Below are positions 1 to 64,000 of a stretch of 64,000 nt of DNA, piece by piece. The DNA is taken from the NCBI RefSeq assembly GCF_006088715.1, contig NZ_CP030771.1:4278001-4342000 (forward strand). Reading direction: 5' to 3'. Both the position numbers and the translations under genes were made by a program. The stretch's first letter is position 1; each line of letters begins with the position of its first letter. The notes under the pieces are model-generated. The model was not told the origin of the DNA and did not search any database. It worked only from the letters and a program-made list of their open reading frames with translations. The DNA is from Streptomyces sp. YIM 121038. GTDB taxonomy: Bacteria > Actinomycetota > Actinomycetes > Streptomycetales > Streptomycetaceae.

Positions 1-357
1 ATGGCCGCGTACGAGGCCGGGCAGGACGAGGACAGCGGCCTGAAAACCCGCATCCTCACCGACATCCGCCGCGCCTTCGCCTTCCACGGCGACCCGCCCG
101 CCCTGCGGACCCGCACCCTGCTCGACTACCTCAACGAGGACGCCGAAGCGCCGTGGGCCGAGTACGGCGCCAACGGCCTGACCCCGCGCGGCTTGCAGCT
201 CCTGCTCAAGGACTACGGCATTGGCTCGACCACCCGCCGTTTCCCGGACAGCGCCCAGGCCAAGGGCTTCGCGCGCAACCAGTTCCTCGACGCCTGGGCT
301 CGTTACTGCCCGGAGCCCGAGCCTGCTGGTGAGTCTGGCCCCGGCACCGCAGCCTGA
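1..357 (+). CDS. DUF3631 ATPase-like protein, C-terminal part only (cut by window edge)
   Basis: The 118 visible residues match the C-terminal end of the DUF3631 protein at 18616-19887 almost residue for residue, sharing stretches such as EAPWAEYGANGLTPRGLQLL and QAKGFARNQFLD. The ATPase part with its Walker motifs would lie upstream of base 1. The ATG at position 1 is therefore an internal methionine and not the true start. DUF3631 proteins are common in actinobacterial integrative elements and plasmids beside replication or mobilisation genes; their precise role is not established. The gene heads the mobilisation block of element A. Confidence 0.8.
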   Translation: MAAYEAGQDEDSGLKTRILTDIRRAFAFHGDPPALRTRTLLDYLNEDAEAPWAEYGANGLTPRGLQLLLKDYGIGSTTRRFPDSAQAKGFARNQFLDAWARYCPEPEPAGESGPGTAA

Positions 358-372
358 CCCGACTTGTCCCGT

Positions 373-489
373 ACCACTCGTATCCGCGCAGGTCATCGCG
401 GGTACGAGTGGTCGACCGACAACGAGTCCTCCCGTCATCGCCCTTTCTCTCGTACCTGCCCTGACCAGGCACGTAACGAGTGGTACGAG
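373..489. promoter_or_regulatory. Two nested inverted repeats upstream of DUF2637 gene (element A)
   Basis: Hairpin 1 has arms at 373-388 and 397-412: ACCACTCGTA plus TCCGCG pairs with CGCGGG plus TACGAGTGGT, with one mismatch around a CAGGTCAT loop. Hairpin 2 has arms CTCGTACC (449-456) and GGTACGAG (482-489). Element B has the same arrangement at the equivalent site (19905-20019). The conserved core ACTCGT/ACGAGT with a GGTCA-type loop suggests an operator, an iteron-like site or a nicking-related site. Which of these applies cannot be told from sequence. Confidence 0.6.
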
Positions 490-570
490 ACACCGCGCCG
501 CACAGCGGCGACCCCTGCCCACATCCCCGGCGGGGTAGCCGCCGCCCAACCCCACCTGGAGCACCTCCGC

Positions 571-1359
571 TTGCCTGCCCCCACCGCCATACGCGGCACG
601 GATGCGATCCGCGCCGGGATCGCCCTGCTCGCCGGGTTCGCCTTCTCCCTCTCTTATGACGCCCTGCGCCAGATGGCCGTCGCCATCCACATCCGCGGAC
701 CGCTCACCTATGCCTTCCCGCTCGTCATCGACGGCTTCATCGCCATCGGCGTCGGCGCCCTGCTCATGCTCCGAACCGCCCCGACGCTCTCCCGCGCGTA
801 CGTGTGGGCACTCGTCGGCGCGGCCACCGTGACGAGCATCTGGGCCAACGCCCTGCACGCCGTCCGCCTCAACCAGCAGACCCGCCCAGGCGGCGGCCTC
901 CGGCTCGACGACCTCACCGTCGGCGCCCTGTCCGCCATCGCCCCGCTCGCCCTGGCCGGCGCCGTTCACCTCTACATCGTCGTCCACCGCCACTCCACGC
1001 CTCGCCCCCAGGAGCCCCACGCCACAGAGCGCGACAACCTCGCCGACGTGGCGTCCGATGTCCCCGACGTGGCTTCGGACAACAACGAAGCGGCCCAGGA
1101 GCTTCAGCCCTCCGCCGAATCGCAGGGCCACAAGACCAACGAGATCGCCCCCGAACGGCTCGCCCTCGCGCGCACTGCGCCACTGGGACGAAAGGGTCGC
1201 GCCTCGCGCCGCCACATCGAGGACACGTTCCGCAGCCAGGGCCTCACCATCGGCCGGAAGGAGGCGGACATGATCAAGAAAGTCCTTCAGGCCGAACTCG
1301 ACGCAGCCGTCTCCCAGCGGCATGGGGAACTCGACGCAGCCCCCGTCGGCGCCGCCTGA
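571..1359 (+). CDS. DUF2637 membrane protein (element A copy)
   Basis: About 262 residues. The N-terminal 130 residues hold four hydrophobic segments with the DUF2637 pattern: FSLSYDALRQMAV, FPLVIDGFIAIGVGALL and SIWANALHAVRLNQQ. The C-terminal half is polar and ends in an Arg/Lys-rich segment (GRKGRASRRHIEDTF) that could contact DNA or a partner. DUF2637 proteins accompany mobilisation genes in Streptomyces plasmids and integrative elements, and a role in plasmid spread has been assumed rather than shown. I chose the TTG at 571 because a GGAG sits 9 bases upstream and the protein lines up with the copy at 20.1 kb from there. The frame is open back to 364. Confidence 0.75.
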   Translation: MPAPTAIRGTDAIRAGIALLAGFAFSLSYDALRQMAVAIHIRGPLTYAFPLVIDGFIAIGVGALLMLRTAPTLSRAYVWALVGAATVTSIWANALHAVRLNQQTRPGGGLRLDDLTVGALSAIAPLALAGAVHLYIVVHRHSTPRPQEPHATERDNLADVASDVPDVASDNNEAAQELQPSAESQGHKTNEIAPERLALARTAPLGRKGRASRRHIEDTFRSQGLTIGRKEADMIKKVLQAELDAAVSQRHGELDAAPVGAA

Positions 1360-1398
1360 CCCGGTGGCCGCGCTGATCTACCTCACCTCCCCGCCCCA

Positions 1399-1426
1399 TG
1401 TCCCCGTAGAGACAAGCGTGGGGACA
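1399..1426. promoter_or_regulatory. Inverted repeat upstream of mobC (element A)
   Basis: TGTCCCC (1399-1405) pairs with GGGGACA (1420-1426). It occupies the same place as the longer CTCGTCCCCGCG hairpin of element B at 20959-20990. It could be a terminator after the DUF2637 gene, or an operator for the mob operon. Confidence 0.45.
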
Positions 1427-1479
1427 GGAGGGCGCGCGCAGCGAAGCACCTGACACCAGAACCTCACGGAGAACCACCC

Positions 1480-2127
1480 ATGCACGACTCGCACGGCGAA
1501 CTCCCCATTGCCCACCAGCAGATGACCACCACCGCAGCCACCGCGTCAGCAAGGTATGCCGCTGGACCGTCCAAAGGCCGGTCCCACGGAGAAGCCTTCG
1601 CCCCGGGGGTGGCGGAGGCAGGCGGACACCAGGGGGCGCCCGCAGAGGAGCAGCCCACCGCCGCAGCTGTGCCGCTGCCGCGGGCCGCCGAAGCAGCCGC
1701 CCTGCATCGCGTCGCCCGCCGTCGCAAGCCCGACCCAGGCGGCCAGCGCAAGCAGCGTGTCGACGCCCGCTACAGCAGCGAGGAGAAGGCCGCCATCCTC
1801 GCCAAGGCCCGCTCGCTGAACGTCAGCGGCGCCCACTACGTCGCCGTCGTCACCCTGGCCCACGTACACGGTGACCTCACCCTGCCCGGCCAGCGCACAC
1901 CACTGGACGACTACATCGACGAACTCAACGCCCTGCGCCAGCAGGTCGCCGCCATCGGCCACAACGTCAACCAGATCGCCAAGAAGCTCAACTCCGGCGG
2001 TCATCCACATCCTGGGGACAGTGCCTTACTGGCCCAGACCGTCCACACTGTGGACGCCGTCGGCACGGCCGTGCGCCACATCGCGGCAGCCGCCAACCAG
2101 GCCGTCAGCCACAAGGTGGCCCGATGA
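1480..2127 (+). CDS. MobC-like relaxosome accessory protein (intact copy)
   Basis: A 215-residue protein. The first 75 residues are low in complexity. From about residue 75 it has a basic stretch (RRRKPDPGGQRKQRVDAR), a ribbon-helix-helix-like segment, then the MobC family signature around RQQVAAIGHNVNQIAKKLNS. MobC proteins help the relaxase melt and nick oriT. The stop overlaps the relaxase start (ATGA, 2124-2127), so the two are translationally coupled. The 5' part of the reading frame overlaps a DNA segment unusually conserved with element B (1542-1618) and may double as part of oriT. The true start could therefore be further downstream than the ATG at 1480. Confidence 0.8.
   Translation: MHDSHGELPIAHQQMTTTAATASARYAAGPSKGRSHGEAFAPGVAEAGGHQGAPAEEQPTAAAVPLPRAAEAAALHRVARRRKPDPGGQRKQRVDARYSSEEKAAILAKARSLNVSGAHYVAVVTLAHVHGDLTLPGQRTPLDDYIDELNALRQQVAAIGHNVNQIAKKLNSGGHPHPGDSALLAQTVHTVDAVGTAVRHIAAAANQAVSHKVAR
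1542..1618. other. Conserved DNA segment, candidate oriT region (element A)
   Basis: By eye only 5 of 77 bases differ from 21129-21205 in element B, whereas flanking DNA diverges more. Three of the five changes alter the MobC reading and two are silent, which does not look like selection on protein alone. The segment holds the inverted repeat GGACCG/CGGTCC. Its position just ahead of the relaxase gene fits an origin of transfer. This is inference; no nic site could be assigned. Confidence 0.4.
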
Positions 2128-3761
2128 TCGCGAAGATCAGCAGCGGCAAAAGCACCGCCGGTCTGATCCGCTACCTCTACGACACCAAGAAGGCCAAGGA
2201 CCACACCGACCCCCACCTGGTCGCCTCCTTCGATGGCTTCGCCCCCGACCCCGGCCGCGCCGACGACTTCACCGTCACCAAGAAGCTCCTCGTGGCCGAC
2301 CTCGACCTGCACGTCAAGCAGGCCGAACGCCTCGGCCGCGCCCCCGAACGCCACGTGTGGCACTGCTCGATCCGCGCCGCCGAGACCGACCGCCACCTCA
2401 GCGACGAGGAGTGGGCCGACATCGCCCGCCGCATCGTCGCCGCCACTGGCATCGCCCCCGCAGACGACCCCGACGGCTGCCGCTGGGTCGCCGTCCGCCA
2501 CGCACCCGACCACATCCACATCGCCGCCACCAAGGTCCGATCCGACCTGCGCACCGCACGCCACTGGAACGACTACTTCACCGCCGACCGCGAACTCGCC
2601 GCCATCGAGAAGGAGTACGGCCTGCACCAGGTCGTACGCGGGGACCGCACCGCCGCCAAACGCCCCACCCGCGCCGAACAGGAAAAGGCCAAGCGCGCCA
2701 ACCACGACCGGACCGCCCGCGAACGCCTGCGCACCACGGTCCGCACCGCCGTGGCCGCCGCCACAAGCACCGAGGAATTCATCCGCCTGCTCCAGCACAC
2801 CGACGGCATCCTCGTCGACGTCAAGCACTTCCCCTCCGGCGACGTACGCGGCTACACGGTCGCCCTCCAGGGCGACACCAACGGCAAGCAGGAGCCCATC
2901 TGGTACTCCGGCTCCGAACTCGCCCCCGACCTGTCCTGGCCCAAGATCACCGAACGGCTGGCCGCCACGGCCAGGACCAGCCATCCCTGGCAGATGGCCC
3001 TGGCCGCCACTGAACACATCCCGCACGCCCTCACCCACGACGACCCACCCGCCGCCCAAGCCCACATCACCGCACTCGCCGAAACCATCGACGCCCTGCC
3101 CCTCCTCGCTCCCACCCTCTACGAGGAGCAACTCCGTCAGGCCGCCGCTGCCTTCGAACGCGCCTCCCGCTCCCGCATCCGCGCTCGCAACGAGCACGCT
3201 GCCTGGCTGCGTGGTGCTGTTCAGGGCATGCTCCGCACTCCACCGCCCAACAGTGCGGACGGCACCCTGTTGGCCCTGTTCCTCGACACGATCGTCCTTG
3301 CCGTCACCGCCGCCATCCGCTGGCACGAGGTGCAACGGCACGATCAACAGGTCGCCGCGGCCCGTGAAGCCCTCACCTACCTCCAAGCCGCCGCAGACCA
3401 GGCCGCCACCATCCCCTTGACCATCCTGGCGCGGGCAGCACCAGTCAGCGTGACGGCCCAGCTCCGGTACGCGCACATCGTCCGTGTCGTGCTCCCCGAG
3501 CACGCCGAGAGGATCCTCGACACTCCCGACTGGGGCGCCCTCGCGGCAGTGCTCGCGCGCGCCGACGAGGGCGGCCGTGACCCTGCCGAGGCCCTCCGTG
3601 AAGCCGCCGGCCAGCGCCCCCTTCACGACGCCAGGCGCCCTGCCCGCCTGCTCACCTGGCGCATCCAACACACCACCGCTCAGCAGAGCCAGACGCCCCA
3701 AGCCACGCCCTCGGTGTCGTCGTCGGTACCCCCGCCCGACGCGCGTCGCACCCGCCGCTGA
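2124..3761 (+). CDS. MOBP-type relaxase (MobA/VirD2-like), element A
   Basis: A 545-residue relaxase that would nick oriT and lead the transferred strand. The N-terminal domain (residues 1-200) carries the likely catalytic tyrosine in IRYLYD (Tyr17) and the metal-binding histidine cluster VRHAPDHIHIAATK (His126, His130, His132). The C-terminal half is mostly helical and alanine-rich with no recognised enzymatic motif. The start overlaps the mobC stop (ATGA). It is a close relative of the element B relaxase at 21721-23445, nearly identical over the first 200 residues and diverging after about residue 210. Confidence 0.92.
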   Translation: MIAKISSGKSTAGLIRYLYDTKKAKDHTDPHLVASFDGFAPDPGRADDFTVTKKLLVADLDLHVKQAERLGRAPERHVWHCSIRAAETDRHLSDEEWADIARRIVAATGIAPADDPDGCRWVAVRHAPDHIHIAATKVRSDLRTARHWNDYFTADRELAAIEKEYGLHQVVRGDRTAAKRPTRAEQEKAKRANHDRTARERLRTTVRTAVAAATSTEEFIRLLQHTDGILVDVKHFPSGDVRGYTVALQGDTNGKQEPIWYSGSELAPDLSWPKITERLAATARTSHPWQMALAATEHIPHALTHDDPPAAQAHITALAETIDALPLLAPTLYEEQLRQAAAAFERASRSRIRARNEHAAWLRGAVQGMLRTPPPNSADGTLLALFLDTIVLAVTAAIRWHEVQRHDQQVAAAREALTYLQAAADQAATIPLTILARAAPVSVTAQLRYAHIVRVVLPEHAERILDTPDWGALAAVLARADEGGRDPAEALREAAGQRPLHDARRPARLLTWRIQHTTAQQSQTPQATPSVSSSVPPPDARRTRR

Positions 3762-3918
3762 CTTCCGCCCGCCGCCCCGCCCCAAGGGCCCTCCGCCCTC
3801 GTAGCCCACACCTCGTCGAACCAAGGCGCACCCCATGCCCCGAGCACCGCCCGTCGGCAGAGCCTCGAACCACCCGCTACAGCACACCAATCACACGAGA
3901 AAACACAGGGAGCCGCCC

Positions 3919-4311
3919 ATGCCCCAGCCCTCCGTTCGCGCCGACGTCGTCGTCCTCCTCACCGAAGTGGACTACGACCGCCACGACGACGCCTCGCGCC
4001 TGTACCGCTGCGACGGGAGCCCGTTCACGGCCGCTGAACATGCTCTGCTGTCCACCGCGACCCGGGCAGAGTTCTCCGCCGCGAATGCGCAGATGCGCCT
4101 TGAGAACGAATGGGCACATGAACTCGACGCGATGAAGGAAGCATTCGTCGAGCTGCTCATGAAGTACTTCCCCCGCCTTCCCGAAGGCTCAACCGTCAGC
4201 GACGTCGTCGGCATCATGACCGACGAGGACTACGCGGAGTACGAGCGCCTGCTTCCGATCGTCACTGCGCAAGACACCCTCGAATACGTCGCCGAGCACG
4301 GAGACGACTGA
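3919..4311 (+). CDS. Hypothetical 130-residue acidic protein
   Basis: No family recognised. It is acidic and mostly helical, with segments such as VVVLLTEVDYDRHDDASRLY near the N-terminus and MTDEDYAEYERLLP near the C-terminus. The ATG at 3919 is preceded by AGGGAG at a 6-base gap. It is preferred over the ATG at 3835, which would add a proline-rich extension. It lies 157 bases after the relaxase and before a strong hairpin, so it probably ends the mobilisation transcript. Element B has no obvious counterpart at this position. Confidence 0.6.
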   Translation: MPQPSVRADVVVLLTEVDYDRHDDASRLYRCDGSPFTAAEHALLSTATRAEFSAANAQMRLENEWAHELDAMKEAFVELLMKYFPRLPEGSTVSDVVGIMTDEDYAEYERLLPIVTAQDTLEYVAEHGDD

Positions 4312-4375
4312 CCCGCCGTACACCAGCGGCCGCACATCAGGACTCCACTCGTTCAACATTGGCCCTGGCTCCACC

Positions 4376-4423
4376 TATGCCGCAGGCCCGGCCGGAAGGG
4401 TTTCCGGCCGGGCCTGCGGCATA
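4376..4423. terminator. Perfect 22-bp hairpin, bidirectional terminator
   Basis: Arms 4376-4397 and 4402-4423 are perfectly complementary around a 4-base GGGT loop. It lies between the rightward mobilisation genes and the leftward genes at 4556-6124, as a shared terminator should. There is no T-tract, as is usual in Streptomyces. Confidence 0.8.
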
Positions 4424-4555
4424 CCCATGCAAGCTCAAGGGGGAGACGGGCTTTCGCCACCGCCTTCTGCACATGGGCATCGGCTGGCCCGGCCGGGCGG
4501 CACGCCCCGACCGTCGTCACCCGCGGACCGTGGGGTACGACGATCGCGGGCGGGC

Positions 4556-4924
4556 TCAGCCCTCTACGCCGGACGCCTTGAGCACGGCGCCGAAGATGTC
4601 CGAGTCCGTCTCCCGCTGCCACTGCGGCAGCTCGGCCCAGTCGGCCACGTAGCTGGGCTTCGGGTCCTCGAAGTGCTTGAAGATCTGCGCCGTCCAGCAG
4701 AGGGCGACGAACCGCCCCTGCTGTTCCCGCGTCAGCTTGGCGGCCTTACCACCGCTGGCCGCGATGAGGTCGCGGACCTGCCCGCACACCGCGGCGGCGG
4801 CCTCTCGCTCCCAGTCCGGCGTGTCCTCCCAGGGGGTGATGTACCCGGGCTTGGGCTCGCCGGGGAAGTGCTTCTTCACCCCGGCGATCCATGCCTCGCG
4901 GAAGATGCGGCCGTCGTTGCTCAT
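4556..4924 (-). CDS. Hypothetical protein with internal duplication
   Basis: A 122-residue protein built from two copies of a motif of about 35 residues: KHFPGEPKPGYITPWEDTP followed by DWERE (residues 18-41), and KHFEDPKPSYVADWAELP followed by QWQRE (residues 84-106). The shared core is K-H-F-(x)-P-K-P-x-Y-x-x-W-x-x-x-P-x-W-x-R-E. Related single motifs occur in many small Streptomyces proteins of unknown role. ATG at 4924 has AAAGGAC upstream and lies 12 bases after the regulator stop, so both are probably one transcript. No function is proposed. Confidence 0.65.
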   Translation of the reverse strand: MSNDGRIFREAWIAGVKKHFPGEPKPGYITPWEDTPDWEREAAAAVCGQVRDLIAASGGKAAKLTREQQGRFVALCWTAQIFKHFEDPKPSYVADWAELPQWQRETDSDIFGAVLKASGVEG

Positions 4925-4936
4925 GAGGTCCTTTCG

Positions 4937-6124
4937 CTAGGCGCCGATGCGCTGGGAGAACCGGCGCAGGCCGGAGATCTCGCCGTTGAGGACAAGGAGC
5001 TCGCGGGCGATGCCCCTGATCTTGGGTCGGCGTACCTCTTCGGGTGCGTACTTCTCCATGGCTCGCAGGGCGGCGAAGGCGCGTTCGGGTTCGCCGTCGT
5101 CCTTGTAGACGCGGCACACGTCCATCATCATCCGGGCCCGGCGTTCGGCGTCGGGCAGGCGCATCGGCTCGACCTGCCTCGCGTATCGCAGGGCCGGGCC
5201 GGGCTCGCCGAGGGCGTGATGGACGCTGATCCGGAAGAGCCGGGTGTGGTCGACGCTGAAGTCCCTGGGGGCGGGGAGCTTGCGGTGCTCCTCCTCCATG
5301 CGGCGGGCCGTCGCCTCGGCCTCTTCGAGGAAGCCCATGGCCTGGCCCTGCCGCCCGGCCTGAGCGGCGCTGTAGGACGCGGTGAGCAGGAGGACGCCAC
5401 GCATGGCCTGATAGTCCGGAGAACGCCCCTCCAGACCGGACGCAGCCCCTTGGAGCTGGCCGACGGAGGCGTCGTACTCACCGGCTCGACGCATCGCGAT
5501 GGCCATGGCCTGAGCGGCTTCACCGGCCAGCACCGGACTACTCGTCAGCTCCGCCTGCGCACGGGCCCGGTCGGCGGCGAGCCAGGCGTATTGCTGGTAG
5601 TTCTTGGTCGCCAGTTGGGCCAACAGCACGTAGGCCCGGGCGGCCACGTCGTGGGCCCCGGCCGCGAGCGAGCCGGAAATGAGCCGGGGCAGCGTCCTGC
5701 CGAGCTCGACGTAGTGGGCCTCGTGGAAGCTGGTCCGGGCCCGGCCAAGGGCCATCGTCAGGGCCTCCCGCGACGGTGGCGGGACCTCCGGCAGGCGGAA
5801 AAGCGAACGCTCCACGAGATCTTTGGGGTCCGGCGCCGTGGCAGAGGCCGGAGCGGGCGAGACCGCTACCGCAGCACCAAGCCCCACACCCAGGGCCAAC
5901 ACATCGCGCCTGTGCACATCGTCCCCTTCAAGCCCAACGTCCTCCGGCATCAGGTCAAGAACATCACAGATGCTCTCCAGAATCCGGGCATCGGGCCTGA
6001 CCAGGTTGTTCTCCGCCCGGGAGATGGAAGACGGCGAGCAGTGCACCGCGTGTCCCAGGGCCTCCTGGCTCATCCGTCGGCCGACCCGGGCCCGCCTGAT
6101 CACCTCGCCGAACTCCCAGTCCAT
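4937..6124 (-). CDS. XRE-family regulator with TPR-like C-terminus
   Basis: A 395-residue protein. Residues 1-60 form an XRE helix-turn-helix (MSQEALGHAVHCSPSSISRAE). Residues 68-92 hold a twin-arginine-like stretch (DDVHRRDVLALGVGLGAA) typical of this Streptomyces regulator family and probably structural rather than an export signal. Residues 100-395 are TPR-like helical repeats, usually a peptide- or signal-sensing domain. I chose the ATG at 6124 because a CATAAT -10 element ends 7 bases upstream, implying a leaderless mRNA beginning at the ATG. An upstream ATG at 6145 exists but falls within the promoter. It is divergent from the 6251 gene and the RiPP locus it probably controls. Confidence 0.85.
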   Translation of the reverse strand: MDWEFGEVIRRARVGRRMSQEALGHAVHCSPSSISRAENNLVRPDARILESICDVLDLMPEDVGLEGDDVHRRDVLALGVGLGAAVAVSPAPASATAPDPKDLVERSLFRLPEVPPPSREALTMALGRARTSFHEAHYVELGRTLPRLISGSLAAGAHDVAARAYVLLAQLATKNYQQYAWLAADRARAQAELTSSPVLAGEAAQAMAIAMRRAGEYDASVGQLQGAASGLEGRSPDYQAMRGVLLLTASYSAAQAGRQGQAMGFLEEAEATARRMEEEHRKLPAPRDFSVDHTRLFRISVHHALGEPGPALRYARQVEPMRLPDAERRARMMMDVCRVYKDDGEPERAFAALRAMEKYAPEEVRRPKIRGIARELLVLNGEISGLRRFSQRIGA

Positions 6125-6152
6125 GCACGGATTATGCGCTTCCATGCACGGA
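6120..6152 (-). promoter_or_regulatory. Leaderless promoter with 12-bp direct-repeat operator
   Basis: TCCATGCACGGA occurs at 6120-6131 and again at 6141-6152, 21 bp apart (two helical turns). A -10-like CATAAT (minus strand, 6136-6131) lies between them, and the first repeat overlaps the ATG of the regulator. Binding there would block transcription, which suggests autoregulation. The inference rests on spacing and symmetry only. Confidence 0.55.
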
Positions 6153-6250
6153 CCTTGCAGCCCTTCAGCAGCACGTATCCCCCCTGGAAGTACGGGAGTT
6201 GACTGGATCCACCGCCCACTCTTCACCGGTCCCCGGGGACGGAGACGACC

Positions 6251-6694
6251 ATGAGCGCACCAGGAACGACGCACCTTCCCTCACAAGGGCGGGAGCTGGG
6301 CACGGCGGCCCCGTTCTTCCCACGCCTGCACGAGCTGGCCGCCGACACCGCACAGGACGGCCGGATCGGCGTGGTGACCGCCCTGCCGGACGGGGAGCGG
6401 AACACCTTCCGCCTCGCCAGCCCCGTCGGAGGTGACCAGGAATGGTCGGCTCCGGCCGACGGGACCACGCTGCGGCCGGTACCGGCCAAGCCCACCTGCG
6501 CCACCCTCGCGGAGCCACTGGGGGCCGTCTACGACGCGCGGGCCGGACAGGGGTCCGTGCGCGTCCTGATCCACTTCGAGGACGGCACCCAGGACGAGGC
6601 CGTCCTGATCCTCACCCCGGCCGACATGGAGCGGCTCTACGCGCAGACCGGCCGCATGCTCGGCGACCGCGACCAGCACTGGACCAAGACGTGA
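6251..6694 (+). CDS. Hypothetical 147-residue protein
   Basis: No family recognised. The sequence is soluble, with a beta-rich central part (VRVLIHFEDGTQDEAVLILT) and a C-terminal MERLYAQTGRMLGDRD. ATG at 6251 has GGAG 7 bases upstream. The stop overlaps the GTG of the next gene (GTGA at 6691-6694), so the two are coupled. It is divergent from the XRE/TPR regulator and probably belongs to the locus that regulator controls. Confidence 0.65.
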   Translation: MSAPGTTHLPSQGRELGTAAPFFPRLHELAADTAQDGRIGVVTALPDGERNTFRLASPVGGDQEWSAPADGTTLRPVPAKPTCATLAEPLGAVYDARAGQGSVRVLIHFEDGTQDEAVLILTPADMERLYAQTGRMLGDRDQHWTKT

Positions 6695-6891
6695 GCGGCC
6701 ACGGCACCCACCGCGACCCCGGGCACCACCGCGACCTGGTGACGCCCGCGCTGGGCATCTTCGGCGTCCTGTGCTCGCTGGCGAGCGTGTACCTGTTCGG
6801 CACGGCCGCGAAGGTCGAGCTACGCGGGCAGGCACCGTCGCCGTCCCCGGCGTCCGTGCCGGACACCGTCCCGGACGACGACGCCTTCTAA
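6691..6891 (+). CDS. Small single-pass membrane protein
   Basis: A 66-residue protein with a histidine-rich N-terminus, one hydrophobic helix (LGIFGVLCSLASVYLFGTAA, about residues 21-40) and a short acidic tail ending DDDAF. The GTG at 6691 overlaps the preceding stop. Element B has a similar-sized single-pass protein in its own regulator-linked cluster (27060-27221). Function unknown. Confidence 0.6.
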   Translation: MSGHGTHRDPGHHRDLVTPALGIFGVLCSLASVYLFGTAAKVELRGQAPSPSPASVPDTVPDDDAF

Positions 6892-7055
6892 GACCAGCCG
6901 CCGCCCCTTGCCCCCCGAGCGACGGGGCGGCGGCATCCGGCCGGGGTCCGGCGGGCCCGCTGAGGGACAGCCCGCCGGAACGCGAGTCCCCGGCACCCCT
7001 GGGGCCGCACCGCTCCTGAGCGCGGGCGGTGCGGCCCTCACCCCACCGCGGCCTG

Positions 7056-7094
7056 TGTCGCACGACATGAGGCCGGCGCGCATGTCGCACGACA
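7056..7094. promoter_or_regulatory. Twin 12-bp palindromes upstream of the radical SAM gene
   Basis: TGTCGCACGACA, itself a TGTCG/CGACA palindrome, occurs at 7056-7067 and at 7083-7094, 27 bp apart. The second copy ends 19 bases before the GTG start. A third copy with one change lies at 9285-9296 just after the kinase gene. This looks like an operator for a dimeric regulator flanking the radical SAM / peptide / kinase genes. The regulator is not identified. Confidence 0.55.
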
Positions 7095-7113
7095 CACGAG
7101 CCAGGGAGGCCAT

Positions 7114-8226
7114 GTGTACGACCTGATCGCCAGTCCGCAGCAACGCACGTACCTGATCGCACGGCCCGGTGTGCGGCGGGCCGTCCAGCTCCCCGCCGCC
7201 CGCTACGAGGAGCTCGCCGCCGTCGCGGCGGCCGATGGCCTGGTGCCGGGGTGGGCGGCCGACGCCGCTCACCGGGCGTGGGGCCTGGACCTGGCCGGGC
7301 GGCCGCTGAACGGCGCCGTCCTGGTGAGGCCGCGCACCAGGCTGAACTACTCCCGCGCGACGTGGGAGGTGAACAAGGGCTGCAACTTCAACTGTGAGCA
7401 CTGCTATCTCGCGCAACGCCGCTTCGAGGGCTTGCCCTGGAAGGACAAGGTCCGGCTGATCGACATGATGTGTGAGGCCGGGGTGTTGTGGCTCCAGTTC
7501 ACGGGTGGGGAACCCACGATCGACCGCGACTTCCTGCGGGCCTACGCCTACGCCGCCGAGCGGGGCATGCTCCTGGAGATCCTGACCAACGGCTCCCGTC
7601 TGCACCGTGACGACGTCCTCGGCGCGCTCACCGCGATGAAGCCGCACAAGGTGACGGTGTCCCTGTACGGGGCGAGCGAGCAGTCAGCGGACTCCCTGAC
7701 CCGTACGCCGGGATCGTTCCGCCTGGTGATGAAAGGCCTGAAGGCGGCCCGCGAGGCAGGCGTCCCGGTGGAGATCGCGATCATCGTGACCACGCACAAC
7801 GCACACGAGGTCGACCAGATGCGGGCCATCGCCGCCGACTACGCCGACCGGTTCAGCCAGTACGCGTCGATCTCTCCCACCTACGACGGACAACCCGACC
7901 CGCTGGCCGTCCAGGCGCCCGAGCACCAGCGACGGACGGCCGTCTTCGACGGCTGCCCGGCCGGTCACACGTTCTTCCACGTCGACCCGTTCGGGCTCGC
8001 CACGATGTGCAAGATCGGGCGGGAGAACCCCATCGACCTCATGGAGACCGGCGTCGCCGGACTGCTGGGACTGCCAGCGGTCGCCGATGCCCAAATGCTT
8101 CGCGCCGGTGGCTGTACGGGCTGCACGTTCGCCAAGAAGTGCCGGGTGTGCCGCCCGGTGGCCAAGGCCATGCAGGCCGCGAAGGCACCACTGCAAAGTT
8201 ACTGCCGACACGGAGAAGGGACCTGA
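7114..8226 (+). CDS. Radical SAM / SPASM-like peptide-modifying enzyme
   Basis: A 370-residue enzyme. Residues 1-80 precede the barrel and may bind a leader peptide. The cluster motif NKGCNFNCEHCYL gives CxxxCxxC at Cys90, Cys94 and Cys97, followed by the GGEP-type motif LQFTGGEPTIDRDF that contacts SAM. The C-terminus has a cysteine-rich region (CPAGHTFF, then GGCTGCTFAKKCRVC, then SYC) like SPASM domains that hold auxiliary Fe-S clusters in RiPP maturases. The start is GTG at 7114 with GGGAGG upstream; an ATG two bases earlier is out of frame and stops at once. The next gene, 3 bases downstream, encodes a 45-residue peptide that is the likely substrate. Confidence 0.88.
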   Translation: MYDLIASPQQRTYLIARPGVRRAVQLPAARYEELAAVAAADGLVPGWAADAAHRAWGLDLAGRPLNGAVLVRPRTRLNYSRATWEVNKGCNFNCEHCYLAQRRFEGLPWKDKVRLIDMMCEAGVLWLQFTGGEPTIDRDFLRAYAYAAERGMLLEILTNGSRLHRDDVLGALTAMKPHKVTVSLYGASEQSADSLTRTPGSFRLVMKGLKAAREAGVPVEIAIIVTTHNAHEVDQMRAIAADYADRFSQYASISPTYDGQPDPLAVQAPEHQRRTAVFDGCPAGHTFFHVDPFGLATMCKIGRENPIDLMETGVAGLLGLPAVADAQMLRAGGCTGCTFAKKCRVCRPVAKAMQAAKAPLQSYCRHGEGT

Positions 8227-8229
8227 GCC

Positions 8230-8367
8230 ATGACCGCTGTAGCCGTGGAGATCACCGCCCGGCCGAAGGCGCCGCAGGAGCCGGAGGGGCTGACCTTCGT
8301 TGACGACGTGGAGTCGCTCACCGAGGACTCGTCCGCCGCGTGCAACGACGACAACCCGTACCGGTAG
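8230..8367 (+). CDS. Putative RiPP precursor peptide (45 residues)
   Basis: Starts 3 bases after the radical SAM stop with GAGAAGGG upstream. The peptide has an N-terminal MTAVAVEITARPKAPQEPEG, an acidic middle (FVDDVESLTEDSS) and a C-terminal AACNDDNPYR. The single cysteine and the Asn/Asp/Tyr/Arg tail would be the modification zone. I do not recognise it as a known precursor class (it lacks the mycofactocin, PqqA, SCIFF and FxsA signatures). Size, coupling to a SPASM-type enzyme and a terminator immediately after the gene support the call. Confidence 0.72.
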   Translation: MTAVAVEITARPKAPQEPEGLTFVDDVESLTEDSSAACNDDNPYR

Positions 8368-8392
8368 AGGCCGAGCCTCGCCTCTGGCGTGA

Positions 8393-8432
8393 GGAGGGTT
8401 CCGCGCAGTGGTCGCGCTGTGCGGAACCCTCC
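8393..8432 (+). terminator. Hairpin after the precursor gene
   Basis: A 12-bp perfect inverted repeat: GGAGGGTTCCGC (8393-8404) and GCGGAACCCTCC (8421-8432). It sits 25 bases after the precursor stop and before the kinase start. It may reduce read-through so that the peptide is made in excess over the kinase, a common arrangement in RiPP loci. Confidence 0.65.
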
Positions 8433-8456
8433 GCGCTTTCGTGGCAGGGTGCCCGC

Positions 8457-9272
8457 ATGCCGACCGAGCGCATCGACTTCGCCGACCTTCCCGACACCGT
8501 CCAGCACGACGTGATCGCTCATACTGGCCCGCTCCTCAAGGTGGAGACCACGGCGTCGGGCTTCAACTCCGCGATCTCCGCGCGCCTGACCACCGAGACC
8601 GGTGACGTGTACGTCAAGGGCCTGCCCGAAGGCCACCCCCGCCAGTGGACCCAAGGCCGCGAAGCGGCCGTCGGGCCCCTCCTGGAAGGGATCTCGCCCC
8701 GCGTCCTGTGGCGGGTGGAGACAGGCGGGTGGGACCTCCTCGGCTTCGAATACGTCCAGGCCCGCCACGCCGACTACGCCCCCGCCTCGCCGGACCTTGA
8801 GGCCATGGCCGTGCTTCTGGCCCACCTGTCCACGGTGCGGGCGCCGGAAGGGGTGGAGCTGAAGGAGGCCGGCCACCGGCTCCGCGACCACGCGCCCAAG
8901 GAAGCCCTCGCCTACTTCGCCGGGGACGCGCTCCTGCACACCGACCCGAACACCACCAATGTGATGATCACGCCCGGCGGAGGCGCACGGCTGGTCGACT
9001 GGGCCTGGGCGACGCGCGGGGCGCCCTGGCTCGATGCCGGGTACTGGGTGGTGTGGCTGATCGCCGAGGGCGACCACAGCCCCGCGAGCGCCGAGGCTTG
9101 GGCCGCCCGCATGCCCGCCTTCCAAGCCGCGCCGCCGGAGGCTGTCGACGCTTTCGCCCTAGCCAACGAGAGCGTGTGGAGTGGAACCTTCAAGGAACAG
9201 CCGGACGACTGGACCCGGCGCGTTCACGAGGCAACGAAGACGTGGGCCGCGCACCGCTCCTGCCGCCCCTGA
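8457..9272 (+). CDS. Aminoglycoside phosphotransferase-like (APH-fold) kinase
   Basis: A 271-residue protein with the APH/choline-kinase architecture. It has an N-lobe with a conserved lysine in DVYVKGLPEGHP, a Brenner-type catalytic loop LLHTDPNTTNVMI (Asp then Asn) and the metal-binding LVDWAWATRG. In this family HGD is more usual than HTD at the catalytic loop. Such kinases in Streptomyces act on small molecules or, in some RiPP pathways, on peptides. Here the position directly after a radical SAM enzyme and precursor suggests a role on that product or in self-protection. The ATG at 8457 has only a weak AGGG upstream. Confidence 0.75.
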   Translation: MPTERIDFADLPDTVQHDVIAHTGPLLKVETTASGFNSAISARLTTETGDVYVKGLPEGHPRQWTQGREAAVGPLLEGISPRVLWRVETGGWDLLGFEYVQARHADYAPASPDLEAMAVLLAHLSTVRAPEGVELKEAGHRLRDHAPKEALAYFAGDALLHTDPNTTNVMITPGGGARLVDWAWATRGAPWLDAGYWVVWLIAEGDHSPASAEAWAARMPAFQAAPPEAVDAFALANESVWSGTFKEQPDDWTRRVHEATKTWAAHRSCRP

Positions 9273-10149
9273 CTTGAGGGTGTGCGTCGTGCGACACAGA
9301 CCGCAGCCGCCGTCGCACCGGGCTCGGCGGGCCTTCTTCTGGGAATCTCTCGGATAGAGGGCCCGACCGTGCCGGGGCCACCAAGCCCGGAAGGACGCGC
9401 CCCGTGACCGTCGAGACCAAGCCGGACGAGCTGGAGCTCCGCCGGGTTCATCTGGCCTCCGATTCCGCGCCGGCCTTCGTCGCCGAGGCGCACGCGCGGG
9501 GTGGGCGGCCGTCGTGACCGTGGCCGTAGGTAAGCCGGTCGGCTTCGTCCACGGGACCCCTCTACGCGACGACGGCACCGACCCGCACGAGATGGCGTCA
9601 GTGTTCTAGGACACCGACACCCCACCGACGGGCAGTGGCAGTGCATCTCGGAGCCCAAGCCGCTGCGCGCGACGGCCGGGAACTTGGAGCGTGCCGCTGT
9701 GCAGCGCTGTGTGAGCGGACGGTTCCTCAAAGCTCGTCATCGTCTGGATCACGCAGCACTGCCCGTGCCCTCCGACATGAAACGCGGCGTCGGCGGGGAG
9801 CCGGCCGGGAGGTCTCAGCTGGTGTCCTGACCGGTAAAGGTGACCGTCGGCGAGGAGTTCATCCTGCGCGGTGAGCCTTTACGCCGACACACCGGGCGCC
9901 GTCGTCCGCGCGGGAGACGAGAACGCCTTCAGGATCTGGGTCCGGCACCCAGCCCCGGACCAGGACCAGGGTCCTGGTCCGGGATCGTTCCCGGGCGCCT
10001 GCCCAGGCGTTGGAGCCGCTGCGAGAATGGGCCGCGGACACTGACTCCTCCCGGGATCGCAGGCCGCCGCGGGAACGGCTCACGAACGACGGTCGCGGCA
10101 GACCGGCGAAGGCCGGGACCGACCGGTCAGGGAAAGGACCACTACCAGC
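9273..10149. pseudogene. Decayed region with gene remnants
   Basis: There is no intact gene in about 880 bases. A 37-codon frame (9404-9517, starting GTG with AAGGACG upstream) and a 31-codon frame (9514-9609) overlap as GTGA. The second reads VGKPVGFVHGTPLRDDG, which resembles a strand of a GNAT acetyltransferase, so the pair may be pieces of one broken gene. The third palindrome TGTCGCACGACR lies at 9285-9296. The promoter of the downstream histidine kinase must lie near the right end. Identification of the remnant is tentative. Confidence 0.4.
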
Positions 10150-11367
10150 ATGTCGACGCACCACCGGCCCCTGCCGTCGTCGAGAGCCGACGGCCTGCCC
10201 TGGACCGCGGGTGACGCACTGGTGGCTGTCGGGGCGGCCGTCGTCGACCTCCTCGGCTACACGATCGGCGACCCGGACGGCGGTCGGCCGGTCTCCCTGA
10301 CCGCGCTGGTCCTGCTCGTACTGGCGGCCGTACCGCTGCTCACCAGGCGTGGCTACCCGCTGGCGTCGCTTGCGGGTGTGCTGGTCCTCGGTCTGGCACT
10401 GAACCTGAGCGGGCCGATGCCACACCACTTCAACGGCACACTCGCCGTGGCGCTGTTCGCCGTGGCCCGGTCCTGCGGTCTCGCGGTGGCGGCGCCGGCC
10501 GCTCTCGTGGCGGCCGCCGTGCCGCTGCTGGGCCGGGGGCGACCGCTGCCGCCGCCGGTCGCGGACATGGCGAGCAACGTGTGCGCCGTGGTGCTGGTCG
10601 TTGCTGTGGCCGAGGCGCTGAAGCGCCGACAGCGGGCGGTGGAGGTCCGGCGCAGACTGCTGGCCGACCGTGCGGTGGCCCAGGAACGTCGCCGCATCGC
10701 ACGGGAACTGCACGACATCGTCGCCCACCACATCACCACCATGCAGCTGATGGCGGGCGGCGCCAGAGCCAACCTCGGGGGCGATGCCGAAGTGGTGCGC
10801 GACGCGCTGGTCACCCTGGAGGGTTCCGGGAAAATGGCGCTGCACGAGATGCGCCAACTGCTCGACGTGCTCCGGGCCGGCGACGAGCCGGACGAGGCGC
10901 CGTCCGCGCCGCAACCCGGTGTCGAAAGCCTCGGACAGCTCGTTGATGAGTCCAGGAGCGTCGGTCTGCCCATCGACTTCGCTGTTCTCGGGGAGGAACG
11001 CCCGCTGCCACCGAGCACCGGCCTTGCGGTGTTCCGGATCGTCCAGGAGTCCCTCACCAACACCCGCAAGCACGCCGGCCGGGCCCAGGCGCGGGTGCGG
11101 CTGACTTACCACCCGGACCGGATCACCGTCGAGGTGTCCGACAACGGCACGGCCGCACCGGCCGAGACCCTGGTGGGCGCCCTGGCGGGGGCGGGCGGTG
11201 CGGGTGGACCGAGGTCGCGCGGCACCGGGTACGGACTGATCGGCATGCGCGAGCGCGTCGCGCTGCAGGGCGGCAGCATGGTGGCCGGTGGCCTTGATGG
11301 CGGTGGCTTCCGGGTGGCGGCCACCCTGCCGGTGGAGCCGGTCGACGGAGAGGAGCGGCTCGGATGA
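10150..11367 (+). CDS. Two-component sensor histidine kinase, NarL/DegS type
   Basis: A 405-residue kinase. Residues 15-160 hold four to five hydrophobic segments forming a membrane sensor without a large extracellular loop. A HisKA_3 dimerisation domain follows, with the phosphoacceptor in RRIARELHDIVAHHITTM. A HATPase_c domain then shows NTRKHAGRA (N box), VEVSDNGTAA (G1) and GYGLIGMRERVALQGG (G2). The stop overlaps the response regulator start (ATGA, 11364-11367). Two secreted serine hydrolases lie downstream, so cell-wall stress is a plausible signal, but that is inference. Confidence 0.92.
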   Translation: MSTHHRPLPSSRADGLPWTAGDALVAVGAAVVDLLGYTIGDPDGGRPVSLTALVLLVLAAVPLLTRRGYPLASLAGVLVLGLALNLSGPMPHHFNGTLAVALFAVARSCGLAVAAPAALVAAAVPLLGRGRPLPPPVADMASNVCAVVLVVAVAEALKRRQRAVEVRRRLLADRAVAQERRRIARELHDIVAHHITTMQLMAGGARANLGGDAEVVRDALVTLEGSGKMALHEMRQLLDVLRAGDEPDEAPSAPQPGVESLGQLVDESRSVGLPIDFAVLGEERPLPPSTGLAVFRIVQESLTNTRKHAGRAQARVRLTYHPDRITVEVSDNGTAAPAETLVGALAGAGGAGGPRSRGTGYGLIGMRERVALQGGSMVAGGLDGGGFRVAATLPVEPVDGEERLG

Positions 11368-12059
11368 CGGGACCGTCGGAACGGATCAGGGTACTGATCG
11401 CGGACGACCAGCCCCTCGTACGGCGGGGTGTGGCCCTGATCCTGAACCCCAACCCGGTGTTCGACGTGGTGGCCGAGGCGGACAACGGGCAGCAGGCGGT
11501 CGAGCTCGCGCACCAGCACCGGCCCCATGTCGTGGTGATGGACATCCGGATGCCGGTTCTCGACGGCGTGCAGGCGACTGAGCGGCTCGCGCGGGAGCTG
11601 CCCGCATGCCGAGTCCTGGCGTTGAGCACCTTCGACATGGACGAGTACGTGGTCGCCGCCCTGCGCGCCGGCGCCTCCGGGTTCCTGACCAAGGACGCCT
11701 CCCCGGAGGAGCTGGTGGCGGCCGTGCGCACCGTGCACACCGGAGAGGCGGCCGTGGCGCCCCGCCTGCTCACCCGGCTGATCTCCACCTACGTCACCGC
11801 AACCCGCCGTCCGAGGCCGCCGTCCCGGGTGCCCGGTGCGGGCGAACTGACACCTCGCGAGGTCGAGGTGTGGCACCTGCTCGCCACCGGCCTCGACAAC
11901 GCCGGGATCGCGTCGGCGATGGACGTCAGCGCCTCCACGGTCAAGAACCACATCACCAGCATCTTCGCCAAGCTGAGTGTCCGCGACCGCGCCCAGGCGG
12001 TAATCGCGGCCTACGAGTCGGGCCTGGTCGAGGCCGGATCGGTGAACTCGTTGGGCTGA
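11364..12059 (+). CDS. LuxR/NarL-family response regulator
   Basis: A 231-residue protein. The receiver domain (residues 8-125) has the acidic pocket LIADDQ, the phosphorylated aspartate in VVVMDIRMPVLDG, the LSTFD switch and the lysine in FLTKDAS. A linker leads to a LuxR HTH (residues 160-222): LTPREVEVWHLLATGLDNAG and STVKNHITSIFAKLSVRDR. It is translationally coupled to the upstream kinase and forms its cognate pair. Candidate targets are the serine hydrolase genes immediately downstream. Confidence 0.93.
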   Translation: MTGPSERIRVLIADDQPLVRRGVALILNPNPVFDVVAEADNGQQAVELAHQHRPHVVVMDIRMPVLDGVQATERLARELPACRVLALSTFDMDEYVVAALRAGASGFLTKDASPEELVAAVRTVHTGEAAVAPRLLTRLISTYVTATRRPRPPSRVPGAGELTPREVEVWHLLATGLDNAGIASAMDVSASTVKNHITSIFAKLSVRDRAQAVIAAYESGLVEAGSVNSLG

Positions 12060-12134
12060 ACCTGGCTGTCCCCGGGGGTGGCGCCGATCAGCGGCACAGG
12101 GCCGCGTCGACTGCGGCCTCCACATGCTGCTCGG

Positions 12135-12195
12135 CTCAACTCCTTCTTCACCGCGCTCCTCCGCGGCCGACTCCTGCCCCGGTCCCGAGTGATGC
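12135..12195 (+). pseudogene. C-terminal fragment of a serine hydrolase gene
   Basis: The frame reads LNSFFTALLRGRLLPRS, clearly homologous to LNRFFSALVRGKLMPEK in the intact hydrolase at 12994-14184. Nothing before or after it continues the protein. Ten bases further on, an N-terminal fragment of the same family begins on the opposite strand. The two look like pieces of one gene split by an inversion or deletion. Confidence 0.6.
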
Positions 12196-12204
12196 GGGGG
12201 GTGG

Positions 12205-12660
12205 TCCTTTGTCCACGTATTCGAGCAGGCCGCTGGTGTGCTGGAGCAGTTGGCGGACGGTGATGTTGTGTCCGTCGATGCCGTCGCCGCGCAGCAGGCC
12301 CGGCAGGTAGGTCTCCACCGGCGCGTCGAGACCGACCTTTCCTTCGGCGACGAGTTGCAGGACGACGACGGTGAAGGTCTTGGCGGTGCTGCCGACGCGT
12401 ATCCGGCCGTCGACGGGGACCTTGGCCCTGGTAGCGAGGTCGCCAGCGGTGTAGGTGCGGGTGCGGCCGTCGCGACCCTTGACGGTGGCCAGTGCGGCGG
12501 GAAGGCCGCCGTCCTTCACAGCGCGTTCAGGCTCGACTGGACACTGTCGGGCCTGACGACCGCGAACGCCGCGGTCGGTGCCGACCGGTCCGGCCGCCAT
12601 GACACCGGCGGCCACGAGCGCCACCGCCCGGTGTCGACCGTACCGACAGGGCGTGGGAAG
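12205..12660 (-). pseudogene. Truncated, frameshifted serine hydrolase (beta-lactamase family)
   Basis: The minus strand encodes the N-terminal third of a class C beta-lactamase / D,D-peptidase-like protein: DGRIRVGSTAKTFTVVVLQL (SxxK motif STAK), AEGKVGLDAPVETYLPGLLR and ITVRQLLQHTSG, closely like the gene at 14365. Homology stops near 12205 with the C-terminal two thirds missing. A frameshift near 12516-12522 separates the mature N-terminus (VVRPDSVQSSLNAL, followed by TGA) from the rest. It is a clear pseudogene. Confidence 0.75.
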
Positions 12661-12993
12661 CGACTGCGCGATGCGTGCTCGTGCACGGAGGAACCCCTCG
12701 GATGGATGGTGCTGGTGATTCCCTGCCTTCGCCAAGAGGAGTTCGTCCGCCCCCAGGACGAGCCCGGCCCCGGGAGCGGACTCCCCGGGATAGCCCGAGG
12801 CAGGACCGTGCTCCTGGCCGCCGTCGATCTCTAGGACCAGATTCGCCAGGATCCTCAACTGCCCTGCTTCCGGGCGCAGTCCCTCCCTGCAACCACGGTT
12901 CACCGTGTCACCTAAAGCATCACGAAAGGCGCACGGGCCGGGGTGAGTGCCGCGACCGCGGCACGGCATGCTCAGACCGCAAAGGAGCACGGC

Positions 12994-14184
12994 ATGGCAG
13001 TACGTCGACGAGTGCACACCGGGATAGTGGGGCTCGCCGCGGCGGCAGTGGCCGCTACCGCGTTCACGTCCCCCGCACACGCCGGGCCGGGGAAGGGGCA
13101 CGCGGCGACCCAGCGTGCGATGGACGCCATGGTGGCCGACGAGGTTCCCGGGGTCACGGCCGCGGGAGTGGACAAGGGTGATGCCTGGCGGGGCACTTCG
13201 GGGGTCGGCGACCTGAAGACGGGCAAGCCGCGAGGCACCGACGAGCGGTTCCGGATCGGCAGCATCACCAAGACGTTCGTGGCGACCGTGCTGCTGCAGA
13301 TGGAGGCCGAGGGCAGGCTCGACCTCGACGACACCGTGGAGCACTGGCTTCCCGGCCTCGTACAGGGCAACGGCAACGACGGCCGCAAGATCACCGTGCG
13401 CCAGCTCCTCAACCACACCAGCGGGCTCTTCAACTACACCAGCGACATGGAGTTCGCGAAGGATGTCCTGCTGGAGGGCTTCCCCGCGCACCGCTACGAC
13501 ACCCACACGCCGCGGGAACTGATACGGGTGGCACTGGCACACAAGCCGGACTTCACGCCTGGCGCCAAACACTCGTACTCCAACACCGGTTACATCCTGG
13601 CCGGGTTGATCATCGAGAAGGTCAGCGGCAACAGCTACCGGCACGAGATCCGTGAGCGCATCATCAACCCGCTCGGCCTGCGGAACACCCGCCTCCCGGG
13701 CGCCGATCCCCTCCTGCCGAAGCCGAGCAGCCGGGCGTACTCGAAGCTGAGCAAAGACCCCGCCGCGACGAGGGTCCACGACGTCACCGAGAACAACATG
13801 ACCTGGGCCTGGGCGGCAGGCGAAGGCATCTCCACGACCGGCGACCTCAACCGGTTCTTCAGCGCTTTGGTGCGCGGCAAGCTGATGCCCGAGAAGCAAC
13901 TCGCCGAAATGCAGGCGACGGTGCCCACGCCCGACGACCCCGTTTACTCCGGCTACGGCCTCGGGCTGTACAGCGTCAGGACGAGCTGCCAGGCGAAACT
14001 GTGGAGCCACAGCGGCGGAACCCCCGGCTCCATCACGGAGACCGTGACCACTGAGGACGGCCGTCACACCTTCACGTACAACGCCAACGGCGACTGGAGC
14101 GCGAGGGGCTACGTGATCGACGCGGAGTTCTGCGGCGTGGTCGGCAAGGGCAAGCAGGGGGAGCGTCCGGCGCCTCGGCTGTGA
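12994..14184 (+). CDS. Secreted serine hydrolase (class C beta-lactamase / D,D-peptidase fold)
   Basis: A 396-residue protein with a Sec signal peptide (residues 1-30, basic start, hydrophobic core, cleavage after AHA). Active-site motifs of the family are present: SITK (Ser90 nucleophile, Lys93), YSN in KHSYSNTGYILAG near residue 190, and HSGG near residue 337 (replacing KTG). Family members hydrolyse D-Ala-D-Ala peptides, esters or beta-lactams; substrate cannot be told from sequence. ATG at 12994 has AAAGGAG at 6 bases. A paralogue follows at 14365 and a broken third copy precedes it, which suggests local duplication. Confidence 0.88.
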   Translation: MAVRRRVHTGIVGLAAAAVAATAFTSPAHAGPGKGHAATQRAMDAMVADEVPGVTAAGVDKGDAWRGTSGVGDLKTGKPRGTDERFRIGSITKTFVATVLLQMEAEGRLDLDDTVEHWLPGLVQGNGNDGRKITVRQLLNHTSGLFNYTSDMEFAKDVLLEGFPAHRYDTHTPRELIRVALAHKPDFTPGAKHSYSNTGYILAGLIIEKVSGNSYRHEIRERIINPLGLRNTRLPGADPLLPKPSSRAYSKLSKDPAATRVHDVTENNMTWAWAAGEGISTTGDLNRFFSALVRGKLMPEKQLAEMQATVPTPDDPVYSGYGLGLYSVRTSCQAKLWSHSGGTPGSITETVTTEDGRHTFTYNANGDWSARGYVIDAEFCGVVGKGKQGERPAPRL

Positions 14185-14364
14185 AGTGCCGCCAGGCCAA
14201 GTGAGGTGAGGCGAACCGGCAGTCCGCTCCCAGGGAGGTTCTGGGAGTGGGCTCCCGATAAGGCCGAGGGTCTGGTCAGGGTCATCCCTGATGGTGACGG
14301 TGGGTGCCTCCAGCAGAGTTGATTTCGCCGCTCAGGCCCGTCACCCCACTCTGGAGGAACCCCG

Positions 14365-15489
14365 ATGCATAAACGTCTCGCCCTGACCACCCTTGCCCTG
14401 GCCACCGCTGTCACCGCCGGTGTGGCATCCCCCGCGAGCGCCGCCCGACCGGACCCCGTGAGACAGGGTCTTGAGACGCTGGTTGACTCGGATCACGCAC
14501 CCGGCGCGCTGGCGAGCGTGCTGGACGGCAAGGGGAAGTTCCGTACCTACACCGCAGGGGTGGGAGACCGGGACACGCACGCGAAGATGCCCCGCAACGC
14601 CCAGGTGCGGATCGGTAGCGTCACCAAAACATTCACCGCGGCGGTCGTGCTGCAACTGGTCGGTGAGGGCAAGATCAGCCTCGACAAGCCGGTCGACGAG
14701 TATCTGCCGGGACTCGTCCGGGGCGAGAGGATCGACGGGAACCGCATCACGGTGCGCCAGCTCCTGCAGCACACCAGCGGACTGCCCGACTACGAAGACG
14801 ACGTCACCAGTGACATCTTGGAGCGCCGCTACCTCTCGCCCCGCGACGCCCTCGACATCGCCCTCAAGCACAAGGCCGTCTTCAAACCCGGCAAGAAGTG
14901 GTCGTACAGCAACACCAACTACCTGGTGGCCGGCCTGATCGTGGAGCGGGTCACCGGACGGCCCCTCGCTGAGCAGATCGACAAGCGCGTCATCCAGAAG
15001 CTGGGGCTGCGCCACACCTACTTCCCTGCCCCCGGCGAGACGACCATCCGGCAGCGCCACCCCCAGGGCTACCGCCCGGACCCCCAGGGCGCCCCCGCGC
15101 GCAACGTCACCGAGATTGACCCCTCCGCGGGCTGGGCGGCGGGCGCGATGGTCTCCACCAACTCCGACCTCAACCGGTTCTTCTCGGCGCTGCTCAAAGA
15201 CGACGGCAACCCTCTCCTCAAGCAGGCCCAGCGCAAGCAGATGCGCACTACCGTCCGCATGCAGAAGGGGAAATCCCGTTACACCATGGGACTGGGGATC
15301 ATGCGGGTTCAGCAGTCGGACAAGTGCGCCTTCTGGGGCCACAGCGGCGGCATCCCCGGCTTCGGAACCTGGGCCGGTGCCACCGACGACGGCCGCGCCG
15401 CCAGCGTCACGATGAACCTCGAACCGAAGACCGGCGAAGCCGTAGGGCACCTTGAGGAGACCGTGACAGCGGCCCTGTGCCGACGCTGA
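14365..15489 (+). CDS. Secreted serine hydrolase, paralogue of the preceding gene
   Basis: A 374-residue protein with a signal peptide (residues 1-26, cleavage near ASA/A). It has SVTK (Ser85, Lys88), YSN in WSYSNTNYLVAG and HSGG in GHSGGIPGFG. It aligns along its length with the gene at 12994 and, more closely, with the pseudogene at 12205-12660. ATG at 14365 is preceded by GGAGGAACCCCG. The 180-base gap from the upstream gene suggests its own promoter. It is the last gene before the att repeat. Confidence 0.88.
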   Translation: MHKRLALTTLALATAVTAGVASPASAARPDPVRQGLETLVDSDHAPGALASVLDGKGKFRTYTAGVGDRDTHAKMPRNAQVRIGSVTKTFTAAVVLQLVGEGKISLDKPVDEYLPGLVRGERIDGNRITVRQLLQHTSGLPDYEDDVTSDILERRYLSPRDALDIALKHKAVFKPGKKWSYSNTNYLVAGLIVERVTGRPLAEQIDKRVIQKLGLRHTYFPAPGETTIRQRHPQGYRPDPQGAPARNVTEIDPSAGWAAGAMVSTNSDLNRFFSALLKDDGNPLLKQAQRKQMRTTVRMQKGKSRYTMGLGIMRVQQSDKCAFWGHSGGIPGFGTWAGATDDGRAASVTMNLEPKTGEAVGHLEETVTAALCRR

Positions 15490-15725
15490 ACCAGGCCGCC
15501 TGGCCGACAGAGGCGCTCGCTCACTCATGGCCTGCCCCGTTCGAGCGCGGTTCCACACCTGGCTACGGGCACTCCGCCGCACTCTCGCATGCGTGAGCGA
15601 TGCGTGAGCGGACGACGCACCACGGGTCGTCCGCAGAGGGATCGGCGACCCTGCCGCGCGGCGCTGGCCAGGAAGAACAGCACCACGTGGCAGGGGTAAA
15701 CACCACCGATCATGGATTCCGTCCC

Positions 15726-15769
15726 ACTCCTAAAGCGGGTGTCGCAGGTTCGAATCCTGCCGGGGGCAC
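15726..15769 (+). repeat. att direct repeat, tRNA-Arg(CCU) 3' fragment (element A/B junction)
   Basis: A 44-bp sequence identical to 42569-42612. It folds as the 3' part of a tRNA: the anticodon loop CTCCTAA (anticodon CCU), 3' anticodon stem AGCGG, T arm GCAGG-TTCGAAT-CCTGC and acceptor strand CGGGGGC plus AC. The 27-31 stem strand that should precede the anticodon loop (CCGCT-like) and the D arm are absent upstream, so it is a fragment and not a gene. It marks the right end of element A and the left end of element B. Confidence 0.9.
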
Positions 15770-15881
15770 AGAGAAACACCTGGTCAGAGGCCCTTTCGCC
15801 CGACGGACGGGAGGGCCTTCGTACTCGCAGCACACATATGGCACACATGCGGCTGCGGGCAGAGGTGGGGAGCTGTGCGAG

Positions 15882-16226
15882 ATGCCCGCGAAGGACGAGC
15901 TGGCCCGGCGCCGGTACGAGAGGCTGGTCGCCCGGCTTGAGTCGCTGTTGCGGGCCGCGCTGAAGCCGGAGTACGAGGGGTACTACGGGCAGCTGATCCT
16001 CGGCACGAACGATCTTGCGGAGATGGGCGAGCTCAAGGACGTCCGGCGTGCCGCCAGGGAAGCGGGACGGCGTCTCGGCTGGAAGACGACCACCCGCCTC
16101 GGCGGTGACCGGCTCTTCGTCCTCGACGAGCGGAAGGCTCCCGAGGAGATCGAGCGACTGGCCGGAGATGCAGCCGCTGCCGCGATCAACCGGGCCCGGC
16201 AGGAAAGCCACCGACCGCGCGGCTGA
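15882..16226 (+). CDS. Hypothetical 114-residue protein between att and integrase
   Basis: Highly charged and helical: DELARRRYERLVARLE near the start, then EYEGYYGQLILGTNDLAEMG and GRRLGWKTTTRLGGDRLFVL. It has no recognised family or membrane segment. It runs convergent to the integrase gene across a hairpin terminator. Its place between attL and int suggests a conserved element-associated protein, possibly DNA-binding given its basic middle. ATG at 15882 is preceded by GTGGGGAG at about 9 bases. Confidence 0.6.
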   Translation: MPAKDELARRRYERLVARLESLLRAALKPEYEGYYGQLILGTNDLAEMGELKDVRRAAREAGRRLGWKTTTRLGGDRLFVLDERKAPEEIERLAGDAAAAAINRARQESHRPRG

Positions 16227-16247
16227 TCTGATCCGAGGGAGACGCAA

Positions 16248-16285
16248 GGCGCCGCCCAACCGCATCAGCACGGTGGGGCGGCGCC
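16248..16285. terminator. Hairpin between convergent genes
   Basis: GGCGCCGCCC (16248-16257) pairs with GGGCGGCGCC (16276-16285). Flanking CCGAGGG and CCCTCGG extend the symmetry after an interruption. It lies between the stop of the 114-residue protein and the stop of the integrase gene, a typical bidirectional terminator. Confidence 0.8.
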
Positions 16286-16321
16286 CTCGGTTACAGCTCC
16301 CCGGCACGGATCAGGCACACA

Positions 16322-17560
16322 TCACGCGGCATCGTCCTCCAGGGTGGCCACCGCCTCGGCGGCCTCACGGGCCTTCCGCTCCGCCTTCTCCAGCTTGGCC
16401 TTCGCCTTGGCCAGTTGCTTGGAGCGGCGCTTGTGCATCTTCTTCGAGACCTCGTCCAGGCGGTCCGGGAAGAGGTGCCCATACGTGTCCAGGGTCAGCG
16501 TCGCGGACTTGTGGCCCAGCATCGTCTGTACGACGTTGACGTCCGCACCGCTGGCGATGGCGAGCGAAGCTGCCGTGTGCCTCAGCTTGTGCGGGGTGAC
16601 CTTGAGATGCCCCAGCCCGGCCTTCACGACCGCCGGCGCGAAGAACCGCTGACGGAAGTTGCGTGCCCGTAGCGGTCCACCCTGCGGGGCCGTGAAGAGC
16701 AACTGCTCGTCTCCCCGTCCCCGGACGTGCGGCTTCAACTCCTCGGCCAGGAACCGCGGGATCGGTACCGACCGGCGCTCGTGGTTCTTGGGGGTGTCGA
16801 GGTAGAGCTTGCCGTTGTCCTCGGCGTACGCCTCCACGATGTGCGCCCGGCAGGCGTCCAAGTCGACGCGGCCCACCTTCAGCGCGGACGCCTCGCCCCA
16901 GCGCAGGCCGGTGTAGGCCAGCAGCAGGATGAACACGCGGTAAGCGCCTGACGCGTTGGCCAGTGCGTCGACCTGCATGTCGTCGAGGTACACGTGGTCA
17001 GCCGGCATCGCCTTGGGCAAGGGCACGCCGACAGCCGGGGTGGCCGCCAGACGACGGGCCTTGACGGCATAGTCGAGAACTCGGCTGAGGACGACGTACG
17101 CCTTGCGGACCGACCGGGGGCTGAGCTTCCTGCCGCCGGTCGCCTCGCCGGACAGCAGATCCGCGAGCCACTCGGCGATGTCCTCGAAGTGGATGCGGTC
17201 CAGTGGGGTGGTGCCCCACTTGGGGATCACGTGGACGTCGAGAACACCGCGGTACCGAGCCCGGGTTGAGCGCTTGAGGTGGAGCTGCGCCGCCAGCCAG
17301 GACTCCGCCACCTCGGCGAACTTCACCCGTGCGGCGGCCGGATCACGATAGGAGCCGTCGCTGAGACGCGACTCCATCCTCGTCCGCTCCGTCTCGGCGT
17401 CGACCTTGCGGGCGAAGGTCTTCATCTTGGGCTTGCCGTCGGGGCCGTACCAGCGCACGCGGTAGCGCCCCGGTGGCGTACGCCCGGCCCGCTTGGCTTC
17501 CGCCACGGCCTCTACGTACGCCGCGTGCCCTATGCGGTCCTCAATCCAGACCCGCGCCAA
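16322..17560 (-). CDS. int: Tyrosine recombinase, integrase of element B
   Basis: A 412-residue phage-type integrase that would recombine attP with the tRNA-Arg(CCU) site. The N-terminal arm-binding and core-binding domains (residues 30-175) precede the catalytic domain. The active-site set is visible: Arg220 in YTGLRWGEAS, HKLRH (His324, Arg327), His350 in MLGHKS and the nucleophile Tyr360 in LDTYGHLF. The start is TTG at 17560, directly adjoining the TAG of the upstream XRE gene, with GGAGGGGG about 8 bases upstream. The C-terminus is a Lys/Ala-rich helix. Its poor start codon may keep integrase levels low. Confidence 0.95.
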   Translation of the reverse strand: MARVWIEDRIGHAAYVEAVAEAKRAGRTPPGRYRVRWYGPDGKPKMKTFARKVDAETERTRMESRLSDGSYRDPAAARVKFAEVAESWLAAQLHLKRSTRARYRGVLDVHVIPKWGTTPLDRIHFEDIAEWLADLLSGEATGGRKLSPRSVRKAYVVLSRVLDYAVKARRLAATPAVGVPLPKAMPADHVYLDDMQVDALANASGAYRVFILLLAYTGLRWGEASALKVGRVDLDACRAHIVEAYAEDNGKLYLDTPKNHERRSVPIPRFLAEELKPHVRGRGDEQLLFTAPQGGPLRARNFRQRFFAPAVVKAGLGHLKVTPHKLRHTAASLAIASGADVNVVQTMLGHKSATLTLDTYGHLFPDRLDEVSKKMHKRRSKQLAKAKAKLEKAERKAREAAEAVATLEDDAA

Positions 17561-17842
17561 CTAGCACCCCCTCCGGTCATCACGGGACACCGACGGGAGC
17601 GGCAGGAGCAGGGTCGTGGGAGCAACACCGAGCGCCGTGGCGATGGCGACGAGGTCGTCGATGTCGCAGCGGCGGCGGGCGCGCTCGGTGCGGCTGAGGG
17701 CGGTGTTGGTCATCGGGCGGCCCAGTGCGGTGCAGCGGGCGGCGAGCTGGTGCTGGGTCAGGCCGCGCACGAGGCGTAGGTGCTCGATGGCGCGGGCGGC
17801 GTGGAGGCCGGCGGGGCCTATTTCGACAGGTCGGTTTGGCAT
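17561..17842 (-). CDS. Small XRE-family regulator coupled to integrase
   Basis: A 93-residue protein with an XRE helix-turn-helix (HLRLVRGLTQHQLAARC, then NTALSRTERARRRCDIDDLV). Its stop abuts the integrase start with no gap, so they share a transcript. It probably represses or tunes int and the divergent xis/replication genes through the repeat-bearing region to its right. Confidence 0.82.
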   Translation of the reverse strand: MPNRPVEIGPAGLHAARAIEHLRLVRGLTQHQLAARCTALGRPMTNTALSRTERARRRCDIDDLVAIATALGVAPTTLLLPLPSVSRDDRRGC

Positions 17843-18213
17843 GACAGATAGCTTTAGCTTGCAATCGGCCGCCGTGGCAATAGCTTGCTCAACTATCCGA
17901 GAAAAGTGATTGCGACTGCCTCTATTCCATTTTTCTTGAGTAAGCGAGGCTGGGGTGAAGGTGTCCCCTCACGCTGGGTCCGTCGGGCCATCTGATGCCC
18001 TGAGCAGCTGTGTTTCCCCCGCCAGGGCAGGGGGGCGGAAATCAGGGGTCCGGTTGACAGCGATTTCGGCAACCGGGGATCCGCCCTTACTGTTTTGTCA
18101 TCGTCGGCCATACCAAGAAGTTGTACGGAGTTTCAAAGTAAACACTGGACTTCTTCGCCGACGCTGTGGCTTTGTTGTCCAGGCCCGATTGACCGATATC
18201 GAAAAGGAGCCCT
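17843..18213. promoter_or_regulatory. Divergent control region between int operon and xis-like gene
   Basis: A 371-base gap between the leftward XRE-int pair and the rightward helix-turn-helix gene. TAGCTTGC occurs at 17855-17862 and again at 17881-17888, 26 bp apart, just upstream of the XRE gene. It is likely the operator for that protein. The stretch 17840-17940 and 18085-18170 is A+T-rich for this genome, fitting promoters. No further gene seen. Confidence 0.5.
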
Positions 18214-18474
18214 GTGCCGAACCCTTCCGCCCGCCACACCCGCACCCCCGCCACCGCCACCGCCACCGCCACCGCCGATGCGACCAGGCGCGGCCCGCTG
18301 GCCACCCCCGCGGAGGTAGCCGCGTACCTCGGGGTGCCGGTGAAGACGCTCTACCAGTGGAAGTACCGGGGCATCGGCCCCAACGTGCACAAGGGCGGCC
18401 GTCACCTGCGCTACCGCTGGCACGAGGTGGACGCCTGGCTGAACGCCCAGGCCACGTACGACCTCGCGGTCTGA
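18214..18474 (+). CDS. AlpA/MerR-type helix-turn-helix protein, probable excisionase
   Basis: An 86-residue protein. The N-terminal third is a low-complexity Thr/Ala tract (TPATATATATADAT). The rest is a winged-helix domain: LATPAEVAAYLGVPVKTLYQ, then WKYRGIGPNVHKGGRHLRY and VDAWL. This is the typical element-encoded Xis/AlpA fold. The GTG at 18214 has AAAAGGAG at 4 bases. It precedes the DUF3631 gene, as is common in actinobacterial integrative elements. Confidence 0.85.
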   Translation: MPNPSARHTRTPATATATATADATRRGPLATPAEVAAYLGVPVKTLYQWKYRGIGPNVHKGGRHLRYRWHEVDAWLNAQATYDLAV

Positions 18475-18615
18475 AACCCGTCTCGGGACAGCAAAGCGGC
18501 TCCCGGCGAGCCACCGCCGGGAGCCGCGGGAGTCCCTGCCTCATCGCCCTTGCCCGAACGATCGAACCGGTGCGGCCGGACATTGCCCGCCCAGCCGCAC
18601 CAGAGAGGAACGCCT

Positions 18616-19887
18616 GTGGACGAACCTACGTCCTCCACCGCCCCCACCTCGACGCCCGACGTGCCGGCCAGCGTCGCCATTCTCGGCCAGTCGGCCATTC
18701 CCGCCGCAGCTCCCGCAGACCAGGACCGCGACGGCGCGGCCTCAGCAGGGCCACTGCCCGAGGGCGCGCAGATCCTGGCTGCCCTGCGGGCGCAGCTCCG
18801 GCGGTACGTGGCGATGCCGAGCGAGGAGGCCGTCACGGCCGTGGCGCTGTGGATCGCTGCGACGCATCTGCAGCGTGCGTGGCAGCACGCACCTCGCCTG
18901 GCGATCGTCGCTCCGGAGAAGCGGTGCGGTAAGTCCCGCCTGCTGGACATCGTGACGGAGACCGTGCACAACCGCCTGATCACGGTCAACGCCAGCGCGG
19001 CGGCGATCTTCCGGTCGATCGATGGGGACGACCCGCCCACCCTCCTGGTCGACGAGGCCGACACGCTCTTCAGCAGCCCCAGGGCCGCGGAGAAGAACGA
19101 GGAGGTACGCGGGCTGATCAATGCCGGTCACCAGCGCGGCCGGCCCACCCTGCGGGTATCCGGGCCCGAGCACCAGGTGCAGGAGTTCCCCACCTTCGCC
19201 ATGGCCGCACTCGCCGGGATCGGCGACCTGCCCGACACGATGCAGGACCGGGCGGTGGTCATCCGCATGCGCCGCCGCGCGGCGGGCGAGAAGGTTGCAT
19301 CCTTCCGCACCGGCCGGGACACCCCCGCCCTGAACGCGATCCGCGACCGCCTCCATGCCTGGCTCCAGCCGCTGTACGCCCAGGCCATGGAGATGGAGCC
19401 GCCCATGCCGGTCGAGGACCGCGCGGCGGACACCTGGGAACCGCTGGTCATCATCGCCGACCTCGCCGGGGGCGACTGGCCCGCGCTCGCACGCACCGCC
19501 TGCCGCACCATGACCGACTACGAAGCCGGCCAAGACGAGGAGGGCGGGCTGCGCACCCGCCTCCTCGTCGGCATCCGCCGCGCCTTCGCCACTGTGGGCG
19601 ATCCGACCGTGCTCAGCACGAAACACTTGCTGGAGTACCTGAACGCGGACAGGGAAGCACCGTGGGCGGAATACGGCGCCAACGGGCTGACCCCGCGCGG
19701 ACTGCAGCTGCTCCTGAAGCCCTACGGCATCGGCTCGGCCAACCGCCGCTTCCCCGACGGCACCCAGGCCAAGGGCTTCGCGCGCAACCAATTCCTCGAC
19801 ACCTGGGCCCGCTACTGCCCCGAACCGAAGGCGGCGGACGCGCCCGCCTCGTCAGCCGACGGGCCGATGCCCGGCACCGCAGCCTGA
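18616..19887 (+). CDS. DUF3631 ATPase-like protein (element B)
   Basis: A 423-residue protein. A degenerate Walker A, IVAPEKRCGKSRLLDI, is followed by Walker B TLLVDEADTLF and a sensor-like segment GHQRGRPTLRV. The C-terminal DUF3631 region (from about residue 190) ends in GFARNQFLDTWARYCPEP. Family members occur next to primase-polymerase or mobilisation genes in actinobacterial elements and are presumed replication or DNA-handling ATPases. The GTG at 18616 has GAGAGGAA upstream; the frame is open back to 18550. The C-terminal 110 residues match the truncated copy at 1-357. Confidence 0.82.
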   Translation: MDEPTSSTAPTSTPDVPASVAILGQSAIPAAAPADQDRDGAASAGPLPEGAQILAALRAQLRRYVAMPSEEAVTAVALWIAATHLQRAWQHAPRLAIVAPEKRCGKSRLLDIVTETVHNRLITVNASAAAIFRSIDGDDPPTLLVDEADTLFSSPRAAEKNEEVRGLINAGHQRGRPTLRVSGPEHQVQEFPTFAMAALAGIGDLPDTMQDRAVVIRMRRRAAGEKVASFRTGRDTPALNAIRDRLHAWLQPLYAQAMEMEPPMPVEDRAADTWEPLVIIADLAGGDWPALARTACRTMTDYEAGQDEEGGLRTRLLVGIRRAFATVGDPTVLSTKHLLEYLNADREAPWAEYGANGLTPRGLQLLLKPYGIGSANRRFPDGTQAKGFARNQFLDTWARYCPEPKAADAPASSADGPMPGTAA

Positions 19888-19904
19888 CTCGACACCACTC
19901 GCAT

Positions 19905-20019
19905 CACTCGTCCCCGCACAGGTCAGCGCGGGGACGAGTGAACAGCCCGCAACGAGTCGTCTCGACATCACCACGCCACTCGTACCTGTGCTGACCAGGC
20001 ACGCGACGAGTGGTACGAG
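19905..20019. promoter_or_regulatory. Two inverted repeats upstream of DUF2637 gene (element B)
   Basis: The first is a perfect 13-bp repeat, CACTCGTCCCCGC (19905-19917) with GCGGGGACGAGTG (19928-19940), around an ACAGGTCAGC loop. The second is CTCGTACC (19979-19986) with GGTACGAG (20012-20019), enclosing CTGACCAG. Positions and core motifs match those of element A (373-489), so the structure is conserved between elements even where the bases differ. Confidence 0.65.
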
Positions 20020-20095
20020 TCCCAGCACCTCGCAGCCACAGCGCCCTGCCCCGCTGCCGGCCTGCTCGCAGGTGCCCACCCACCGGAGGTCTCCC

Positions 20096-20926
20096 CTGCC
20101 CCCACACGAACCCACCACACCCAGATCCGCCGTGCCCAAGACCGGCGCCATCCGGTTCGGCATCGCCCTGCTCGGCACGATCGGCTTCGTCCTGTCCTAT
20201 GACGCCCTGTGGCAGATGGCCGTGGCCGCCCATATCCGCCCGCTCTTCGCCATCGGCTTCCCCCTCGTCATCGACGGGTTCATCGCCATCGGCATCGGCA
20301 CCCTGCTCCTGGTACGCACCGCGTCGAAGGCTGCCCGCCTGTACGTGTGGCTCCTCGTCAGCCTGGCGACCGCGCTGAGCATCTGGGCCAACGCGCTCCA
20401 CGCCGTACGTCTCAACCAGCAGGCCCTGGGCGGCGGTCTGCAGCTCAACGACTGGACCGTAGCCGTGCTCTCCGCGCTCCCGCCGCTCGCGCTGGCCGGC
20501 GCGGTGCACTTCTACCAGATCATCCAGAGTGACCTCGCGCTGGCTGCCGATCGGGAAGACACCGACCCGGTAGCCAGCGGCGCCACCTCGGACGTTCAGC
20601 TGCCCACACACCTCAAGGTGGCGGGTGCCCCGCCAGAGGTGGCGGAAGACGCTTCCCATGTGGCGGATGCCTCCGCCGCTTCCCCTGCGTCCGACACAGA
20701 GGAGTCGGACACCGTCGATACCGAGCTGCTCGCCCTCGCCCGCCGTGCGCCGCGTGGACGCGGAGGCAAAGCCTCACGCCGCCACATCGAGGACGCGGTT
20801 CGGAGCACCGGCCGCACGATCGGCAAGGACGAGGCGGAACGCGTCAAGGACGCGCTCCAGGCCGAACTCGACGAAGCCGCAGCAGCCAAACCGAGCGAGA
20901 CCGCGCCAGCGGCGATCGCCTCCTGA
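20096..20926 (+). CDS. DUF2637 membrane protein (element B copy)
   Basis: About 276 residues if translation begins at the CTG at 20096, which has GGAGGT 5 bases upstream and matches the start of the element A copy. A GTG at 20132 is the alternative conventional start. Four hydrophobic segments in the first 140 residues carry the family pattern (VLSYDALWQMAV, FPLVIDGFIAIGIGTLLL, SIWANALHAVRLNQQ). The polar C-terminal half ends in GRGGKASRRHIEDAV and an alanine-rich helix. Probably a membrane component of transfer or element maintenance; no biochemical role is established. Confidence 0.72.
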   Translation: MPPHEPTTPRSAVPKTGAIRFGIALLGTIGFVLSYDALWQMAVAAHIRPLFAIGFPLVIDGFIAIGIGTLLLVRTASKAARLYVWLLVSLATALSIWANALHAVRLNQQALGGGLQLNDWTVAVLSALPPLALAGAVHFYQIIQSDLALAADREDTDPVASGATSDVQLPTHLKVAGAPPEVAEDASHVADASAASPASDTEESDTVDTELLALARRAPRGRGGKASRRHIEDAVRSTGRTIGKDEAERVKDALQAELDEAAAAKPSETAPAAIAS

Positions 20927-20958
20927 CCACCGGCCGCTGCCAACCGCGTCCCGCACCT

Positions 20959-20990
20959 CTCGTCCCCGCGCACGTCAGCGCGGGGACGAG
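20959..20990. promoter_or_regulatory. Perfect 12-bp inverted repeat upstream of mobC (element B)
   Basis: CTCGTCCCCGCG (20959-20970) and CGCGGGGACGAG (20979-20990) flank the loop CACGTCAG. The same arm sequence (CTCGTCCCCGC) appears in the hairpin at 19905-19940, so one protein could bind both and tie together the DUF2637 and mob genes. Confidence 0.6.
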
Positions 20991-21060
20991 TCTCCCTTCG
21001 GTGACGAGTCGACCCGACATCACCGCACTCCCCGATCCACACCCCACCGAGTAGGCCCCC

Positions 21061-21724
21061 ATGCCAGCACCACAGCACGAACTGCCCACCACGCAACAGG
21101 AGATGACCACGACCACAGCAACCACCACCGCGTCAGCAAGGTATCCCGCTGGACCGTCCACAGGCCGGTCCCACGGGGAAGCCTCCGCCCCTGGGGTGGC
21201 GGAGGTACTCGGGCACCAGGGGGTGCCCGAGAAGGAGGAGCAGCCCGCCGACGCCGACCCCGCCGTGTCGCTGCCGCGCGCCCGCCGAAGCAGCTGCCCT
21301 GCACCGACTCGCCCAACGTCGTAAGCCCGACCCAGGCGGCCGTCGCAAGAAGCGCGTCGATGCCCGTTACAGCGTTGAGGAGAGGGACGCAATCCGTGCC
21401 AAGGCCACGTCGCTGAACCTCAGCGGCGCTCACTACGTCGCCGCCGTCACCCTGGCCCACGTTGAAGGTGACCTCGCTGTGCCCGGCCAACGCACCCAGC
21501 TGGACGACTACATCGACGAGCTGACCGCCCTGCGTCGCGAGGTCGCCGCCATCGGCCACAACATCAACCAGATCGCCAAGAAGCTCAACTCCGGCGGCCA
21601 TCCACACCCTGGGGACACCGCCGCCCTGGCCCAGGCCGAGCACACGCTGACCGCCGTCGGCGCCACGGTCCGCGACGTCGCGGCGGCCGCGAACCAGGCC
21701 GTCTCCAAGAAGGCGGCCCGATGA
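21061..21724 (+). pseudogene. MobC-like gene with frameshift (element B copy)
   Basis: Aligned with the intact copy at 1480-2127, the frame runs from ATG 21061 to SLPRAR. One extra C within 21281-21283 then shifts it to an early TAA at 21322-21324. The other frame continues the homology without further damage (KPDPGGRRKKRVDARYS, GAHYVAAVTLAHVEGD, AIGHNINQIAKKLNSGG) to the TGA that overlaps the relaxase ATG. It could be a real inactivation, a sequencing error in a GC run or, less likely, programmed frameshifting. Because the rest of the frame is intact, the lesion is recent or artefactual. Confidence 0.82.
21129..21205. other. Conserved DNA segment, candidate oriT region (element B)
   Basis: The counterpart of 1542-1618, with 5 differences in 77 bases. 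It contains GGACCGTCCACAGGCCGGTCC (a 6-bp inverted repeat, GGACCG/CGGTCC) and is followed by a perfect hairpin CGGGCACC-AGGG-GGTGCCCG at 21209-21228. It overlaps the 5' part of the mobC frame. Proposed as oriT by position and conservation only. Confidence 0.4.
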
Positions 21725-23445
21725 TCGCGAAGATCGGCGGCGGCAAGGACACCGCCGGCCTGATCCGCTACCTCTTCGACACCAAGAAAGCCAAGGACCA
21801 CACCGACCCGCACCTGGTGGCCTCCTGGGACGGCTTCGCCCCCGACCCCGGCCGCGCCAACGACTTCGACACCACGAAGAGACTCCTGGTGGCCGACCTC
21901 GACCTGCACGTCAAGCAGGCTCGGCGGCTCGGCCGCGCACCCGAGAAACACACCTGGCACTGCTCGATCCGGGCCGCCGAGACCGACCGCCACCTGAGCG
22001 ACGAGGAGTGGGCCGACATCGCCCGCCGCGTCGTTGCCGCCACCGGCATCGCACCCGACCGCGATCCGGACGGCTGCCGCTGGGTCGCCGTACGCCACGC
22101 ACCCGACCACATCCACATCGCCGCCACCAAAGTCCGCGGCGACCTGCGCACCGCACGCCACTGGAACGACTACCTCACCGCCGACCGCGAACTCGCAGCC
22201 ATCGAGAAGGAATACGGCCTCCACCAAGTCGTGCGCGGGGACCGCACCGCCGCCAAACGGCCCACCCGCGCCGAGCAGGAGAAGGCCCGCCGCCAAGGAC
22301 GCAAGACAACCTCACGCGAACAGCTGCGCACCACCGTCCGCCAGCTGGTGTCCATCGCCACCAGCCCGGAAGAGTTCCTCCGCCTCCTCGACAGTGTCGA
22401 CGGGGTCCGCGTCGACGTCCAGCACTTCCCCTCCGGGGACATACGCAGCTACAAGGTCGCCGTCGAAGGCGACACCAACGCCGCCAGCGAGCCGGTCTGG
22501 TTCTCCGGCTCCCATCTCGCCCCCGACCTGTCCTTCCCCAAAATCCGCGAGCGCCTCACCGGCATCGAACCCCCACCAGCCACCGAGCCGGGCAGCCGAC
22601 GCAAGCCGAACCTCTGGCACCAGGCCACCGCCGCGGCCGAACGCATCCCCCACCACCTCGACCACAGCGACGACACCGTCGCCCAGGCACACATCGCGGC
22701 CTTCGCCGAGGCCCTCGACATCCTGCCGCTGCTCGCCCCCGACCACCTGTTCCGGCAGCTCCAGCAGGCTGCCCTCGCGTTCGAACGCGCCTCCCGCTCC
22801 CGCATCCGGGACCAGCAGGACCAGGCCCGCGCCCTGCGCGGCGCCGTACGAGCGCTACGCACGACACCGGCCACCGGCGACGGGAGCGGGCTGGCGATGT
22901 TCCTCGACATCGCCGTCCTGGTCGTGATCGCCGCCACCCGCTGGCACCAGGCCCGCCACCATGACCAGCAGGTCGCCGCTGCCCAGCAGACCTTGGTCCA
23001 CCTCCAAGCGGCCTACGAGCAGGCAGCGGCTCAACCACTGTCCGCCCTGGCTCAGCGCAGGCCACCTGCCCGCGCCGTGAAACGCCACGCCCGGCACCTA
23101 CGAGCCGTCCTGCCCGACCACGCCGAGCAAGTCCTCGCAGACCCCGCCTGGCCGGCACTAGCCGCCACTCTCACCCAAGCCGAGATAGCAGGCCACGACC
23201 CCCAACAGCTCCTCCAGCACGCCGCCCGTCAGCGCTCACTGGACGACGCTCGCTCACCTGCCAGAACCCTGACCTGGCGCATCCAACGCCTCGGCACGAG
23301 GCCGGCACCCAGCGAGCAAGCGCGAGCCGCCCAAGCCGGCATGGCCGCGATCGGGCGACCGGGGCAGCCTGCTGCCTCTGCCAACCTTGCACCGAGCCTC
23401 GCCCACCAACCTGGCACGACAGCAGCACGTCGCCGACGCAGCTGA
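21721..23445 (+). CDS. MOBP-type relaxase (MobA/VirD2-like), element B
   Basis: A 574-residue relaxase. Likely catalytic Tyr17 is in IRYLFD, and the metal-binding triad is in VRHAPDHIHIAATK (His126, His130, His132). Nearly identical to the element A relaxase over the first 200 residues and clearly different in the helical C-terminal region (for example EFLRLLDSVDGVRVDV and a longer Pro/Ala-rich tail). The start overlaps the stop of the broken mobC frame (ATGA), so its translation may suffer if mobC translation ends early at 21324. Confidence 0.92.
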   Translation: MIAKIGGGKDTAGLIRYLFDTKKAKDHTDPHLVASWDGFAPDPGRANDFDTTKRLLVADLDLHVKQARRLGRAPEKHTWHCSIRAAETDRHLSDEEWADIARRVVAATGIAPDRDPDGCRWVAVRHAPDHIHIAATKVRGDLRTARHWNDYLTADRELAAIEKEYGLHQVVRGDRTAAKRPTRAEQEKARRQGRKTTSREQLRTTVRQLVSIATSPEEFLRLLDSVDGVRVDVQHFPSGDIRSYKVAVEGDTNAASEPVWFSGSHLAPDLSFPKIRERLTGIEPPPATEPGSRRKPNLWHQATAAAERIPHHLDHSDDTVAQAHIAAFAEALDILPLLAPDHLFRQLQQAALAFERASRSRIRDQQDQARALRGAVRALRTTPATGDGSGLAMFLDIAVLVVIAATRWHQARHHDQQVAAAQQTLVHLQAAYEQAAAQPLSALAQRRPPARAVKRHARHLRAVLPDHAEQVLADPAWPALAATLTQAEIAGHDPQQLLQHAARQRSLDDARSPARTLTWRIQRLGTRPAPSEQARAAQAGMAAIGRPGQPAASANLAPSLAHQPGTTAARRRRS

Positions 23446-23643
23446 TCCCTGGCGTAGGGGTCACGCGGCCACGGATCTGGACAGCCAACGGATGACACAG
23501 TGGCAGGCCCTGAAAGAACACGCAGATCACAGCGTCGGCGTACGCGGAGATCGAGGACTTACACGAAGTTGGTCGGGTAGGGGATCGGTTTCGTCGACGA
23601 ATCTCATGGCGGATGGAGGGAAGCGCCGACGAGAGGCGTGTGG

Positions 23644-23680
23644 GGCCGCCCGCCCAGTGCAGGAGGTGGGCGGGGCGGCC
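23644..23680. terminator. GC-rich hairpin between relaxase and HPrK-like gene
   Basis: GGCCGCC-CGCCCA (23644-23656) pairs with TGGGCG-GGGCGGCC (23667-23680) with a one-base bulge. It lies between convergent transcripts, 20 bases from the stop of the leftward HPrK-like gene. The rest of 23446-23703 shows no gene. Confidence 0.65.
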
Positions 23681-23703
23681 GATGTACCGGATGGCCGGTC
23701 GGG

Positions 23704-24837
23704 CTAGACGACCGCGATGTCGTCGGCGGTCTTGGTCAGGAGTGCACTGTTCGCAGCGGCGTCGTGAGTGAGCATGAGTGACCGGTGAGGCAGCTGGCCA
23801 AGCTGCTCGACGAGAGCTGTGGTGTTATCTGATGCGGTGGCTGGGATGAGGCCGAAGATGTCCGGGTAGCGGTCCTCGGTCGTCGTGCTGAACACGTCGC
23901 TTTCGGTGAGGGCGCGGTCGTCTGCGAGCACAGCCGGAGACGCCTCGGGGTTGACCGTGGGGAAGAGCAGTCCGGCGGCTGTGGCTTCGGTGGCCAGGGT
24001 GAGGCCGAGCCAGGTGGCGAGCTGGTCGGGGAAGAACTGGGGCTTGAGTTCCTTGCCGTCCGCGCGCCACACGGGCTCTCGGCGCCCGTCGCCCAGGGCT
24101 TCGGTCACGCTCGGGTGCTGGGTGGGGTGGAGCTGTTCGCCGGCGAGCACCCTTTCGCGTACCGGGTCGTACAGGCCGGTCGCGTCCAGCAGGCCGAGGC
24201 CGATGGCGGCGGCCGACGGCCACGGCAGCACCTTGACTGTTCCGTCCGCCTCGGTTCGGGCGAACACACGGTCGTTGGCGAGTAGCCCCCACCCCTGGCG
24301 GGCCAGCAGAAGAGCCGTGGTGGTCTTCCCGGCGCCCTTCTTGCCGAGGGTGAGCACCGCGCGGCCGTCTTTGACGGCGGCGGAGGCGTGGAGGACGGTC
24401 CAGCCGTCGGCGAGGAGCTGGGCGCGTACGAGTTCGCGGGCGAGGCGGGCGGCGGCCACGGCGACGGGCTGGGGGTGCTCGCCGACGATGGTGAGGCGGT
24501 ACCGGTCGGCCTGGTAGGCGAGGCGTTCGTCGGGCTGCGCGGCGTGCGTGACGCCGTCGTGTCGGGATAGGAGGGTGCGGGCGCCGGCGTATTCGGTCTC
24601 GGCGAACCCGTAGTCGTGGATGAGGGTCTCGATGTCGTCCACCCGGTTGGGGCCGGTGTCGGCGAGGACCAGGGCGCCGCGGCCTTCGGCGATGCCAGTG
24701 CCCGTGGGGGCCTTGGCGGGGGTGGCGTTCCACCAGGGGCCGAAGTAGCGGCGGGACCATTCGGTGATCTCCTCCATCTGGGAGGCGACCGTCACGGTGG
24801 CGGTATCGGCGGCGATATGGGTAGCGGTCAGCGGCAC
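23704..24837 (-). CDS. HPr kinase/PEPCK-like P-loop kinase
   Basis: A 377-residue protein. The first 110 residues are of unknown fold. A kinase core follows with WTVLHASAAVKDGRAVLTLG and the Walker A GKKGAGKTTTALLL (Lys171), then LLANDRVFA, where HPr kinases usually have SDD. The core resembles HPrK-like proteins that modify peptides in lasso-peptide and related clusters, more than bacterial HprK itself. The GTG at 24837 (AAGGAG upstream) lies inside the end of the dehydrogenase gene, giving a 10-base overlap and coupled translation. It is the last gene of a three-gene operon with two kinase folds. Substrate unknown. Confidence 0.72.
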   Translation of the reverse strand: MPLTATHIAADTATVTVASQMEEITEWSRRYFGPWWNATPAKAPTGTGIAEGRGALVLADTGPNRVDDIETLIHDYGFAETEYAGARTLLSRHDGVTHAAQPDERLAYQADRYRLTIVGEHPQPVAVAAARLARELVRAQLLADGWTVLHASAAVKDGRAVLTLGKKGAGKTTTALLLARQGWGLLANDRVFARTEADGTVKVLPWPSAAAIGLGLLDATGLYDPVRERVLAGEQLHPTQHPSVTEALGDGRREPVWRADGKELKPQFFPDQLATWLGLTLATEATAAGLLFPTVNPEASPAVLADDRALTESDVFSTTTEDRYPDIFGLIPATASDNTTALVEQLGQLPHRSLMLTHDAAANSALLTKTADDIAVV

Positions 24838-25733
24838 GAGGGTGCTCCTTCGGGGTTGATGATGCGGTAGGCGGCGCCCAACTTGGTGCGGGCGGCGGTG
24901 AACTGGGCGGTTTCCCGTTCGTTCAGGTTCAGGGGGGTGACGGTGGGCTGGCCGTCGGTGATCTGCAACCGGATTCCGAGCCAGACACCATCGCGGTTGA
25001 CGGACAGCACATCCGTGCCGTCCTCGACGGCCAGGAGTTTGCGCAGGGCGGACACCACGGCGGCGCTCGGGCCGTTGCGCACGCGTCCGATCCCGGTGTT
25101 GATCCGGCGTGGCCGGTCGCGGAGTTCGGCCGTCACGATGTCGAGCGGCACTGTGGCGGAGCGTCCGTTGATGGTGGTCGACGATGCGCAGATCACGGCG
25201 CCGTCGCCGTGTTCGCCGATCACGTAGCCGTCCACGGTCTCGACCGGCACGGCGTGGTGCTGGGCGAGTGCGAGCCGGTAGCGGGCGGTATCCGTGGCGG
25301 AGCCGATCCCGAACACCCGGCGCGCGCGGGACAGCTCGGCGAAGTAGCGGGCCAGCACGTCGACCGGATTGGTGACCATCACCACCGTGCCCGGGTAACC
25401 GGTCAGGGTGTGGGCCCACTCGGCGATGACGGGGGCGTTCGCGGCGAGTCCGGCCATGCGCACGTCCGCGGTGCGGGTGTTGGTGAACGTCGCGCGAGGG
25501 CAGATCACCAGCGCGTCCGCGTCGCCCATATCGGCGCGCGCCGCCGTGAACGCGCGGGCGCCTGCTGTGAGCTGCCGGGCATCTTCCAGATCGGTCACCA
25601 GGCCGTGCGCGGCCTCGGCTGTGCGGGAGGTGACCAGCAGCCGGGAACACCACGGCTCGACAGCCAGGAGGGCAGCGACCGTCTGGCCGATGGCGCCGGC
25701 GCCGATGACGCCGACCGTGTAGCCCCCGCTCAT
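24828..25733 (-). CDS. Lactate/malate dehydrogenase-family oxidoreductase
   Basis: A 301-residue protein with the LDH/MDH layout. It has a Rossmann motif VGVIGAGAIGQTVA (residues 7-20), TNPVDVL (121-127), GSATDTARYR with the substrate-binding arginine near 151, and the catalytic histidine in VIGEHGDGAVI (His175). The expected active-site residues are present, so it is probably a working 2-hydroxyacid dehydrogenase, though sequence is far from housekeeping MDH or LDH. The start overlaps the kinase stop (ATGA at 25733-25730). Finding an LDH-fold enzyme between two kinases on a mobile element is unusual. The substrate could be a small acid or an amino-acid-derived group. Confidence 0.8.
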   Translation of the reverse strand: MSGGYTVGVIGAGAIGQTVAALLAVEPWCSRLLVTSRTAEAAHGLVTDLEDARQLTAGARAFTAARADMGDADALVICPRATFTNTRTADVRMAGLAANAPVIAEWAHTLTGYPGTVVMVTNPVDVLARYFAELSRARRVFGIGSATDTARYRLALAQHHAVPVETVDGYVIGEHGDGAVICASSTTINGRSATVPLDIVTAELRDRPRRINTGIGRVRNGPSAAVVSALRKLLAVEDGTDVLSVNRDGVWLGIRLQITDGQPTVTPLNLNERETAQFTAARTKLGAAYRIINPEGAPSCR

Positions 25734-26914
25734 CGGGTGGCCGCCCGGGTCACGCAGGCCAGGGCCAAGCGCCAGGCCGACTCGGGCTCGGTCCCGGCGG
25801 TCAGTGTGGCGCTGACGGAGTCCAGGACCTGGCACAGTGCCGGGGCGGAGTCGACGACTGCCTGGGCGTGCTCCGGCAACGGCAGCGCGGACGGAGCGGC
25901 GAGGTACGTCGACACGATGTTCACGCTGTCCATCAGCCATGTGACCATCAACCGGCGCAGCCACATCCCGCGCTCGGTACGACCGATGCCCCGGTACTGC
26001 TCGCGGATGAAGGCGTCGATGCCCTCCACCACCAGGGTGGCACCGTCGACCGGCGACGCAGCGATCACGGCAAGGAGCGCGCGGGAGGCGAGTTTCGCGG
26101 CGTCCTGGTGAGAGCCCCCGCGCGACAGTCCCGGGTCGATGAACACCGGCTGCTCGTCGGGTCCGTCCGGGAACAGGACGTGTTCGGGTTTCAGGTCCCC
26201 GTACACGACCATGCGAGGGCCCGGGGCAGGGGTGAGGCGGAGTTTCAGCAGACGGGACACCACTACTGCTAGCACGGCCACCGCACCCCGGCGGGTGCGC
26301 TCCTCCAGCAGGTCGACGCCGAGCCGTGCCACGTAGGCGCGGCCGGAGATGCCGTTGAACTTCCGGCGGAACGTGGTGTCGATGCCGCGCTCTGCGATTG
26401 CCGCCTCGTCGGCCACAGCCGCCACCGCCGGGGACTGAAGCGAAGCGAGAGAGCGCACGGCACCGCTCATTAAGTCAGCGGCTCGGGCGGGGTCCTTGGC
26501 GATCAGGTCGAGCAGATTCGGGCCGGTCACGGCCTCGGTGAACAGCACTCCTTGCCGGTAGCCGACGCAGCGGCCCACCCGGATTCCGGCGGCGTCCAGG
26601 GCGCGGAGCTGGGCGGCCTCCCGCGCCAGCAGCGATGTGGGCGACGTTGCGTAGGCAGCCTGCGCGGCCCGGACCTGGTCTCCGTCCCCGGCGACGCCGC
26701 GCAGCACGGAGACCAGGGAGAGGCCAAGGACGGAGTCCTTCGCGAACACCTCACGTCCGCCGAGGTGCACCCGGCGGACGTAGCCGGTGACAGACGGCAC
26801 GTGAGCGCCGAGCGTCACCGACTCGCTGGGCCACTCCTCGGCCGCCACACGGCATATACGGTCGGCGGCCAGTTCGAACAGTGCTCCGGGTTCGGGCAGG
26901 GCGGCGTGCGGCAT
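25730..26914 (-). CDS. APH/protein-kinase-fold phosphotransferase
   Basis: A 394-residue kinase-fold protein. The N-lobe shows GGREVFAKDSV (probable catalytic-lobe lysine). The catalytic loop is MVVYGDLKPEHVLF (Asp of the HxD position, with Tyr replacing His), and the metal-binding motif is VFIDPGLSRGG in place of DFG. This pattern is closer to lantibiotic-type and small-molecule kinases than to Ser/Thr kinases. The ATG at 26914 has GAGGAGG upstream; the frame extends further but only as GC-rich shadow. It heads the coupled kinase / dehydrogenase / HPrK-like operon. Confidence 0.75.
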   Translation of the reverse strand: MPHAALPEPGALFELAADRICRVAAEEWPSESVTLGAHVPSVTGYVRRVHLGGREVFAKDSVLGLSLVSVLRGVAGDGDQVRAAQAAYATSPTSLLAREAAQLRALDAAGIRVGRCVGYRQGVLFTEAVTGPNLLDLIAKDPARAADLMSGAVRSLASLQSPAVAAVADEAAIAERGIDTTFRRKFNGISGRAYVARLGVDLLEERTRRGAVAVLAVVVSRLLKLRLTPAPGPRMVVYGDLKPEHVLFPDGPDEQPVFIDPGLSRGGSHQDAAKLASRALLAVIAASPVDGATLVVEGIDAFIREQYRGIGRTERGMWLRRLMVTWLMDSVNIVSTYLAAPSALPLPEHAQAVVDSAPALCQVLDSVSATLTAGTEPESAWRLALACVTRAATR

Positions 26915-27014
26915 TGTGGAGCCTCCTCGACGAGGGAAGCGGGACAGAACCTTGCGCCGTCCCGCCCACGTGGCCTGGCGTGGGAGTGGGGCCACGGGGC
27001 GGGACGGAGTCAGA

Positions 27015-27056
27015 CCGGCGGCCGGGCAGGAAGGGGAAGCACCGTCCGGCCGCCGG
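27015..27056 (-). terminator. Hairpin between small membrane protein and kinase operon
   Basis: A perfect 11-bp repeat, CCGGCGGCCGG (27015-27025) with CCGGCCGCCGG (27046-27056). It begins four bases beyond the stop of the small membrane protein gene. It probably terminates or attenuates the small-gene transcript ahead of the kinase operon. Confidence 0.65.
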
Positions 27057-27059
27057 AGA

Positions 27060-27221
27060 TCACCAGTCGGCGCCGCCATAGGCGAGCAGGGCGAACACGA
27101 AGGCGGTGACCGAGACGGCGAAGAGGAGTTGTGCGGTCACTTGCCGCCAGCCGATCCGGGTTCGCCGCCGACGCGTCGGCCGGGTGGCCTCACCCAGCTC
27201 CTTGTCCAAGCCGTCGAGCAT
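27060..27221 (-). CDS. Small single-pass membrane protein
   Basis: A 53-residue protein with an acidic start (MLDGLDKELGEA), a basic patch (TRRRRTRIGWRQ) and one C-terminal hydrophobic helix (LLFAVSVTAFVFALLAYGGA). The positive patch before the helix predicts the N-terminus in the cytoplasm. The ATG overlaps the preceding stop by one base (TGATG). It is similar in size and style to 6691-6891 in element A's regulator-linked cluster. Confidence 0.65.
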   Translation of the reverse strand: MLDGLDKELGEATRPTRRRRTRIGWRQVTAQLLFAVSVTAFVFALLAYGGADW

Positions 27222-27583
27222 CACGGGGCCGCCTGCAGCGCCGCCAGCGGCTCCCACGAGTAGCTGATGGTGACACCGTGCTCGGCCAGGGCCTCCGCCT
27301 CGCGGAACCGGAATTCATGGTGGGACTCGGGTGCGAGGGCAGCAGGCCAACGGGTGATGACGTCGGTGATCTCGCCGCGCGCGGCCATCTCGCACACACG
27401 TCGCCAGCCCTCGCGGCGCTGAGGGTCCGGCTCCCCGTACGGGTCGGTGACCGTATCCACCAGGCGCAGGCCACGCCCTTCCGCGAACACGCGGCCCTCC
27501 TCAACAGCCCGCTCTTCGGGCACCTTCGAAGCCGGTCGGACCTGGTCGACGCACACGTACAACACCGCGGCGCGGGTGCTCAT
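27221..27583 (-). CDS. Serine-recombinase-like N-terminal-domain protein without catalytic serine
   Basis: A 120-residue protein whose start AAVLYVCVDQVRP and later RREGWRRVCEMAARGEITDV recall the N-terminal fold of resolvase/invertase family recombinases. The catalytic serine (YxRVS) is replaced, there is no DNA-binding tail, and the expected arginines are poorly conserved. It is probably a non-catalytic relative, and the family assignment is weak. ATG at 27583 has GGGGGAGG upstream. It overlaps the previous gene (ATGA) and the following one (TGATG), so it sits inside a coupled three-gene unit. Confidence 0.55.
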   Translation of the reverse strand: MSTRAAVLYVCVDQVRPASKVPEERAVEEGRVFAEGRGLRLVDTVTDPYGEPDPQRREGWRRVCEMAARGEITDVITRWPAALAPESHHEFRFREAEALAEHGVTISYSWEPLAALQAAP

Positions 27584-27759
27584 CGAGCGGGCCTCCCCCG
27601 GTGATGAGGGCACCGGCAGTTGGGCCACGCTCCCGTGAGATCGGGCACCTTCGACGGGGTGACCGCTGACGTCTCCCGCATCGTTGTGCGGGTCCCGTCC
27701 GGCCCGAGCCGGTACACCTTCAACGTCATCCCACTGGGCAGTTCCGCTGCTGCTGTCAT
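27580..27759 (-). CDS. Small cysteine-containing protein
   Basis: A 59-residue protein: a beta-like N-terminal half (GMTLKVYRLGPDGTRTTMRE), then a C-terminal WPNCRCPHHRGR with two cysteines and two histidines that could bind a metal. Similar tiny Cys-tailed proteins lie next to XRE/TPR regulators in Streptomyces. Start ATG 27759 has only weak AAGGCG upstream. The stop overlaps the next gene by ATGA. Confidence 0.55.
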   Translation of the reverse strand: MTAAAELPSGMTLKVYRLGPDGTRTTMRETSAVTPSKVPDLTGAWPNCRCPHHRGRPAR

Positions 27760-27994
27760 CGTCACGCCTTGGTCAGGGGGTTGGGGGGGGGAAGAGGGCT
27801 GCGGCCCACCGAGGGGGGCGAGGGGTGGCCCGTCATCGCACGCGTGCCCGAACTCCTGGTGTGGGGACGGGCGTTGCACTGACAACCAGTCAACGATCAC
27901 TAGCAGTCATGCGACCATCACTCATGCGGCACCCGCATACGGATATGCGCTGAGCGGGTACGGGTAGGAGCTCGACGCCGCAGAGGCTCTTAGC
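27760..27994. promoter_or_regulatory. Divergent promoter region of the XRE/TPR regulator
   Basis: A 235-base gap between divergent genes. CGCATA (27934-27939) and TATGCG (27944-27949) form a 6-bp inverted repeat. ATCACT and CATGCG each recur nearby (27896-27927). A -10-like TAGCGT lies at 27991-27996, close to the candidate starts at 27995 and 28007. A run of nine or so G residues at 27780-27789 is unusual. Probable operator region of the regulator. Confidence 0.45.
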
Positions 27995-29251
27995 GTGGGG
28001 TGCGCCGTGGATTTCCAGACGGGGCCGGTCCGGGAAGCATCCAGGACCGGGGATTACGGCCGAGTGATCGAACTCGTCCGTACCGACCGGCGGAGGACGC
28101 AGACCGCCCTGGGCCAGGCCCTCGGCATGAGCCAGTCCGCCGTATCCCGTCTGGAGAAGAAGGGCACGAGCGCGTACAGCACGGACATCCTGGCGGCGGC
28201 AGCGGCGCACCTGGAGATTCCGCCAGCACTGGTGGGTCTCGCCGACGGCCGACAGCCGGGGCCACAGAACGACGGTGACGACGTGGACCGACGACGATTC
28301 CTCGGCGGAGCGGTGGCCGCAGCCGCAGCCCCCGCCCTGGCCGTCCTCCCTGATAGCGCAGACGCGACCGGCGGGCAGGCAGCAGCCCTCCGGCTGTCCA
28401 CCACGGCGTATCGCAGACTCGACGGCACCACGCCCAGCCGGGACCTGTCGGAGGCGGTGCGCGCCCACATGCGCCTGATCCAGACCATCACGCATACAGC
28501 GCCCGCAGACACGGAGCGGGGCCGCCTGGCTGCCGTCGGCAGCGAGGCCGCGAGCTTTGCCGGATGGCTCGCCTGGGACATGGGTGACAACGGATCGGCC
28601 CGCTCCTGGTACGGGGCGGCGGTCAAGGCGGCTCGGTCGGCCGGCGACCCGCTGCTGACCGCCTACCAGACCGGGAGCCTCGCCCAGTTCGAAGCGCACG
28701 TCGGTAACGGGGTGGAAGCCCTGAACCTCACCCGTCGGGCCCGGCGCGTGCTCGGGTCCTCCCGCCCGGCCGTCGCGGATGCGTGGCTGTCATCCGTCGA
28801 AGCTCTCGCCCACGCGGTGGCCGGAGACCGACGCTCCGCGGACAAGGCGCTGACGGCGGCACGCGCAGGCGCGGAGAACCTGCCCGAGGAGGCGCCGCCA
28901 TGGCCGTGGGTGTTCACCTTCACCCCGGCCAAGGTCGCCGCCGCACGGGTGGCCTGCGGGGCCCGGCTCGGCCTCGCGGACTGGGTCTTGTCCGAGGACA
29001 CCGAAGCCCTCGCGACCGGCCACGACAAACAACGCGCGCTCCTGGTACTCGACATCGCCGCCGGCCACCTCGCCACCGGTCGCGTTGACGCCGCGTTCGC
29101 CCTTGCTTCCCGCGCGCTGGAATCCGGACTCCGCTACCGTTCCGGCCGGATCGTGGAGAGGGCGCGTGCCGTGCGCCGGTCGCTGATCACCAGCTCACCG
29201 CCCAAGGTGGTGCGCGAGTTCGACGAGCGGTTGCACGGCGTCTATCTGTAG
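27995..29251 (+). CDS. XRE-family regulator with TPR-like C-terminus (element B)
   Basis: A 418-residue protein from the GTG at 27995; a GTG at 28007 would make it 414. XRE helix-turn-helix at about residues 20-70 (TQTALGQALGMSQSAVSRLE). The Tat-like DDVDRRRFLGGAVAAAAAP follows at about 90-110. The remainder is TPR-like helices (ARSWYGAAVKAARSAGDPLL, ALNLTRRARRVLG). It is the same architecture as 4937-6124 in element A, though sequences are diverged. Divergent from the small-gene/kinase cluster and followed by a SLOG-fold gene 11 bases downstream. Confidence 0.85.
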   Translation: MGCAVDFQTGPVREASRTGDYGRVIELVRTDRRRTQTALGQALGMSQSAVSRLEKKGTSAYSTDILAAAAAHLEIPPALVGLADGRQPGPQNDGDDVDRRRFLGGAVAAAAAPALAVLPDSADATGGQAAALRLSTTAYRRLDGTTPSRDLSEAVRAHMRLIQTITHTAPADTERGRLAAVGSEAASFAGWLAWDMGDNGSARSWYGAAVKAARSAGDPLLTAYQTGSLAQFEAHVGNGVEALNLTRRARRVLGSSRPAVADAWLSSVEALAHAVAGDRRSADKALTAARAGAENLPEEAPPWPWVFTFTPAKVAAARVACGARLGLADWVLSEDTEALATGHDKQRALLVLDIAAGHLATGRVDAAFALASRALESGLRYRSGRIVERARAVRRSLITSSPPKVVREFDERLHGVYL

Positions 29252-29262
29252 GAGGACAGACA

Positions 29263-29736
29263 ATGCGGGTGGGGATCACCGGTCACCGTGGACTGAGCGC
29301 AGAGGTTGAGGCGCGCGTGCGAACGCTCCTGGCCGATGCGGTGAGCGGGTACGACGCGGCGGAACTGGTGGGGGTCTCGTGCATCGCCGACGGCCCCGAC
29401 GCGTGGTTCGCCGAGGCTGTGCTGTCCGTCGGCGGACGCCTTGAGGTCGTCGTCCCGGCCACCGAGTACCGCGACAGCCTGCCGGAGTGGCACCACTCCA
29501 CGTACGACGCGCTCATGTCCCTCGCGAGCGACGTGCACACGACCGGCATGACCGCGTCCGACTCCGAGGCACACATGACCGGTTCCGAGATCCTCGTCGG
29601 GCTCGCTGACGAGCTGGTCGCCGTGTGGGACGGGAAACCCGCATGGGGGTACGGCGGCACGGCGGACGTAGTTGCGTACGCCGAGCGGAACGGCGTACCC
29701 GTCCGGGTGCTGTGGCCAGAGGGCGCCTCACGCTGA
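29263..29736 (+). CDS. SLOG-superfamily (Rossmann-like) nucleotide-binding protein
   Basis: A 157-residue protein that begins MRVGITGHRGLS, the GHR signature seen at the N-terminus of SLOG/YspA-like proteins. Later segments ADGPDAWFAEAVLSVGGRLE, LVAVWDGKPAWGYGGTADVV and VPVRVLWPEGA follow the fold: acidic site, GG-type phosphate loop and terminal strand. SLOG proteins sense or process nucleotides and nucleotide-derived signals. ATG at 29263 has AGGAGG. It is co-transcribed with the XRE/TPR regulator and may serve as its partner. The exact ligand is unknown. Confidence 0.72.
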   Translation: MRVGITGHRGLSAEVEARVRTLLADAVSGYDAAELVGVSCIADGPDAWFAEAVLSVGGRLEVVVPATEYRDSLPEWHHSTYDALMSLASDVHTTGMTASDSEAHMTGSEILVGLADELVAVWDGKPAWGYGGTADVVAYAERNGVPVRVLWPEGASR

Positions 29737-29928
29737 CAGGCACCCAAACCTAAAGGCAGGACCTCGCGGTAACTCGGGGGTGTCGAAGCTAACGGGCCAT
29801 ACCGCCCAGTACAGCCTGAGCAACCGATCATGTTCGCAAGCCGGAAGCCTTATCGGTCCATGTGCGTGTTCTGGTCGGTGGAGTCTTTCGCCTGAGCTGG
29901 CCCACGTGGGCAAGGGGAGGTCCTGATT

Positions 29929-31041
29929 TCAGCACACGTCGCCGTACCAGCCTTCGTCCCGGCTCAGATGTTGGTACCCCACCCATTCCTGTGCCAGCCG
30001 TCGCCCACTGACCAACAGGGACGTCGATACTGTGCAGTGGTCCGCAGGCAGCCAGTCGACCAGCTCTGCAGCCGTGGACATTTCAGCAGGGGGCTCTTTG
30101 CCCCGCCGTGGGACGCCCATGTCCAGCAGTGCTGTGTAGAGCCGTTCCGTGGGCCGGACCGGTGGAAGGTCCTGCTTACGCGCGATGTCCGCGGCCGCAG
30201 CCGGGATGCGGAGGCCGCTGAGGTCGAGATCGCCGAAGTACCGAACCTCGGCGATGTCTCGCTTCGCCGAGATGGTGTTGATGGAGGCACGGAAGGTGCC
30301 ACCGAGACCCCACGCCACGTACCCGAGCCGATGATTGTCGGGGAGGGTGTTGACGAGGGACCACCACGTGGTCACGTTCTCGACGACCAGCAGCACGTCC
30401 CCCGTACCGACGCGCTGGTAGTAACCGTCGCCCACCTTTTCGACGAAGTCCTCCGCCAGCAGTGGCGGATGGACCGTGAACGTGCGCAGAACTTCGTGGA
30501 GTCGATCGCGGTCCCCGAAGAGCGGGCCAGAACGGAGGGTGTCGAGGGTCTTCTCAGGCATGGGGAAGTCCTCCTCCGAGCCGAATCGGCCGAAGATCTC
30601 CAGAGCGCGTTCCCGTAGGGGTACGCGGAAAAGATCCGGACCGGAGAAGAACCATGCGTTGACGGCCAGGTAGGCAGCCCGTTGGCGATCAGTTGCGGTG
30701 CGCCACTCCTTCGCCAACCAGTACAGCTCGTGGTGCCAGATCGGCATCGGCGGCACCGGCCTGGGAGCGGCGTCGGGTAGGAGCCAGATGCCCACCGGCA
30801 GTGTCACTGTCTCGCGTGTGCGCTTCCGGAATTGCTCGATCTTGCCGTGTTCCTCTAGGGAGTCCAACTGCCGTGCGAGAACAAGGGGTTCGTATTCGTT
30901 CTCGGGATTCCGCAGGGGAACTCGCCGGAAGGCGGTCCACACCTCGTCCAGTCCGATACGGGTACGGCTGGTCTTACGGCCCTTCTTCCGCTTCGCCATG
31001 GCGGTGAGGAACCCCAGGAAGTCAATCTCTCGCTGCTTCAT
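29929..31041 (-). CDS. jetD: Wadjet nuclease subunit JetD
   Basis: About 370 residues. The N-terminal DUF3322 part leads to a C-terminal DUF2220 Toprim-like domain with VVENVTTW (Glu221) and VRYFGDLDLSGLRIP (Asp271, Asp273), the acidic residues expected to hold metal for DNA cleavage. JetD is the nuclease that cuts circular DNA trapped by the JetABC SMC complex. I chose ATG 31041, which has AAGGAG at 6 bases; ATG 31068 is possible and would give 379 residues. Either start overlaps the end of jetC, so they are coupled. It is last in the operon. Confidence 0.9.
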   Translation of the reverse strand: MKQREIDFLGFLTAMAKRKKGRKTSRTRIGLDEVWTAFRRVPLRNPENEYEPLVLARQLDSLEEHGKIEQFRKRTRETVTLPVGIWLLPDAAPRPVPPMPIWHHELYWLAKEWRTATDRQRAAYLAVNAWFFSGPDLFRVPLRERALEIFGRFGSEEDFPMPEKTLDTLRSGPLFGDRDRLHEVLRTFTVHPPLLAEDFVEKVGDGYYQRVGTGDVLLVVENVTTWWSLVNTLPDNHRLGYVAWGLGGTFRASINTISAKRDIAEVRYFGDLDLSGLRIPAAAADIARKQDLPPVRPTERLYTALLDMGVPRRGKEPPAEMSTAAELVDWLPADHCTVSTSLLVSGRRLAQEWVGYQHLSRDEGWYGDVC

Positions 31042-34000
31042 CAGCATCTCCTTCTCCGTCGGGGTCATGGCCGTCCTCGTCGGTGTCATTCCCATCCGAG
31101 GCACCCGAGTCCGCGCCGAGGTGCATGATCCGGGTCGCCGTGATCCTCCCTCCGCCATCCGGGGCGTCGAGGGCGTCGAGCTGCTCCTGGACGCGCTGGG
31201 CCACCGTCAGGTACTTCCGGCCGGTGCGCAGGTCCGCGTCGTTTCGGAGCCGAAGTACGAGCGGGAAGCGCTTGAGCGTGTTGTCGTCCGAAAGCCCTGT
31301 GGTGTAGATGAGCTGCACGCCGAGCGCCTCCGCCACCTTGCGCTGCAGGTCCAGCAGATAGTCGGCGTTGGCCCGGCCGATGGGGTTGTCGAGGAAAAGG
31401 ACACCAGAGTGGGTGTGCCGCACGTGCCCACGGTCATTGGCACGAAGTGCGGCCATGGTGCAGTAGAGCAAAATCGCCGCAGTGAGCACCTGGCCGCCGG
31501 AGAAGACATCCTTGATCTCCGACACCCGGACACGTTCGGTACGCAGAACCGCATCGGGCTTCAGCACCTCCACATGGAACCCGCGTGGGACGGCTGCCCG
31601 TACACCGCGGAGCAGCAGTGACATGCCGTCGCGCTTGACGGTACGGCCGTCGGTGTTCTGGCCGGCCGCTGCTTCGTCGATCACCTGCGCGAGTGCCTCC
31701 GTGAGGTGTACGTCGTCGGTGTGCCGGAAGCGGAAGCGGAGGAACTCCTCGCCCGACCAGTCGCCCAGGGTGTCGGGAAGACGTGAGACGCGTTGTGCCC
31801 GCCGGAGCGTGTTGAGGGCATTGCTGACGAGCCCGCGCAGGTTATCCACGATCAGCCGACGGTGGACTTCCGTCTGTTCTAGATCTTCGTCAAGCGACAG
31901 CAGACGCGGGTGCAGGGCCTCGGCCCATTCTCCCGCGCGAGCAGCGGTCGTCTGCCAGCCCGACACACGGATCTGGCTCTGCACTGGCAGGAGAAGATCC
32001 TTGAACTCTGCGGCGGTGGCATGCCTCTGCAACGCGCCTGCCCGCTCCTCAAGGGCCCTCTCATCGGCCTCACGGGTCGTCGCAGCGGATGTGACAGCCT
32101 TGCGCAGCACCGTATACGCGTACTGCGCCGACTCCGCATCACCCGAATACGGTTCTACGTCGACGGAGCCTGGAGCCGTTGCGTCGGCAGCATGCTCCGT
32201 GTCGCCTGCCACGGTTCCGGTGATGAATCGGAAGGAGCGCGCCGCCGTTTGCGCTTCCTCCAACCGCTGCTCAGCCTCTACATGCTCCTTCTCGCACTCA
32301 GCGTGTGCTTGAAGAGCGGCGGCGCTGCGTGCGGCGGCGTGTTCTGCGGCCGCGATGCACCGAGGGATGTCTGCGGGAGCCTCCGGCAGCAGCACCCGGC
32401 TGGTGGCCCGCTTCGTCGCCTCGTCGAACTGATCCCTGCACCTCGAACGGGCGACGACCGCGTTCTCCTTGGCCTTTTCCCGTAGCTTCACGAGACGTTC
32501 CGCGCTGTCCGTCTGGGCTGCGCGTGCGGATTCCTCGGAGCCTTGTGGGGTCTTCAGCAGCGCTGCGGCACGTACACGCACGCGCCCGTCCAAGGCCAGG
32601 TATGCAGCGTTCGCCCGGGCGGCCCGCCCCTCGGCGTCGCTCTTCTCCTTCAGGAGATCGCTGCCGACCTCCACCCGAGTGTAGTTCTGGACGGCTTGTG
32701 CATACGCACTGTCCAGCAGGGCGATGGACAGGTCGGGGACGGGGTCCGAGACCGGCACCTCCTCGCCGCCGGGCAGCTTGGCGCGCCGTTCGTTGAGCGA
32801 GCGAACGGTACGGCGGGCCTCGTCGGCGCTCCGTCCATGTTCGGAGACCTGCGTCTGGTGCTGTTCGGCAAGCTTCTCGGCTTCCTCAGCCTTCTTGTGG
32901 TGCGCCTCTGCCTGGGCCCGTGCGTTCTTCTCCTTCTCGGCCAACGCCGGGACACGACCCGTCTGCACGGACAGGTCGGCAAGCTGGCGCTCTTGCTTGT
33001 CTAGCTTCTTCTCCGCGCCGTACAACTCAGGCAGTTCCTTGCCGACCTCTCCCCTCCTGTTCTGGACCGCCTTAAGAGCGGTCTGGCAAGAAGTGACAAC
33101 GTCCAGGGCCTGGGCATGGAGACGCCGCGTATCCGCCCACTTTTGTTCCAGAGCCGCGAGCGATCCCACGGGATACGCTGCACGCCATTCCTCAACCCGG
33201 TGCAGGAGCCGTTGATCCGCTGTACGCCGAGCCTGCAGATCCATCAGTTCCGAGATGCGTTCGGCGTGGCGCAGCTTGATCTGCCGGTGCTCGGCGGCAG
33301 CCGCCTCCGGGTCGTGCAGTGCCGGGTGCAGCGGAATCGCGGTGGCCACACTCGCTATGGGATCGGCTCCGGCTTCGTCGAAGGCACGGGTCGTGGCGAC
33401 GGCGACATGAACTGTCGGCTGAGGACGCAGTTCGGTGAGCAGGTTTTCGGCCTTGGGAAGGTCAGCAGGGTCGTTCAGGATCACGCCAGCCGCGAGGTGA
33501 GGCGATCGCCGCACCCACGCACGCCGCCGCTCCAGGTCCGGAATGCCGGCCAGGTAATGCCATCCCGAAGTGGCGATGATGCCTGCGTCTTTGAGGAGTG
33601 CGCACGCGTCCCCGATCACCGCTGGAGGTGGCAGGAGTTCCCCGTCGGCCAGTGCCAGCCGCGCCCGCTCGTCAGCGTATTCAGCGGCGTTGAGGGCGGT
33701 AATGTCACGTTCTGCTGCTGAGAGCGTCTCACTCAGCCGCCTGCGCAACTCCTGCGCATCGCGGTCGAAGTCCGCCTGTTCGCTGTCTAGCAGTTCGAGC
33801 GTGCGGGGCTCGTTCTCCAGCTCCCTGGTCCGCCTGACGGCTTCCTCGTGGTCACTCGACGCCTTGTCGCGAGCCTGCTTGCGTTCCGCCGCTTCTTCCG
33901 CCGCCTCCCGCAGCTCGTCCTGAGTAGTGGCTTCCCGCTCGGTGAGTTCTTCTCGCTCCTTCTCCAGGTCGGCGATACGACTGCGCAGCTTCCCTAGCTC

Positions 34001-35554
34001 ATCCCGTACTTCACGAAGGCGGCTCGGCAGCGCCTCGGCCTCGGACAGCAGTCCTTTGGTGACTGCATCGCTGACGCGCGCCATCACCTCGGCAATGTCC
34101 TTGAGGCAACCATCGGCCGTGTTCTCCGCGACGACGGCGGTCTTGAGTTCGTCCCGCGCGGTCGCGCGGGCGGTGGCCAATTTCTCCTTGTGGAGGTCTC
34201 GCTGCTCAAGTTCCGTGGCCTCGACTGCGGCTGCCTCGTCGGAGCCCGCCAAGAGCGCACGCGCCAGACGACGTGCCGCGTCGTCCCGCTCCTTGAGCGC
34301 CGGCCGGGCCTTTTCCTCGGTCGCGACGACCAGAGCGGTGAGGTCCTTCACAGCTGCGGCACTGACGTCGTGTTCCAGAACCTTCGGTGTTGCCTCCCAT
34401 GCCTTCCGCTCCTTTTGGGCCTGTACGAGTTGCCTGTCACAGGTCTCCACGAGGGCATTGGCCTCGGAGAGCCGCATCTCAGCGAGGAGCCGGGAGAGTT
34501 CCGTCTGGATGTCCTCGCACTCCTTCTTGTGGCGCGCGGCCAGCGCCACTTCCTTGCGGGTGCGCTCGCTTTCCTTGCCGAGTACCTCCTGCTTGCCTTC
34601 CTCGACCTCGGCACGGGCACGTACCTGGGCGGCGAAGCGGGCGAGCGCCAGCTCCGCCTCCTTGTACGCGCGAACCGAATCCTTCAGCGCACGGCCCGCC
34701 GCATCAACCGGCCCCAGAAGATCGAGGGCTCCGGCCACGAACGTGCGCTCCGTGACCAGGGCGCCGCGATTGGCTAGCCGCTGCACATGGTCGTTCACCA
34801 GGGCCGCAAGAGGGTCCAGTTCCTTGGTACGGATCACAACACCCAGCAGGAACTCTACGAACTTGGCGTCGGAATCGAGCGTCAGAGCATTAGCTGCCTC
34901 GCCCTCGTCAACGTTCATGGCCCGCTGGTAGCGGAACAGCTCTGGGTCGATGTCGAGTTGCTGGAGCCGCTCCTTCCAGTCGCCTTGATGGGAAAACCAC
35001 GCCAGCTCAAGGCTCTGGTCCGCTGCGTAAGCCTCGTGCAGCTCTCGCTTGTACGGCGCCATGCGCAGGGGCTGGCCCTCGGCCTTGAAGGGCAGCACGT
35101 CCAGCGACATCCCGTCGTTGGGACGCAGGCAGTACCACTGCTGTTTGAGGGCGTCGATCGCGGCAGAGGCCGACTGCTGCCGCCACTCCATCACCTTGCC
35201 AGTCAGCAGCAGCTTCCCGGTGCTGACGTCCGTCCATTCGAGAACGATGTGCGAGACGTCTTTCGCAAGGACGAAGTTGTCGAGGACGCGCGTGTTCGTG
35301 GTGCCCAGAGTCTGCCGTCGGTCGGGGAGCAGAACGGAGAAGATCAGCTTCAGCAGCACTGACTTCCCGCCACCGTTCTCCAGGAGGATCACCGTGGCCG
35401 GCGAGGGCCGCAGCACGGGTGCAGCGTCACCGAAGACCGAGTCCTGGTGGTGCTCGACGGGGCGGCCGGCGCCGCGCAGGTCCAGCACGACATCGGGAAA
35501 TCGCGCGCCGGTAGGGCCTACGGACCGCAGCCGGACCCGGGAGAGTTCGTACAC
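31022..35554 (-). CDS. jetC: Wadjet SMC-like ATPase JetC
   Basis: A 1510-residue SMC/MukB-like protein. The N-terminal head has Walker A in VILLENGGGKSVLLKL (Lys64). Two very long charged coiled-coil arms (roughly residues 270-640 and 780-1200) surround a hinge region. The C-terminal head has the signature VFSGGQVLTAAILL (about 1350) and Walker B GVLFLDNPIGRAN (about 1385). The last 30 residues are an acidic tail. JetC is the loop-extruding motor that detects small circular DNA. It is larger than most JetC proteins I know of, mainly in the arms. GTG at 35554; 25 bases separate it from jetB. Confidence 0.93.
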   Translation of the reverse strand: MYELSRVRLRSVGPTGARFPDVVLDLRGAGRPVEHHQDSVFGDAAPVLRPSPATVILLENGGGKSVLLKLIFSVLLPDRRQTLGTTNTRVLDNFVLAKDVSHIVLEWTDVSTGKLLLTGKVMEWRQQSASAAIDALKQQWYCLRPNDGMSLDVLPFKAEGQPLRMAPYKRELHEAYAADQSLELAWFSHQGDWKERLQQLDIDPELFRYQRAMNVDEGEAANALTLDSDAKFVEFLLGVVIRTKELDPLAALVNDHVQRLANRGALVTERTFVAGALDLLGPVDAAGRALKDSVRAYKEAELALARFAAQVRARAEVEEGKQEVLGKESERTRKEVALAARHKKECEDIQTELSRLLAEMRLSEANALVETCDRQLVQAQKERKAWEATPKVLEHDVSAAAVKDLTALVVATEEKARPALKERDDAARRLARALLAGSDEAAAVEATELEQRDLHKEKLATARATARDELKTAVVAENTADGCLKDIAEVMARVSDAVTKGLLSEAEALPSRLREVRDELGKLRSRIADLEKEREELTEREATTQDELREAAEEAAERKQARDKASSDHEEAVRRTRELENEPRTLELLDSEQADFDRDAQELRRRLSETLSAAERDITALNAAEYADERARLALADGELLPPPAVIGDACALLKDAGIIATSGWHYLAGIPDLERRRAWVRRSPHLAAGVILNDPADLPKAENLLTELRPQPTVHVAVATTRAFDEAGADPIASVATAIPLHPALHDPEAAAAEHRQIKLRHAERISELMDLQARRTADQRLLHRVEEWRAAYPVGSLAALEQKWADTRRLHAQALDVVTSCQTALKAVQNRRGEVGKELPELYGAEKKLDKQERQLADLSVQTGRVPALAEKEKNARAQAEAHHKKAEEAEKLAEQHQTQVSEHGRSADEARRTVRSLNERRAKLPGGEEVPVSDPVPDLSIALLDSAYAQAVQNYTRVEVGSDLLKEKSDAEGRAARANAAYLALDGRVRVRAAALLKTPQGSEESARAAQTDSAERLVKLREKAKENAVVARSRCRDQFDEATKRATSRVLLPEAPADIPRCIAAAEHAAARSAAALQAHAECEKEHVEAEQRLEEAQTAARSFRFITGTVAGDTEHAADATAPGSVDVEPYSGDAESAQYAYTVLRKAVTSAATTREADERALEERAGALQRHATAAEFKDLLLPVQSQIRVSGWQTTAARAGEWAEALHPRLLSLDEDLEQTEVHRRLIVDNLRGLVSNALNTLRRAQRVSRLPDTLGDWSGEEFLRFRFRHTDDVHLTEALAQVIDEAAAGQNTDGRTVKRDGMSLLLRGVRAAVPRGFHVEVLKPDAVLRTERVRVSEIKDVFSGGQVLTAAILLYCTMAALRANDRGHVRHTHSGVLFLDNPIGRANADYLLDLQRKVAEALGVQLIYTTGLSDDNTLKRFPLVLRLRNDADLRTGRKYLTVAQRVQEQLDALDAPDGGGRITATRIMHLGADSGASDGNDTDEDGHDPDGEGDADEAARD

Positions 35555-35579
35555 GTGGTGCCTTTTCTCGGTCGTAACG

Positions 35580-36395
35580 TCAGTCGTCGTACAGCGTGGT
35601 CTCGTCCGTCACGCTCAACCCGCCTCGTTCCGCGGACAGGGGCGCCTTGAGATCGAGCAGCTCCTGGTAGGCACGGGTCGCCGCGAGTTCCCGTACGTGG
35701 AGCTGGTACCGGTGTGTGGACCGATACATCTGCTCCCGTCGCTCGGGATCAACCCCCATCGACTTGAGCATCCCGTAATCGCACAGGTAGGTGAGGGTGT
35801 TCGTGACTACCGTGCGCGTCGCCGCGTAACCGGCGCGACGCTTCTTAGTGGGGGCGACTTCGGGGCGGTTCCGATAGGCGTGCCAGGCACGTTCGAGTTC
35901 GGGCGCGTCGGCGGGCGGATCGTCGTCTTCTTCGGCTTCCGCCGCTCGTTCAGCGAGGGTGTCGCACACTGAGCGGACGTAGCGGTCCACCTCGGAAACC
36001 CATACGCGGCCGGTGCGGCCGTCGTCCACAAGATCCTCGGCTCGGGGAAAGCAGAGTGCGGCAACTGCCAGATGGGCGATGCCATGAAGGACACGCTCGG
36101 CCGTCCGTGGTTCGCGCACTCTTGCCTGTCGCACGAACTGGTCCATACGTGTCTCGAACACCGAGTTCGGCAGCGCCGTGTGCACGATGCCGGAACGCAT
36201 GGAGACACCGAGGACCCGAAGGCCCAGGCCGGCGGCCACTCGTTTCACGAGAAACCCGAAATCGGGATCTTCCTCGTATCGCCTGACCAACATTGCGTAG
36301 TCGTCGTCCCGGGACGGAAGGAGCTTGGCCCGAAAGCCATAGCCGACGAGCAGAGCGGCAGCCTCGGCGTCTTCGCCCGCCGTTTCGATGGTCAC
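35580..36395 (-). CDS. jetB: Wadjet MukE/MksE-like subunit JetB
   Basis: A 271-residue winged-helix (KITE) type protein. Recognisable features are DDDYAMLVRRYEEDPDFGFL near residue 30, RVLHGIAHLAVAALCFPRAE (about 105) and the C-terminal ATRTVVTNTLTYLCDYGML winged-helix core. It bridges JetA and the JetC heads. The start codon is GTG and overlaps the jetA stop as GTGA (36392-36395). Assignment rests on position between jetA and jetC and on MksE-like size and fold rather than on strong motifs. Confidence 0.85.
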   Translation of the reverse strand: MTIETAGEDAEAAALLVGYGFRAKLLPSRDDDYAMLVRRYEEDPDFGFLVKRVAAGLGLRVLGVSMRSGIVHTALPNSVFETRMDQFVRQARVREPRTAERVLHGIAHLAVAALCFPRAEDLVDDGRTGRVWVSEVDRYVRSVCDTLAERAAEAEEDDDPPADAPELERAWHAYRNRPEVAPTKKRRAGYAATRTVVTNTLTYLCDYGMLKSMGVDPERREQMYRSTHRYQLHVRELAATRAYQELLDLKAPLSAERGGLSVTDETTLYDD

Positions 36396-37894
36396 CGGTT
36401 TAGATTCCTTTCCTCTGCGTCCTCCACTCTCCTGACACTTGCGGGCCGGTCGAGCCTTGCCGTGGACAGCAATAGGTCGTCACCGGAAAAGCCGTGTTCC
36501 TCAAAAATGGAACTGGCCGACACCGCAATAAGCAACCGGTCTTGGTCGTTGCGCAGCGCGGATCCCAGCTGAGGGCTGAATGCCCGCAGGGCCGCCAGCA
36601 CGATCAATTCCGGCAGATCGTCGTCCAGAAGCGCCGCCTCGGCCAGTACGTCCGAGAGAGTGCGCGCAGAGTCCGGTATGTCCAGCAGTTCGCGCGCCAA
36701 GTGCTGCTGCTCCGCACTGAATCGGACCTCGTCCTCGGGAGCCAGCGGTCCCGGAACGTCCTCCTCCTCAGCAAAACGGCTGTACACGGGCGGTGGCGCA
36801 AGGAGCGTGGGGACCAGTGCCGCCAGGTTGACCTGATCCTGACGTTCAGGACCCACGGCACCCTCCACAAACGCCTCCAGGGAAGCGGCAGCCTCTCCGA
36901 CTGTCAGAGCGAGGGAGGGGTGCAACAGATCGCTGTGCAGATCCAGCAAAGCCCGCCGAGGCGTTCCGGAGAACTGCTGTCGGTCTTGCTGGGTGCGGAA
37001 GAGCGCGCGCGCCCCCAACAATCGGTGCTGCAGCACCGTGTGTCGGCGAATGCAGTCTCCGACGATATGGACCAACTCGGCAGCCCGCCGCTTGGTGCGG
37101 AAGTCCTGCGCAGAATCACGATTGCTCAGGATTGATCGTTCGATCGCCTGCTCCTCATGGATGCGCGACTCCACATGGGTCAACGCCTCGTTGAGGACAT
37201 CGGGCACTTCCTGCATCCAATCGACTGTCCGGATGTTCCGCTCAGTGGCGTCAAGGTGTCGACGGATGGTTTCGCCGTACTGAATCGTGCGCACTCTGGC
37301 CTGCTCGGCAACATGCCGGGCGTCCGCCAATCGGCCTCGGTCGATCAGGTTGCGCAGCCGCACCTCGGCAGCGATCTGAGCGGATTCCACGTCGGTGTCG
37401 AGAGCGCCCACGAGAACGTTAAGGGCCTCGTGAGAGGCGAGGAGGTACAGATCACCTTGAGCGTCGGTACGCTCTTCGAGGATTCGAAAACCGAAGTCCT
37501 TGAACTCATACGCCCCCGAGGAATTTATCGACCCGTATTTCCAGCGGAATGCACGGTCGGATTCCCGGACGTTGATGAGACTCTCCAGCACCCAGGCGGC
37601 AACCCTGCCGTGCTCGCCACCAGGGCGGTCCGGTGCCTGCCGTGCAACAAAGCGTTGCGCTCGTTCCAACACGTGCTCGTGACGTGCCCCCGACTCGAAA
37701 TCCATGGCGATGGCGACCTGATCAATGATGAACAGCGCCACCTCTGCCGTCTGGTAGCGCTCGCCCTCCATCCAAGGCTGATTCGCCTTGCGAACCTCAA
37801 GATCGTGCAACGGTGCGGTACACGCCAGAGCCTTCATCCGGCGGGACAACCCCTCGTCCACCCACCCGTCTTGCACTCCCTCCCCATAAGACAT
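36392..37894 (-). CDS. jetA: Wadjet kleisin-like subunit JetA
   Basis: A 500-residue MukF/MksF-like kleisin. The N-terminal winged helix (residues 1-110: ALFIIDQVAIAMDFESGAR) is followed by a DUF3375-like helical middle (EERTDAQGDLYLLASHEALN, then LRNLIDRGRLADARHVAEQA). The C-terminal domain contacts the SMC head. The ATG at 37894 is chosen because the family sequence begins there. A -10-like TACGGT seven bases upstream would make the mRNA leaderless. It is first in the jetABCD operon, with GTGA coupling to jetB. Confidence 0.87.
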   Translation of the reverse strand: MSYGEGVQDGWVDEGLSRRMKALACTAPLHDLEVRKANQPWMEGERYQTAEVALFIIDQVAIAMDFESGARHEHVLERAQRFVARQAPDRPGGEHGRVAAWVLESLINVRESDRAFRWKYGSINSSGAYEFKDFGFRILEERTDAQGDLYLLASHEALNVLVGALDTDVESAQIAAEVRLRNLIDRGRLADARHVAEQARVRTIQYGETIRRHLDATERNIRTVDWMQEVPDVLNEALTHVESRIHEEQAIERSILSNRDSAQDFRTKRRAAELVHIVGDCIRRHTVLQHRLLGARALFRTQQDRQQFSGTPRRALLDLHSDLLHPSLALTVGEAAASLEAFVEGAVGPERQDQVNLAALVPTLLAPPPVYSRFAEEEDVPGPLAPEDEVRFSAEQQHLARELLDIPDSARTLSDVLAEAALLDDDLPELIVLAALRAFSPQLGSALRNDQDRLLIAVSASSIFEEHGFSGDDLLLSTARLDRPASVRRVEDAEERNLNR

Positions 37895-38353
37895 GCGCAG
37901 AACCGTAGCTTCTTCCAAACCCCCTGCCTCATCGACACATTTACGATCATGGCGGGTTTTCGACAGTGAGGCAGTCTGCATGTACGCAACAAGTGACCTT
38001 CGTTCACCATTACCGCAGGAAGAGCTCTTTTCGGAATCACGTCGTCCGGAAATTTCAGCATGCGCCGTTTGATAGATCGACCGAAAAGGGCCGATTTTGG
38101 AGTCCGGCGTTCAGCAGTCCCTACGAGCTCCCGTCATCGCCTACGTGAACCCGGTCGCTTATTCGGCGGCGTCTACTCGGCGGGGCCAACTGCGATGGGG
38201 CTGAAGGAGTCCAGGCCTACTTACCCTGCTGATCGGTGTCGGTGGCGAGGGGCCAGGGCATACATCACGTTCACCACAGGTCAGCCACGCCCACCACCCT
38301 GCTCATTTTGAAAGGTCTAGGCGAAATCCGAATACGCTCGGTCCCGACCGACG
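37895..38353. other. Intergenic region upstream of the Wadjet operon
   Basis: A 459-base gap between jetA and the stop of the ADP-ribosylglycohydrolase gene. It is A+T-rich for this genome at 37930-38110. It should contain the jetA promoter (minus strand) and the end of the helicase/DarT/hydrolase transcript. No convincing ORF, RNA gene or strong hairpin was found. Confidence 0.5.
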
Positions 38354-40102
38354 TCACCCGGCAGGCGGTTCAGCGTTGTTGACAGCGACGATCAAGTACG
38401 GGTCAACCCGAACCCAGAATGCACTGCCGTCCCGTTGAACCGCGCCCTCCAACTCCATGGCGCGCAAGCTCTCCCATGCCGCTTGGACGTCGCGGATGGC
38501 AATACGGAGCTGGGTCGTCGGAAATCCTGCGGTCCATTCCCCTGCGGGGGCTTGTCTGATGACGAGATTCTCGTAAGAGACCCAGTCGTTCCCGCGGCGT
38601 GGTGCGGTCAGCCCCAGAGCGGTAAGGGCCTCGGTCACGCGGCTGATGTCGACCACGGGCAAGTAGGCGCCTTGGAGTCGGGTTTGGGTCGGCTGCCGGA
38701 CCGGTCGATGCTCGGCTCCCTGTGCTGTCTCAGTGCGCGAGGATTCTTGGACGCGTTCTGCTTCAATCCGCTGGACCCCGCGGATGAGGAAGAGGCTCTG
38801 ACCGTCCTCAGTGAGCAACTGAGTTCGTCGCGCTGACCAGTTGCCAGACGTAAGGGTGGACCCGGCGACGACACGGGCCTGGCGGCGATCCGGCAACAGG
38901 AGACCTACTCGTGTGTCGGCTCCGTCGAGTTCCTGAAGAAACCGTGACCTAGCCTCGCTGACCTCATCGTTCGAGGGCGGGGGCAGTGTCACGGAGACGG
39001 CATGGAGCAGCTTCTCGGCCAGCGTGATCAGCAGGGCCCCGTCCTGCACAGTACGGCCGAACGAGCCGAGCCATTCCTGACCCAGACCCGCTCCGAGCAG
39101 ACTGGCGGTCATGGACGCCAGGGTGTCCGTGTCCGCGCCTTCCTGACGGGCCGGAACACCGATGCCACGCTCAGGGCTAGCTGCGGACCGTGCCGCGAGG
39201 TAGATGGCGGCCACCGCGCACAGGGTCCCCGAGCCACGGGTCCTCGTGCGGGTCAGCCCGTGCTCCTCAAGAAAGGCTGAGGGTGCACTGAGCGCACCGC
39301 TGTCCAACGAGGACCGCGCGCTACTGAGGAGGTCTTCCACCTCCTGCACAGTGTCGTCCCAGGCACGCTCGTAGTCGCCCGGGAACGCCTCGGAGGCGGC
39401 ATCGCGCCAGTGGTGATCCAAGACCTGCCAGACCTGTTCCCGCCAGTCCTTCAGCCCGTCCAGGGTCGCTTCGACGAGCCAGCCGTAAGCCAGCGGGGCG
39501 GGTTGTCGCAAACTGATCCACAGCGCGTATGCATGCACCAGGGCGCCCAAGAGAGCACGCGGGTGCCCGTGGGTCGTGGCCGCGTCGCGGACCACATCAG
39601 CGGCTAGGTCGCCGAAGGAGCCCTCGTAGTGAACGATGACGTGTGGCGCGATGCGCATTGCCGCACCATTGGCCCCGGCGCTGAAGTACTTCTCCAGGTC
39701 GTCGCTCTTGTGGCCCCAGGCTGCTTCGTGCTTCTCCCAGGCACGGCAGGCGCGTTTGACGCTGGCACCGGCGCCGCGTTCGTAGTGAGGGAGGAAAGGC
39801 CACTCGACTCGTTGCAGCCAGGTGAGCCAGTCGTCGCCCGCGCTGAGGCGAGCGCGAGCGACAGCGATAAGCATCTGGGTGTCGTCGCTGTACTCGCCGG
39901 GTCCGATCTCCTCAAGGATCGGACGGAACCGGCTGCCGGCCATCCGCTGCCAGGCGAAAAATCGACCCGAGACCTGGCTGAGTGGCGGAAGTGAGCGGGT
40001 CCGGTCCCGCCGCTCGTAGGGCCAGCCCATGGCGTCCCCGACAGCTGCCCCGAGGAGCATGCCGCAGGCCCTGTCGGTCCATGGGTGAAGCTCAGCGTTC
40101 AC
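38354..40102 (-). CDS. ADP-ribosylglycohydrolase (DraG family) with extra C-terminal domain
   Basis: A 582-residue protein. The hydrolase domain (1-390) has the family's metal sites: GAAVGDAMG (17-25), GEYSDDTQM (Asp73, Asp74, Thr75), GANGAAMRIAP (143-153) and GADTDTLASM (322-331). It would remove ADP-ribose from protein or nucleic acid. Residues 400-582 are an added domain of unknown type ending WVRVDPYLIVAVNN. GTG start 4 bases after the DarT-like gene stop. By position it is the natural antagonist of that enzyme, taking the place of the macrodomain protein DarG in classical DarTG pairs. That pairing is inferred. Confidence 0.88.
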   Translation of the reverse strand: MNAELHPWTDRACGMLLGAAVGDAMGWPYERRDRTRSLPPLSQVSGRFFAWQRMAGSRFRPILEEIGPGEYSDDTQMLIAVARARLSAGDDWLTWLQRVEWPFLPHYERGAGASVKRACRAWEKHEAAWGHKSDDLEKYFSAGANGAAMRIAPHVIVHYEGSFGDLAADVVRDAATTHGHPRALLGALVHAYALWISLRQPAPLAYGWLVEATLDGLKDWREQVWQVLDHHWRDAASEAFPGDYERAWDDTVQEVEDLLSSARSSLDSGALSAPSAFLEEHGLTRTRTRGSGTLCAVAAIYLAARSAASPERGIGVPARQEGADTDTLASMTASLLGAGLGQEWLGSFGRTVQDGALLITLAEKLLHAVSVTLPPPSNDEVSEARSRFLQELDGADTRVGLLLPDRRQARVVAGSTLTSGNWSARRTQLLTEDGQSLFLIRGVQRIEAERVQESSRTETAQGAEHRPVRQPTQTRLQGAYLPVVDISRVTEALTALGLTAPRRGNDWVSYENLVIRQAPAGEWTAGFPTTQLRIAIRDVQAAWESLRAMELEGAVQRDGSAFWVRVDPYLIVAVNNAEPPAG

Positions 40103-40106
40103 GTGT

Positions 40107-40805
40107 TCACTCTGCCAGAGTTGTTCCGGGGATGTACGGGGTCTCCAGTGGTCGTTTACCGGAGCGCACCGACCTACTCAGGGCGTACTTCTCGAAGAGC
40201 ACGGGAGCAACGACCAAGGGTGGCAGCAGAGCCGCCATACCGAACCGGGCGTGCCTGAAGTGCTCCAGCTCCGCCTGCTGCTCGTCTCGAACGATGACAG
40301 AGCGCACGGCGGGCAGGGGGATGGCGCCGGGTATTTGGATCTCTGCCTGATCGTCCGTGGGCCACCAGGACGGATGCCCGCGTTCTCGCCGCAGAGTCAT
40401 CTTGCCGGTCACCGTCGGCGCGAACATAGCGTTGAAGCCGTCGGCGCCGGTCCGGGCGCCGGCGCTCCTGTCCCGTGCGGAGTTGTATGCGCAGAACCGG
40501 GCGCCGGGAGCGGCGAGCAAGTCGACGTTCAGTGTGAGGACCACCCAGTCCTGGAAATGGCGGTCCCGGCTCGCGGCCTGCGCCAGGTACCAGGTATTCG
40601 GATACTCCACGCTCAGGAAGGTGAACTCCGGTGCGCCGTCCAAGCGCTGTGTGTCGACAGGCCGGTAAGCGTCGGCGGCCGTCTGCAGCACGGCTACGGG
40701 ACGTATCTGCCGGGTGTCGAGAATGTGGGACAGGTTGGCCGACTTAGTGAAGTGGCACAGACGGGTAATTCCGCGGTCCCGGGCCTGCTCAAGGACGTCG
40801 TTCAC
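40107..40805 (-). CDS. DarT-like ADP-ribosyltransferase (DUF4433 type)
   Basis: A 232-residue protein with the DarT layout. It has ITRLCHFTKSANLSHILDTR at the N-terminus (NAD-binding, His18), EYPNTWYLAQAASR, FCAYNSARDRS, and the catalytic-glutamate segment TDDQAEIQIPGAIPL (Glu155), followed by VRSVIVRDEQQ. DarT enzymes attach ADP-ribose to thymidine or guanosine in single-stranded DNA and are toxic. This copy is divergent: the usual YFNPRSPM stretch is not recognisable, so its target could differ. The GTG overlaps the helicase stop (GTGA, 40802-40805), and the hydrolase gene follows after 4 bases. Confidence 0.78.
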   Translation of the reverse strand: MNDVLEQARDRGITRLCHFTKSANLSHILDTRQIRPVAVLQTAADAYRPVDTQRLDGAPEFTFLSVEYPNTWYLAQAASRDRHFQDWVVLTLNVDLLAAPGARFCAYNSARDRSAGARTGADGFNAMFAPTVTGKMTLRRERGHPSWWPTDDQAEIQIPGAIPLPAVRSVIVRDEQQAELEHFRHARFGMAALLPPLVVAPVLFEKYALSRSVRSGKRPLETPYIPGTTLAE

Positions 40806-42202
40806 AAGCTCACCCGCACATACAGGTCGGACATCTCGTGTGGCAACAGATCGGTGAGCTTGCTTGAGTGCAGCATGATGAGCTCCGTACGAGCCCGGGT
40901 GATAGCCACATACAACCGGCGGGCCTCGCGGGCCTGCGCCTCCTCCAGGCCGTGAGCCCCCACCTCACTTGGCTTCGGCAGCTCGTCCGCATCGCAGAAC
41001 GGGAGGATGACCGAGTCGAACTCGAAGCCCTTCGCCGCGGAGTAGGTCCCGTAGAACACTCCAGGCTCGTCGGTCCAGCAAGCAAGATCGCGGTGCAGAC
41101 GGCGAATGGGGACGCGGCCTCGGTCGAGGAGAGACCTGAGTTTGCCCTCGTGATCCCGCGTGCGCATGAGGATGGCGACCTGGCGGTCCGCGCCCAGCGC
41201 CAGGGCATTGCGCGCCGCCTGAACGAACTGCTCATCCTTGCTTGCGGTCTCCAAGATGGTGGGCTTCGGGCCGTCGGCAGCCGACCCGGTCGGCTGAACC
41301 AGATCAACGTCGTCCTTGAAGTGCTGCATATCCGATATGCCCTGGGCGAGTTGCCCAACCTGACGACTGTTGCGATAGTTGTGGGCGAACTCCACCACAT
41401 TTGCTACATGGAGGCCCAGGGAGCGCCAGGACATCCGGCTTCCGTAGATTTGCTGCGCGTAGTCCCCAAAGAAAGTTAGCGAACCGTCGCCGGGAATGGC
41501 AGCTGCCAGGCTTCGGATCATCTCAGGCGTGAAGTCCTGACCTTCATCGACGACGACATGCCGGTAGAGCCGCTTGGTCGCGTCAACCTTGAGGGCGGCC
41601 AGGACAGTCGACGCCATGTTGTCGAAGTCGTACTCGAACCCCGCTTCTGCACGCAACTGTGCGTAGCGTTGGTAGACCTCGAAGACGACTTCACGGTCGG
41701 GTTGCTGAAGTGGCTTACCCCGGCCAACTCGGCGCGTGCGGCTTTCCACGTACGTCTGCTGGTCGACGATGCCGTGCCCGACCATCCAATGCAATTCGTC
41801 TAGGAAGAAATCGAGCGGGCGGTGAATCACTGCCCGGGAGGAGTGACGCTCGCGGGCCTCCAACAGTGCCCGCTCGACCATCTGCTTCTTGGACTTGCAT
41901 ATGCGCACCGGCGCTTTCGTCCAGTGTGCGAGGTAGCCGCGCGCGAAGGTGTGGTAGGTCTCAATCTGCAGGTTCGGGGGCGCAGTACTCATACCCCGGA
42001 GGTAGGTAACGAGAGCCTTGTTGAAGGTGACCAACAGGGTGTGGCCTCCGATACCGGGAGCCATGGCCAGATAGTGAGCCCGATGGACCGCCATCGTCGT
42101 CTTGCCGCTGCCCGCCGTACCCAGAACGACGCAGTGACCGCGGTCGTTCAGGAAGACGACATCCCGCTGGTGACCCTTCGGTTCAGGTAACGAAAGCCCC
42201 AT
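40802..42202 (-). CDS. UvrD/Rep-like superfamily 1 helicase
   Basis: A 466-residue SF1 helicase, shorter than UvrD (about 720). Walker A GTAGSGKTT (28-36), motif Ia LLVTFNKALVTYL, Walker B VVDEGQDF (217-224), motif III FFGDYAQQIY, motif IV/V region GVFYGTYSAAKGFEFDSVIL and motif VI RRLYVAITRARTEL (about 440). The accessory 1B/2B domains appear reduced. It would unwind or translocate on DNA and may expose single strands for the coupled DarT-like enzyme. ATG 42202 begins the three-gene operon. The promoter should lie in the 366 bases before attR. Confidence 0.87.
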   Translation of the reverse strand: MGLSLPEPKGHQRDVVFLNDRGHCVVLGTAGSGKTTMAVHRAHYLAMAPGIGGHTLLVTFNKALVTYLRGMSTAPPNLQIETYHTFARGYLAHWTKAPVRICKSKKQMVERALLEARERHSSRAVIHRPLDFFLDELHWMVGHGIVDQQTYVESRTRRVGRGKPLQQPDREVVFEVYQRYAQLRAEAGFEYDFDNMASTVLAALKVDATKRLYRHVVVDEGQDFTPEMIRSLAAAIPGDGSLTFFGDYAQQIYGSRMSWRSLGLHVANVVEFAHNYRNSRQVGQLAQGISDMQHFKDDVDLVQPTGSAADGPKPTILETASKDEQFVQAARNALALGADRQVAILMRTRDHEGKLRSLLDRGRVPIRRLHRDLACWTDEPGVFYGTYSAAKGFEFDSVILPFCDADELPKPSEVGAHGLEEAQAREARRLYVAITRARTELIMLHSSKLTDLLPHEMSDLYVRVSL

Positions 42203-42568
42203 CAGGCCATTATGACGCGTCCATGGTCACTTGGTACAGGTATCCACGACTTGGCATCAAGACCCTACACAAAGGCAACTTGACCCCGGAGGCAGTGCGT
42301 AGTGGCCCCCCTGGCGATCACACCGGCCGCTGGCGGCAGTGGACTGGATCGGCACGAGCTAGAACCTCGATACAAACGGCATGGCCTCTCGCATGTGCCG
42401 TGCGGGATGAGCCGATGGCTGCCTCTCGGGCAGTCCCCCGCCAGAACGGATTCAGCACACATGAGGCCGGGAAGCCCCGAGAACACCCGAGAACTACAGA
42501 GGCGTGTTTCCCCAGGCCAGACACCCCGTAGCCGACGTTTCCGCAGGTCACAGCCCCGCCCAGGGAAA
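42203..42568. other. Non-coding right end of element B
   Basis: 366 bases between the helicase start and the right att repeat. It should hold the promoter of the helicase operon and integrase arm-type sites. No gene is seen. Short direct motifs such as CCGCAGGTCA (42541) recall the AGGTCA loops of the hairpins at 373 and 19905, but this may be chance. Confidence 0.45.
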
Positions 42569-42612
42569 ACTCCTAAAGCGGGTGTCGCAGGTTCGAATCC
42601 TGCCGGGGGCAC
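42569..42612 (+). repeat. attR direct repeat, tRNA-Arg(CCU) 3' fragment
   Basis: Identical over 44 bases to 15726-15769: anticodon loop with CCU, T arm and acceptor strand. The preceding bases (GGGAAAA) do not complete the anticodon stem, so it is the 3' tRNA fragment displaced by integration. It marks the right boundary of the accessory DNA. Beyond it the sequence is ordinary chromosome. Confidence 0.9.
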
Positions 42613-42765
42613 GGACGGCATCCGCCTGGGGTGTCCTCGCGCAAGGGCTCGTGACCTGTTCGGTCGCGGGCCCTTGTGCGTACCGGGGCCCGGTGGGCGT
42701 CCGGGTGGGGCGTGGGGCGCCAGGGGCTGTTGCGCGTGATCCGTCGGGCGGGGTGGGATGGGTGT

Positions 42766-43299
42766 ATGACCCCTCCGACTCTGTACTTGTTCGGTTCGGC
42801 CGCGCCGCCGCTCTTCGACGTGGCGAAGGTGATCGAGGCGGCGCAGGCCGACGGGTGGGACGTCTGTCTCGGGCTGACGTCGACGGCGGCGCGGTGGCTG
42901 GAGGGGAGCCTGGACGGGCTCGCCGTGCTGACCGGGCATCCGGTGCGCAGCGCGTACGCGCTTCCCGGCGAGGCGGACGTCTGGCCCGGGGCGGATGTGA
43001 TCCTCTTCGCGCCCGCGACGTTCAACAGCATCAACTCCTGGGCCCTCGGGCTCACTCCGGACTTCGTGCTGGGGGTCGCCGCCGAGGCCATCGGCGACGG
43101 CGTTCCGACGGTGACGGTGCCGTGCGTCAGTGCCGCGCACGCCCGGCACCGCCAACTGGAGCGGAGCATCGTGGAGTTGCGGGAGCAAGGGGTCACGGTC
43201 CTGCACGGCGAGGACGCCTTCACCCCCGACGCGGCGACGGACCAGCCGTGGGACACCGCACTCGCCGCCGCCAAGTGGCGGCTGACCGGCGCCGCCTGA
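42766..43299 (+). CDS. Flavoprotein (HFCD/PPC-decarboxylase-like)
   Basis: A 177-residue protein with the flavin-dependent Cys-decarboxylase fold: LYLFGSAAPPLFDVAKVIEA at the start, LGLTSTAARWLEG, the substrate-clamp region LFAPATFNSINSWALGL with PAT-x-N, and GDGVPTVTVPCVS. Family members decarboxylate cysteine-like substrates or act as FMN-binding accessory proteins. The single-domain form is common in Streptomyces and its role is not defined. ATG at 42766. It runs convergent to 43301 with one base between stops, and is the first chromosomal gene after attR. Confidence 0.8.
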   Translation: MTPPTLYLFGSAAPPLFDVAKVIEAAQADGWDVCLGLTSTAARWLEGSLDGLAVLTGHPVRSAYALPGEADVWPGADVILFAPATFNSINSWALGLTPDFVLGVAAEAIGDGVPTVTVPCVSAAHARHRQLERSIVELREQGVTVLHGEDAFTPDAATDQPWDTALAAAKWRLTGAA

Positions 43300-43300
43300 G

Positions 43301-43756
43301 CTACTGGGTGGCCACGATCCACAGGCTGAGGAGGAGGGCGCCCGCCCCGATGGCCGTGTGGAGCGCCACCCAGAGGATCCAGACGCGCATCCGGGAGGCC
43401 AACGGGAACTCCGCGCGGTGCTCGGTCCGGTTCGCCGCGACGAGGGCGTCCAGGTCGAGGTGCGGGTGGCGTGCCGCAAGCTCGTCCCGGAGGCGGTCGG
43501 CCAGGCCCGAGTGGACGGCCCAGCGCTCCCCGTACTTGCTGCTCGCGGCCGCGCCGAACGCTCCCAGGACGCACAGCGGTACTGTCACGCCGAGCGACGA
43601 GAGCTCCAGGTGGCCCTGTTGCGTCAGGAAACCCAGCGCGGCCGCCGCCACGAGGATCACGATGTTGGTCAGCGCCGCTCGCTGGTTCTCCATCTGCCGG
43701 GCCTCGTCGCGTTGCCCCTTCCAGAGTTCGAGCAGGACGTCACTCTCGTCGGCCAT
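43301..43756 (-). CDS. Small membrane protein with two to three TM segments
   Basis: A 151-residue protein: polar N-terminus (DVLLELWKGQRDEARQME), hydrophobic segments at about 26-42 (TNIVILVAAAALGFL) and 52-68 (LGVTVPLCVLGAFGAA), a charged soluble part, then a C-terminal membrane helix pair region (VWILWVALHTAIGAGALLLS). Resembles uncharacterised actinobacterial membrane proteins. ATG at 43756 has GGGGAGGG upstream. Confidence 0.7.
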   Translation of the reverse strand: MADESDVLLELWKGQRDEARQMENQRAALTNIVILVAAAALGFLTQQGHLELSSLGVTVPLCVLGAFGAAASSKYGERWAVHSGLADRLRDELAARHPHLDLDALVAANRTEHRAEFPLASRMRVWILWVALHTAIGAGALLLSLWIVATQ

Positions 43757-43923
43757 GGGTCCCTCCCCTGGAGTCCAGGAAAGCCCCGACGGCACCGACC
43801 GCCAAGAGGCCGGTCCTGAGAGCGACTTGCCGAGTGCGTCGAGCAGAGGGGCAGCGGCGATAATCCAGGCATGCCAACAACGTCGTCTTCCCTCCTCGCC
43901 GGGCCCTTCGGGCGGATCCCCCT

Positions 43924-44595
43924 ATGAGCCCCGCCGAGCTGCGGCTCCGGCTCGTCGTCGATGTGCTGGAGGCGGGGGCCTCGTACCCGCTCGTGCTCGC
44001 GGGCGGGGGTGCTCTGCGGGCGCACGGGCTCGTCGGGGAGTGCGGTGGGGGGCTTGAGTTCGCCACCGAGAGTCCGGAGGGGATGGACGGGCTCGTCGCG
44101 CTGGTGTGTACGGGGATCGAGGGGCGCGGGTGGGACGTGTGGGGGTGGGAGACGGATCCGCTGTCCGCGCGGATGGCCGTCGCCGATCCGGACGGCGGGG
44201 ACGAGTGCGAGGTGTACGTCCAGAAGGAGGCCTTCTGGCGGCCGCCGGTGCTGAGCGCGTACGGGCTCGTGCTGTCCCTGGAGGACACGGTCGGCACGAA
44301 GGTGCGCGCCCTCGCCGACCGCGGCCTCGCCCGCGACCTCGTCGACGTCCGGGCCGCCGCGGACCGCTGGAGCCGCGTCGAACTGGAGGAACTCGGCCGC
44401 CGGCACGCCCGTGACGCCTTCGACCTCACCGACCTCCACGCCCGCCTGGGCGGCACGGAGTGGATCGACGACGGGGAGTTCGCCTCCTGCGGCCTCGACG
44501 CCGGAGCCGTCGACGCCCTCCGCCGCTGGGCCCAGGAGTGGGCGGACGACATCGCCGAACGCCTCCAGGAACTGGCCGCCCCGGAGGACGCGTGA
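43924..44595 (+). CDS. AbiEii/AbiGii-like nucleotidyltransferase family protein
   Basis: A 223-residue protein with LVLAGGGALRAHGL (the GG-S/A nucleotidyltransferase loop) near residue 25, and the family's conserved EDTVGTKVRALADRGLARDL, then VDV (residues 120-143). AbiEii-type proteins are toxins of type IV systems that add nucleotides to tRNA. No antitoxin-like gene is adjacent and the middle is divergent, so this is more likely a housekeeping relative widespread in Streptomyces than an active toxin. ATG at 43924. Confidence 0.65.
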   Translation: MSPAELRLRLVVDVLEAGASYPLVLAGGGALRAHGLVGECGGGLEFATESPEGMDGLVALVCTGIEGRGWDVWGWETDPLSARMAVADPDGGDECEVYVQKEAFWRPPVLSAYGLVLSLEDTVGTKVRALADRGLARDLVDVRAAADRWSRVELEELGRRHARDAFDLTDLHARLGGTEWIDDGEFASCGLDAGAVDALRRWAQEWADDIAERLQELAAPEDA

Positions 44596-44637
44596 CGGGC
44601 CGCACCCTCCGTGCGGCCATGTCACCCGGGGCGTCGC

Positions 44638-45861
44638 TCAGTTGATCGCGGGTGCCGGGCGGGCTCTCGTGGCGGTCGGGGTCGGGTAGCGGGCCGGGGC
44701 GGCGGATTCCCTGGTGAGGGCCGTGGCGATGTGGTGGGCCAGGAGGGGGTCGGCGGGGAGGACGTGGGAGGCGAACCAGCGGGCGGCCGTCGGGTCGGGG
44801 GACGGGTCGACGAACTCGGCGCCCGCGTAGTCGTCGAGCGGCGGGTCGTAGATGTAGCCGCAGACCACGCCCCGCCGGACGAGGCGGTCGACGAGCGCGT
44901 CGCGGTCGCGGACCAGGAGGGGTGCGCGGAAGAGGGCGGGAGGGCCGTCGTCGGTGGCGCGGGCGCGGAGCTCCGGCGTGGCCCAGATGGTGCCGGAGAG
45001 CTCGGCGACCCCCGCCCTGCGCCGGGTGAGGCCCGCGTCGAGCGCGGCCATGCGCAGCCCCAACTGCCCGCGCACCAGCGCCCCGTGGCGGGCCCGGTAG
45101 CCGTGCAGGTCCACCCGGACCCACGGCTCGTACGCGGACAGGTTCGGCGCCCGGTGCGCGCAGCCCGAGAGGCGGGGCGCGTGCAGGGGCATGCGGAAGG
45201 AGTCGCGTTCGAGGAGGCCGAGGCGCTGGAGGGTGCGCCACACCGGGCGCACCAGGTGCAGTCCGCGTACGGCCGAACGCGCGAGGGGGCGCACGGTCGT
45301 GTACACGTCCTCGCGCAGGCGGCCGGGGACGAGGAGGTCGTCGCGGAGCACCTCCAGCTCGCGGCGGGTGCGCGCGTCCTCGACGGCGAGGAATCCGCCC
45401 GCCATGCCCGCCACGTGCTTGGACAGGCTGAAGGCCGCCGCCTTCCCGAAGGTGCCGACCGGCTGCCCGTCCACGTGCGTGCCGATCGCGTGCGCGGCGT
45501 CCTCGAAGAGCGGGATGCCCAGTTCGTCGCAGCGCGCCTTGAGTTCGACGACGCGGTCGGGCATGCCGTAGAGGTTCGTGGTGAGGACCGCGTCCACGGA
45601 GGCCCAGGTGGCGTCGGGCACGGCGGCCGGGTCGATGTTCCCCGTCCAGGGGGAGACCGGGGCCTGCACCGGGCGCAGGCCCGCCGCGAGGACGACGAAG
45701 AGGATCACGTCGTCGTTCACCGGCGACATCAGCACCCGGGCGCCGGGCCTGCACCAGCGCCGCAGCGCGAGGTAGAGGGCCAGGCGTGCCGAGGGCGTGT
45801 AGACGCATTCGCGTCCCAGTCGCCGCGTCATCGTCGCGGCGAGCCGTGAGCCGTACGGCAT
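44638..45861 (-). CDS. DegT/DnrJ/EryC1-like PLP-dependent aminotransferase family protein
   Basis: A 407-residue protein with the fold type I sugar-aminotransferase pattern: LALYLALRRWCRPGARVLM, AVLTTNLYGMPDRVVEL, the PLP-contact PLFEDAAHAIGTHVDGQPV and the Schiff-base lysine in AAFSLSKHVAG. Such enzymes aminate keto-sugars on nucleotide carriers. The C-terminus ends in a Thr/Arg/Pro-rich tail. ATG 45861 lies 2 bases after the stop of the GNAT gene, so the two form an operon, presumably for a surface glycan or secondary metabolite. The target sugar is unknown. Confidence 0.82.
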   Translation of the reverse strand: MPYGSRLAATMTRRLGRECVYTPSARLALYLALRRWCRPGARVLMSPVNDDVILFVVLAAGLRPVQAPVSPWTGNIDPAAVPDATWASVDAVLTTNLYGMPDRVVELKARCDELGIPLFEDAAHAIGTHVDGQPVGTFGKAAAFSLSKHVAGMAGGFLAVEDARTRRELEVLRDDLLVPGRLREDVYTTVRPLARSAVRGLHLVRPVWRTLQRLGLLERDSFRMPLHAPRLSGCAHRAPNLSAYEPWVRVDLHGYRARHGALVRGQLGLRMAALDAGLTRRRAGVAELSGTIWATPELRARATDDGPPALFRAPLLVRDRDALVDRLVRRGVVCGYIYDPPLDDYAGAEFVDPSPDPTAARWFASHVLPADPLLAHHIATALTRESAAPARYPTPTATRARPAPAIN

Positions 45862-45863
45862 CG

Positions 45864-47114
45864 TCACCTCTTTCGTCGAGGAGCCTGTTGGGGGTCGCGC
45901 TGAGAAGGTGCCGGTGGTGCTGACGGTGCCTGCGGTGCCGATGGTGACGATGGTGCCTGCGGTGACGATGGTGTCTGCGGTGCCTGTCGTGTCTGCGGTG
46001 CGTTGTGTTCGGGGCTTCGCCGGGTGTCCGGCGCGCCCGTGCGCAGGGCGCCCGCCGTCTTCAGGAGGCGGTCCGCCGGGTCCCGCAGACGCGGGTGGGC
46101 CAGGACCGTGTTCCGCAGCCCGCGCACCGGTCTGCGCCACAGGCGGTACGCCGCGGCCACCGGGTGCGGGCGCGTCGCGAAGCCCTCGCCGACGCGCAGC
46201 TCGCGGGTCTTGAGCCAGTCCTTGTACTCCTTGTCGCCGCGCCCCAGGTCCATGAGCCGCACCCCGTCCCTGCGCGCCGCCTCGGCAAGGCGCAGATGCA
46301 TGATCAGGCCGGGCGAGTAGTAGCGGAAGTCGGGGTCGTACGCGGTGAACCAGCACGCGAAGACCGTGCGCGACCTCGGCCCGAAGTGCGCGGCCACCGG
46401 GCGGTCGCCCGCGTACAGGACGGAGAGGACCCCGGTGAAGTGCTCGTCCCTGACCTGGGAGAAGTGCCGCACCAGGTCGACTATCCAGGGCCGCGCGAAG
46501 CGGTCCATGCGCCCCGTCCTGCGGTACTGGGCCGACTTCCAGCGCATGAGCTGGCGCAGCGGCGCGGGGTCGCGCTCGTCGAAGACGAAGCGCATCTCGC
46601 CCGCGTCGCGCCCCAGGCGGCGCTCCTTCTTCAGGGTCGTCTTGGCGATGCCCGGGTACGCGCCGCGCAGCCACTCGGGGTAGCCGACGTCGTCGTCGCC
46701 GTCCTTCAGGTCGATCACGGGCGAGTCGAACATCCCCGTGACGTACCGGCCGAAGGGCTTCTGCTCCTCCACCAGGTGGTCGAACTCGAAGGCGGAGAGG
46801 CGGCAGGCGCGCAGCAGCTCCTGGGCGTTCCAGGTGACTCCGGGGCGGTGCACGAGGGCCTGGCAGTCGGACAGGCCGAGGCCGACGGCCCGGCCCACGC
46901 CGACGGCGTTGCGCTCGTACGGGAAGAAGCCGACGGCCTCGCCGGCCTCGCGCAGGACCGCGACCCGCGCCCCGCCCCGGTGGCCGCCGATGCCGGCCGC
47001 GAACTGCGGTGCCAGGAAGGGGTTGGCGTAGTCGGGCGACTCGTCCATGGCCCGGTACCAGGCCGCGCGCAGGGAGTCGGTCAGCGTCTCGGGTCTGTGG
47101 ATCTCGATGTCCAC
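45864..47114 (-). CDS. CelD/BcsL-type GNAT acyltransferase
   Basis: A 416-residue protein. Two GNAT-like lobes typical of the CelD/FemAB-like superfamily are seen: VAVLREAGEAVGFFPYERN in the N-terminal lobe, and GVLSVLYAGDRPVAAHFG plus YYSPGLIMHLRLAEAARRDG in the C-terminal lobe. The final 65 residues are a Pro/Ser/Gln-rich tail (QAPSSPSAPQAPSAPPAP). It probably acylates a sugar made by the coupled aminotransferase. GTG at 47114. Confidence 0.8.
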   Translation of the reverse strand: MDIEIHRPETLTDSLRAAWYRAMDESPDYANPFLAPQFAAGIGGHRGGARVAVLREAGEAVGFFPYERNAVGVGRAVGLGLSDCQALVHRPGVTWNAQELLRACRLSAFEFDHLVEEQKPFGRYVTGMFDSPVIDLKDGDDDVGYPEWLRGAYPGIAKTTLKKERRLGRDAGEMRFVFDERDPAPLRQLMRWKSAQYRRTGRMDRFARPWIVDLVRHFSQVRDEHFTGVLSVLYAGDRPVAAHFGPRSRTVFACWFTAYDPDFRYYSPGLIMHLRLAEAARRDGVRLMDLGRGDKEYKDWLKTRELRVGEGFATRPHPVAAAYRLWRRPVRGLRNTVLAHPRLRDPADRLLKTAGALRTGAPDTRRSPEHNAPQTRQAPQTPSSPQAPSSPSAPQAPSAPPAPSQRDPQQAPRRKR

Positions 47115-47231
47115 GTCGGATCAACCGCCCTTCTGCGCCGGTGCGGCCTCGCGGGCGATGCGCTGGATGCGGGGGCGGTGCCGCGCGGGGGCGGCGCCTC
47201 GGGCCGCGGTCGGCGGCACTCCGGAACCGGC

Positions 47232-47368
47232 CCGGATTCCCTCGGTCCCGGCCCGGGTCCCCCCGGCTCCGGTCCGGATTCCCTCGGACCTGTTCCCGAT
47301 TCCCTCGGCTCCGGCCCGGGTTCCCTCGGACCCGTTCCGGATTCCCTCGGCTCCGGCCCGGATCCCCG
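47232..47368. repeat. 21-bp tandem repeat, six full units
   Basis: Units begin at 47232, 47253, 47274, 47295, 47316 and 47337, with a partial seventh at 47358. The consensus is CCGGATTCCCTCGG plus a seven-base variable end. The period is a multiple of three and of two helical turns. It lies upstream of the GNAT gene start in the 420-base gap to the next gene (47115-47534), which otherwise holds no gene. Could be a minisatellite or a multi-site regulatory array. Confidence 0.85.
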
Positions 47369-47534
47369 GGGCGCGCGGAGCCTTCCTGACGGATCGCACG
47401 GGCGACCCCTCCCCCCAAATCCCCCATGGCACTGTGCGCTTCATGCCCCTCCGGCGGACGGTCCTCCAACCGTTCCGACGCCGCTCAAACCTGGCGAAGC
47501 AGTACGCACCCTGTCAAGGGTGCCTGCGGTGCCG

Positions 47535-48560
47535 TCAGGGGTTGCGCGCGCCCGGCGCAGGGCGCGCGCCCAGCGCGTTCGGCCCGTTCGACCGGTTCGG
47601 CGCGTTCACGGCGTTCAGGGCGTTCAGGAGCGCCGCCCCGCGCTCCGCGTCGTCCACCGACACCGCGAAGGCCTTCCCCTTGGCCCGTACGACCAGGCAC
47701 TCCCCGGCGCGCAGCATCACCGTCGTACCGAGGCCGCTCAGGCGGTAGCCCCAGCCGCCGACCTGGCCGGGCGTGCGGTGCTCCGCGTACGCGGCCTCGA
47801 TGGTCTCCGGGGCCCAGCGGCGCACGGGCCTGCCGAGCGGGCCGAACGAGACCCGCAGCCCCTCGTGGGTGACGGCCGCCTCGACGGAGGCGCAGGCCAG
47901 GCAGGCGACGGCGACCAGGGCGAAGGGCGCGGCGAGCGCCCACAGCGGGTCGGTGAGCCCGGCCACCGTCACCACGGCAGCGGCCACCGCCCCCGCGCCG
48001 AAGACCGCGGCGAGCGCGTGCATCCAGGGGCTCGACGTACGGGACACCCAGTCGACGGGCTCGCCGGGCGCCGGCTCCGCGTGCGGGGCGGCGGCCCGCG
48101 GCGGGGCGTCCGGCACCCGGCGGCGGGAGAGCAGCACCCCCAGGACCGCGGCCGCCACGGCGGCCACCGCCACGACCACGCCCCACACGGGCGCCGATTC
48201 CGCGTCGCGCCAGTCGGCGTGGTCCACGTTGGCCCGCACGATCGCCGCCTGCGCGCCGACGAGCGCCACGCCCGTGGGCAGCAGCACGGCCGCGCGCCAG
48301 GTGTCCGCGCGGCGCCCCGCGAGCAGCGTGCCTCCGGCGAGGACCGCCCAGATCAGCGCGGGGAACAGCGTCGCCGCCCACAGCGGCATCGAGTCGTCGG
48401 GGCGCGCGGAGCCACCGCTCCAGTGCGTGGCGAGCCGGTCGGGGAGCCGGTGCGCCGCCGCGAGCGGCAGCGCGAGGAGCAGAAGCAGGGGCGCGGCACT
48501 CGCGCCCAGGGCGCCCCACGGCCGCCGTCCGCTCCCCCGGTCCGCCCCTGCGCCGCCCAC
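47535..48560 (-). CDS. DUF1648-like polytopic membrane protein
   Basis: A 341-residue protein. N-terminal helix AAPLLLLLALPLAAAH is followed by RLPDRLATHWSGGSARPDD, the DUF1648 signature, then helices at LWAATLFPALIWAVLAG, WGVVVAVAAVAAAVLG and HALAAVFGAGAVAAAVV. A soluble C-terminal PH-like domain (EGLRVSFGPLGRPVRRWAPE, then GTTVMLRAGECLVV) ends in Asn/Ala-rich residues. I chose GTG 48560, which has AAGGGGGAG upstream. Role unknown; related proteins occur near GntR regulators. Confidence 0.75.
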   Translation of the reverse strand: MGGAGADRGSGRRPWGALGASAAPLLLLLALPLAAAHRLPDRLATHWSGGSARPDDSMPLWAATLFPALIWAVLAGGTLLAGRRADTWRAAVLLPTGVALVGAQAAIVRANVDHADWRDAESAPVWGVVVAVAAVAAAVLGVLLSRRRVPDAPPRAAAPHAEPAPGEPVDWVSRTSSPWMHALAAVFGAGAVAAAVVTVAGLTDPLWALAAPFALVAVACLACASVEAAVTHEGLRVSFGPLGRPVRRWAPETIEAAYAEHRTPGQVGGWGYRLSGLGTTVMLRAGECLVVRAKGKAFAVSVDDAERGAALLNALNAVNAPNRSNGPNALGARPAPGARNP

Positions 48561-48858
48561 GGCTCCCCCTTGATCAGTCCGACGAGGTCGCTCCCACCGT
48601 AACTCGCCGCGTCCGGCCGGGACCTGGCGAGACCCGGCGCCCAACCGCCGCGCGGCCGGGCGGGACGCGGCGTCCACACGGACCGCGTACGGGCGGGACC
48701 GGCCTCCCCCCATCCGCGCGCCAGGGCGCCACAAACCGGCTCGCCCCATCGGACGCCATTCGTCCGTTTACTGCCAACACGCCCTGACCTGCGGCTTGTT
48801 ACGAAGAGCTGACAGCTTGACGATCAACCTCGCGCAGGTTTTTCACTTCTCCTCCAGC

Positions 48859-50784
48859 ATGGGCACACACTCGGCGCGCAGCGCCAAGGACCGTCGGCGG
48901 CGCCGGCTCATCGACTATCCGCGGCGCGGCCGTCGGGGGGTGCGCCGCTGGCTGCCCTCCTGGCGGCAGTGGCTCAGCGCGTTCGGGCTGTGCGGCGGCG
49001 CCATCGGCGGGCTCTTCGCCTACGTCTACGCGGCCGTCGACATCCCCGACGAGAACGCGGCGGCGCAGCAGGAGGCCAACGTGTACTACTGGGCCGACGG
49101 CACGCAGATGGTCAGCACCGGGGACGTCAACCGGCAGAACATCCCGCTGGACGAGGTGCCCGTGGCGGTCCGCAACGCCGCCATCGCCGCGGAGAACGCC
49201 AGCTTCTACAGCGACTCGGGCGTCTCCCCCAAGGGCCTGCTGCGGGCCGTGGCGAGCATGGCGAGCGGCGGCGACACCCAGGGCGGCTCCACCATCACGC
49301 AGCAGTACGTGAAGAACACCTACCTCTCGCAGGACCAGACGGTGACGCGCAAGGTCAGGGAGTTCGTCATCTCCCTGAAGGTGGACCGGAGCAAGAGCAA
49401 GGACGAGATCCTCCAGGGGTACTTGAACAGCAGCTGGTTCGGCCGCGGCGCCTACGGCATCGAGGCCGCCGCGCACGCCTACTACGGCATCCCCGCGCGG
49501 AAGCTGAACCCCAGCCAGGGCGCTTTCCTCGCCGCCCTGTTGAAGGGCGCCGAGCTGTACGACCCGTCGGTGAGCGCGGCCCACCACCGCCGGGCGAAGG
49601 CGCGCTGGTCCTGGATCCTGGACCGCCAGGTGGAGGTCGGGCGGATGGGCAAGGCCGAGCGCGCGCGGTACCGCACCTTCCCGGAGCCGCTCGCACGCTC
49701 GCGCTCCACCAGCCTCAACGCCCACAGCGGGCAGGCCGGATACCTCGTCGACATCGCCAACAAGTACGTCCGCCAGCGCACCGGCCTCACCGACAAGGAC
49801 CTGGCCCGCGGCGGCTACCGCATCCGCACCACCTTCGACGAGCGCCGGGTGCGGCAGCTCGCCCGGGCCGCGCAGCGCGTGGCCCGCCGCGACCTCGCCC
49901 CCGAGCGGCGCGAGCAGGACCGCGGGGTGGAGATCGGCGCGGCGTCGGTGCGGACCTCGGACGGGGCCGTGCTCGCCCTGTACGGCGGCGCCGACGCCAC
50001 CCGGCACTTCAGCAACAACGCCGACACCTCCGGCGTCCCCGCGGGCTCGGCGTTCAAGCCGTTCGTCCTGGCCGCCGCCCTCCAGGACGGCGTCGACACC
50101 GGCAAGGGCGCCACCGGGATGACCCCGCGCCGGGCCCTGATCGAGGGCGGCCACGCCACCTATCTGCACCTGGGCAAGCAGATCGGCTGGCAGCGGATGC
50201 GTGAGGTCGCCGTGGACTCGGGGATGCTGCCCGCCAGCATGGGGCCGAAGGAGGACATGTTCGCCATCGGCACCTCCACGCCGAGCGCCATCCGGCTCGC
50301 GGGCGCGTACGGCACGCTGGCGCGCGGCGGGCTCCAGCACGACCCGTACTCGGTGACCTCCGTGACGAAGGACGGCGAGGAGATCGAGGGCCTGGAGCGG
50401 CCGCCCACCCGGCGGGCCCTGGACTCCCGGGTCGCGGGCCGGGTCGCCGACGCGCTGCGCGGGGCGGCGACCGACAGCCTGGGCCGGGTGTCCAGCACCC
50501 GTGGCCGCCCGGTCGCGGCGGGCCGCACCACCGACCGGGACCGGCTGCGGTCCGCCTGGTTCGCCGGGTACACGCCCGAGGTGTCCACGGCCGTCACGCT
50601 GTTCCGGATGCGCAAGGGCGACCCGCTGCTCCAGCCGCTGTCCGGCGTCGGCGGCAAGGGGTCGCGGTACGGGAACGCCCTGGTGGAGCGCGTCTGGACG
50701 GACGCGCTCCGCGGCATTGACCTTGCCCCTGGGGCAGGGTCCAGGCTCTCCGGTGCCGGGGAACCCTCCCCGGCGCCCCGCTGA
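48859..50784 (+). CDS. Class A penicillin-binding protein (transglycosylase/transpeptidase)
   Basis: A 641-residue bifunctional peptidoglycan synthase. A basic cytoplasmic tail is followed by a membrane anchor at about 37-57 (FGLCGGAIGGLFAYVYAAV). The GT51 domain has AAENASFYSDSG (catalytic Glu near 112), GGSTITQQYVKN and YLNSSWFGRGAYGIEAAA. The transpeptidase domain has SAFK (Ser397, Lys400). The third motif is RTTD where KTG is usual, which could lower transpeptidase activity or alter beta-lactam affinity. ATG at 48859. The gene stands alone ahead of the MerR regulator. Confidence 0.92.
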   Translation: MGTHSARSAKDRRRRRLIDYPRRGRRGVRRWLPSWRQWLSAFGLCGGAIGGLFAYVYAAVDIPDENAAAQQEANVYYWADGTQMVSTGDVNRQNIPLDEVPVAVRNAAIAAENASFYSDSGVSPKGLLRAVASMASGGDTQGGSTITQQYVKNTYLSQDQTVTRKVREFVISLKVDRSKSKDEILQGYLNSSWFGRGAYGIEAAAHAYYGIPARKLNPSQGAFLAALLKGAELYDPSVSAAHHRRAKARWSWILDRQVEVGRMGKAERARYRTFPEPLARSRSTSLNAHSGQAGYLVDIANKYVRQRTGLTDKDLARGGYRIRTTFDERRVRQLARAAQRVARRDLAPERREQDRGVEIGAASVRTSDGAVLALYGGADATRHFSNNADTSGVPAGSAFKPFVLAAALQDGVDTGKGATGMTPRRALIEGGHATYLHLGKQIGWQRMREVAVDSGMLPASMGPKEDMFAIGTSTPSAIRLAGAYGTLARGGLQHDPYSVTSVTKDGEEIEGLERPPTRRALDSRVAGRVADALRGAATDSLGRVSSTRGRPVAAGRTTDRDRLRSAWFAGYTPEVSTAVTLFRMRKGDPLLQPLSGVGGKGSRYGNALVERVWTDALRGIDLAPGAGSRLSGAGEPSPAPR

Positions 50785-50804
50785 CCCGCCTCCGGTCGCA
50801 GAAG

Positions 50805-51698
50805 ATGAGTCCCGTGGACAGCGCACAGGACACGGACGCACCCGACCGGCCCGAGGACCGGCTGAGCATCGGTGCCTTCGCCCGCCGCACCCGGCTCTCG
50901 GCGAAGGCGCTGCGGCTCTACGACCGCCAGGGCCTGCTCACCCCGGCGTACGTGGACGAGTCGACCGGCTACCGCTCCTACCTGCCCGAGCAGATCGAGC
51001 AGGCCCGCACCGTGGCGATGCTGCGCCGTCTCGACATGCCGCTCGCGCAGATCGCGGCCCTCGTCCGCCTGGACGGCGAGCGGGCGGCCGAGGCGCTCGC
51101 CGGTTACTGGGCCCGCGTCGAGGAACGGCACGCGGGTCAGCGCACCCTCGCGGGCTATCTCCGCGCCAGGCTGTCCGGAAGGAGCACGACGTTGTACGGA
51201 GACTTCGAGGTCGAGACGGTGGAGGTGCCCGGCACCCCGGTCCTCTGCGAGACGCGGCACCTGTTCAACGAGGAGCTGCCCCCGTGGATCGACGCCGCGG
51301 TCGGCCGGCTGGAGCGGGCCGCGGAGGAGGTCTGCGGCGGGGTCACCGGCTCGCCGTTCGTGATCTACCACGCCGAGGTCACCGAGGAGAGCGACGGCCC
51401 CGCCGAGGCCTGTGTGCCCGTCGCCGACCTGGCGGCGGCCCGCGCCTGGGTCGCGGCGCAGGGGCGCGGCCGGGACCTCGCCGCCCGCACCGAGCCCGCG
51501 CACCGGCTCGCGTACGTCCGGATCACCAAGGCGCAGGTGGCCTATCCGCAGATCGTGGCCGCCTTCGACGCAGTGGAGGAGTGGATCGCCCGGGAGGGCC
51601 TGGCCCAGGCCGGGCCGTGCCGCGAGGTGTACTTCACGGACTGGGACGCGGCCGGGCCCGAGGACGACGTGTGCGACGTGGCCTATCCGGTGCGCTGA
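50805..51698 (+). CDS. MerR-family regulator with GyrI-like effector domain
   Basis: A 297-residue protein. The winged helix-turn-helix (residues 20-90) reads LSIGAFARRTRLSAKALRLY, then YVDESTGYRSYLPEQIEQA, as in BmrR/TipA-type regulators. A coiled-coil linker is followed by a C-terminal GyrI/AraC-effector-like domain (TPVLCETRHLFNEELPPWID, then VAYPQIVAAFDAVEEWIAR). It probably binds a hydrophobic or drug-like ligand and activates a promoter. ATG at 50805, 20 bases after the PBP gene, may be read from the same transcript. Confidence 0.9.
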   Translation: MSPVDSAQDTDAPDRPEDRLSIGAFARRTRLSAKALRLYDRQGLLTPAYVDESTGYRSYLPEQIEQARTVAMLRRLDMPLAQIAALVRLDGERAAEALAGYWARVEERHAGQRTLAGYLRARLSGRSTTLYGDFEVETVEVPGTPVLCETRHLFNEELPPWIDAAVGRLERAAEEVCGGVTGSPFVIYHAEVTEESDGPAEACVPVADLAAARAWVAAQGRGRDLAARTEPAHRLAYVRITKAQVAYPQIVAAFDAVEEWIAREGLAQAGPCREVYFTDWDAAGPEDDVCDVAYPVR

Positions 51699-52054
51699 CG
51701 GCGCCCTCCTCAGCCCGCCGCGCAAGCCCGCCGCGCACCCTCCCGCACCCCCTGGGCACCCTCTGTGAGCAAATGCACGCGCGCAAATTCCGAGGCCGTC
51801 GAACCCACCCCCCAGAGGCCCCTCCACCTGCTCCCACAGGGGTCGGGACGCCTCTGACGTGGATGTACTGCGACCGTCCGCGATCGGTCGCATACTGACG
51901 GATACCTGGGCCCGGGGTCGCTGTCCGCCAACCATTCCGCAGCGGTTAGCGTCTACTCCGAAGGAGTTGACCCCGCCAGCCGAACGGATCGCCGCCCGTG
52001 GCCTCTGCCGAACTGTCTCCGCCGACACTCTCCCGAAGCCATCAGGGGAGTGAC
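51699..52054. other. Intergenic region, no gene seen
   Basis: 356 bases between the MerR gene and the next start. A frame open from GTG 51998 merges with the downstream protein but lacks family support. TTGACC at 51965 or thereabouts is a possible -35. Nothing else was recognised. Confidence 0.4.
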
Positions 52055-53719
52055 ATGAGGGAGCCCTGGTACTGGCGCTACCGCTTGCCACTGATGATCA
52101 CGCTGGGTCTACTGCCGCTCTACGCGCTGTGGTGGACGGTCTTCGCGACGGGCGGCGGCGACCTCGCGGCGCAGCAGGCCTGGGCCGGCTTCGTCCGGCG
52201 CTACCCCGGCTCGGCGTACGGGCTCTTCTGGTACGGCGGGGTGCACACCGCCAACTACAGCGTGATCTCGCCGTACCTCATGGCGGCCTTCGGCGTGCGG
52301 ACCGTGGCGATGGCCTCGGGCCTCGCCTCGACCTGGATGGCCGTCGCGCTCATCACGCGCGTCGGCATCCGCAGACCCCTGTGGCCCGCGATCATCGTCG
52401 GCTTCTCGCTGTGGTGCCAGGTGGTGTGCGGGCGCGCCACCTTCATGCTCGGAGTGGCCTTCGGCGTCGGGGCCGTCCTCGCCGCCTCCGGGAAGGCCGG
52501 TCGCGGCAGGCTCGCGGCCGCCGTGGCGTGTGCGGCGCTCGCGGCCATGGGCAGCCCGGTGGCGGGCCTGTTCATCGTCGTGGTGGGCGCCGCCTATCTG
52601 CTGTCGCGGGAGTGGGGCAAGGCGCTCGCCCTGATCCTGCCGCCGTTCGCCGTCGTCGGCCTCACCACCTGGCTGTTCCCCTTCGAGGGCGAGCAGCCGA
52701 TGGCGTTCGTCCGGATCTTCCCGCCGGTCCTGCTCTGCCTGGTCGTCATCCTGGCCGCGCCGCCCGCCTGGCGGCTGCTGAAGCTCGGTGCCGCCGTGTA
52801 CGCGGTCGGCGTCGTGCTGACCTGGATCATCCCCACGCCGATCGGCACGAACGTCGAGCGGCTCGCGGAGCTCGCGGCCCCGGCCATAGTGCTCGCCGCC
52901 GTCCTGAACCGCGACTTCCCGCGCGGACGGCTGCTCAGGCCCAACGGCAGGCCCGCCCTGATCTGGCGGCACGCCCTGCTCATCAGCGCCGTCGCCCTGT
53001 CCCTCATCTGGGTGTCGATCAAGACGACCTCCGACATAGTGGCGTACACGAAGGTGCCCACCTGGGCCGTGGAGACCGACGGCGTCGTCAAGGAGCTCAA
53101 GCGGCTCGGCGCCGACCGCACCCGCGTCGAGGTCGTCCCGGCCCGCGACCACCGCGAGGCCGCCGTCCTGTCGCCGTACATCAACATGGCGCGCGGCTGG
53201 AACCGCCAGGCCGACGTCGAGCGCGGCCGCCTCTTCTACGAGGGCCGCCCGGTCTCCGAGGTGAAGGAGGGCGCCTTCTCCTCGGCCTCCTACCGCCAGT
53301 GGCTGAACCAGTGGGCCGTCGGCTTCGTGGTGCTCTACAAGGGCGACAGCGTGCCGGACGGCGCCGCCGAGCGCGAGCACAACCTCGTGACCAGCGGGCC
53401 CAGCTACCTCAAGGAGGTCTGGCACGACGACAACTGGCGGATCTACCGGGTCAAGGACCCGGTGCCGCTCGTCGACAAGCCCGGCACCCTGGTCGCCGCC
53501 GACGGCGCCAACATGACCGTCCGGATGTCGCGGCCCGGCTCCGTCATCGTCCGCGTCGCCTACTCGCCCTGGCTGTGGGCCGAGGGCGCCTGTCTGCGCA
53601 AGGACGGCGACTTCACGCGCCTGACCGTCACCAAGCCCGGCGAGGTGCGCATCGGCTCGAACTACAGCGGCCCCTCGGGCCCGCAGCCGCGCTGCGCGCC
53701 CGGGAACGAGAAGGACTGA
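52055..53719 (+). CDS. Polytopic membrane protein with soluble C-terminal domain
   Basis: A 554-residue protein. Ten or so hydrophobic segments fill residues 10-330 (LMITLGLLPLYALWWTVFA, VVCGRATFMLGVAFGVGAV, VAGLFIVVVGAAYLLS, LCLVVILAAPPAWRL, HALLISAVALSLIWVSI). The C-terminal 220 residues are outside the membrane (REAAVLSPYINMARGWNRQ, RQWLNQWAVGFVVLYKGD). The layout recalls integral-membrane GT-C-like or MFS-like proteins of Streptomyces, but I see no catalytic signature. ATG 52055 has AGGGGAG upstream, preferred to GTG 51998. Confidence 0.7.
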   Translation: MREPWYWRYRLPLMITLGLLPLYALWWTVFATGGGDLAAQQAWAGFVRRYPGSAYGLFWYGGVHTANYSVISPYLMAAFGVRTVAMASGLASTWMAVALITRVGIRRPLWPAIIVGFSLWCQVVCGRATFMLGVAFGVGAVLAASGKAGRGRLAAAVACAALAAMGSPVAGLFIVVVGAAYLLSREWGKALALILPPFAVVGLTTWLFPFEGEQPMAFVRIFPPVLLCLVVILAAPPAWRLLKLGAAVYAVGVVLTWIIPTPIGTNVERLAELAAPAIVLAAVLNRDFPRGRLLRPNGRPALIWRHALLISAVALSLIWVSIKTTSDIVAYTKVPTWAVETDGVVKELKRLGADRTRVEVVPARDHREAAVLSPYINMARGWNRQADVERGRLFYEGRPVSEVKEGAFSSASYRQWLNQWAVGFVVLYKGDSVPDGAAEREHNLVTSGPSYLKEVWHDDNWRIYRVKDPVPLVDKPGTLVAADGANMTVRMSRPGSVIVRVAYSPWLWAEGACLRKDGDFTRLTVTKPGEVRIGSNYSGPSGPQPRCAPGNEKD

Positions 53720-53730
53720 CCGGGGTACGG

Positions 53731-53777
53731 CGAAAGGGGTGGGGGCGAGCCTTGAAGGCTCGCCCCCACCCCTTTCG
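53731..53777. terminator. Perfect 21-bp hairpin, bidirectional terminator
   Basis: Arms 53731-53751 and 53757-53777 are fully complementary around TTGAA. It lies between two converging genes, 12 bases after one stop and 22 bases before the other. Confidence 0.9.
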
Positions 53778-53798
53778 CTCGCGCTCCCGCGCGCCGCG

Positions 53799-56483
53799 TC
53801 AGCCGATCCGCGTGAGCTTCGCGCCGAGGCCCGGCTCCGCGAGGTCCTTGCCCAGGGCCACCGGCACCTTGATGGCGCCGTTGGTGCCGTCGCCCACGGA
53901 CAGGACGCCGACCTTCGTGCCCTTCTTCGCCGTGTGCGGGACCTTCTTGCCGCCGTCGGTGAGCTCCAGCTTCGCGGTCAGACCGGACCAGCCCACGGCC
54001 GTGACGTCCTTGGTGGTGACGACCGGCGTCTCGCCGCCGAGGCCGTCGTCGACGTGGCCGACGACCGTGCCCTTCTTCACCACGGTCTTCGCCGTGAGCG
54101 CGTCCTGGCCGCCGCTGATCAGGTCCTCCACGACCTTCGTGACCTGGTCGATGTTGGCGACGCCGGGCTTGCCGAACTGGGCCAGGGCCGCGCCGATGAT
54201 CACCTGGGTCTTGCCGCCGACCTTCTTCTCCGCGGCGAACAGGATGTTGCCGCCCGCGGCCGTGGTGGTGCCGGTCTTGATGCCGATGGCGACCGTCGGG
54301 ACGAGGCCGAAGTAGTTCTTCTGCTCGTCGCCGTTGAGGTCCTCGTACTTGGGCTGGCGGGCGATCTCCTTGAACGTCGGGTTCTCCATCGCCACCCGGC
54401 CGAGCTTCACCAGGTCCTCGGCGGTCGACACGGTGGTCTTGTCGAGGCCGCTGGGGTCCGTGTAGTGGGTGTTCGTCATGCCGAGTTCCTTGGCCGTCTT
54501 GTTCATCTTGGCCACGAACTTCTTCTCGTCGCCGCCGCTGTCCCAGCGCGCGAGCATCCGCGCGACGTTGTTGGCGGACGGCAGCATGACGGCCTGGAGG
54601 GCCTCGTACTGCTTGATCTTCTGGCCCTCGGTCACCTTGACCACGGACTCGTTCTCCGGCTTGCCCTTCTCGTAGTGGCGCTGCGCCTGGGCGTCGACGG
54701 TGAGCGTCTTGCCCTCCGTCCCCTTCTTGATGGGGTGGTCGCGCAGGATCAGATACGTCGTCATCACCTTCGCGATGCTCGCGATCGGCACGGGCTTCGG
54801 CTTGCCCGAGGTGCCGAAGGTGCCGATGCCGTCGACGTCCATGGCCGCCTGCCCGTCGGCGGGCCAAGGGATGGAGGGCTTGCCGCCGCCGAAGGAGAAC
54901 GTGTCCTTGGCGGTCATGCTGAGCTTCGCGTCCGGGAGCGGACGTACGGCCTGTACGACTGCAAACACAATCGCCAGGAGCGCCACGAGCGGCGTCCAGA
55001 TCTTGAACCGCCGTACGAGGGTGCGGGTCGGGGTCTCCGGGGGCGGCGGCGTGTTCGTCAGCTCGGCGAGCAGATCGAGCGGCGGCTTGGGCGGCAGCGG
55101 CTGCTGCGTGGTCCGCTCCGCGGGCTCCGGCTTGGGCGCCTGCGGGGCCTGCGCGGCGGCGGCCGGGGCCTTGGGCGCGCCCTGCGGCGGGGCCTTCCGC
55201 TCGGGCGTGGCGCGGGGCTCGTCGAGCGGCTTCAGCGCGACGAACTTGCTGGTCCGCTCGGACTCGGACTCGGCCTTGGGCTTCTCGCCCTTGACGTCGC
55301 CGAGCTTGAGCATGGTGGTGGGCTGGTCGACACCGCCGGAGCCGGCACCGGGGCCGGTGGGCTTGACGGCCTTGAAGACGGCGGTGGCCTGGTCGACGTC
55401 CTTGGCACCCGCGGACTCGGCCCCTTCGGGCTTGGCGTCGCCGGGCTTGACGCCTTCGGGCTTGACGCCGCCGGGCTTGACGCCTTCCGGCTTGGCGTCG
55501 CCGGACTTGGCACCCTCGGCCTTGGCGCCTCCGGGCTTGGCGCCGCCGGACTTGGCACCCTCGGCCTTGGCGCCTCCGGGCTTGGCGCCCTCGGCCTTGG
55601 CATCGCCGGACTTGGCACCTTCCGGCTTGGCGTCGCCGGACTTGGCGTCGCCCGGTTCGGCGGCGCCGCTCTTGTCGGCTTCGCCGGACTTGGCTTCGCC
55701 GGACTCGGTGCCTTCGGACTTGGTGCCCCGCGGGGTACGCGGGTCGGCGGCGGCCGCCTTGCCCTCGCCCGGCTTGGCCTCGCCCGCCTTCGCGTCCGCG
55801 TCCGGTACGACGGCCTTGAACACCGCCGTCGCCTGGTCCGCGGGACGCTCACCGGAGCCGGACCCGGCGTCGGAGTCCGCGGCGGCCTCCGGCTCGGCGT
55901 CCTCGGCCTCGTCCTTCTTCGCCCACGACGGCACGGTCTTGAACACCGCGGTCGCCTTGTCGGCGGGAGGCTCACCCGCCTCGGCGCCGCCGTCGCCAGA
56001 GGTCTCGACCCGGGGCCGGTCGGTCCGGAACACGGCGGTGGCCGTGTCGGACTTCGGCGCGTCCGACGCGTCGCGGGAAGCCGCCTCGCTCCCGTCCGCA
56101 CCCTCGTCCGAGGTCCCGCCCCGGGGCCGGTCGGTCCGGAACACAGCCGTGGCCGTGTCGGACTTCGGCGCGTCCGACGCGCCCGGCGCGTCGCCGGAGG
56201 CCGACTCCGCCACGGCCTCGTCCGCGCCCTCGTCCGAGGCCCGGTCCGCCGCGTCCGCCGCCTCAGGGGAAACGTCACCTCCGGCCGGAGAACCGCTCTC
56301 GTCCTCGCCGCCCTCGGCCTTCGCGTCCGCCGTGGCGACCCAGGCCGCCACCGCGTTCCGCAGGCGCGCGTCCCCGTTGGCCGCACCGGCCGAGGGGGGC
56401 GTGGGGGGCGAGGCGGCCGCGTCGTCCTCAGAGGCGCCCCCGCCAGAAACCGTCTTCGAACTGTCGGGGTACTCGCCCGCCAC
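53799..56483 (-). CDS. D-alanyl-D-alanine carboxypeptidase (S11) with long repeat-rich cytoplasmic region
   Basis: An 894-residue protein, more than twice the usual S11 length. Residues 1-490 are acidic and repetitive. TAVF motifs recur about five times (TATAVFRTDRPR twice, KATAVFKTV, QATAVFKAV twice). A Gly/Lys/Ala tract of about ten GDAKPEGAK-like units lies between residues 270 and 350. One membrane helix (LVALLAIVFAVVQAV, about 495-510) precedes the extracytoplasmic peptidase domain with SIAK (Ser569, Lys572), SANN (about 635) and KTGTTT (about 738). The GTG at 56483 has AGGAGGAA. The threonines of TAVF are plausible Ser/Thr-kinase sites; that is inference. Confidence 0.9.
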   Translation of the reverse strand: MAGEYPDSSKTVSGGGASEDDAAASPPTPPSAGAANGDARLRNAVAAWVATADAKAEGGEDESGSPAGGDVSPEAADAADRASDEGADEAVAESASGDAPGASDAPKSDTATAVFRTDRPRGGTSDEGADGSEAASRDASDAPKSDTATAVFRTDRPRVETSGDGGAEAGEPPADKATAVFKTVPSWAKKDEAEDAEPEAAADSDAGSGSGERPADQATAVFKAVVPDADAKAGEAKPGEGKAAAADPRTPRGTKSEGTESGEAKSGEADKSGAAEPGDAKSGDAKPEGAKSGDAKAEGAKPGGAKAEGAKSGGAKPGGAKAEGAKSGDAKPEGVKPGGVKPEGVKPGDAKPEGAESAGAKDVDQATAVFKAVKPTGPGAGSGGVDQPTTMLKLGDVKGEKPKAESESERTSKFVALKPLDEPRATPERKAPPQGAPKAPAAAAQAPQAPKPEPAERTTQQPLPPKPPLDLLAELTNTPPPPETPTRTLVRRFKIWTPLVALLAIVFAVVQAVRPLPDAKLSMTAKDTFSFGGGKPSIPWPADGQAAMDVDGIGTFGTSGKPKPVPIASIAKVMTTYLILRDHPIKKGTEGKTLTVDAQAQRHYEKGKPENESVVKVTEGQKIKQYEALQAVMLPSANNVARMLARWDSGGDEKKFVAKMNKTAKELGMTNTHYTDPSGLDKTTVSTAEDLVKLGRVAMENPTFKEIARQPKYEDLNGDEQKNYFGLVPTVAIGIKTGTTTAAGGNILFAAEKKVGGKTQVIIGAALAQFGKPGVANIDQVTKVVEDLISGGQDALTAKTVVKKGTVVGHVDDGLGGETPVVTTKDVTAVGWSGLTAKLELTDGGKKVPHTAKKGTKVGVLSVGDGTNGAIKVPVALGKDLAEPGLGAKLTRIG

Positions 56484-56713
56484 CGATTCCTCCTCGTACT
56501 CGCCGTACTACGCCGTACTCGCCGTGCTTCGCCACACCGACCGAGGCCCGGACCCACTGTCCGAACCATGTACCAGTGTCCTGTGTGAGGGCTTAACCCC
56601 CGTGGTAGACGAGAACGACATACCTACTGGTTCCCGTACGTACCGCCCACGCGCTCTCGACAGACCAATGTGAGAGGGGTCACCCTGTCATTCATCCACG
56701 CGGGGAGGCATGG

Positions 56714-57496
56714 ATGGGCAGGAGCCGCAGAACAATTCCGGAGGAGCTTCTGCTGCTCGCTTTGGACCCGGCCACGGGTACCACAGCGCAGCCGCAGTCG
56801 CTCGACCTCGGTCTGGCCGGAGCACAGCTAGTGGAGCTGGCGCTGGCCGGACGGATAGCCCCTGACGGGGATCGTATCGCCGTGGTGATGCCACGGCCGA
56901 CGGGAGATCCGACTCTGGACTCCGCACTGGAGCTGCTGCGCAGGCGCGGCAGCCCGGTCCGCGCGGTCCACTGGATCGGCGGGCCCCGCCTGGGGCTGCG
57001 CCAGACCTACCTTTCGCACCTGGAGCGGTGCGGCATGGTGCATGCCGTGGCGGGCCAGATGTGCGGAGTACTGCCGACGACGCGCTACCAGGCGACGGAC
57101 ACGGCGATCAGCCGGGAGATCAGGTCCCGGCTGGACTCGGCGATCCGCACCGGCGTGCCGCCGGACCCACGGACCGCGGCGCTCGCCGCGCTGGCCCACG
57201 CGGTCGGCCTCGGCAAGCACCTGTATCCGGGCAACGAGGGGCGGTCGTCCCGCTCCCGGCTGCGGGATCTGATCCGCCACGACCCCATGGGCGGCCTCGT
57301 GGCACACGCCGTGATGGATGTCCAGAACGGCGTGGCGGCGCAGCCCCGCCGCAGTCCCGCGACGGCGGGGCAGGCACAGCCGCAGGGCGCACGGCCGCCC
57401 GCACGGACGACGGCGAGGGCGGCGACGGAACCCGGCAGGGTGCCGATGCAGCCGCGCCGGGGTGCGGGAGCCATGGCCCGCGCGGTGGCCCACTGA
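56714..57496 (+). CDS. GPP34/GOLPH3-family phosphoprotein
   Basis: A 260-residue protein with the GPP34 fold: TIPEELLLLALDPATG at the start, LAGAQLVELALAGRIA, LLRRRGSPVRAVHWIGG, and the RALAGLA-like AALAALAHAVGLGKHLYPG near residue 150. Eukaryotic GOLPH3 binds PI4P; Streptomyces copies are numerous and of unknown role. The last 50 residues are a low-complexity Arg/Ala/Pro tail. It is transcribed away from the carboxypeptidase gene. Confidence 0.87.
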   Translation: MGRSRRTIPEELLLLALDPATGTTAQPQSLDLGLAGAQLVELALAGRIAPDGDRIAVVMPRPTGDPTLDSALELLRRRGSPVRAVHWIGGPRLGLRQTYLSHLERCGMVHAVAGQMCGVLPTTRYQATDTAISREIRSRLDSAIRTGVPPDPRTAALAALAHAVGLGKHLYPGNEGRSSRSRLRDLIRHDPMGGLVAHAVMDVQNGVAAQPRRSPATAGQAQPQGARPPARTTARAATEPGRVPMQPRRGAGAMARAVAH

Positions 57497-58147
57497 TCGA
57501 ACGGCCACGCACGGGGAGCCGATCCCCGGGCAGCGCGGCCGCGGCACAGCACGAGCACGCACCGGCACCGGTACGGCCGCCGACACCGGCACCGGCACCG
57601 GATCCGGCACACCGGCACACCGGCACCACGAGCGCACCGGCCCGCACCGGCCGCGGCGCCCGGCACGGCACGGCAGCACAGAGCAACCCGCAGCACCCGC
57701 GGCACGCGCGCTCACCCAGCGCGCCCGCCCGCGGCACCGCGTCACCCGCACCGTGTGACGCACCCCGCGCCTTCGCACCGTGAGGCGCACCCGCACCCCA
57801 AGGTGCACACGGCACCGCAAGGTGCACACCGCACCACCAGGTGCACACCGCGCCGTGAGGCGCGCCGCACCACCACCAGCTCCGCGCCGCAGTCCCCGAG
57901 ACCCGGTTCGGGAGCCGCCGGTCCGTGCGGGGTCCGGGCGCCGGCCACATCGGCGCCCGGGCCCCGCACGGCCGCAACCACCGCACGCGACACGCCCGTT
58001 GAGCAGCACACGCGACGCCGCGGGGCGTCGGCACCCCCACAGAGCCGCCGTATCTGCTGTTTCCCAGCGGCGAGTTGCCCCTTGGTGGCACTCTGCTCCA
58101 CAGCAGACACGCAATGTAGAGGCATATTTGCCGGAGGTGCACTTCCC
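57497..58147. repeat. Low-complexity intergenic region with 19-bp tandem repeat
   Basis: 651 bases without a gene. AGGTGCACAC recurs at 57801, 57820 and 57839, an exact 19-bp period, in a stretch of GCACCG/GTGCAC repeats. Upstream, 57545-57625 is a run of CACCGG units. GTGCAC palindromes could bind a regulator of the XRE gene that follows. A weak promoter for that gene must lie in the last 150 bases. Confidence 0.6.
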
Positions 58148-59005
58148 GTGGCGTCCAACGTCAATCCCACCGTCAGGCGTCGCCGGCTCGGCCAGGAGCT
58201 GAGGCGGCTCCGTGAGCTCAAGGGCATGACGGCGGAGGAGGTGGCGGAGCGTCTGCTCGTCTCGCAGTCGAAGATCAGCCGCCTGGAGAACGGCCGCCGC
58301 TCCATCAGCCAGCGCGACGTCCGCGATCTGTGCGGGGTGTACGAGGTGGAGGACCACCGCATCGTCGACTCGCTGATGCAGATGGCCAAGGACTCCCGCC
58401 AGCAGGGCTGGTGGCACTCCTTCGGCGACATCCCGTACAGCGTGTACATCGGTCTGGAGACCGACGCCGCGTCGCTGCGCGTCTACGACCCGCAGGTCGT
58501 CCCCGGACTGCTCCAGACCAGGCCGTACGCGGAGGCGCTGATCACCGGCGCGCTGCCGGAGACCACGCCGACGGACATCGAGAAACGGGTCCAGGTCCGC
58601 ATGCGCCGCCAGGAGCGCATCGCCGCGCCGGAGAACCCGCTGCGCCTGTGGACCGTCCTCGACGAGTCCGCGCTGCGCCGCGTCGTCGGCAACCGCGCGC
58701 TGATGCGCGAGCAGCTGGAGCACCTGGTCGAGCAGTCCCAGCTGCCGCACGTGACGGTGCAGGTGATCCCCTTCGAGATGGGCGCGCACCCCGGTCTGAA
58801 CGGCCAGTACGCGATCCTGGAGTTTCCGGACGCGTCGGATTCCAGCGTCGTCTACATCGAGGGCGTCACCAGCGACCTGTATCTGGAAAAGGCCAATGAC
58901 GTGCAGCAGTACAGCGTCATGTACGAGCACTTGCGGGCCCAGGCGCTCAATGTGGACCACTCCCGGCAGTTGATCGCCGACATCGCCAAGGACTACGCCC
59001 GCTGA
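58148..59005 (+). CDS. XRE-family regulator with DUF5753 domain
   Basis: A 285-residue protein. Helix-turn-helix at residues 12-65 (RLGQELRRLRELKGMTAEE, then QSKISRLENGRRSISQRDV). DUF5753 at about 95-280: DPQVVPGLLQTRPYAEALI, LRRVVGNRALMREQLEHLV, HVTVQVIPFEMGAHPGLNG and SVVYIEGVTSDLYLEK. This is the WhiJ/AbaA-like family that controls development and antibiotic production with DUF397 partners. The GTG at 58148 has GGAGGTG. The DUF397 gene follows at 59261. Confidence 0.95.
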   Translation: MASNVNPTVRRRRLGQELRRLRELKGMTAEEVAERLLVSQSKISRLENGRRSISQRDVRDLCGVYEVEDHRIVDSLMQMAKDSRQQGWWHSFGDIPYSVYIGLETDAASLRVYDPQVVPGLLQTRPYAEALITGALPETTPTDIEKRVQVRMRRQERIAAPENPLRLWTVLDESALRRVVGNRALMREQLEHLVEQSQLPHVTVQVIPFEMGAHPGLNGQYAILEFPDASDSSVVYIEGVTSDLYLEKANDVQQYSVMYEHLRAQALNVDHSRQLIADIAKDYAR

Positions 59006-59260
59006 CCTCACGCCCATACTCGGAAGCAAGCCTTCCGGGCGTCCCCTGCGGCCCTCCGGCCGCGAAGCCGCCGCACGGTACACCTTTGCCGCGCCGGGAC
59101 GGAAGACCCCTCTGGAATATGCCATCCGGTTGAGTGAACGAACCATCCGCCACTCGATGTTGGCGAGTAGCGTCATTCACGCCAACAGAGCAACGGCGTT
59201 GGCGTATACCGCTCTCCCGCGGGATACCGCAATTCACCAACTGCGCAAAACGGAGCAAAC

Positions 59261-59470
59261 ATGGCAATCCAGCAAGGCGCGTCGCCCTCGTGGACCAAGT
59301 CGTCCTACTCCACCGGGAACGGCGCGTGCGTCGAGGTCAAGTCCCCCGTTCTGCACGCGATCTCCGTGCGGGACTCCAAGGTCACGGGCGGCCCGGTGCT
59401 CGCCTTCCCGGCCGACTCGTGGAACGCCTTCGTGAGCGAGGTGCGGGAAGGGTCCCACGACCTCGGGTGA
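59261..59470 (+). CDS. DUF397 protein (partner of the XRE-DUF5753 regulator)
   Basis: A 69-residue protein with the DUF397 pattern: WTKSSYSTGNGACVEV, ISVRDSKVTGGPVLAFPADSW and NAFVSEVREG. Such proteins work with, and may antagonise, the adjacent XRE-DUF5753 regulator. ATG at 59261 with GGAGC upstream. The 255-base leader (59006-59260) carries A+T-rich promoter-like DNA, with TTGGCG and GGATAC 17 bases apart (59199-59227). Confidence 0.93.
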   Translation: MAIQQGASPSWTKSSYSTGNGACVEVKSPVLHAISVRDSKVTGGPVLAFPADSWNAFVSEVREGSHDLG

Positions 59471-59578
59471 TACGTGCCAGTGAAGGCAACCGCAGAGACA
59501 ACCGCATAGCTCCACCCGCAGAGCCCTCTCGACTGGTCCGCCGTCCCGGCCGAGGGGGCTCGGCCTCGTCCCGGGGCG

Positions 59579-60433
59579 CTAGCGCAGCTGGTCGACGTAG
59601 CGGTCCGTGCCCGGCACCGTCGGGATGAACGGCGCGAGCAGCTCCACGCGGCCAAGGCCCGACGCGGCCACCTCCGCCTCGCGCGCCGCGAAGCGCTCCG
59701 CCCAGCACGCGCGCGGATCGCACTCCAGGAACCACAGCAGCGTGAGCCGGGTGTCCACGCCCTCGACCTGCTTCACGTACGTCATCCGGTCGCCCGGCAG
59801 CGGCGTCGGCCGGAAGAGCGTGACCAGGGCGGCGGGCGAACCCCCGAGCGCCCGGGGCAGGTGCCGGGCGCGCAGCCACTCAAGCAGCTCCGCGCGCTCC
59901 CCAGGACCGGCGGCGTCGATCACCTCCAGGACGAGTCCCTGGTACGGGTGGTCGAGGGCGTGCAGATCGCGCGGCCCGGCGGCGCCGTCGCGGTAGACGG
60001 TCGCCTCGTGGTCCTGGAAGGCCGTGAAGACGTGGGTGCGGGCCTGGTGGACGCGGCCGTCGCGGTTGAGGCGCTTGTTGATGGCCACGGTCCACTGCAT
60101 GTGCTCGGCGTAGCGCCCCTCGGTGATCCAGTACGTCGACAGATAGCAGCCCGCCGTCACCGGCCGGGCGACCGCGGACTTCTCGGGCACGCGCAGGAGC
60201 TGCAGTTCCCGGGTCGCCACCCAGCGCCGGCCCGCGTACATCCAGGGCATCGCCATCGCGCCCGCGTAGTAGTGGTCGTCCTCGTACCAGCGGTTGTACG
60301 CGAACTCGTGCCCCGGGTGCGGCTCGACCATGGTGATCAGCGCGTGCCCCGGGCGCACGCCGTAGGGCCCGACCGCGGCGAGCGCGCCGTACGCCTCGCC
60401 GGGGGCCTTCGTGGACCGGGTGTCGTCGCCCAT
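59579..60433 (-). CDS. Hypothetical protein, probable dimeric alpha/beta-barrel
   Basis: A 284-residue protein with two related halves: PGHALITMVEPHPGHEFAYN followed by RWYEDDHYY (N-terminal) and YQGLVLEVIDAAGPGERAEL (C-terminal). The W-Y-x-D-D-H motif resembles EthD/YCII-type ferredoxin-like proteins. No catalytic assignment. ATG 60433 has GGGGAGAGG. It is divergent from an SDR gene with 74 bases between starts, so both may serve one catabolic step. Confidence 0.65.
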   Translation of the reverse strand: MGDDTRSTKAPGEAYGALAAVGPYGVRPGHALITMVEPHPGHEFAYNRWYEDDHYYAGAMAMPWMYAGRRWVATRELQLLRVPEKSAVARPVTAGCYLSTYWITEGRYAEHMQWTVAINKRLNRDGRVHQARTHVFTAFQDHEATVYRDGAAGPRDLHALDHPYQGLVLEVIDAAGPGERAELLEWLRARHLPRALGGSPAALVTLFRPTPLPGDRMTYVKQVEGVDTRLTLLWFLECDPRACWAERFAAREAEVAASGLGRVELLAPFIPTVPGTDRYVDQLR

Positions 60434-60507
60434 GCCTCTCCCCTTCTTCCGCACGGACCCATACCCTGACGCCCCGTCAGACAGAAGGCCAGAGCCGGGA
60501 GGCCCGC

Positions 60508-61293
60508 ATGCCGCTGCTCCAGGGAAAGACCGTGATCGTCTCCGGCGTCGGCGCGGGGCTCGGCCACGAGGTGGCCGCGGCCGTCGTGGCCGAGGGCGGC
60601 AACGCCGTGCTCGGCGCGCGCACGGAGGCCAACCTCGCCAAGACCGCGGACCGGCTCGACCCCGAGGGCGCCCGCACCGCGTACCGGACGACGGACATCA
60701 CCGACGAGGCCCAGTGCGCGGCGCTCGCGGGCCTCGCCGTCGAGCGGTTCGGCCGCGTCGACGCGCTGGTCCAGGTCGCCGCGCTCGACAGCCACTTCGG
60801 CGGCCTCCAGGACGCGGACTTCGCCGCCTGGGCGAACGTCCTGGACGTGAATCTGCTCGGCTCGCTGCGCATGGCCCGCGCGTGCCTGCCCGCCCTGAAG
60901 GAGCGCGGCGGCTCGGTGGTCCTGATCGGCACGCAGTCGTCGGTGGCGGCCCCCTCGCAGGTGCGCCAGGCGGCGTACGCGGCGTCGAAGGGCGCGCTGA
61001 CCTCGGCGATGTACTCCCTGGCGCGCGAGCTGGGCCCGCTGCGGATCCGGGTCAACACCGTGCAGCCCGGCTGGATGTGGGGCCCGCCGGTCCAGGCGTA
61101 CGTGGCGCTGACCGCGCGGGCCGAGGGCGTGCCGGAGGACGAGGTGAAGCGGCGGCTCACCGCGCGCATGGCGCTGCCCGACCTGGCCACGGACGGGGAC
61201 GTGGCGCAGGCCTGCGTGTTCCTGGCCTCGGACCGGGCGCGGTCCATCACCGGGCAGTCGCTCCTGGTGAACGCGGGGGAGCTGATGCGCTGA
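60508..61293 (+). CDS. Short-chain dehydrogenase/reductase
   Basis: A 261-residue classical SDR. NAD(P) motif TVIVSGVGAGLGHEVAAA (residues 8-25), NAG-like VQVAALDSHFGG, VLDVNLLGSLRMARA, the catalytic serine in VLIGTQSSVAA and YAASK (Tyr/Lys pair near 155-159). It ends with the usual SITGQSLLVNAGELMR. The cofactor-loop lacks an obvious NADP arginine until GARTEAN. Substrate unknown. Divergent from the alpha/beta-barrel-like protein. Confidence 0.92.
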   Translation: MPLLQGKTVIVSGVGAGLGHEVAAAVVAEGGNAVLGARTEANLAKTADRLDPEGARTAYRTTDITDEAQCAALAGLAVERFGRVDALVQVAALDSHFGGLQDADFAAWANVLDVNLLGSLRMARACLPALKERGGSVVLIGTQSSVAAPSQVRQAAYAASKGALTSAMYSLARELGPLRIRVNTVQPGWMWGPPVQAYVALTARAEGVPEDEVKRRLTARMALPDLATDGDVAQACVFLASDRARSITGQSLLVNAGELMR

Positions 61294-61513
61294 GCCACCC
61301 GTCCCCCCTTCCCTCGCATGGTCACGTATGTGAATGAAGGTCGCCAACTCGAACGATTTTACGTCCTCTTGACCGTGCGGGCGGTTGTCCGCGCTGCGCG
61401 GCCGAACCGACGATGAGCGGGCCCTTCCCGGCCGCTTCCGCGCCGCACGGGTGAAGTCCCCACCAGATCAGCGGAGTTGACCGAGTTCACAAGGCGGACC
61501 CCGGGAGGGGGAT

Positions 61514-63076
61514 ATGAACGGTCTCGACTGGGCCGTGCTCATCGGCTACTTCGGCGTGATGGTCGCGATCGGCGTCTGGTCCCACCAGCGCGTGGACAAC
61601 GTCAGCGACTTCTTCACCGCCGGCGGCAAGATGCCGTGGTGGCTGTCCGGCATCTCGCACCACATGTCCGGCTACAGCGCGGTGATGTTCACCGGCTACG
61701 CCGGAATCGCCTACACGTACGGCGTCACGTCCTTCGTCACCTGGTCCTTCCCCATCGCGCTCGGCATCGCGATCGGCGCCCGCCTCTTCGCGCCGCGCAT
61801 CAACCGGCTGCGCTCGCGCCTGCACGTGGCGTCCCCGCTGGAGTATCTGAAGAACCGCTACGACCTGCCCACCCAGCAGGCGCTCGCCTGGTCCGGCATG
61901 CTCCTGAAGATCGTCGACGTGGGCGCGAAGTGGGCCGCGATCGCGACGCTCCTGTCCGTGTTCACCGGGGTCTCCCTGAACCAGGGCATCCTCATCACCG
62001 GCGCGGTCACCGCCGTGTACTGCACCATCGGCGGCCTGTGGGCGGACGCCCTGACCGAGCTGGGCCAGTTCGTCATCCAGCTGTTCGCCGGGATCGCGAT
62101 GTTCGTGGCCGTCGTCGTGAAGCTCGGCGACCACGGCGGCTTCTTCGGGGTGTGGGACCGCCCGGAGCTCGACGGCCACGCCAAGCCGCTGGTCGGCCCG
62201 TACGGCACGGTGTTCCTGCTCGCCTTCCTCTTCATCAAGCTCTTCGAGTACAACGGCGGCATGCTCAACCAGGCCCAGCGCTACATGGCCACGGCCAACG
62301 CCCGCGAGGCCGCGCGGTCCGCGAAGCTGTCCGCCGCGCTGTGGCTGGTGTGGCCGCTGGTCCTGTTCTTCCCCATGTGGATGTCGCCGCTCCTGGTCGA
62401 CGCGAAGAAGCCCGACGGGTCGGACGCGTACGCCCTGATGACCGAACAGCTCCTGCCGCACGGCCTGCTGGGCCTGGTCATCGTCGGCTTCTTCTCCCAC
62501 ACGATGGCCATGTGCTCCTCCGACGCCAACGCCATCGCGGCCGTCTTCACCCGCGACGTCGCGCCGGTCCTGTCCCGCAGGGCCCGGCAGTGGACGGACC
62601 GCGCGGGCCTCGTCGCGGCCCGCCTCACCACCGTCGTCTTCCTCGGCCTCTCCATGGCGGTGGCCACCCAGGTCAACTCCCCCACCTTCAACGACATCAT
62701 CACCGTCGTCATCAAGTGGGTCGCCGGGCTCATGGGCCCCATCGCCATCCCGATGATGCTCGGCCTGCTGCGCACCTTCCGGCGCTCGGGCCCCACGGCG
62801 GCGCTCACCAGCTGGGGCCTCGGCCTGCTCGCCTTCTGGCTGGTCAACTACCCCATCAGCTGGAACGTCGACGGGGGCGTGCCCCTCCAGTACCAGGTGT
62901 CCATACCGCTGGCGGTGTCGCTGGTCCTGTACGTCGTCATCGGCTGGATCAAGCCCGAGGACACGCCGGAGCGGGACGCGCTCATCGAGCGCATCAACAC
63001 GGACGACGACGGCTCCGCCGCCGCCCTTCCCCTGGCGGGGCAGGCTGAGGCCGCGCCTTCCAAGCCGGGTCCCTAG
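61514..63076 (+). CDS. Sodium:solute symporter (SSS family)
   Basis: A 520-residue transporter with about 13 membrane segments. Family signatures include VDNVSDFFTAGGKMPWWLSG in the first loop, MSGYSAVMFTGYAGIAYTYG in TM2 (sodium site region), TIGGLWADALTELGQFVIQL in TM5 and FSHTMAMCSSDANAIAAVFT in TM8. It takes up a small organic solute with sodium; sequence resembles the sialic acid/sugar branch but specificity is open. ATG 61514 has GGGAGGGGG upstream. Confidence 0.92.
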   Translation: MNGLDWAVLIGYFGVMVAIGVWSHQRVDNVSDFFTAGGKMPWWLSGISHHMSGYSAVMFTGYAGIAYTYGVTSFVTWSFPIALGIAIGARLFAPRINRLRSRLHVASPLEYLKNRYDLPTQQALAWSGMLLKIVDVGAKWAAIATLLSVFTGVSLNQGILITGAVTAVYCTIGGLWADALTELGQFVIQLFAGIAMFVAVVVKLGDHGGFFGVWDRPELDGHAKPLVGPYGTVFLLAFLFIKLFEYNGGMLNQAQRYMATANAREAARSAKLSAALWLVWPLVLFFPMWMSPLLVDAKKPDGSDAYALMTEQLLPHGLLGLVIVGFFSHTMAMCSSDANAIAAVFTRDVAPVLSRRARQWTDRAGLVAARLTTVVFLGLSMAVATQVNSPTFNDIITVVIKWVAGLMGPIAIPMMLGLLRTFRRSGPTAALTSWGLGLLAFWLVNYPISWNVDGGVPLQYQVSIPLAVSLVLYVVIGWIKPEDTPERDALIERINTDDDGSAAALPLAGQAEAAPSKPGP

Positions 63077-63103
63077 CGGGTGCCTCTTCGTCTGCGGGTC
63101 CGT

Positions 63104-63145
63104 CCTGGCTGGTCGCGCAGTTCCCCGCGCCCCTTCGGGGGCGCC
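63104..63145. repeat. Streptomyces interspersed repeat with UUCG hairpin
   Basis: GGCTGGTCGCGCAGTTCCCC is followed by the hairpin GCGCCCC-TTCG-GGGGCGC (63127-63144). This sequence type recurs many times in intergenic regions of Streptomyces genomes. A flanking GAAGCCGGGTCCCTA echoes AAGCCGGGTCCCTA at the end of the symporter gene (63062-63075). It probably acts as terminator for the symporter gene. Confidence 0.7.
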
Positions 63146-63187
63146 CTCGAAGCCGGGTCCCTAACGGCGGCGTGGTGGGATGGCTTC

Positions 63188-64000
63188 ATGCCCAGCGCGA
63201 GGCGCGTTCTTATCGTTGCGTACGACGACACGCAGATACTCGATGTCGCCTGTCCCAGCGGGGCGTTGGACATCGCGAACCGGTACGGGGCCGAGCCGCC
63301 GTACGAGATCGAGCTCGGCACCGTCGGCCGCGCCCCCGCGCGCAGCAGCTCGGGCATCGCCCTCGGAGCCGGGCGGAGCCTGGAGACGGTCGCCGGGCCG
63401 CTGGACACGCTGCTCGTGGCGGGCGGCGCCGGGTACGCGCGGGCGGCGGCCGACGCCCGCCTGGTCGCCCAGGTCCGGCGGCTCGCGCGCACGAGCCGCC
63501 GGATCGCCTCCGTGTGCACCGGCGCCTACGTCCTGGCCGCCGCCGGGCTCCTCGACCACCGCCGCGCCACCACCCACTGGGGCTACGGCGCCGAACTGGC
63601 CGCCCGGCACCCGGCGGTGGCCGTCGACACCGCCCCGCTGTACGTGCGCGACGGCAACGTCTACACCTCGGCGGGCGTCACCAGCGCCCTCGACCTCACC
63701 CTGTCCCTGATCGAGGACGACCACGGCCCGACCCTGGCCAGGGCGGTCGCCCGCGAACTCGTCTCGTATCTGCACCGGCCCGCCGACCAGGCGCAGATCA
63801 GCATGTTCCTGGCCGCGCCGCCGCCGGGCGACCGCCTGGTCCGGGACCTGGCGGCCCACATCGCCGCGCACCTCACCGAGGACCTGTCGCCCGCCGCGCT
63901 CGCCGCCCGCGCGGGCGTGAGCACCCGGCACCTGACCCGTCTGTTCGGCGCGCACCTCGGCACCACTCCGGCCCGCGCGGTGCGCGCCGCCCGCACGGAG
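63188..64000 (+). CDS. GlxA-family regulator (DJ-1/PfpI domain plus AraC HTH), cut by window edge
   Basis: 271 residues visible, no stop before base 64000. DJ-1/PfpI-like domain (residues 1-180): VLIVAYDDTQILDVACPSGA, the nucleophile-elbow region ASVCTGAYVLAAAGLLDHR (cysteine near 115) and NVYTSAGVTSALDLTLSLIE. The AraC HTH begins about residue 222 (IAAHLTEDLSPAALAARAGV, STRHLTRLFGAHLG). Family members regulate amine or stress responses. About 40-60 residues of the HTH should remain outside the window. Confidence 0.92.
   Translation, partial: MPSARRVLIVAYDDTQILDVACPSGALDIANRYGAEPPYEIELGTVGRAPARSSSGIALGAGRSLETVAGPLDTLLVAGGAGYARAAADARLVAQVRRLARTSRRIASVCTGAYVLAAAGLLDHRRATTHWGYGAELAARHPAVAVDTAPLYVRDGNVYTSAGVTSALDLTLSLIEDDHGPTLARAVARELVSYLHRPADQAQISMFLAAPPPGDRLVRDLAAHIAAHLTEDLSPAALAARAGVSTRHLTRLFGAHLGTTPARAVRAARTE

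Follow-up and report, generated by a model that had tools for sequence, protein, structure and literature searches.

DarTG systems are divided into macrodomain-linked and NADAR-linked types. The coupling of a DarT-like ADP-ribosyltransferase (ART) with an ADP-ribosylglycohydrolase was also predicted earlier, reportedly by de Souza and Aravind in 2012, in whose work a fixed helicase partner or a VOC fusion is not known to be described, although both may be there. By their titles, Tre1/Tri1 (6dre) and a Listeria pair (8za7) resemble such a coupling, with an ART toxin and an immunity protein of ADP-ribosylhydrolase (ARH) fold. Tre1/Tri1 is said to be an interbacterial effector with a protein target, and to our knowledge both pairs come without a helicase and with an ART of a different family from the one described here. 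A helicase link has been described in M. tuberculosis, where DarTG2 shares a transcript with dnaB, a helicase gene (PMC12170906). Among the matches listed from the open-licence PMC literature, in the parts consulted, none describes a helicase/DarT/ARH triad; "DarTG3" in PMC10884400 is not a third system but DarTG with citation 37 attached.

A conserved three-gene operon

Here, we analyze a triad of this kind in a stretch of 64,000 nucleotides (the window) from Streptomyces sp. YIM 121038:

40802..42202, minus strand: SF1A (UvrD-type) helicase, first operon gene, 466 aa
40802..40805, minus strand: 4-base helicase-darT stop/start overlap, from the coordinates of both ORFs
40107..40805, minus strand: DarT1-like ADP-ribosyltransferase, 232 aa
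38354..40102, minus strand: ARH-family ADP-ribosylhydrolase with a C-terminal VOC-fold domain, 582 aa

A sequence-only reading had described three tightly packed genes with these coordinates and identities, and it was correct. The gap between darT and the ARH gene is 4 bases, and Pfam assigns UvrD-helicase (1.6e-15) and UvrD_C (3.8e-13) to the first protein, DarT PF14487 (44.4 bits, 2.1e-11; curated cut-off 22.5) to the second and ADP_ribosyl_GH PF03747 (3.1e-35) to the third. The 4-base overlap, present in 13 of 18 loci, the window included, when starts are taken from the longest ORFs, suggests translational coupling of helicase and darT.

The same reading had proposed searching other genomes for the three-gene order, and it was found there. 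A close look at 18 loci, several being near relatives of one another, showed helicase, DarT and ARH in the same order and on the same strand every time, and the order persists down to 26-28% helicase identity. A reciprocal search starting from the ARH also argues against chance linkage, so that chance adjacency is rejected on both grounds; the linkage is far above chance and the operon is real and conserved. It spans at least three phyla, represented by Streptomyces and Rhodococcus, by Paenibacillus and by Shinella, the Pseudomonadota being represented by a Shinella plasmid alone. Some copies of the unit sit on plasmids; a plasmid search gave no near match, and phage records gave no match. In 150 sampled Streptomyces genomes, seven have a Pfam DarT and six of these seven have the helicase/DarT/ARH arrangement, which is the main DarT arrangement in this sample. 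Control DarT loci of the Paenibacillus phylum had a macrodomain in 11 of 16 cases. At one locus with DarT and ARH (L071), no helicase could be recognised within the 9.5 kb examined.

Transferase, hydrolase and helicase

The window transferase belongs with DarT1 (guanine, NADAR-linked) and not with the macrodomain-linked DarT2; sequence, fold and tree together rule out the DarT2/thymine type as its closest kin. Structure comparison gives a DarT1-type fold. DNA-modifying DarTs account for the sole PDB sequence match and for the eight best Foldseek matches. The protein lies on the DarT1 side of a tree for which 31 DarTs were gathered and two omitted (L064, with an unresolved partner, and L065, which is short). 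By sequence alignment to crystallised DarT1 (E152A protein) and the published residue description, DarT1 R52, D54, N104 and E152 correspond to R54, D56, N108 and E155, kept in 18, 16, 18 and 18 of the 18 loci, respectively. The catalytic residues are present, including the Glu155 put forward from sequence. DarT family membership was also rightly recognized, but the comparison with classical DarTG was not the closest one: the transferase groups with DarT1, and therefore the apt comparison is DarT1-NADAR.

The triad shares with DarTG1 (DarT1-NADAR) the side of the tree, the transferase fold, the four residues above and an operon with a hydrolase. It differs in having an ARH-VOC fusion in place of NADAR and a helicase gene leading the operon. 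In DarT1, N104 coordinates the target base, K74 and Y75 read guanine and M71 is needed for toxicity. M71, K74 and Y75 are not kept in the window protein, where they correspond to Y73, Q76 and A77; the M71 position is Tyr in 14 loci, Met in two and Phe in two of the 18, and those of K74 and Y75 differ among loci. The modified base may therefore differ. DarTG2 (DarT2-DarG macrodomain) has in common with the triad the Pfam DarT family and the logic of transferase plus hydrolase, whereas the three genes have no match to the DarG macrodomain, and the Tyr of the DarT2 H-Y-E motif (Y71) is replaced by Ser65, at the position equivalent to DarT1 S63.

The hydrolase has the fold and metal-site motif of the ARH/DraG family, and no Macro or NADAR match was found in the three genes with Pfam, in keeping with the earlier proposal that a hydrolase of another fold replaces the macrodomain. 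The extra domain claimed for it is present, but it comprises about 210 residues rather than 180 and is bipartite: a beta domain spans residues 400-445 or so and is followed by a disordered linker (452-476) and then a VOC-fold domain at about 474-580.

UvrD domains and ATPase motifs place the helicase in superfamily 1A. Residues G31/G33/K34/T35, D219-E220-x-Q222-D223, Q250, R277-N278, K391-G392 and R436 are kept in at least 94% of the 18 loci. The Pfam search found no nuclease or NERD domain in it, and no solved structure matched its sequence at E 1e-8 or better. Its PADLOC-DB 2.0.0 matches are scattered across C3a187, GajB and RT-helicase models (best 25 of 42); identity with the known GajB or NERD helicases was rejected, the SF1 similarity being only generic.

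Carrying element and defence neighbours

The surroundings of the triad include these features:

15726..15772, no strand: left direct repeat (att-like, tRNA-Arg 3' part), 47 nt, 98% identical to the right copy
16322..17560, minus strand: tyrosine integrase of the element (Phage_integrase, 4.5e-22)
21721..23445, plus strand: relaxase of the element (Relaxase PF03432, 3.7e-8)
29929..31158, minus strand: JetD of neighbouring Wadjet III (PADLOC JetD3, 1.6e-118)
31022..35554, minus strand: JetC of neighbouring Wadjet III (PADLOC JetC3, E = 0)
36392..37981, minus strand: JetA of Wadjet III, a separate neighbouring system (PADLOC JetA3, 2.7e-181)
42569..42615, no strand: right direct repeat (att-like), 47 nt

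The repeat corresponds to the 3' end portion of a tRNA-Arg(CCT) gene that lies intact 3.9 kb left of the window (L078, 15497-15570), and 34 nt of the left copy are identical to this gene. Third-position GC is 0.91-0.93 in the first three ORFs to the right of the right repeat versus 0.76-0.80 in the triad genes. Together with the internal integrase and relaxase, the repeat and its tRNA match support the mobile element suggested previously, as a putative tRNA-Arg integrated element with the triad at one end.

Wadjet III lies directly downstream of the triad; the 271-aa ORF at the JetB position had no PADLOC match. This neighbourhood had been taken as support for a defence role. The adjacency is real, but special to the window: a search of the ORFs called at 24 DarT-ARH loci, duplicates included, found no Jet homologue at E 1e-3, tblastn agrees, and Wadjet as a component of the triad system is rejected. 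Some other copies lie by or inside other defence systems (BREX, an LmuB-family gene, a QatC-like gene). The association with defence genes that was to be counted did not emerge, since 40 PADLOC families were matched by 98 flank genes at E 1e-25 and 45 by 118 control genes, so that by this count the flanks are not enriched for defence islands. The count covered genes of at least 200 aa at 12 loci and 12 control regions, with the first 25 families of each set listed, with rough gene calls, several controls being plasmid regions and one of 13 locus/control pairs (L006/L080) omitted. The three genes do not match one catalogued anti-phage system in PADLOC-DB 2.0.0 (helicase: best 25 of 42): the transferase reached only 7.4e-4 and no family matched the ARH.

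A proposed reversible nucleic-acid modification and its alternatives

We favor, with a probability of about 0.55, a helicase-coupled, reversible nucleic-acid ADP-ribosylation module working like DarTG. The DarT1-like enzyme would use NAD+ to attach ADP-ribose to bases of single-stranded nucleic acid, the likeliest target being the exocyclic N2 of guanine in ssDNA, and the ARH-VOC protein would remove it as an enzymatic antitoxin. The helicase, translated from the mRNA shared with these two, might expose or track the ssDNA substrate and thereby tie modification either to replication or to DNA that invades the cell. Once the balance is upset, for instance by phage replication, modification would prevail and replication stop, which may serve defence. 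The model proposed from sequence, in which foreign DNA is opened, single strands are marked and the host is protected, is plausible. Against this DarTG-like reading, S. coelicolor SCO5809 and human ARH members were inactive on guanosine-ADP-ribosylated RNA, and NADARs were the only hydrolases in that RNA panel active on guanosine-linked ADP-ribose (PMC11833690). Further counterpoints are the M71/K74/Y75 changes, the locus where no helicase was recognised and the flanks, in which no defence-gene enrichment emerged.

The ARH family classically acts on ADP-ribose attached to proteins, and 6dre and 8za7 are among the fold matches. A protein-directed switch of the DraT-DraG or Tre1-Tri1 kind, in which the transferase modifies a protein (possibly the strictly linked helicase itself, a phage protein or a replication protein) and the ARH undoes this modification, would also fit the loss of the guanine-contacting residues. 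We consider it unlikely, as the transferase fold and N108 are of the DNA-modifying type, like the PDB and Foldseek matches above. That the unit is mainly an addiction module stabilising mobile elements, with defence secondary or absent, is improbable: its toxin-antitoxin anatomy, its place at an element end and its plasmid copies would suit this, but the conserved helicase would be superfluous for simple addiction and some copies accompany defence systems. Modification and reversal on RNA (bases or phosphate ends) is very improbable, even though the transferase is structurally closest, after the DarTs, to a KptA/Tpt1-type fold (7yw4) and ADP-ribosylation at RNA phosphate ends can be reversed by a Streptomyces enzyme that is ARH-like (PMC11833690).

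The DarTG-like reading extends, tentatively and with more doubt than confidence, to a third class of DarTG, an immune system in which a helicase would guide DNA ADP-ribosylation and ARH-VOC would erase the base-linked ADP-ribose. If this is true and the base is guanine, the ARH reversal chemistry would resemble arginine de-ADP-ribosylation; we know of no earlier ARH-family enzyme that reverses base ADP-ribosylation. The DarT would also have a helicase of its own to supply or sense ssDNA. Because DarT1-like, ARH-VOC and helicase proteins go together across at least three phyla, one can predict either a new activity of ARH on nucleic-acid bases or a new DarT target, and with this unit the recurring link between DarT and helicases becomes testable.

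Organization of the triad and of its putative carrier element

The sequence-only reading had described the helicase, DarT and hydrolase genes as tightly packed, and their spacing bears this out. The three genes run head to tail:

42202-38354, minus strand: the triad; its first gene encodes a UvrD-type helicase of 466 aa
40107-40805, minus strand: second gene, DarT-family protein of 232 aa, whose start overlaps the helicase stop by 4 bases
4 bases beyond darT, minus strand: third gene, ADP-ribosylglycohydrolase (ARH) of 582 aa
15726-42615: putative mobile element of 26.9 kb, sited in a tRNA-Arg(CCT) gene, with a 47-nt direct repeat at both ends

None of the three genes matched a macrodomain or NADAR, and darT is single-copy in its genome (E 0.01). 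In the window DarT clade, the conserved C-terminal segment at residues about 200-222 has invariant P201 and E221 and nearly invariant F204 and G216, and might possibly contact a partner protein.

An intact tRNA-Arg(CCT) gene lies 3.9 kb left of the window, and the repeat (15726-15772 and 42569-42615) matches its 3' part. Because an integrase, a DUF3631 protein and a relaxase lie between its copies, together with defence cargo, the region looks like an integrated mobile element carrying Wadjet III and the triad at its right end, which supports the mobile location proposed earlier. To the left, a related element (repeats D1-D9; relaxase 2124-3761) stands in tandem with it. This left-hand element encodes two adjacent beta-lactamase-fold (PF00144) proteins (12943-14184 and 14365-15489), the DNA of which is partly similar (repeat D10).

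Conservation of the three-gene order

The helicase-DarT-ARH triad is a real, conserved and uncharacterised arrangement. A scan of genome contigs gave 10 loci (seven Streptomyces, Saccharibacillus, Paenibacillus and a Clostridiales MAG), and the order proposed for checking in other genomes was kept in all 10. The DarT-clade profile matched in 6/295 Streptomyces genomes, 3/396 genomes of the Streptomyces phylum (two also in the Streptomyces sample) and 3/295 genomes of the Paenibacillus family (two also in the contig scan); both partners flanked every match, even with helicase identity of only 26-28%. The reverse search with an ARH profile returned the same six genomes and loci (6/291 genomes, E 1e-30), and all four of its plasmid matches (E 1e-20) were the DarT-linked ones. 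One 28 kb viral contig also carries the triad. Among 18 loci examined in detail, several of them close relatives, all had the three genes on one strand, and 13 showed the 4-base overlap of helicase and darT when starts were set by the longest ORF. The distance matrices correlated at r 0.95-0.96 (0/2000 permutations as high). Three divergent triads (L023, L024, L025) form a separate branch, with DarT 26-32% identical to the window protein; in two of them, Met is retained where DarT1 has M71.

A related DarT (P0103) searched against 72,556 plasmid records gave seven matches: three triads (Shinella, Streptomyces, Rhodococcus), two Acinetobacter DarTs with a 234-aa hypothetical protein next downstream, presumed NADAR, a Novosphingobium fragment, and a Nostoc DarT-ARH pair (L034, 1284-8047) inside a BREX cluster between pglX and pglZ. 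The Nostoc pair has an AAA_11/AAA_12 helicase, and thus different helicase kinds accompany DarT-ARH.

As a control, every Pfam DarT match in 299 genomes of the Paenibacillus phylum was collected. The 16 loci had as partner a macrodomain (11), a DarT1-associated NADAR (2), an ARH (2) or none assigned (1, L064); one ARH locus has a helicase (L077), and the other has none recognised within 9.5 kb (L071). Pfam DarT occurred in 7/150 Streptomyces genomes, as six triads and one macrodomain-linked locus. These counts indicate that the triad belongs specifically to one section of the DarT family. At L066 (4052-7317), a JetD_C-domain (Wadjet JetD-like) gene directly follows a macrodomain-linked DarT.

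Defence context

Wadjet adjacency had been taken to support a defence role. A Wadjet III cluster (JetA, JetC, JetD by PADLOC) does lie 372 bases downstream of the window triad, but none of the 24 other fetched DarT-ARH loci, duplicates included, shares this Wadjet neighbour. A 271-aa ORF between JetA and JetC had no PADLOC match. Elsewhere, DarT-ARH genes adjoin an LmuB-family gene (L075), a QatC-like gene (Shinella), multiubiquitin/ThiF/Abi genes (Rhodococcus) or BREX genes (Nostoc), and an LmuA-family gene appeared only in the pooled flank scan. The expected association with defence genes did not emerge from the pooled PADLOC comparison (40 families in flanks vs 45 in control regions, no excess). 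Kinship to DarTG makes a defence role a reasonable inference.

Possible mechanism and novelty

In published work, DarT1 modifies guanine N2 in single-stranded DNA and NADAR reverses this. Guanosine-ADP-ribose in RNA was not acted on by the Streptomyces ARH-like SCO5809 or a human hydrolase panel (PMC11833690). Pairing of a DarT1-like enzyme with an ARH therefore implies that the ARH has a new activity or else that the target is another one. Guanine N2 belongs to a guanidine-like group, and DraG/ARH1 cleave ADP-ribose from arginine (PMC7050489), so removal of ADP-ribose from guanine N2 by an ARH would be a chemically reasonable new activity.

DarT1, like DarT2, showed no activity on double-stranded DNA, so that a co-expressed helicase would have an obvious job in supplying single strands. 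The NADAR-linked locus L070 (3125-8810) also has its own UvrD helicase (849 aa), after an 805-aa protein with a C-terminal DarT domain and a DarT1-type NADAR. In M. tuberculosis, darTG is co-transcribed with dnaB (PMC12170906).

Full-text searches of open-licence PMC gave no description of the triad among the matches listed. De Souza and Aravind reportedly noted in 2012 that such ARTs are coupled to ADP-ribosylglycohydrolases. PMC11543638 cites that work on the point that DarT shares its operons with hydrolases of different kinds. The helicase-DarT-ARH triad is a third arrangement of DarT systems.
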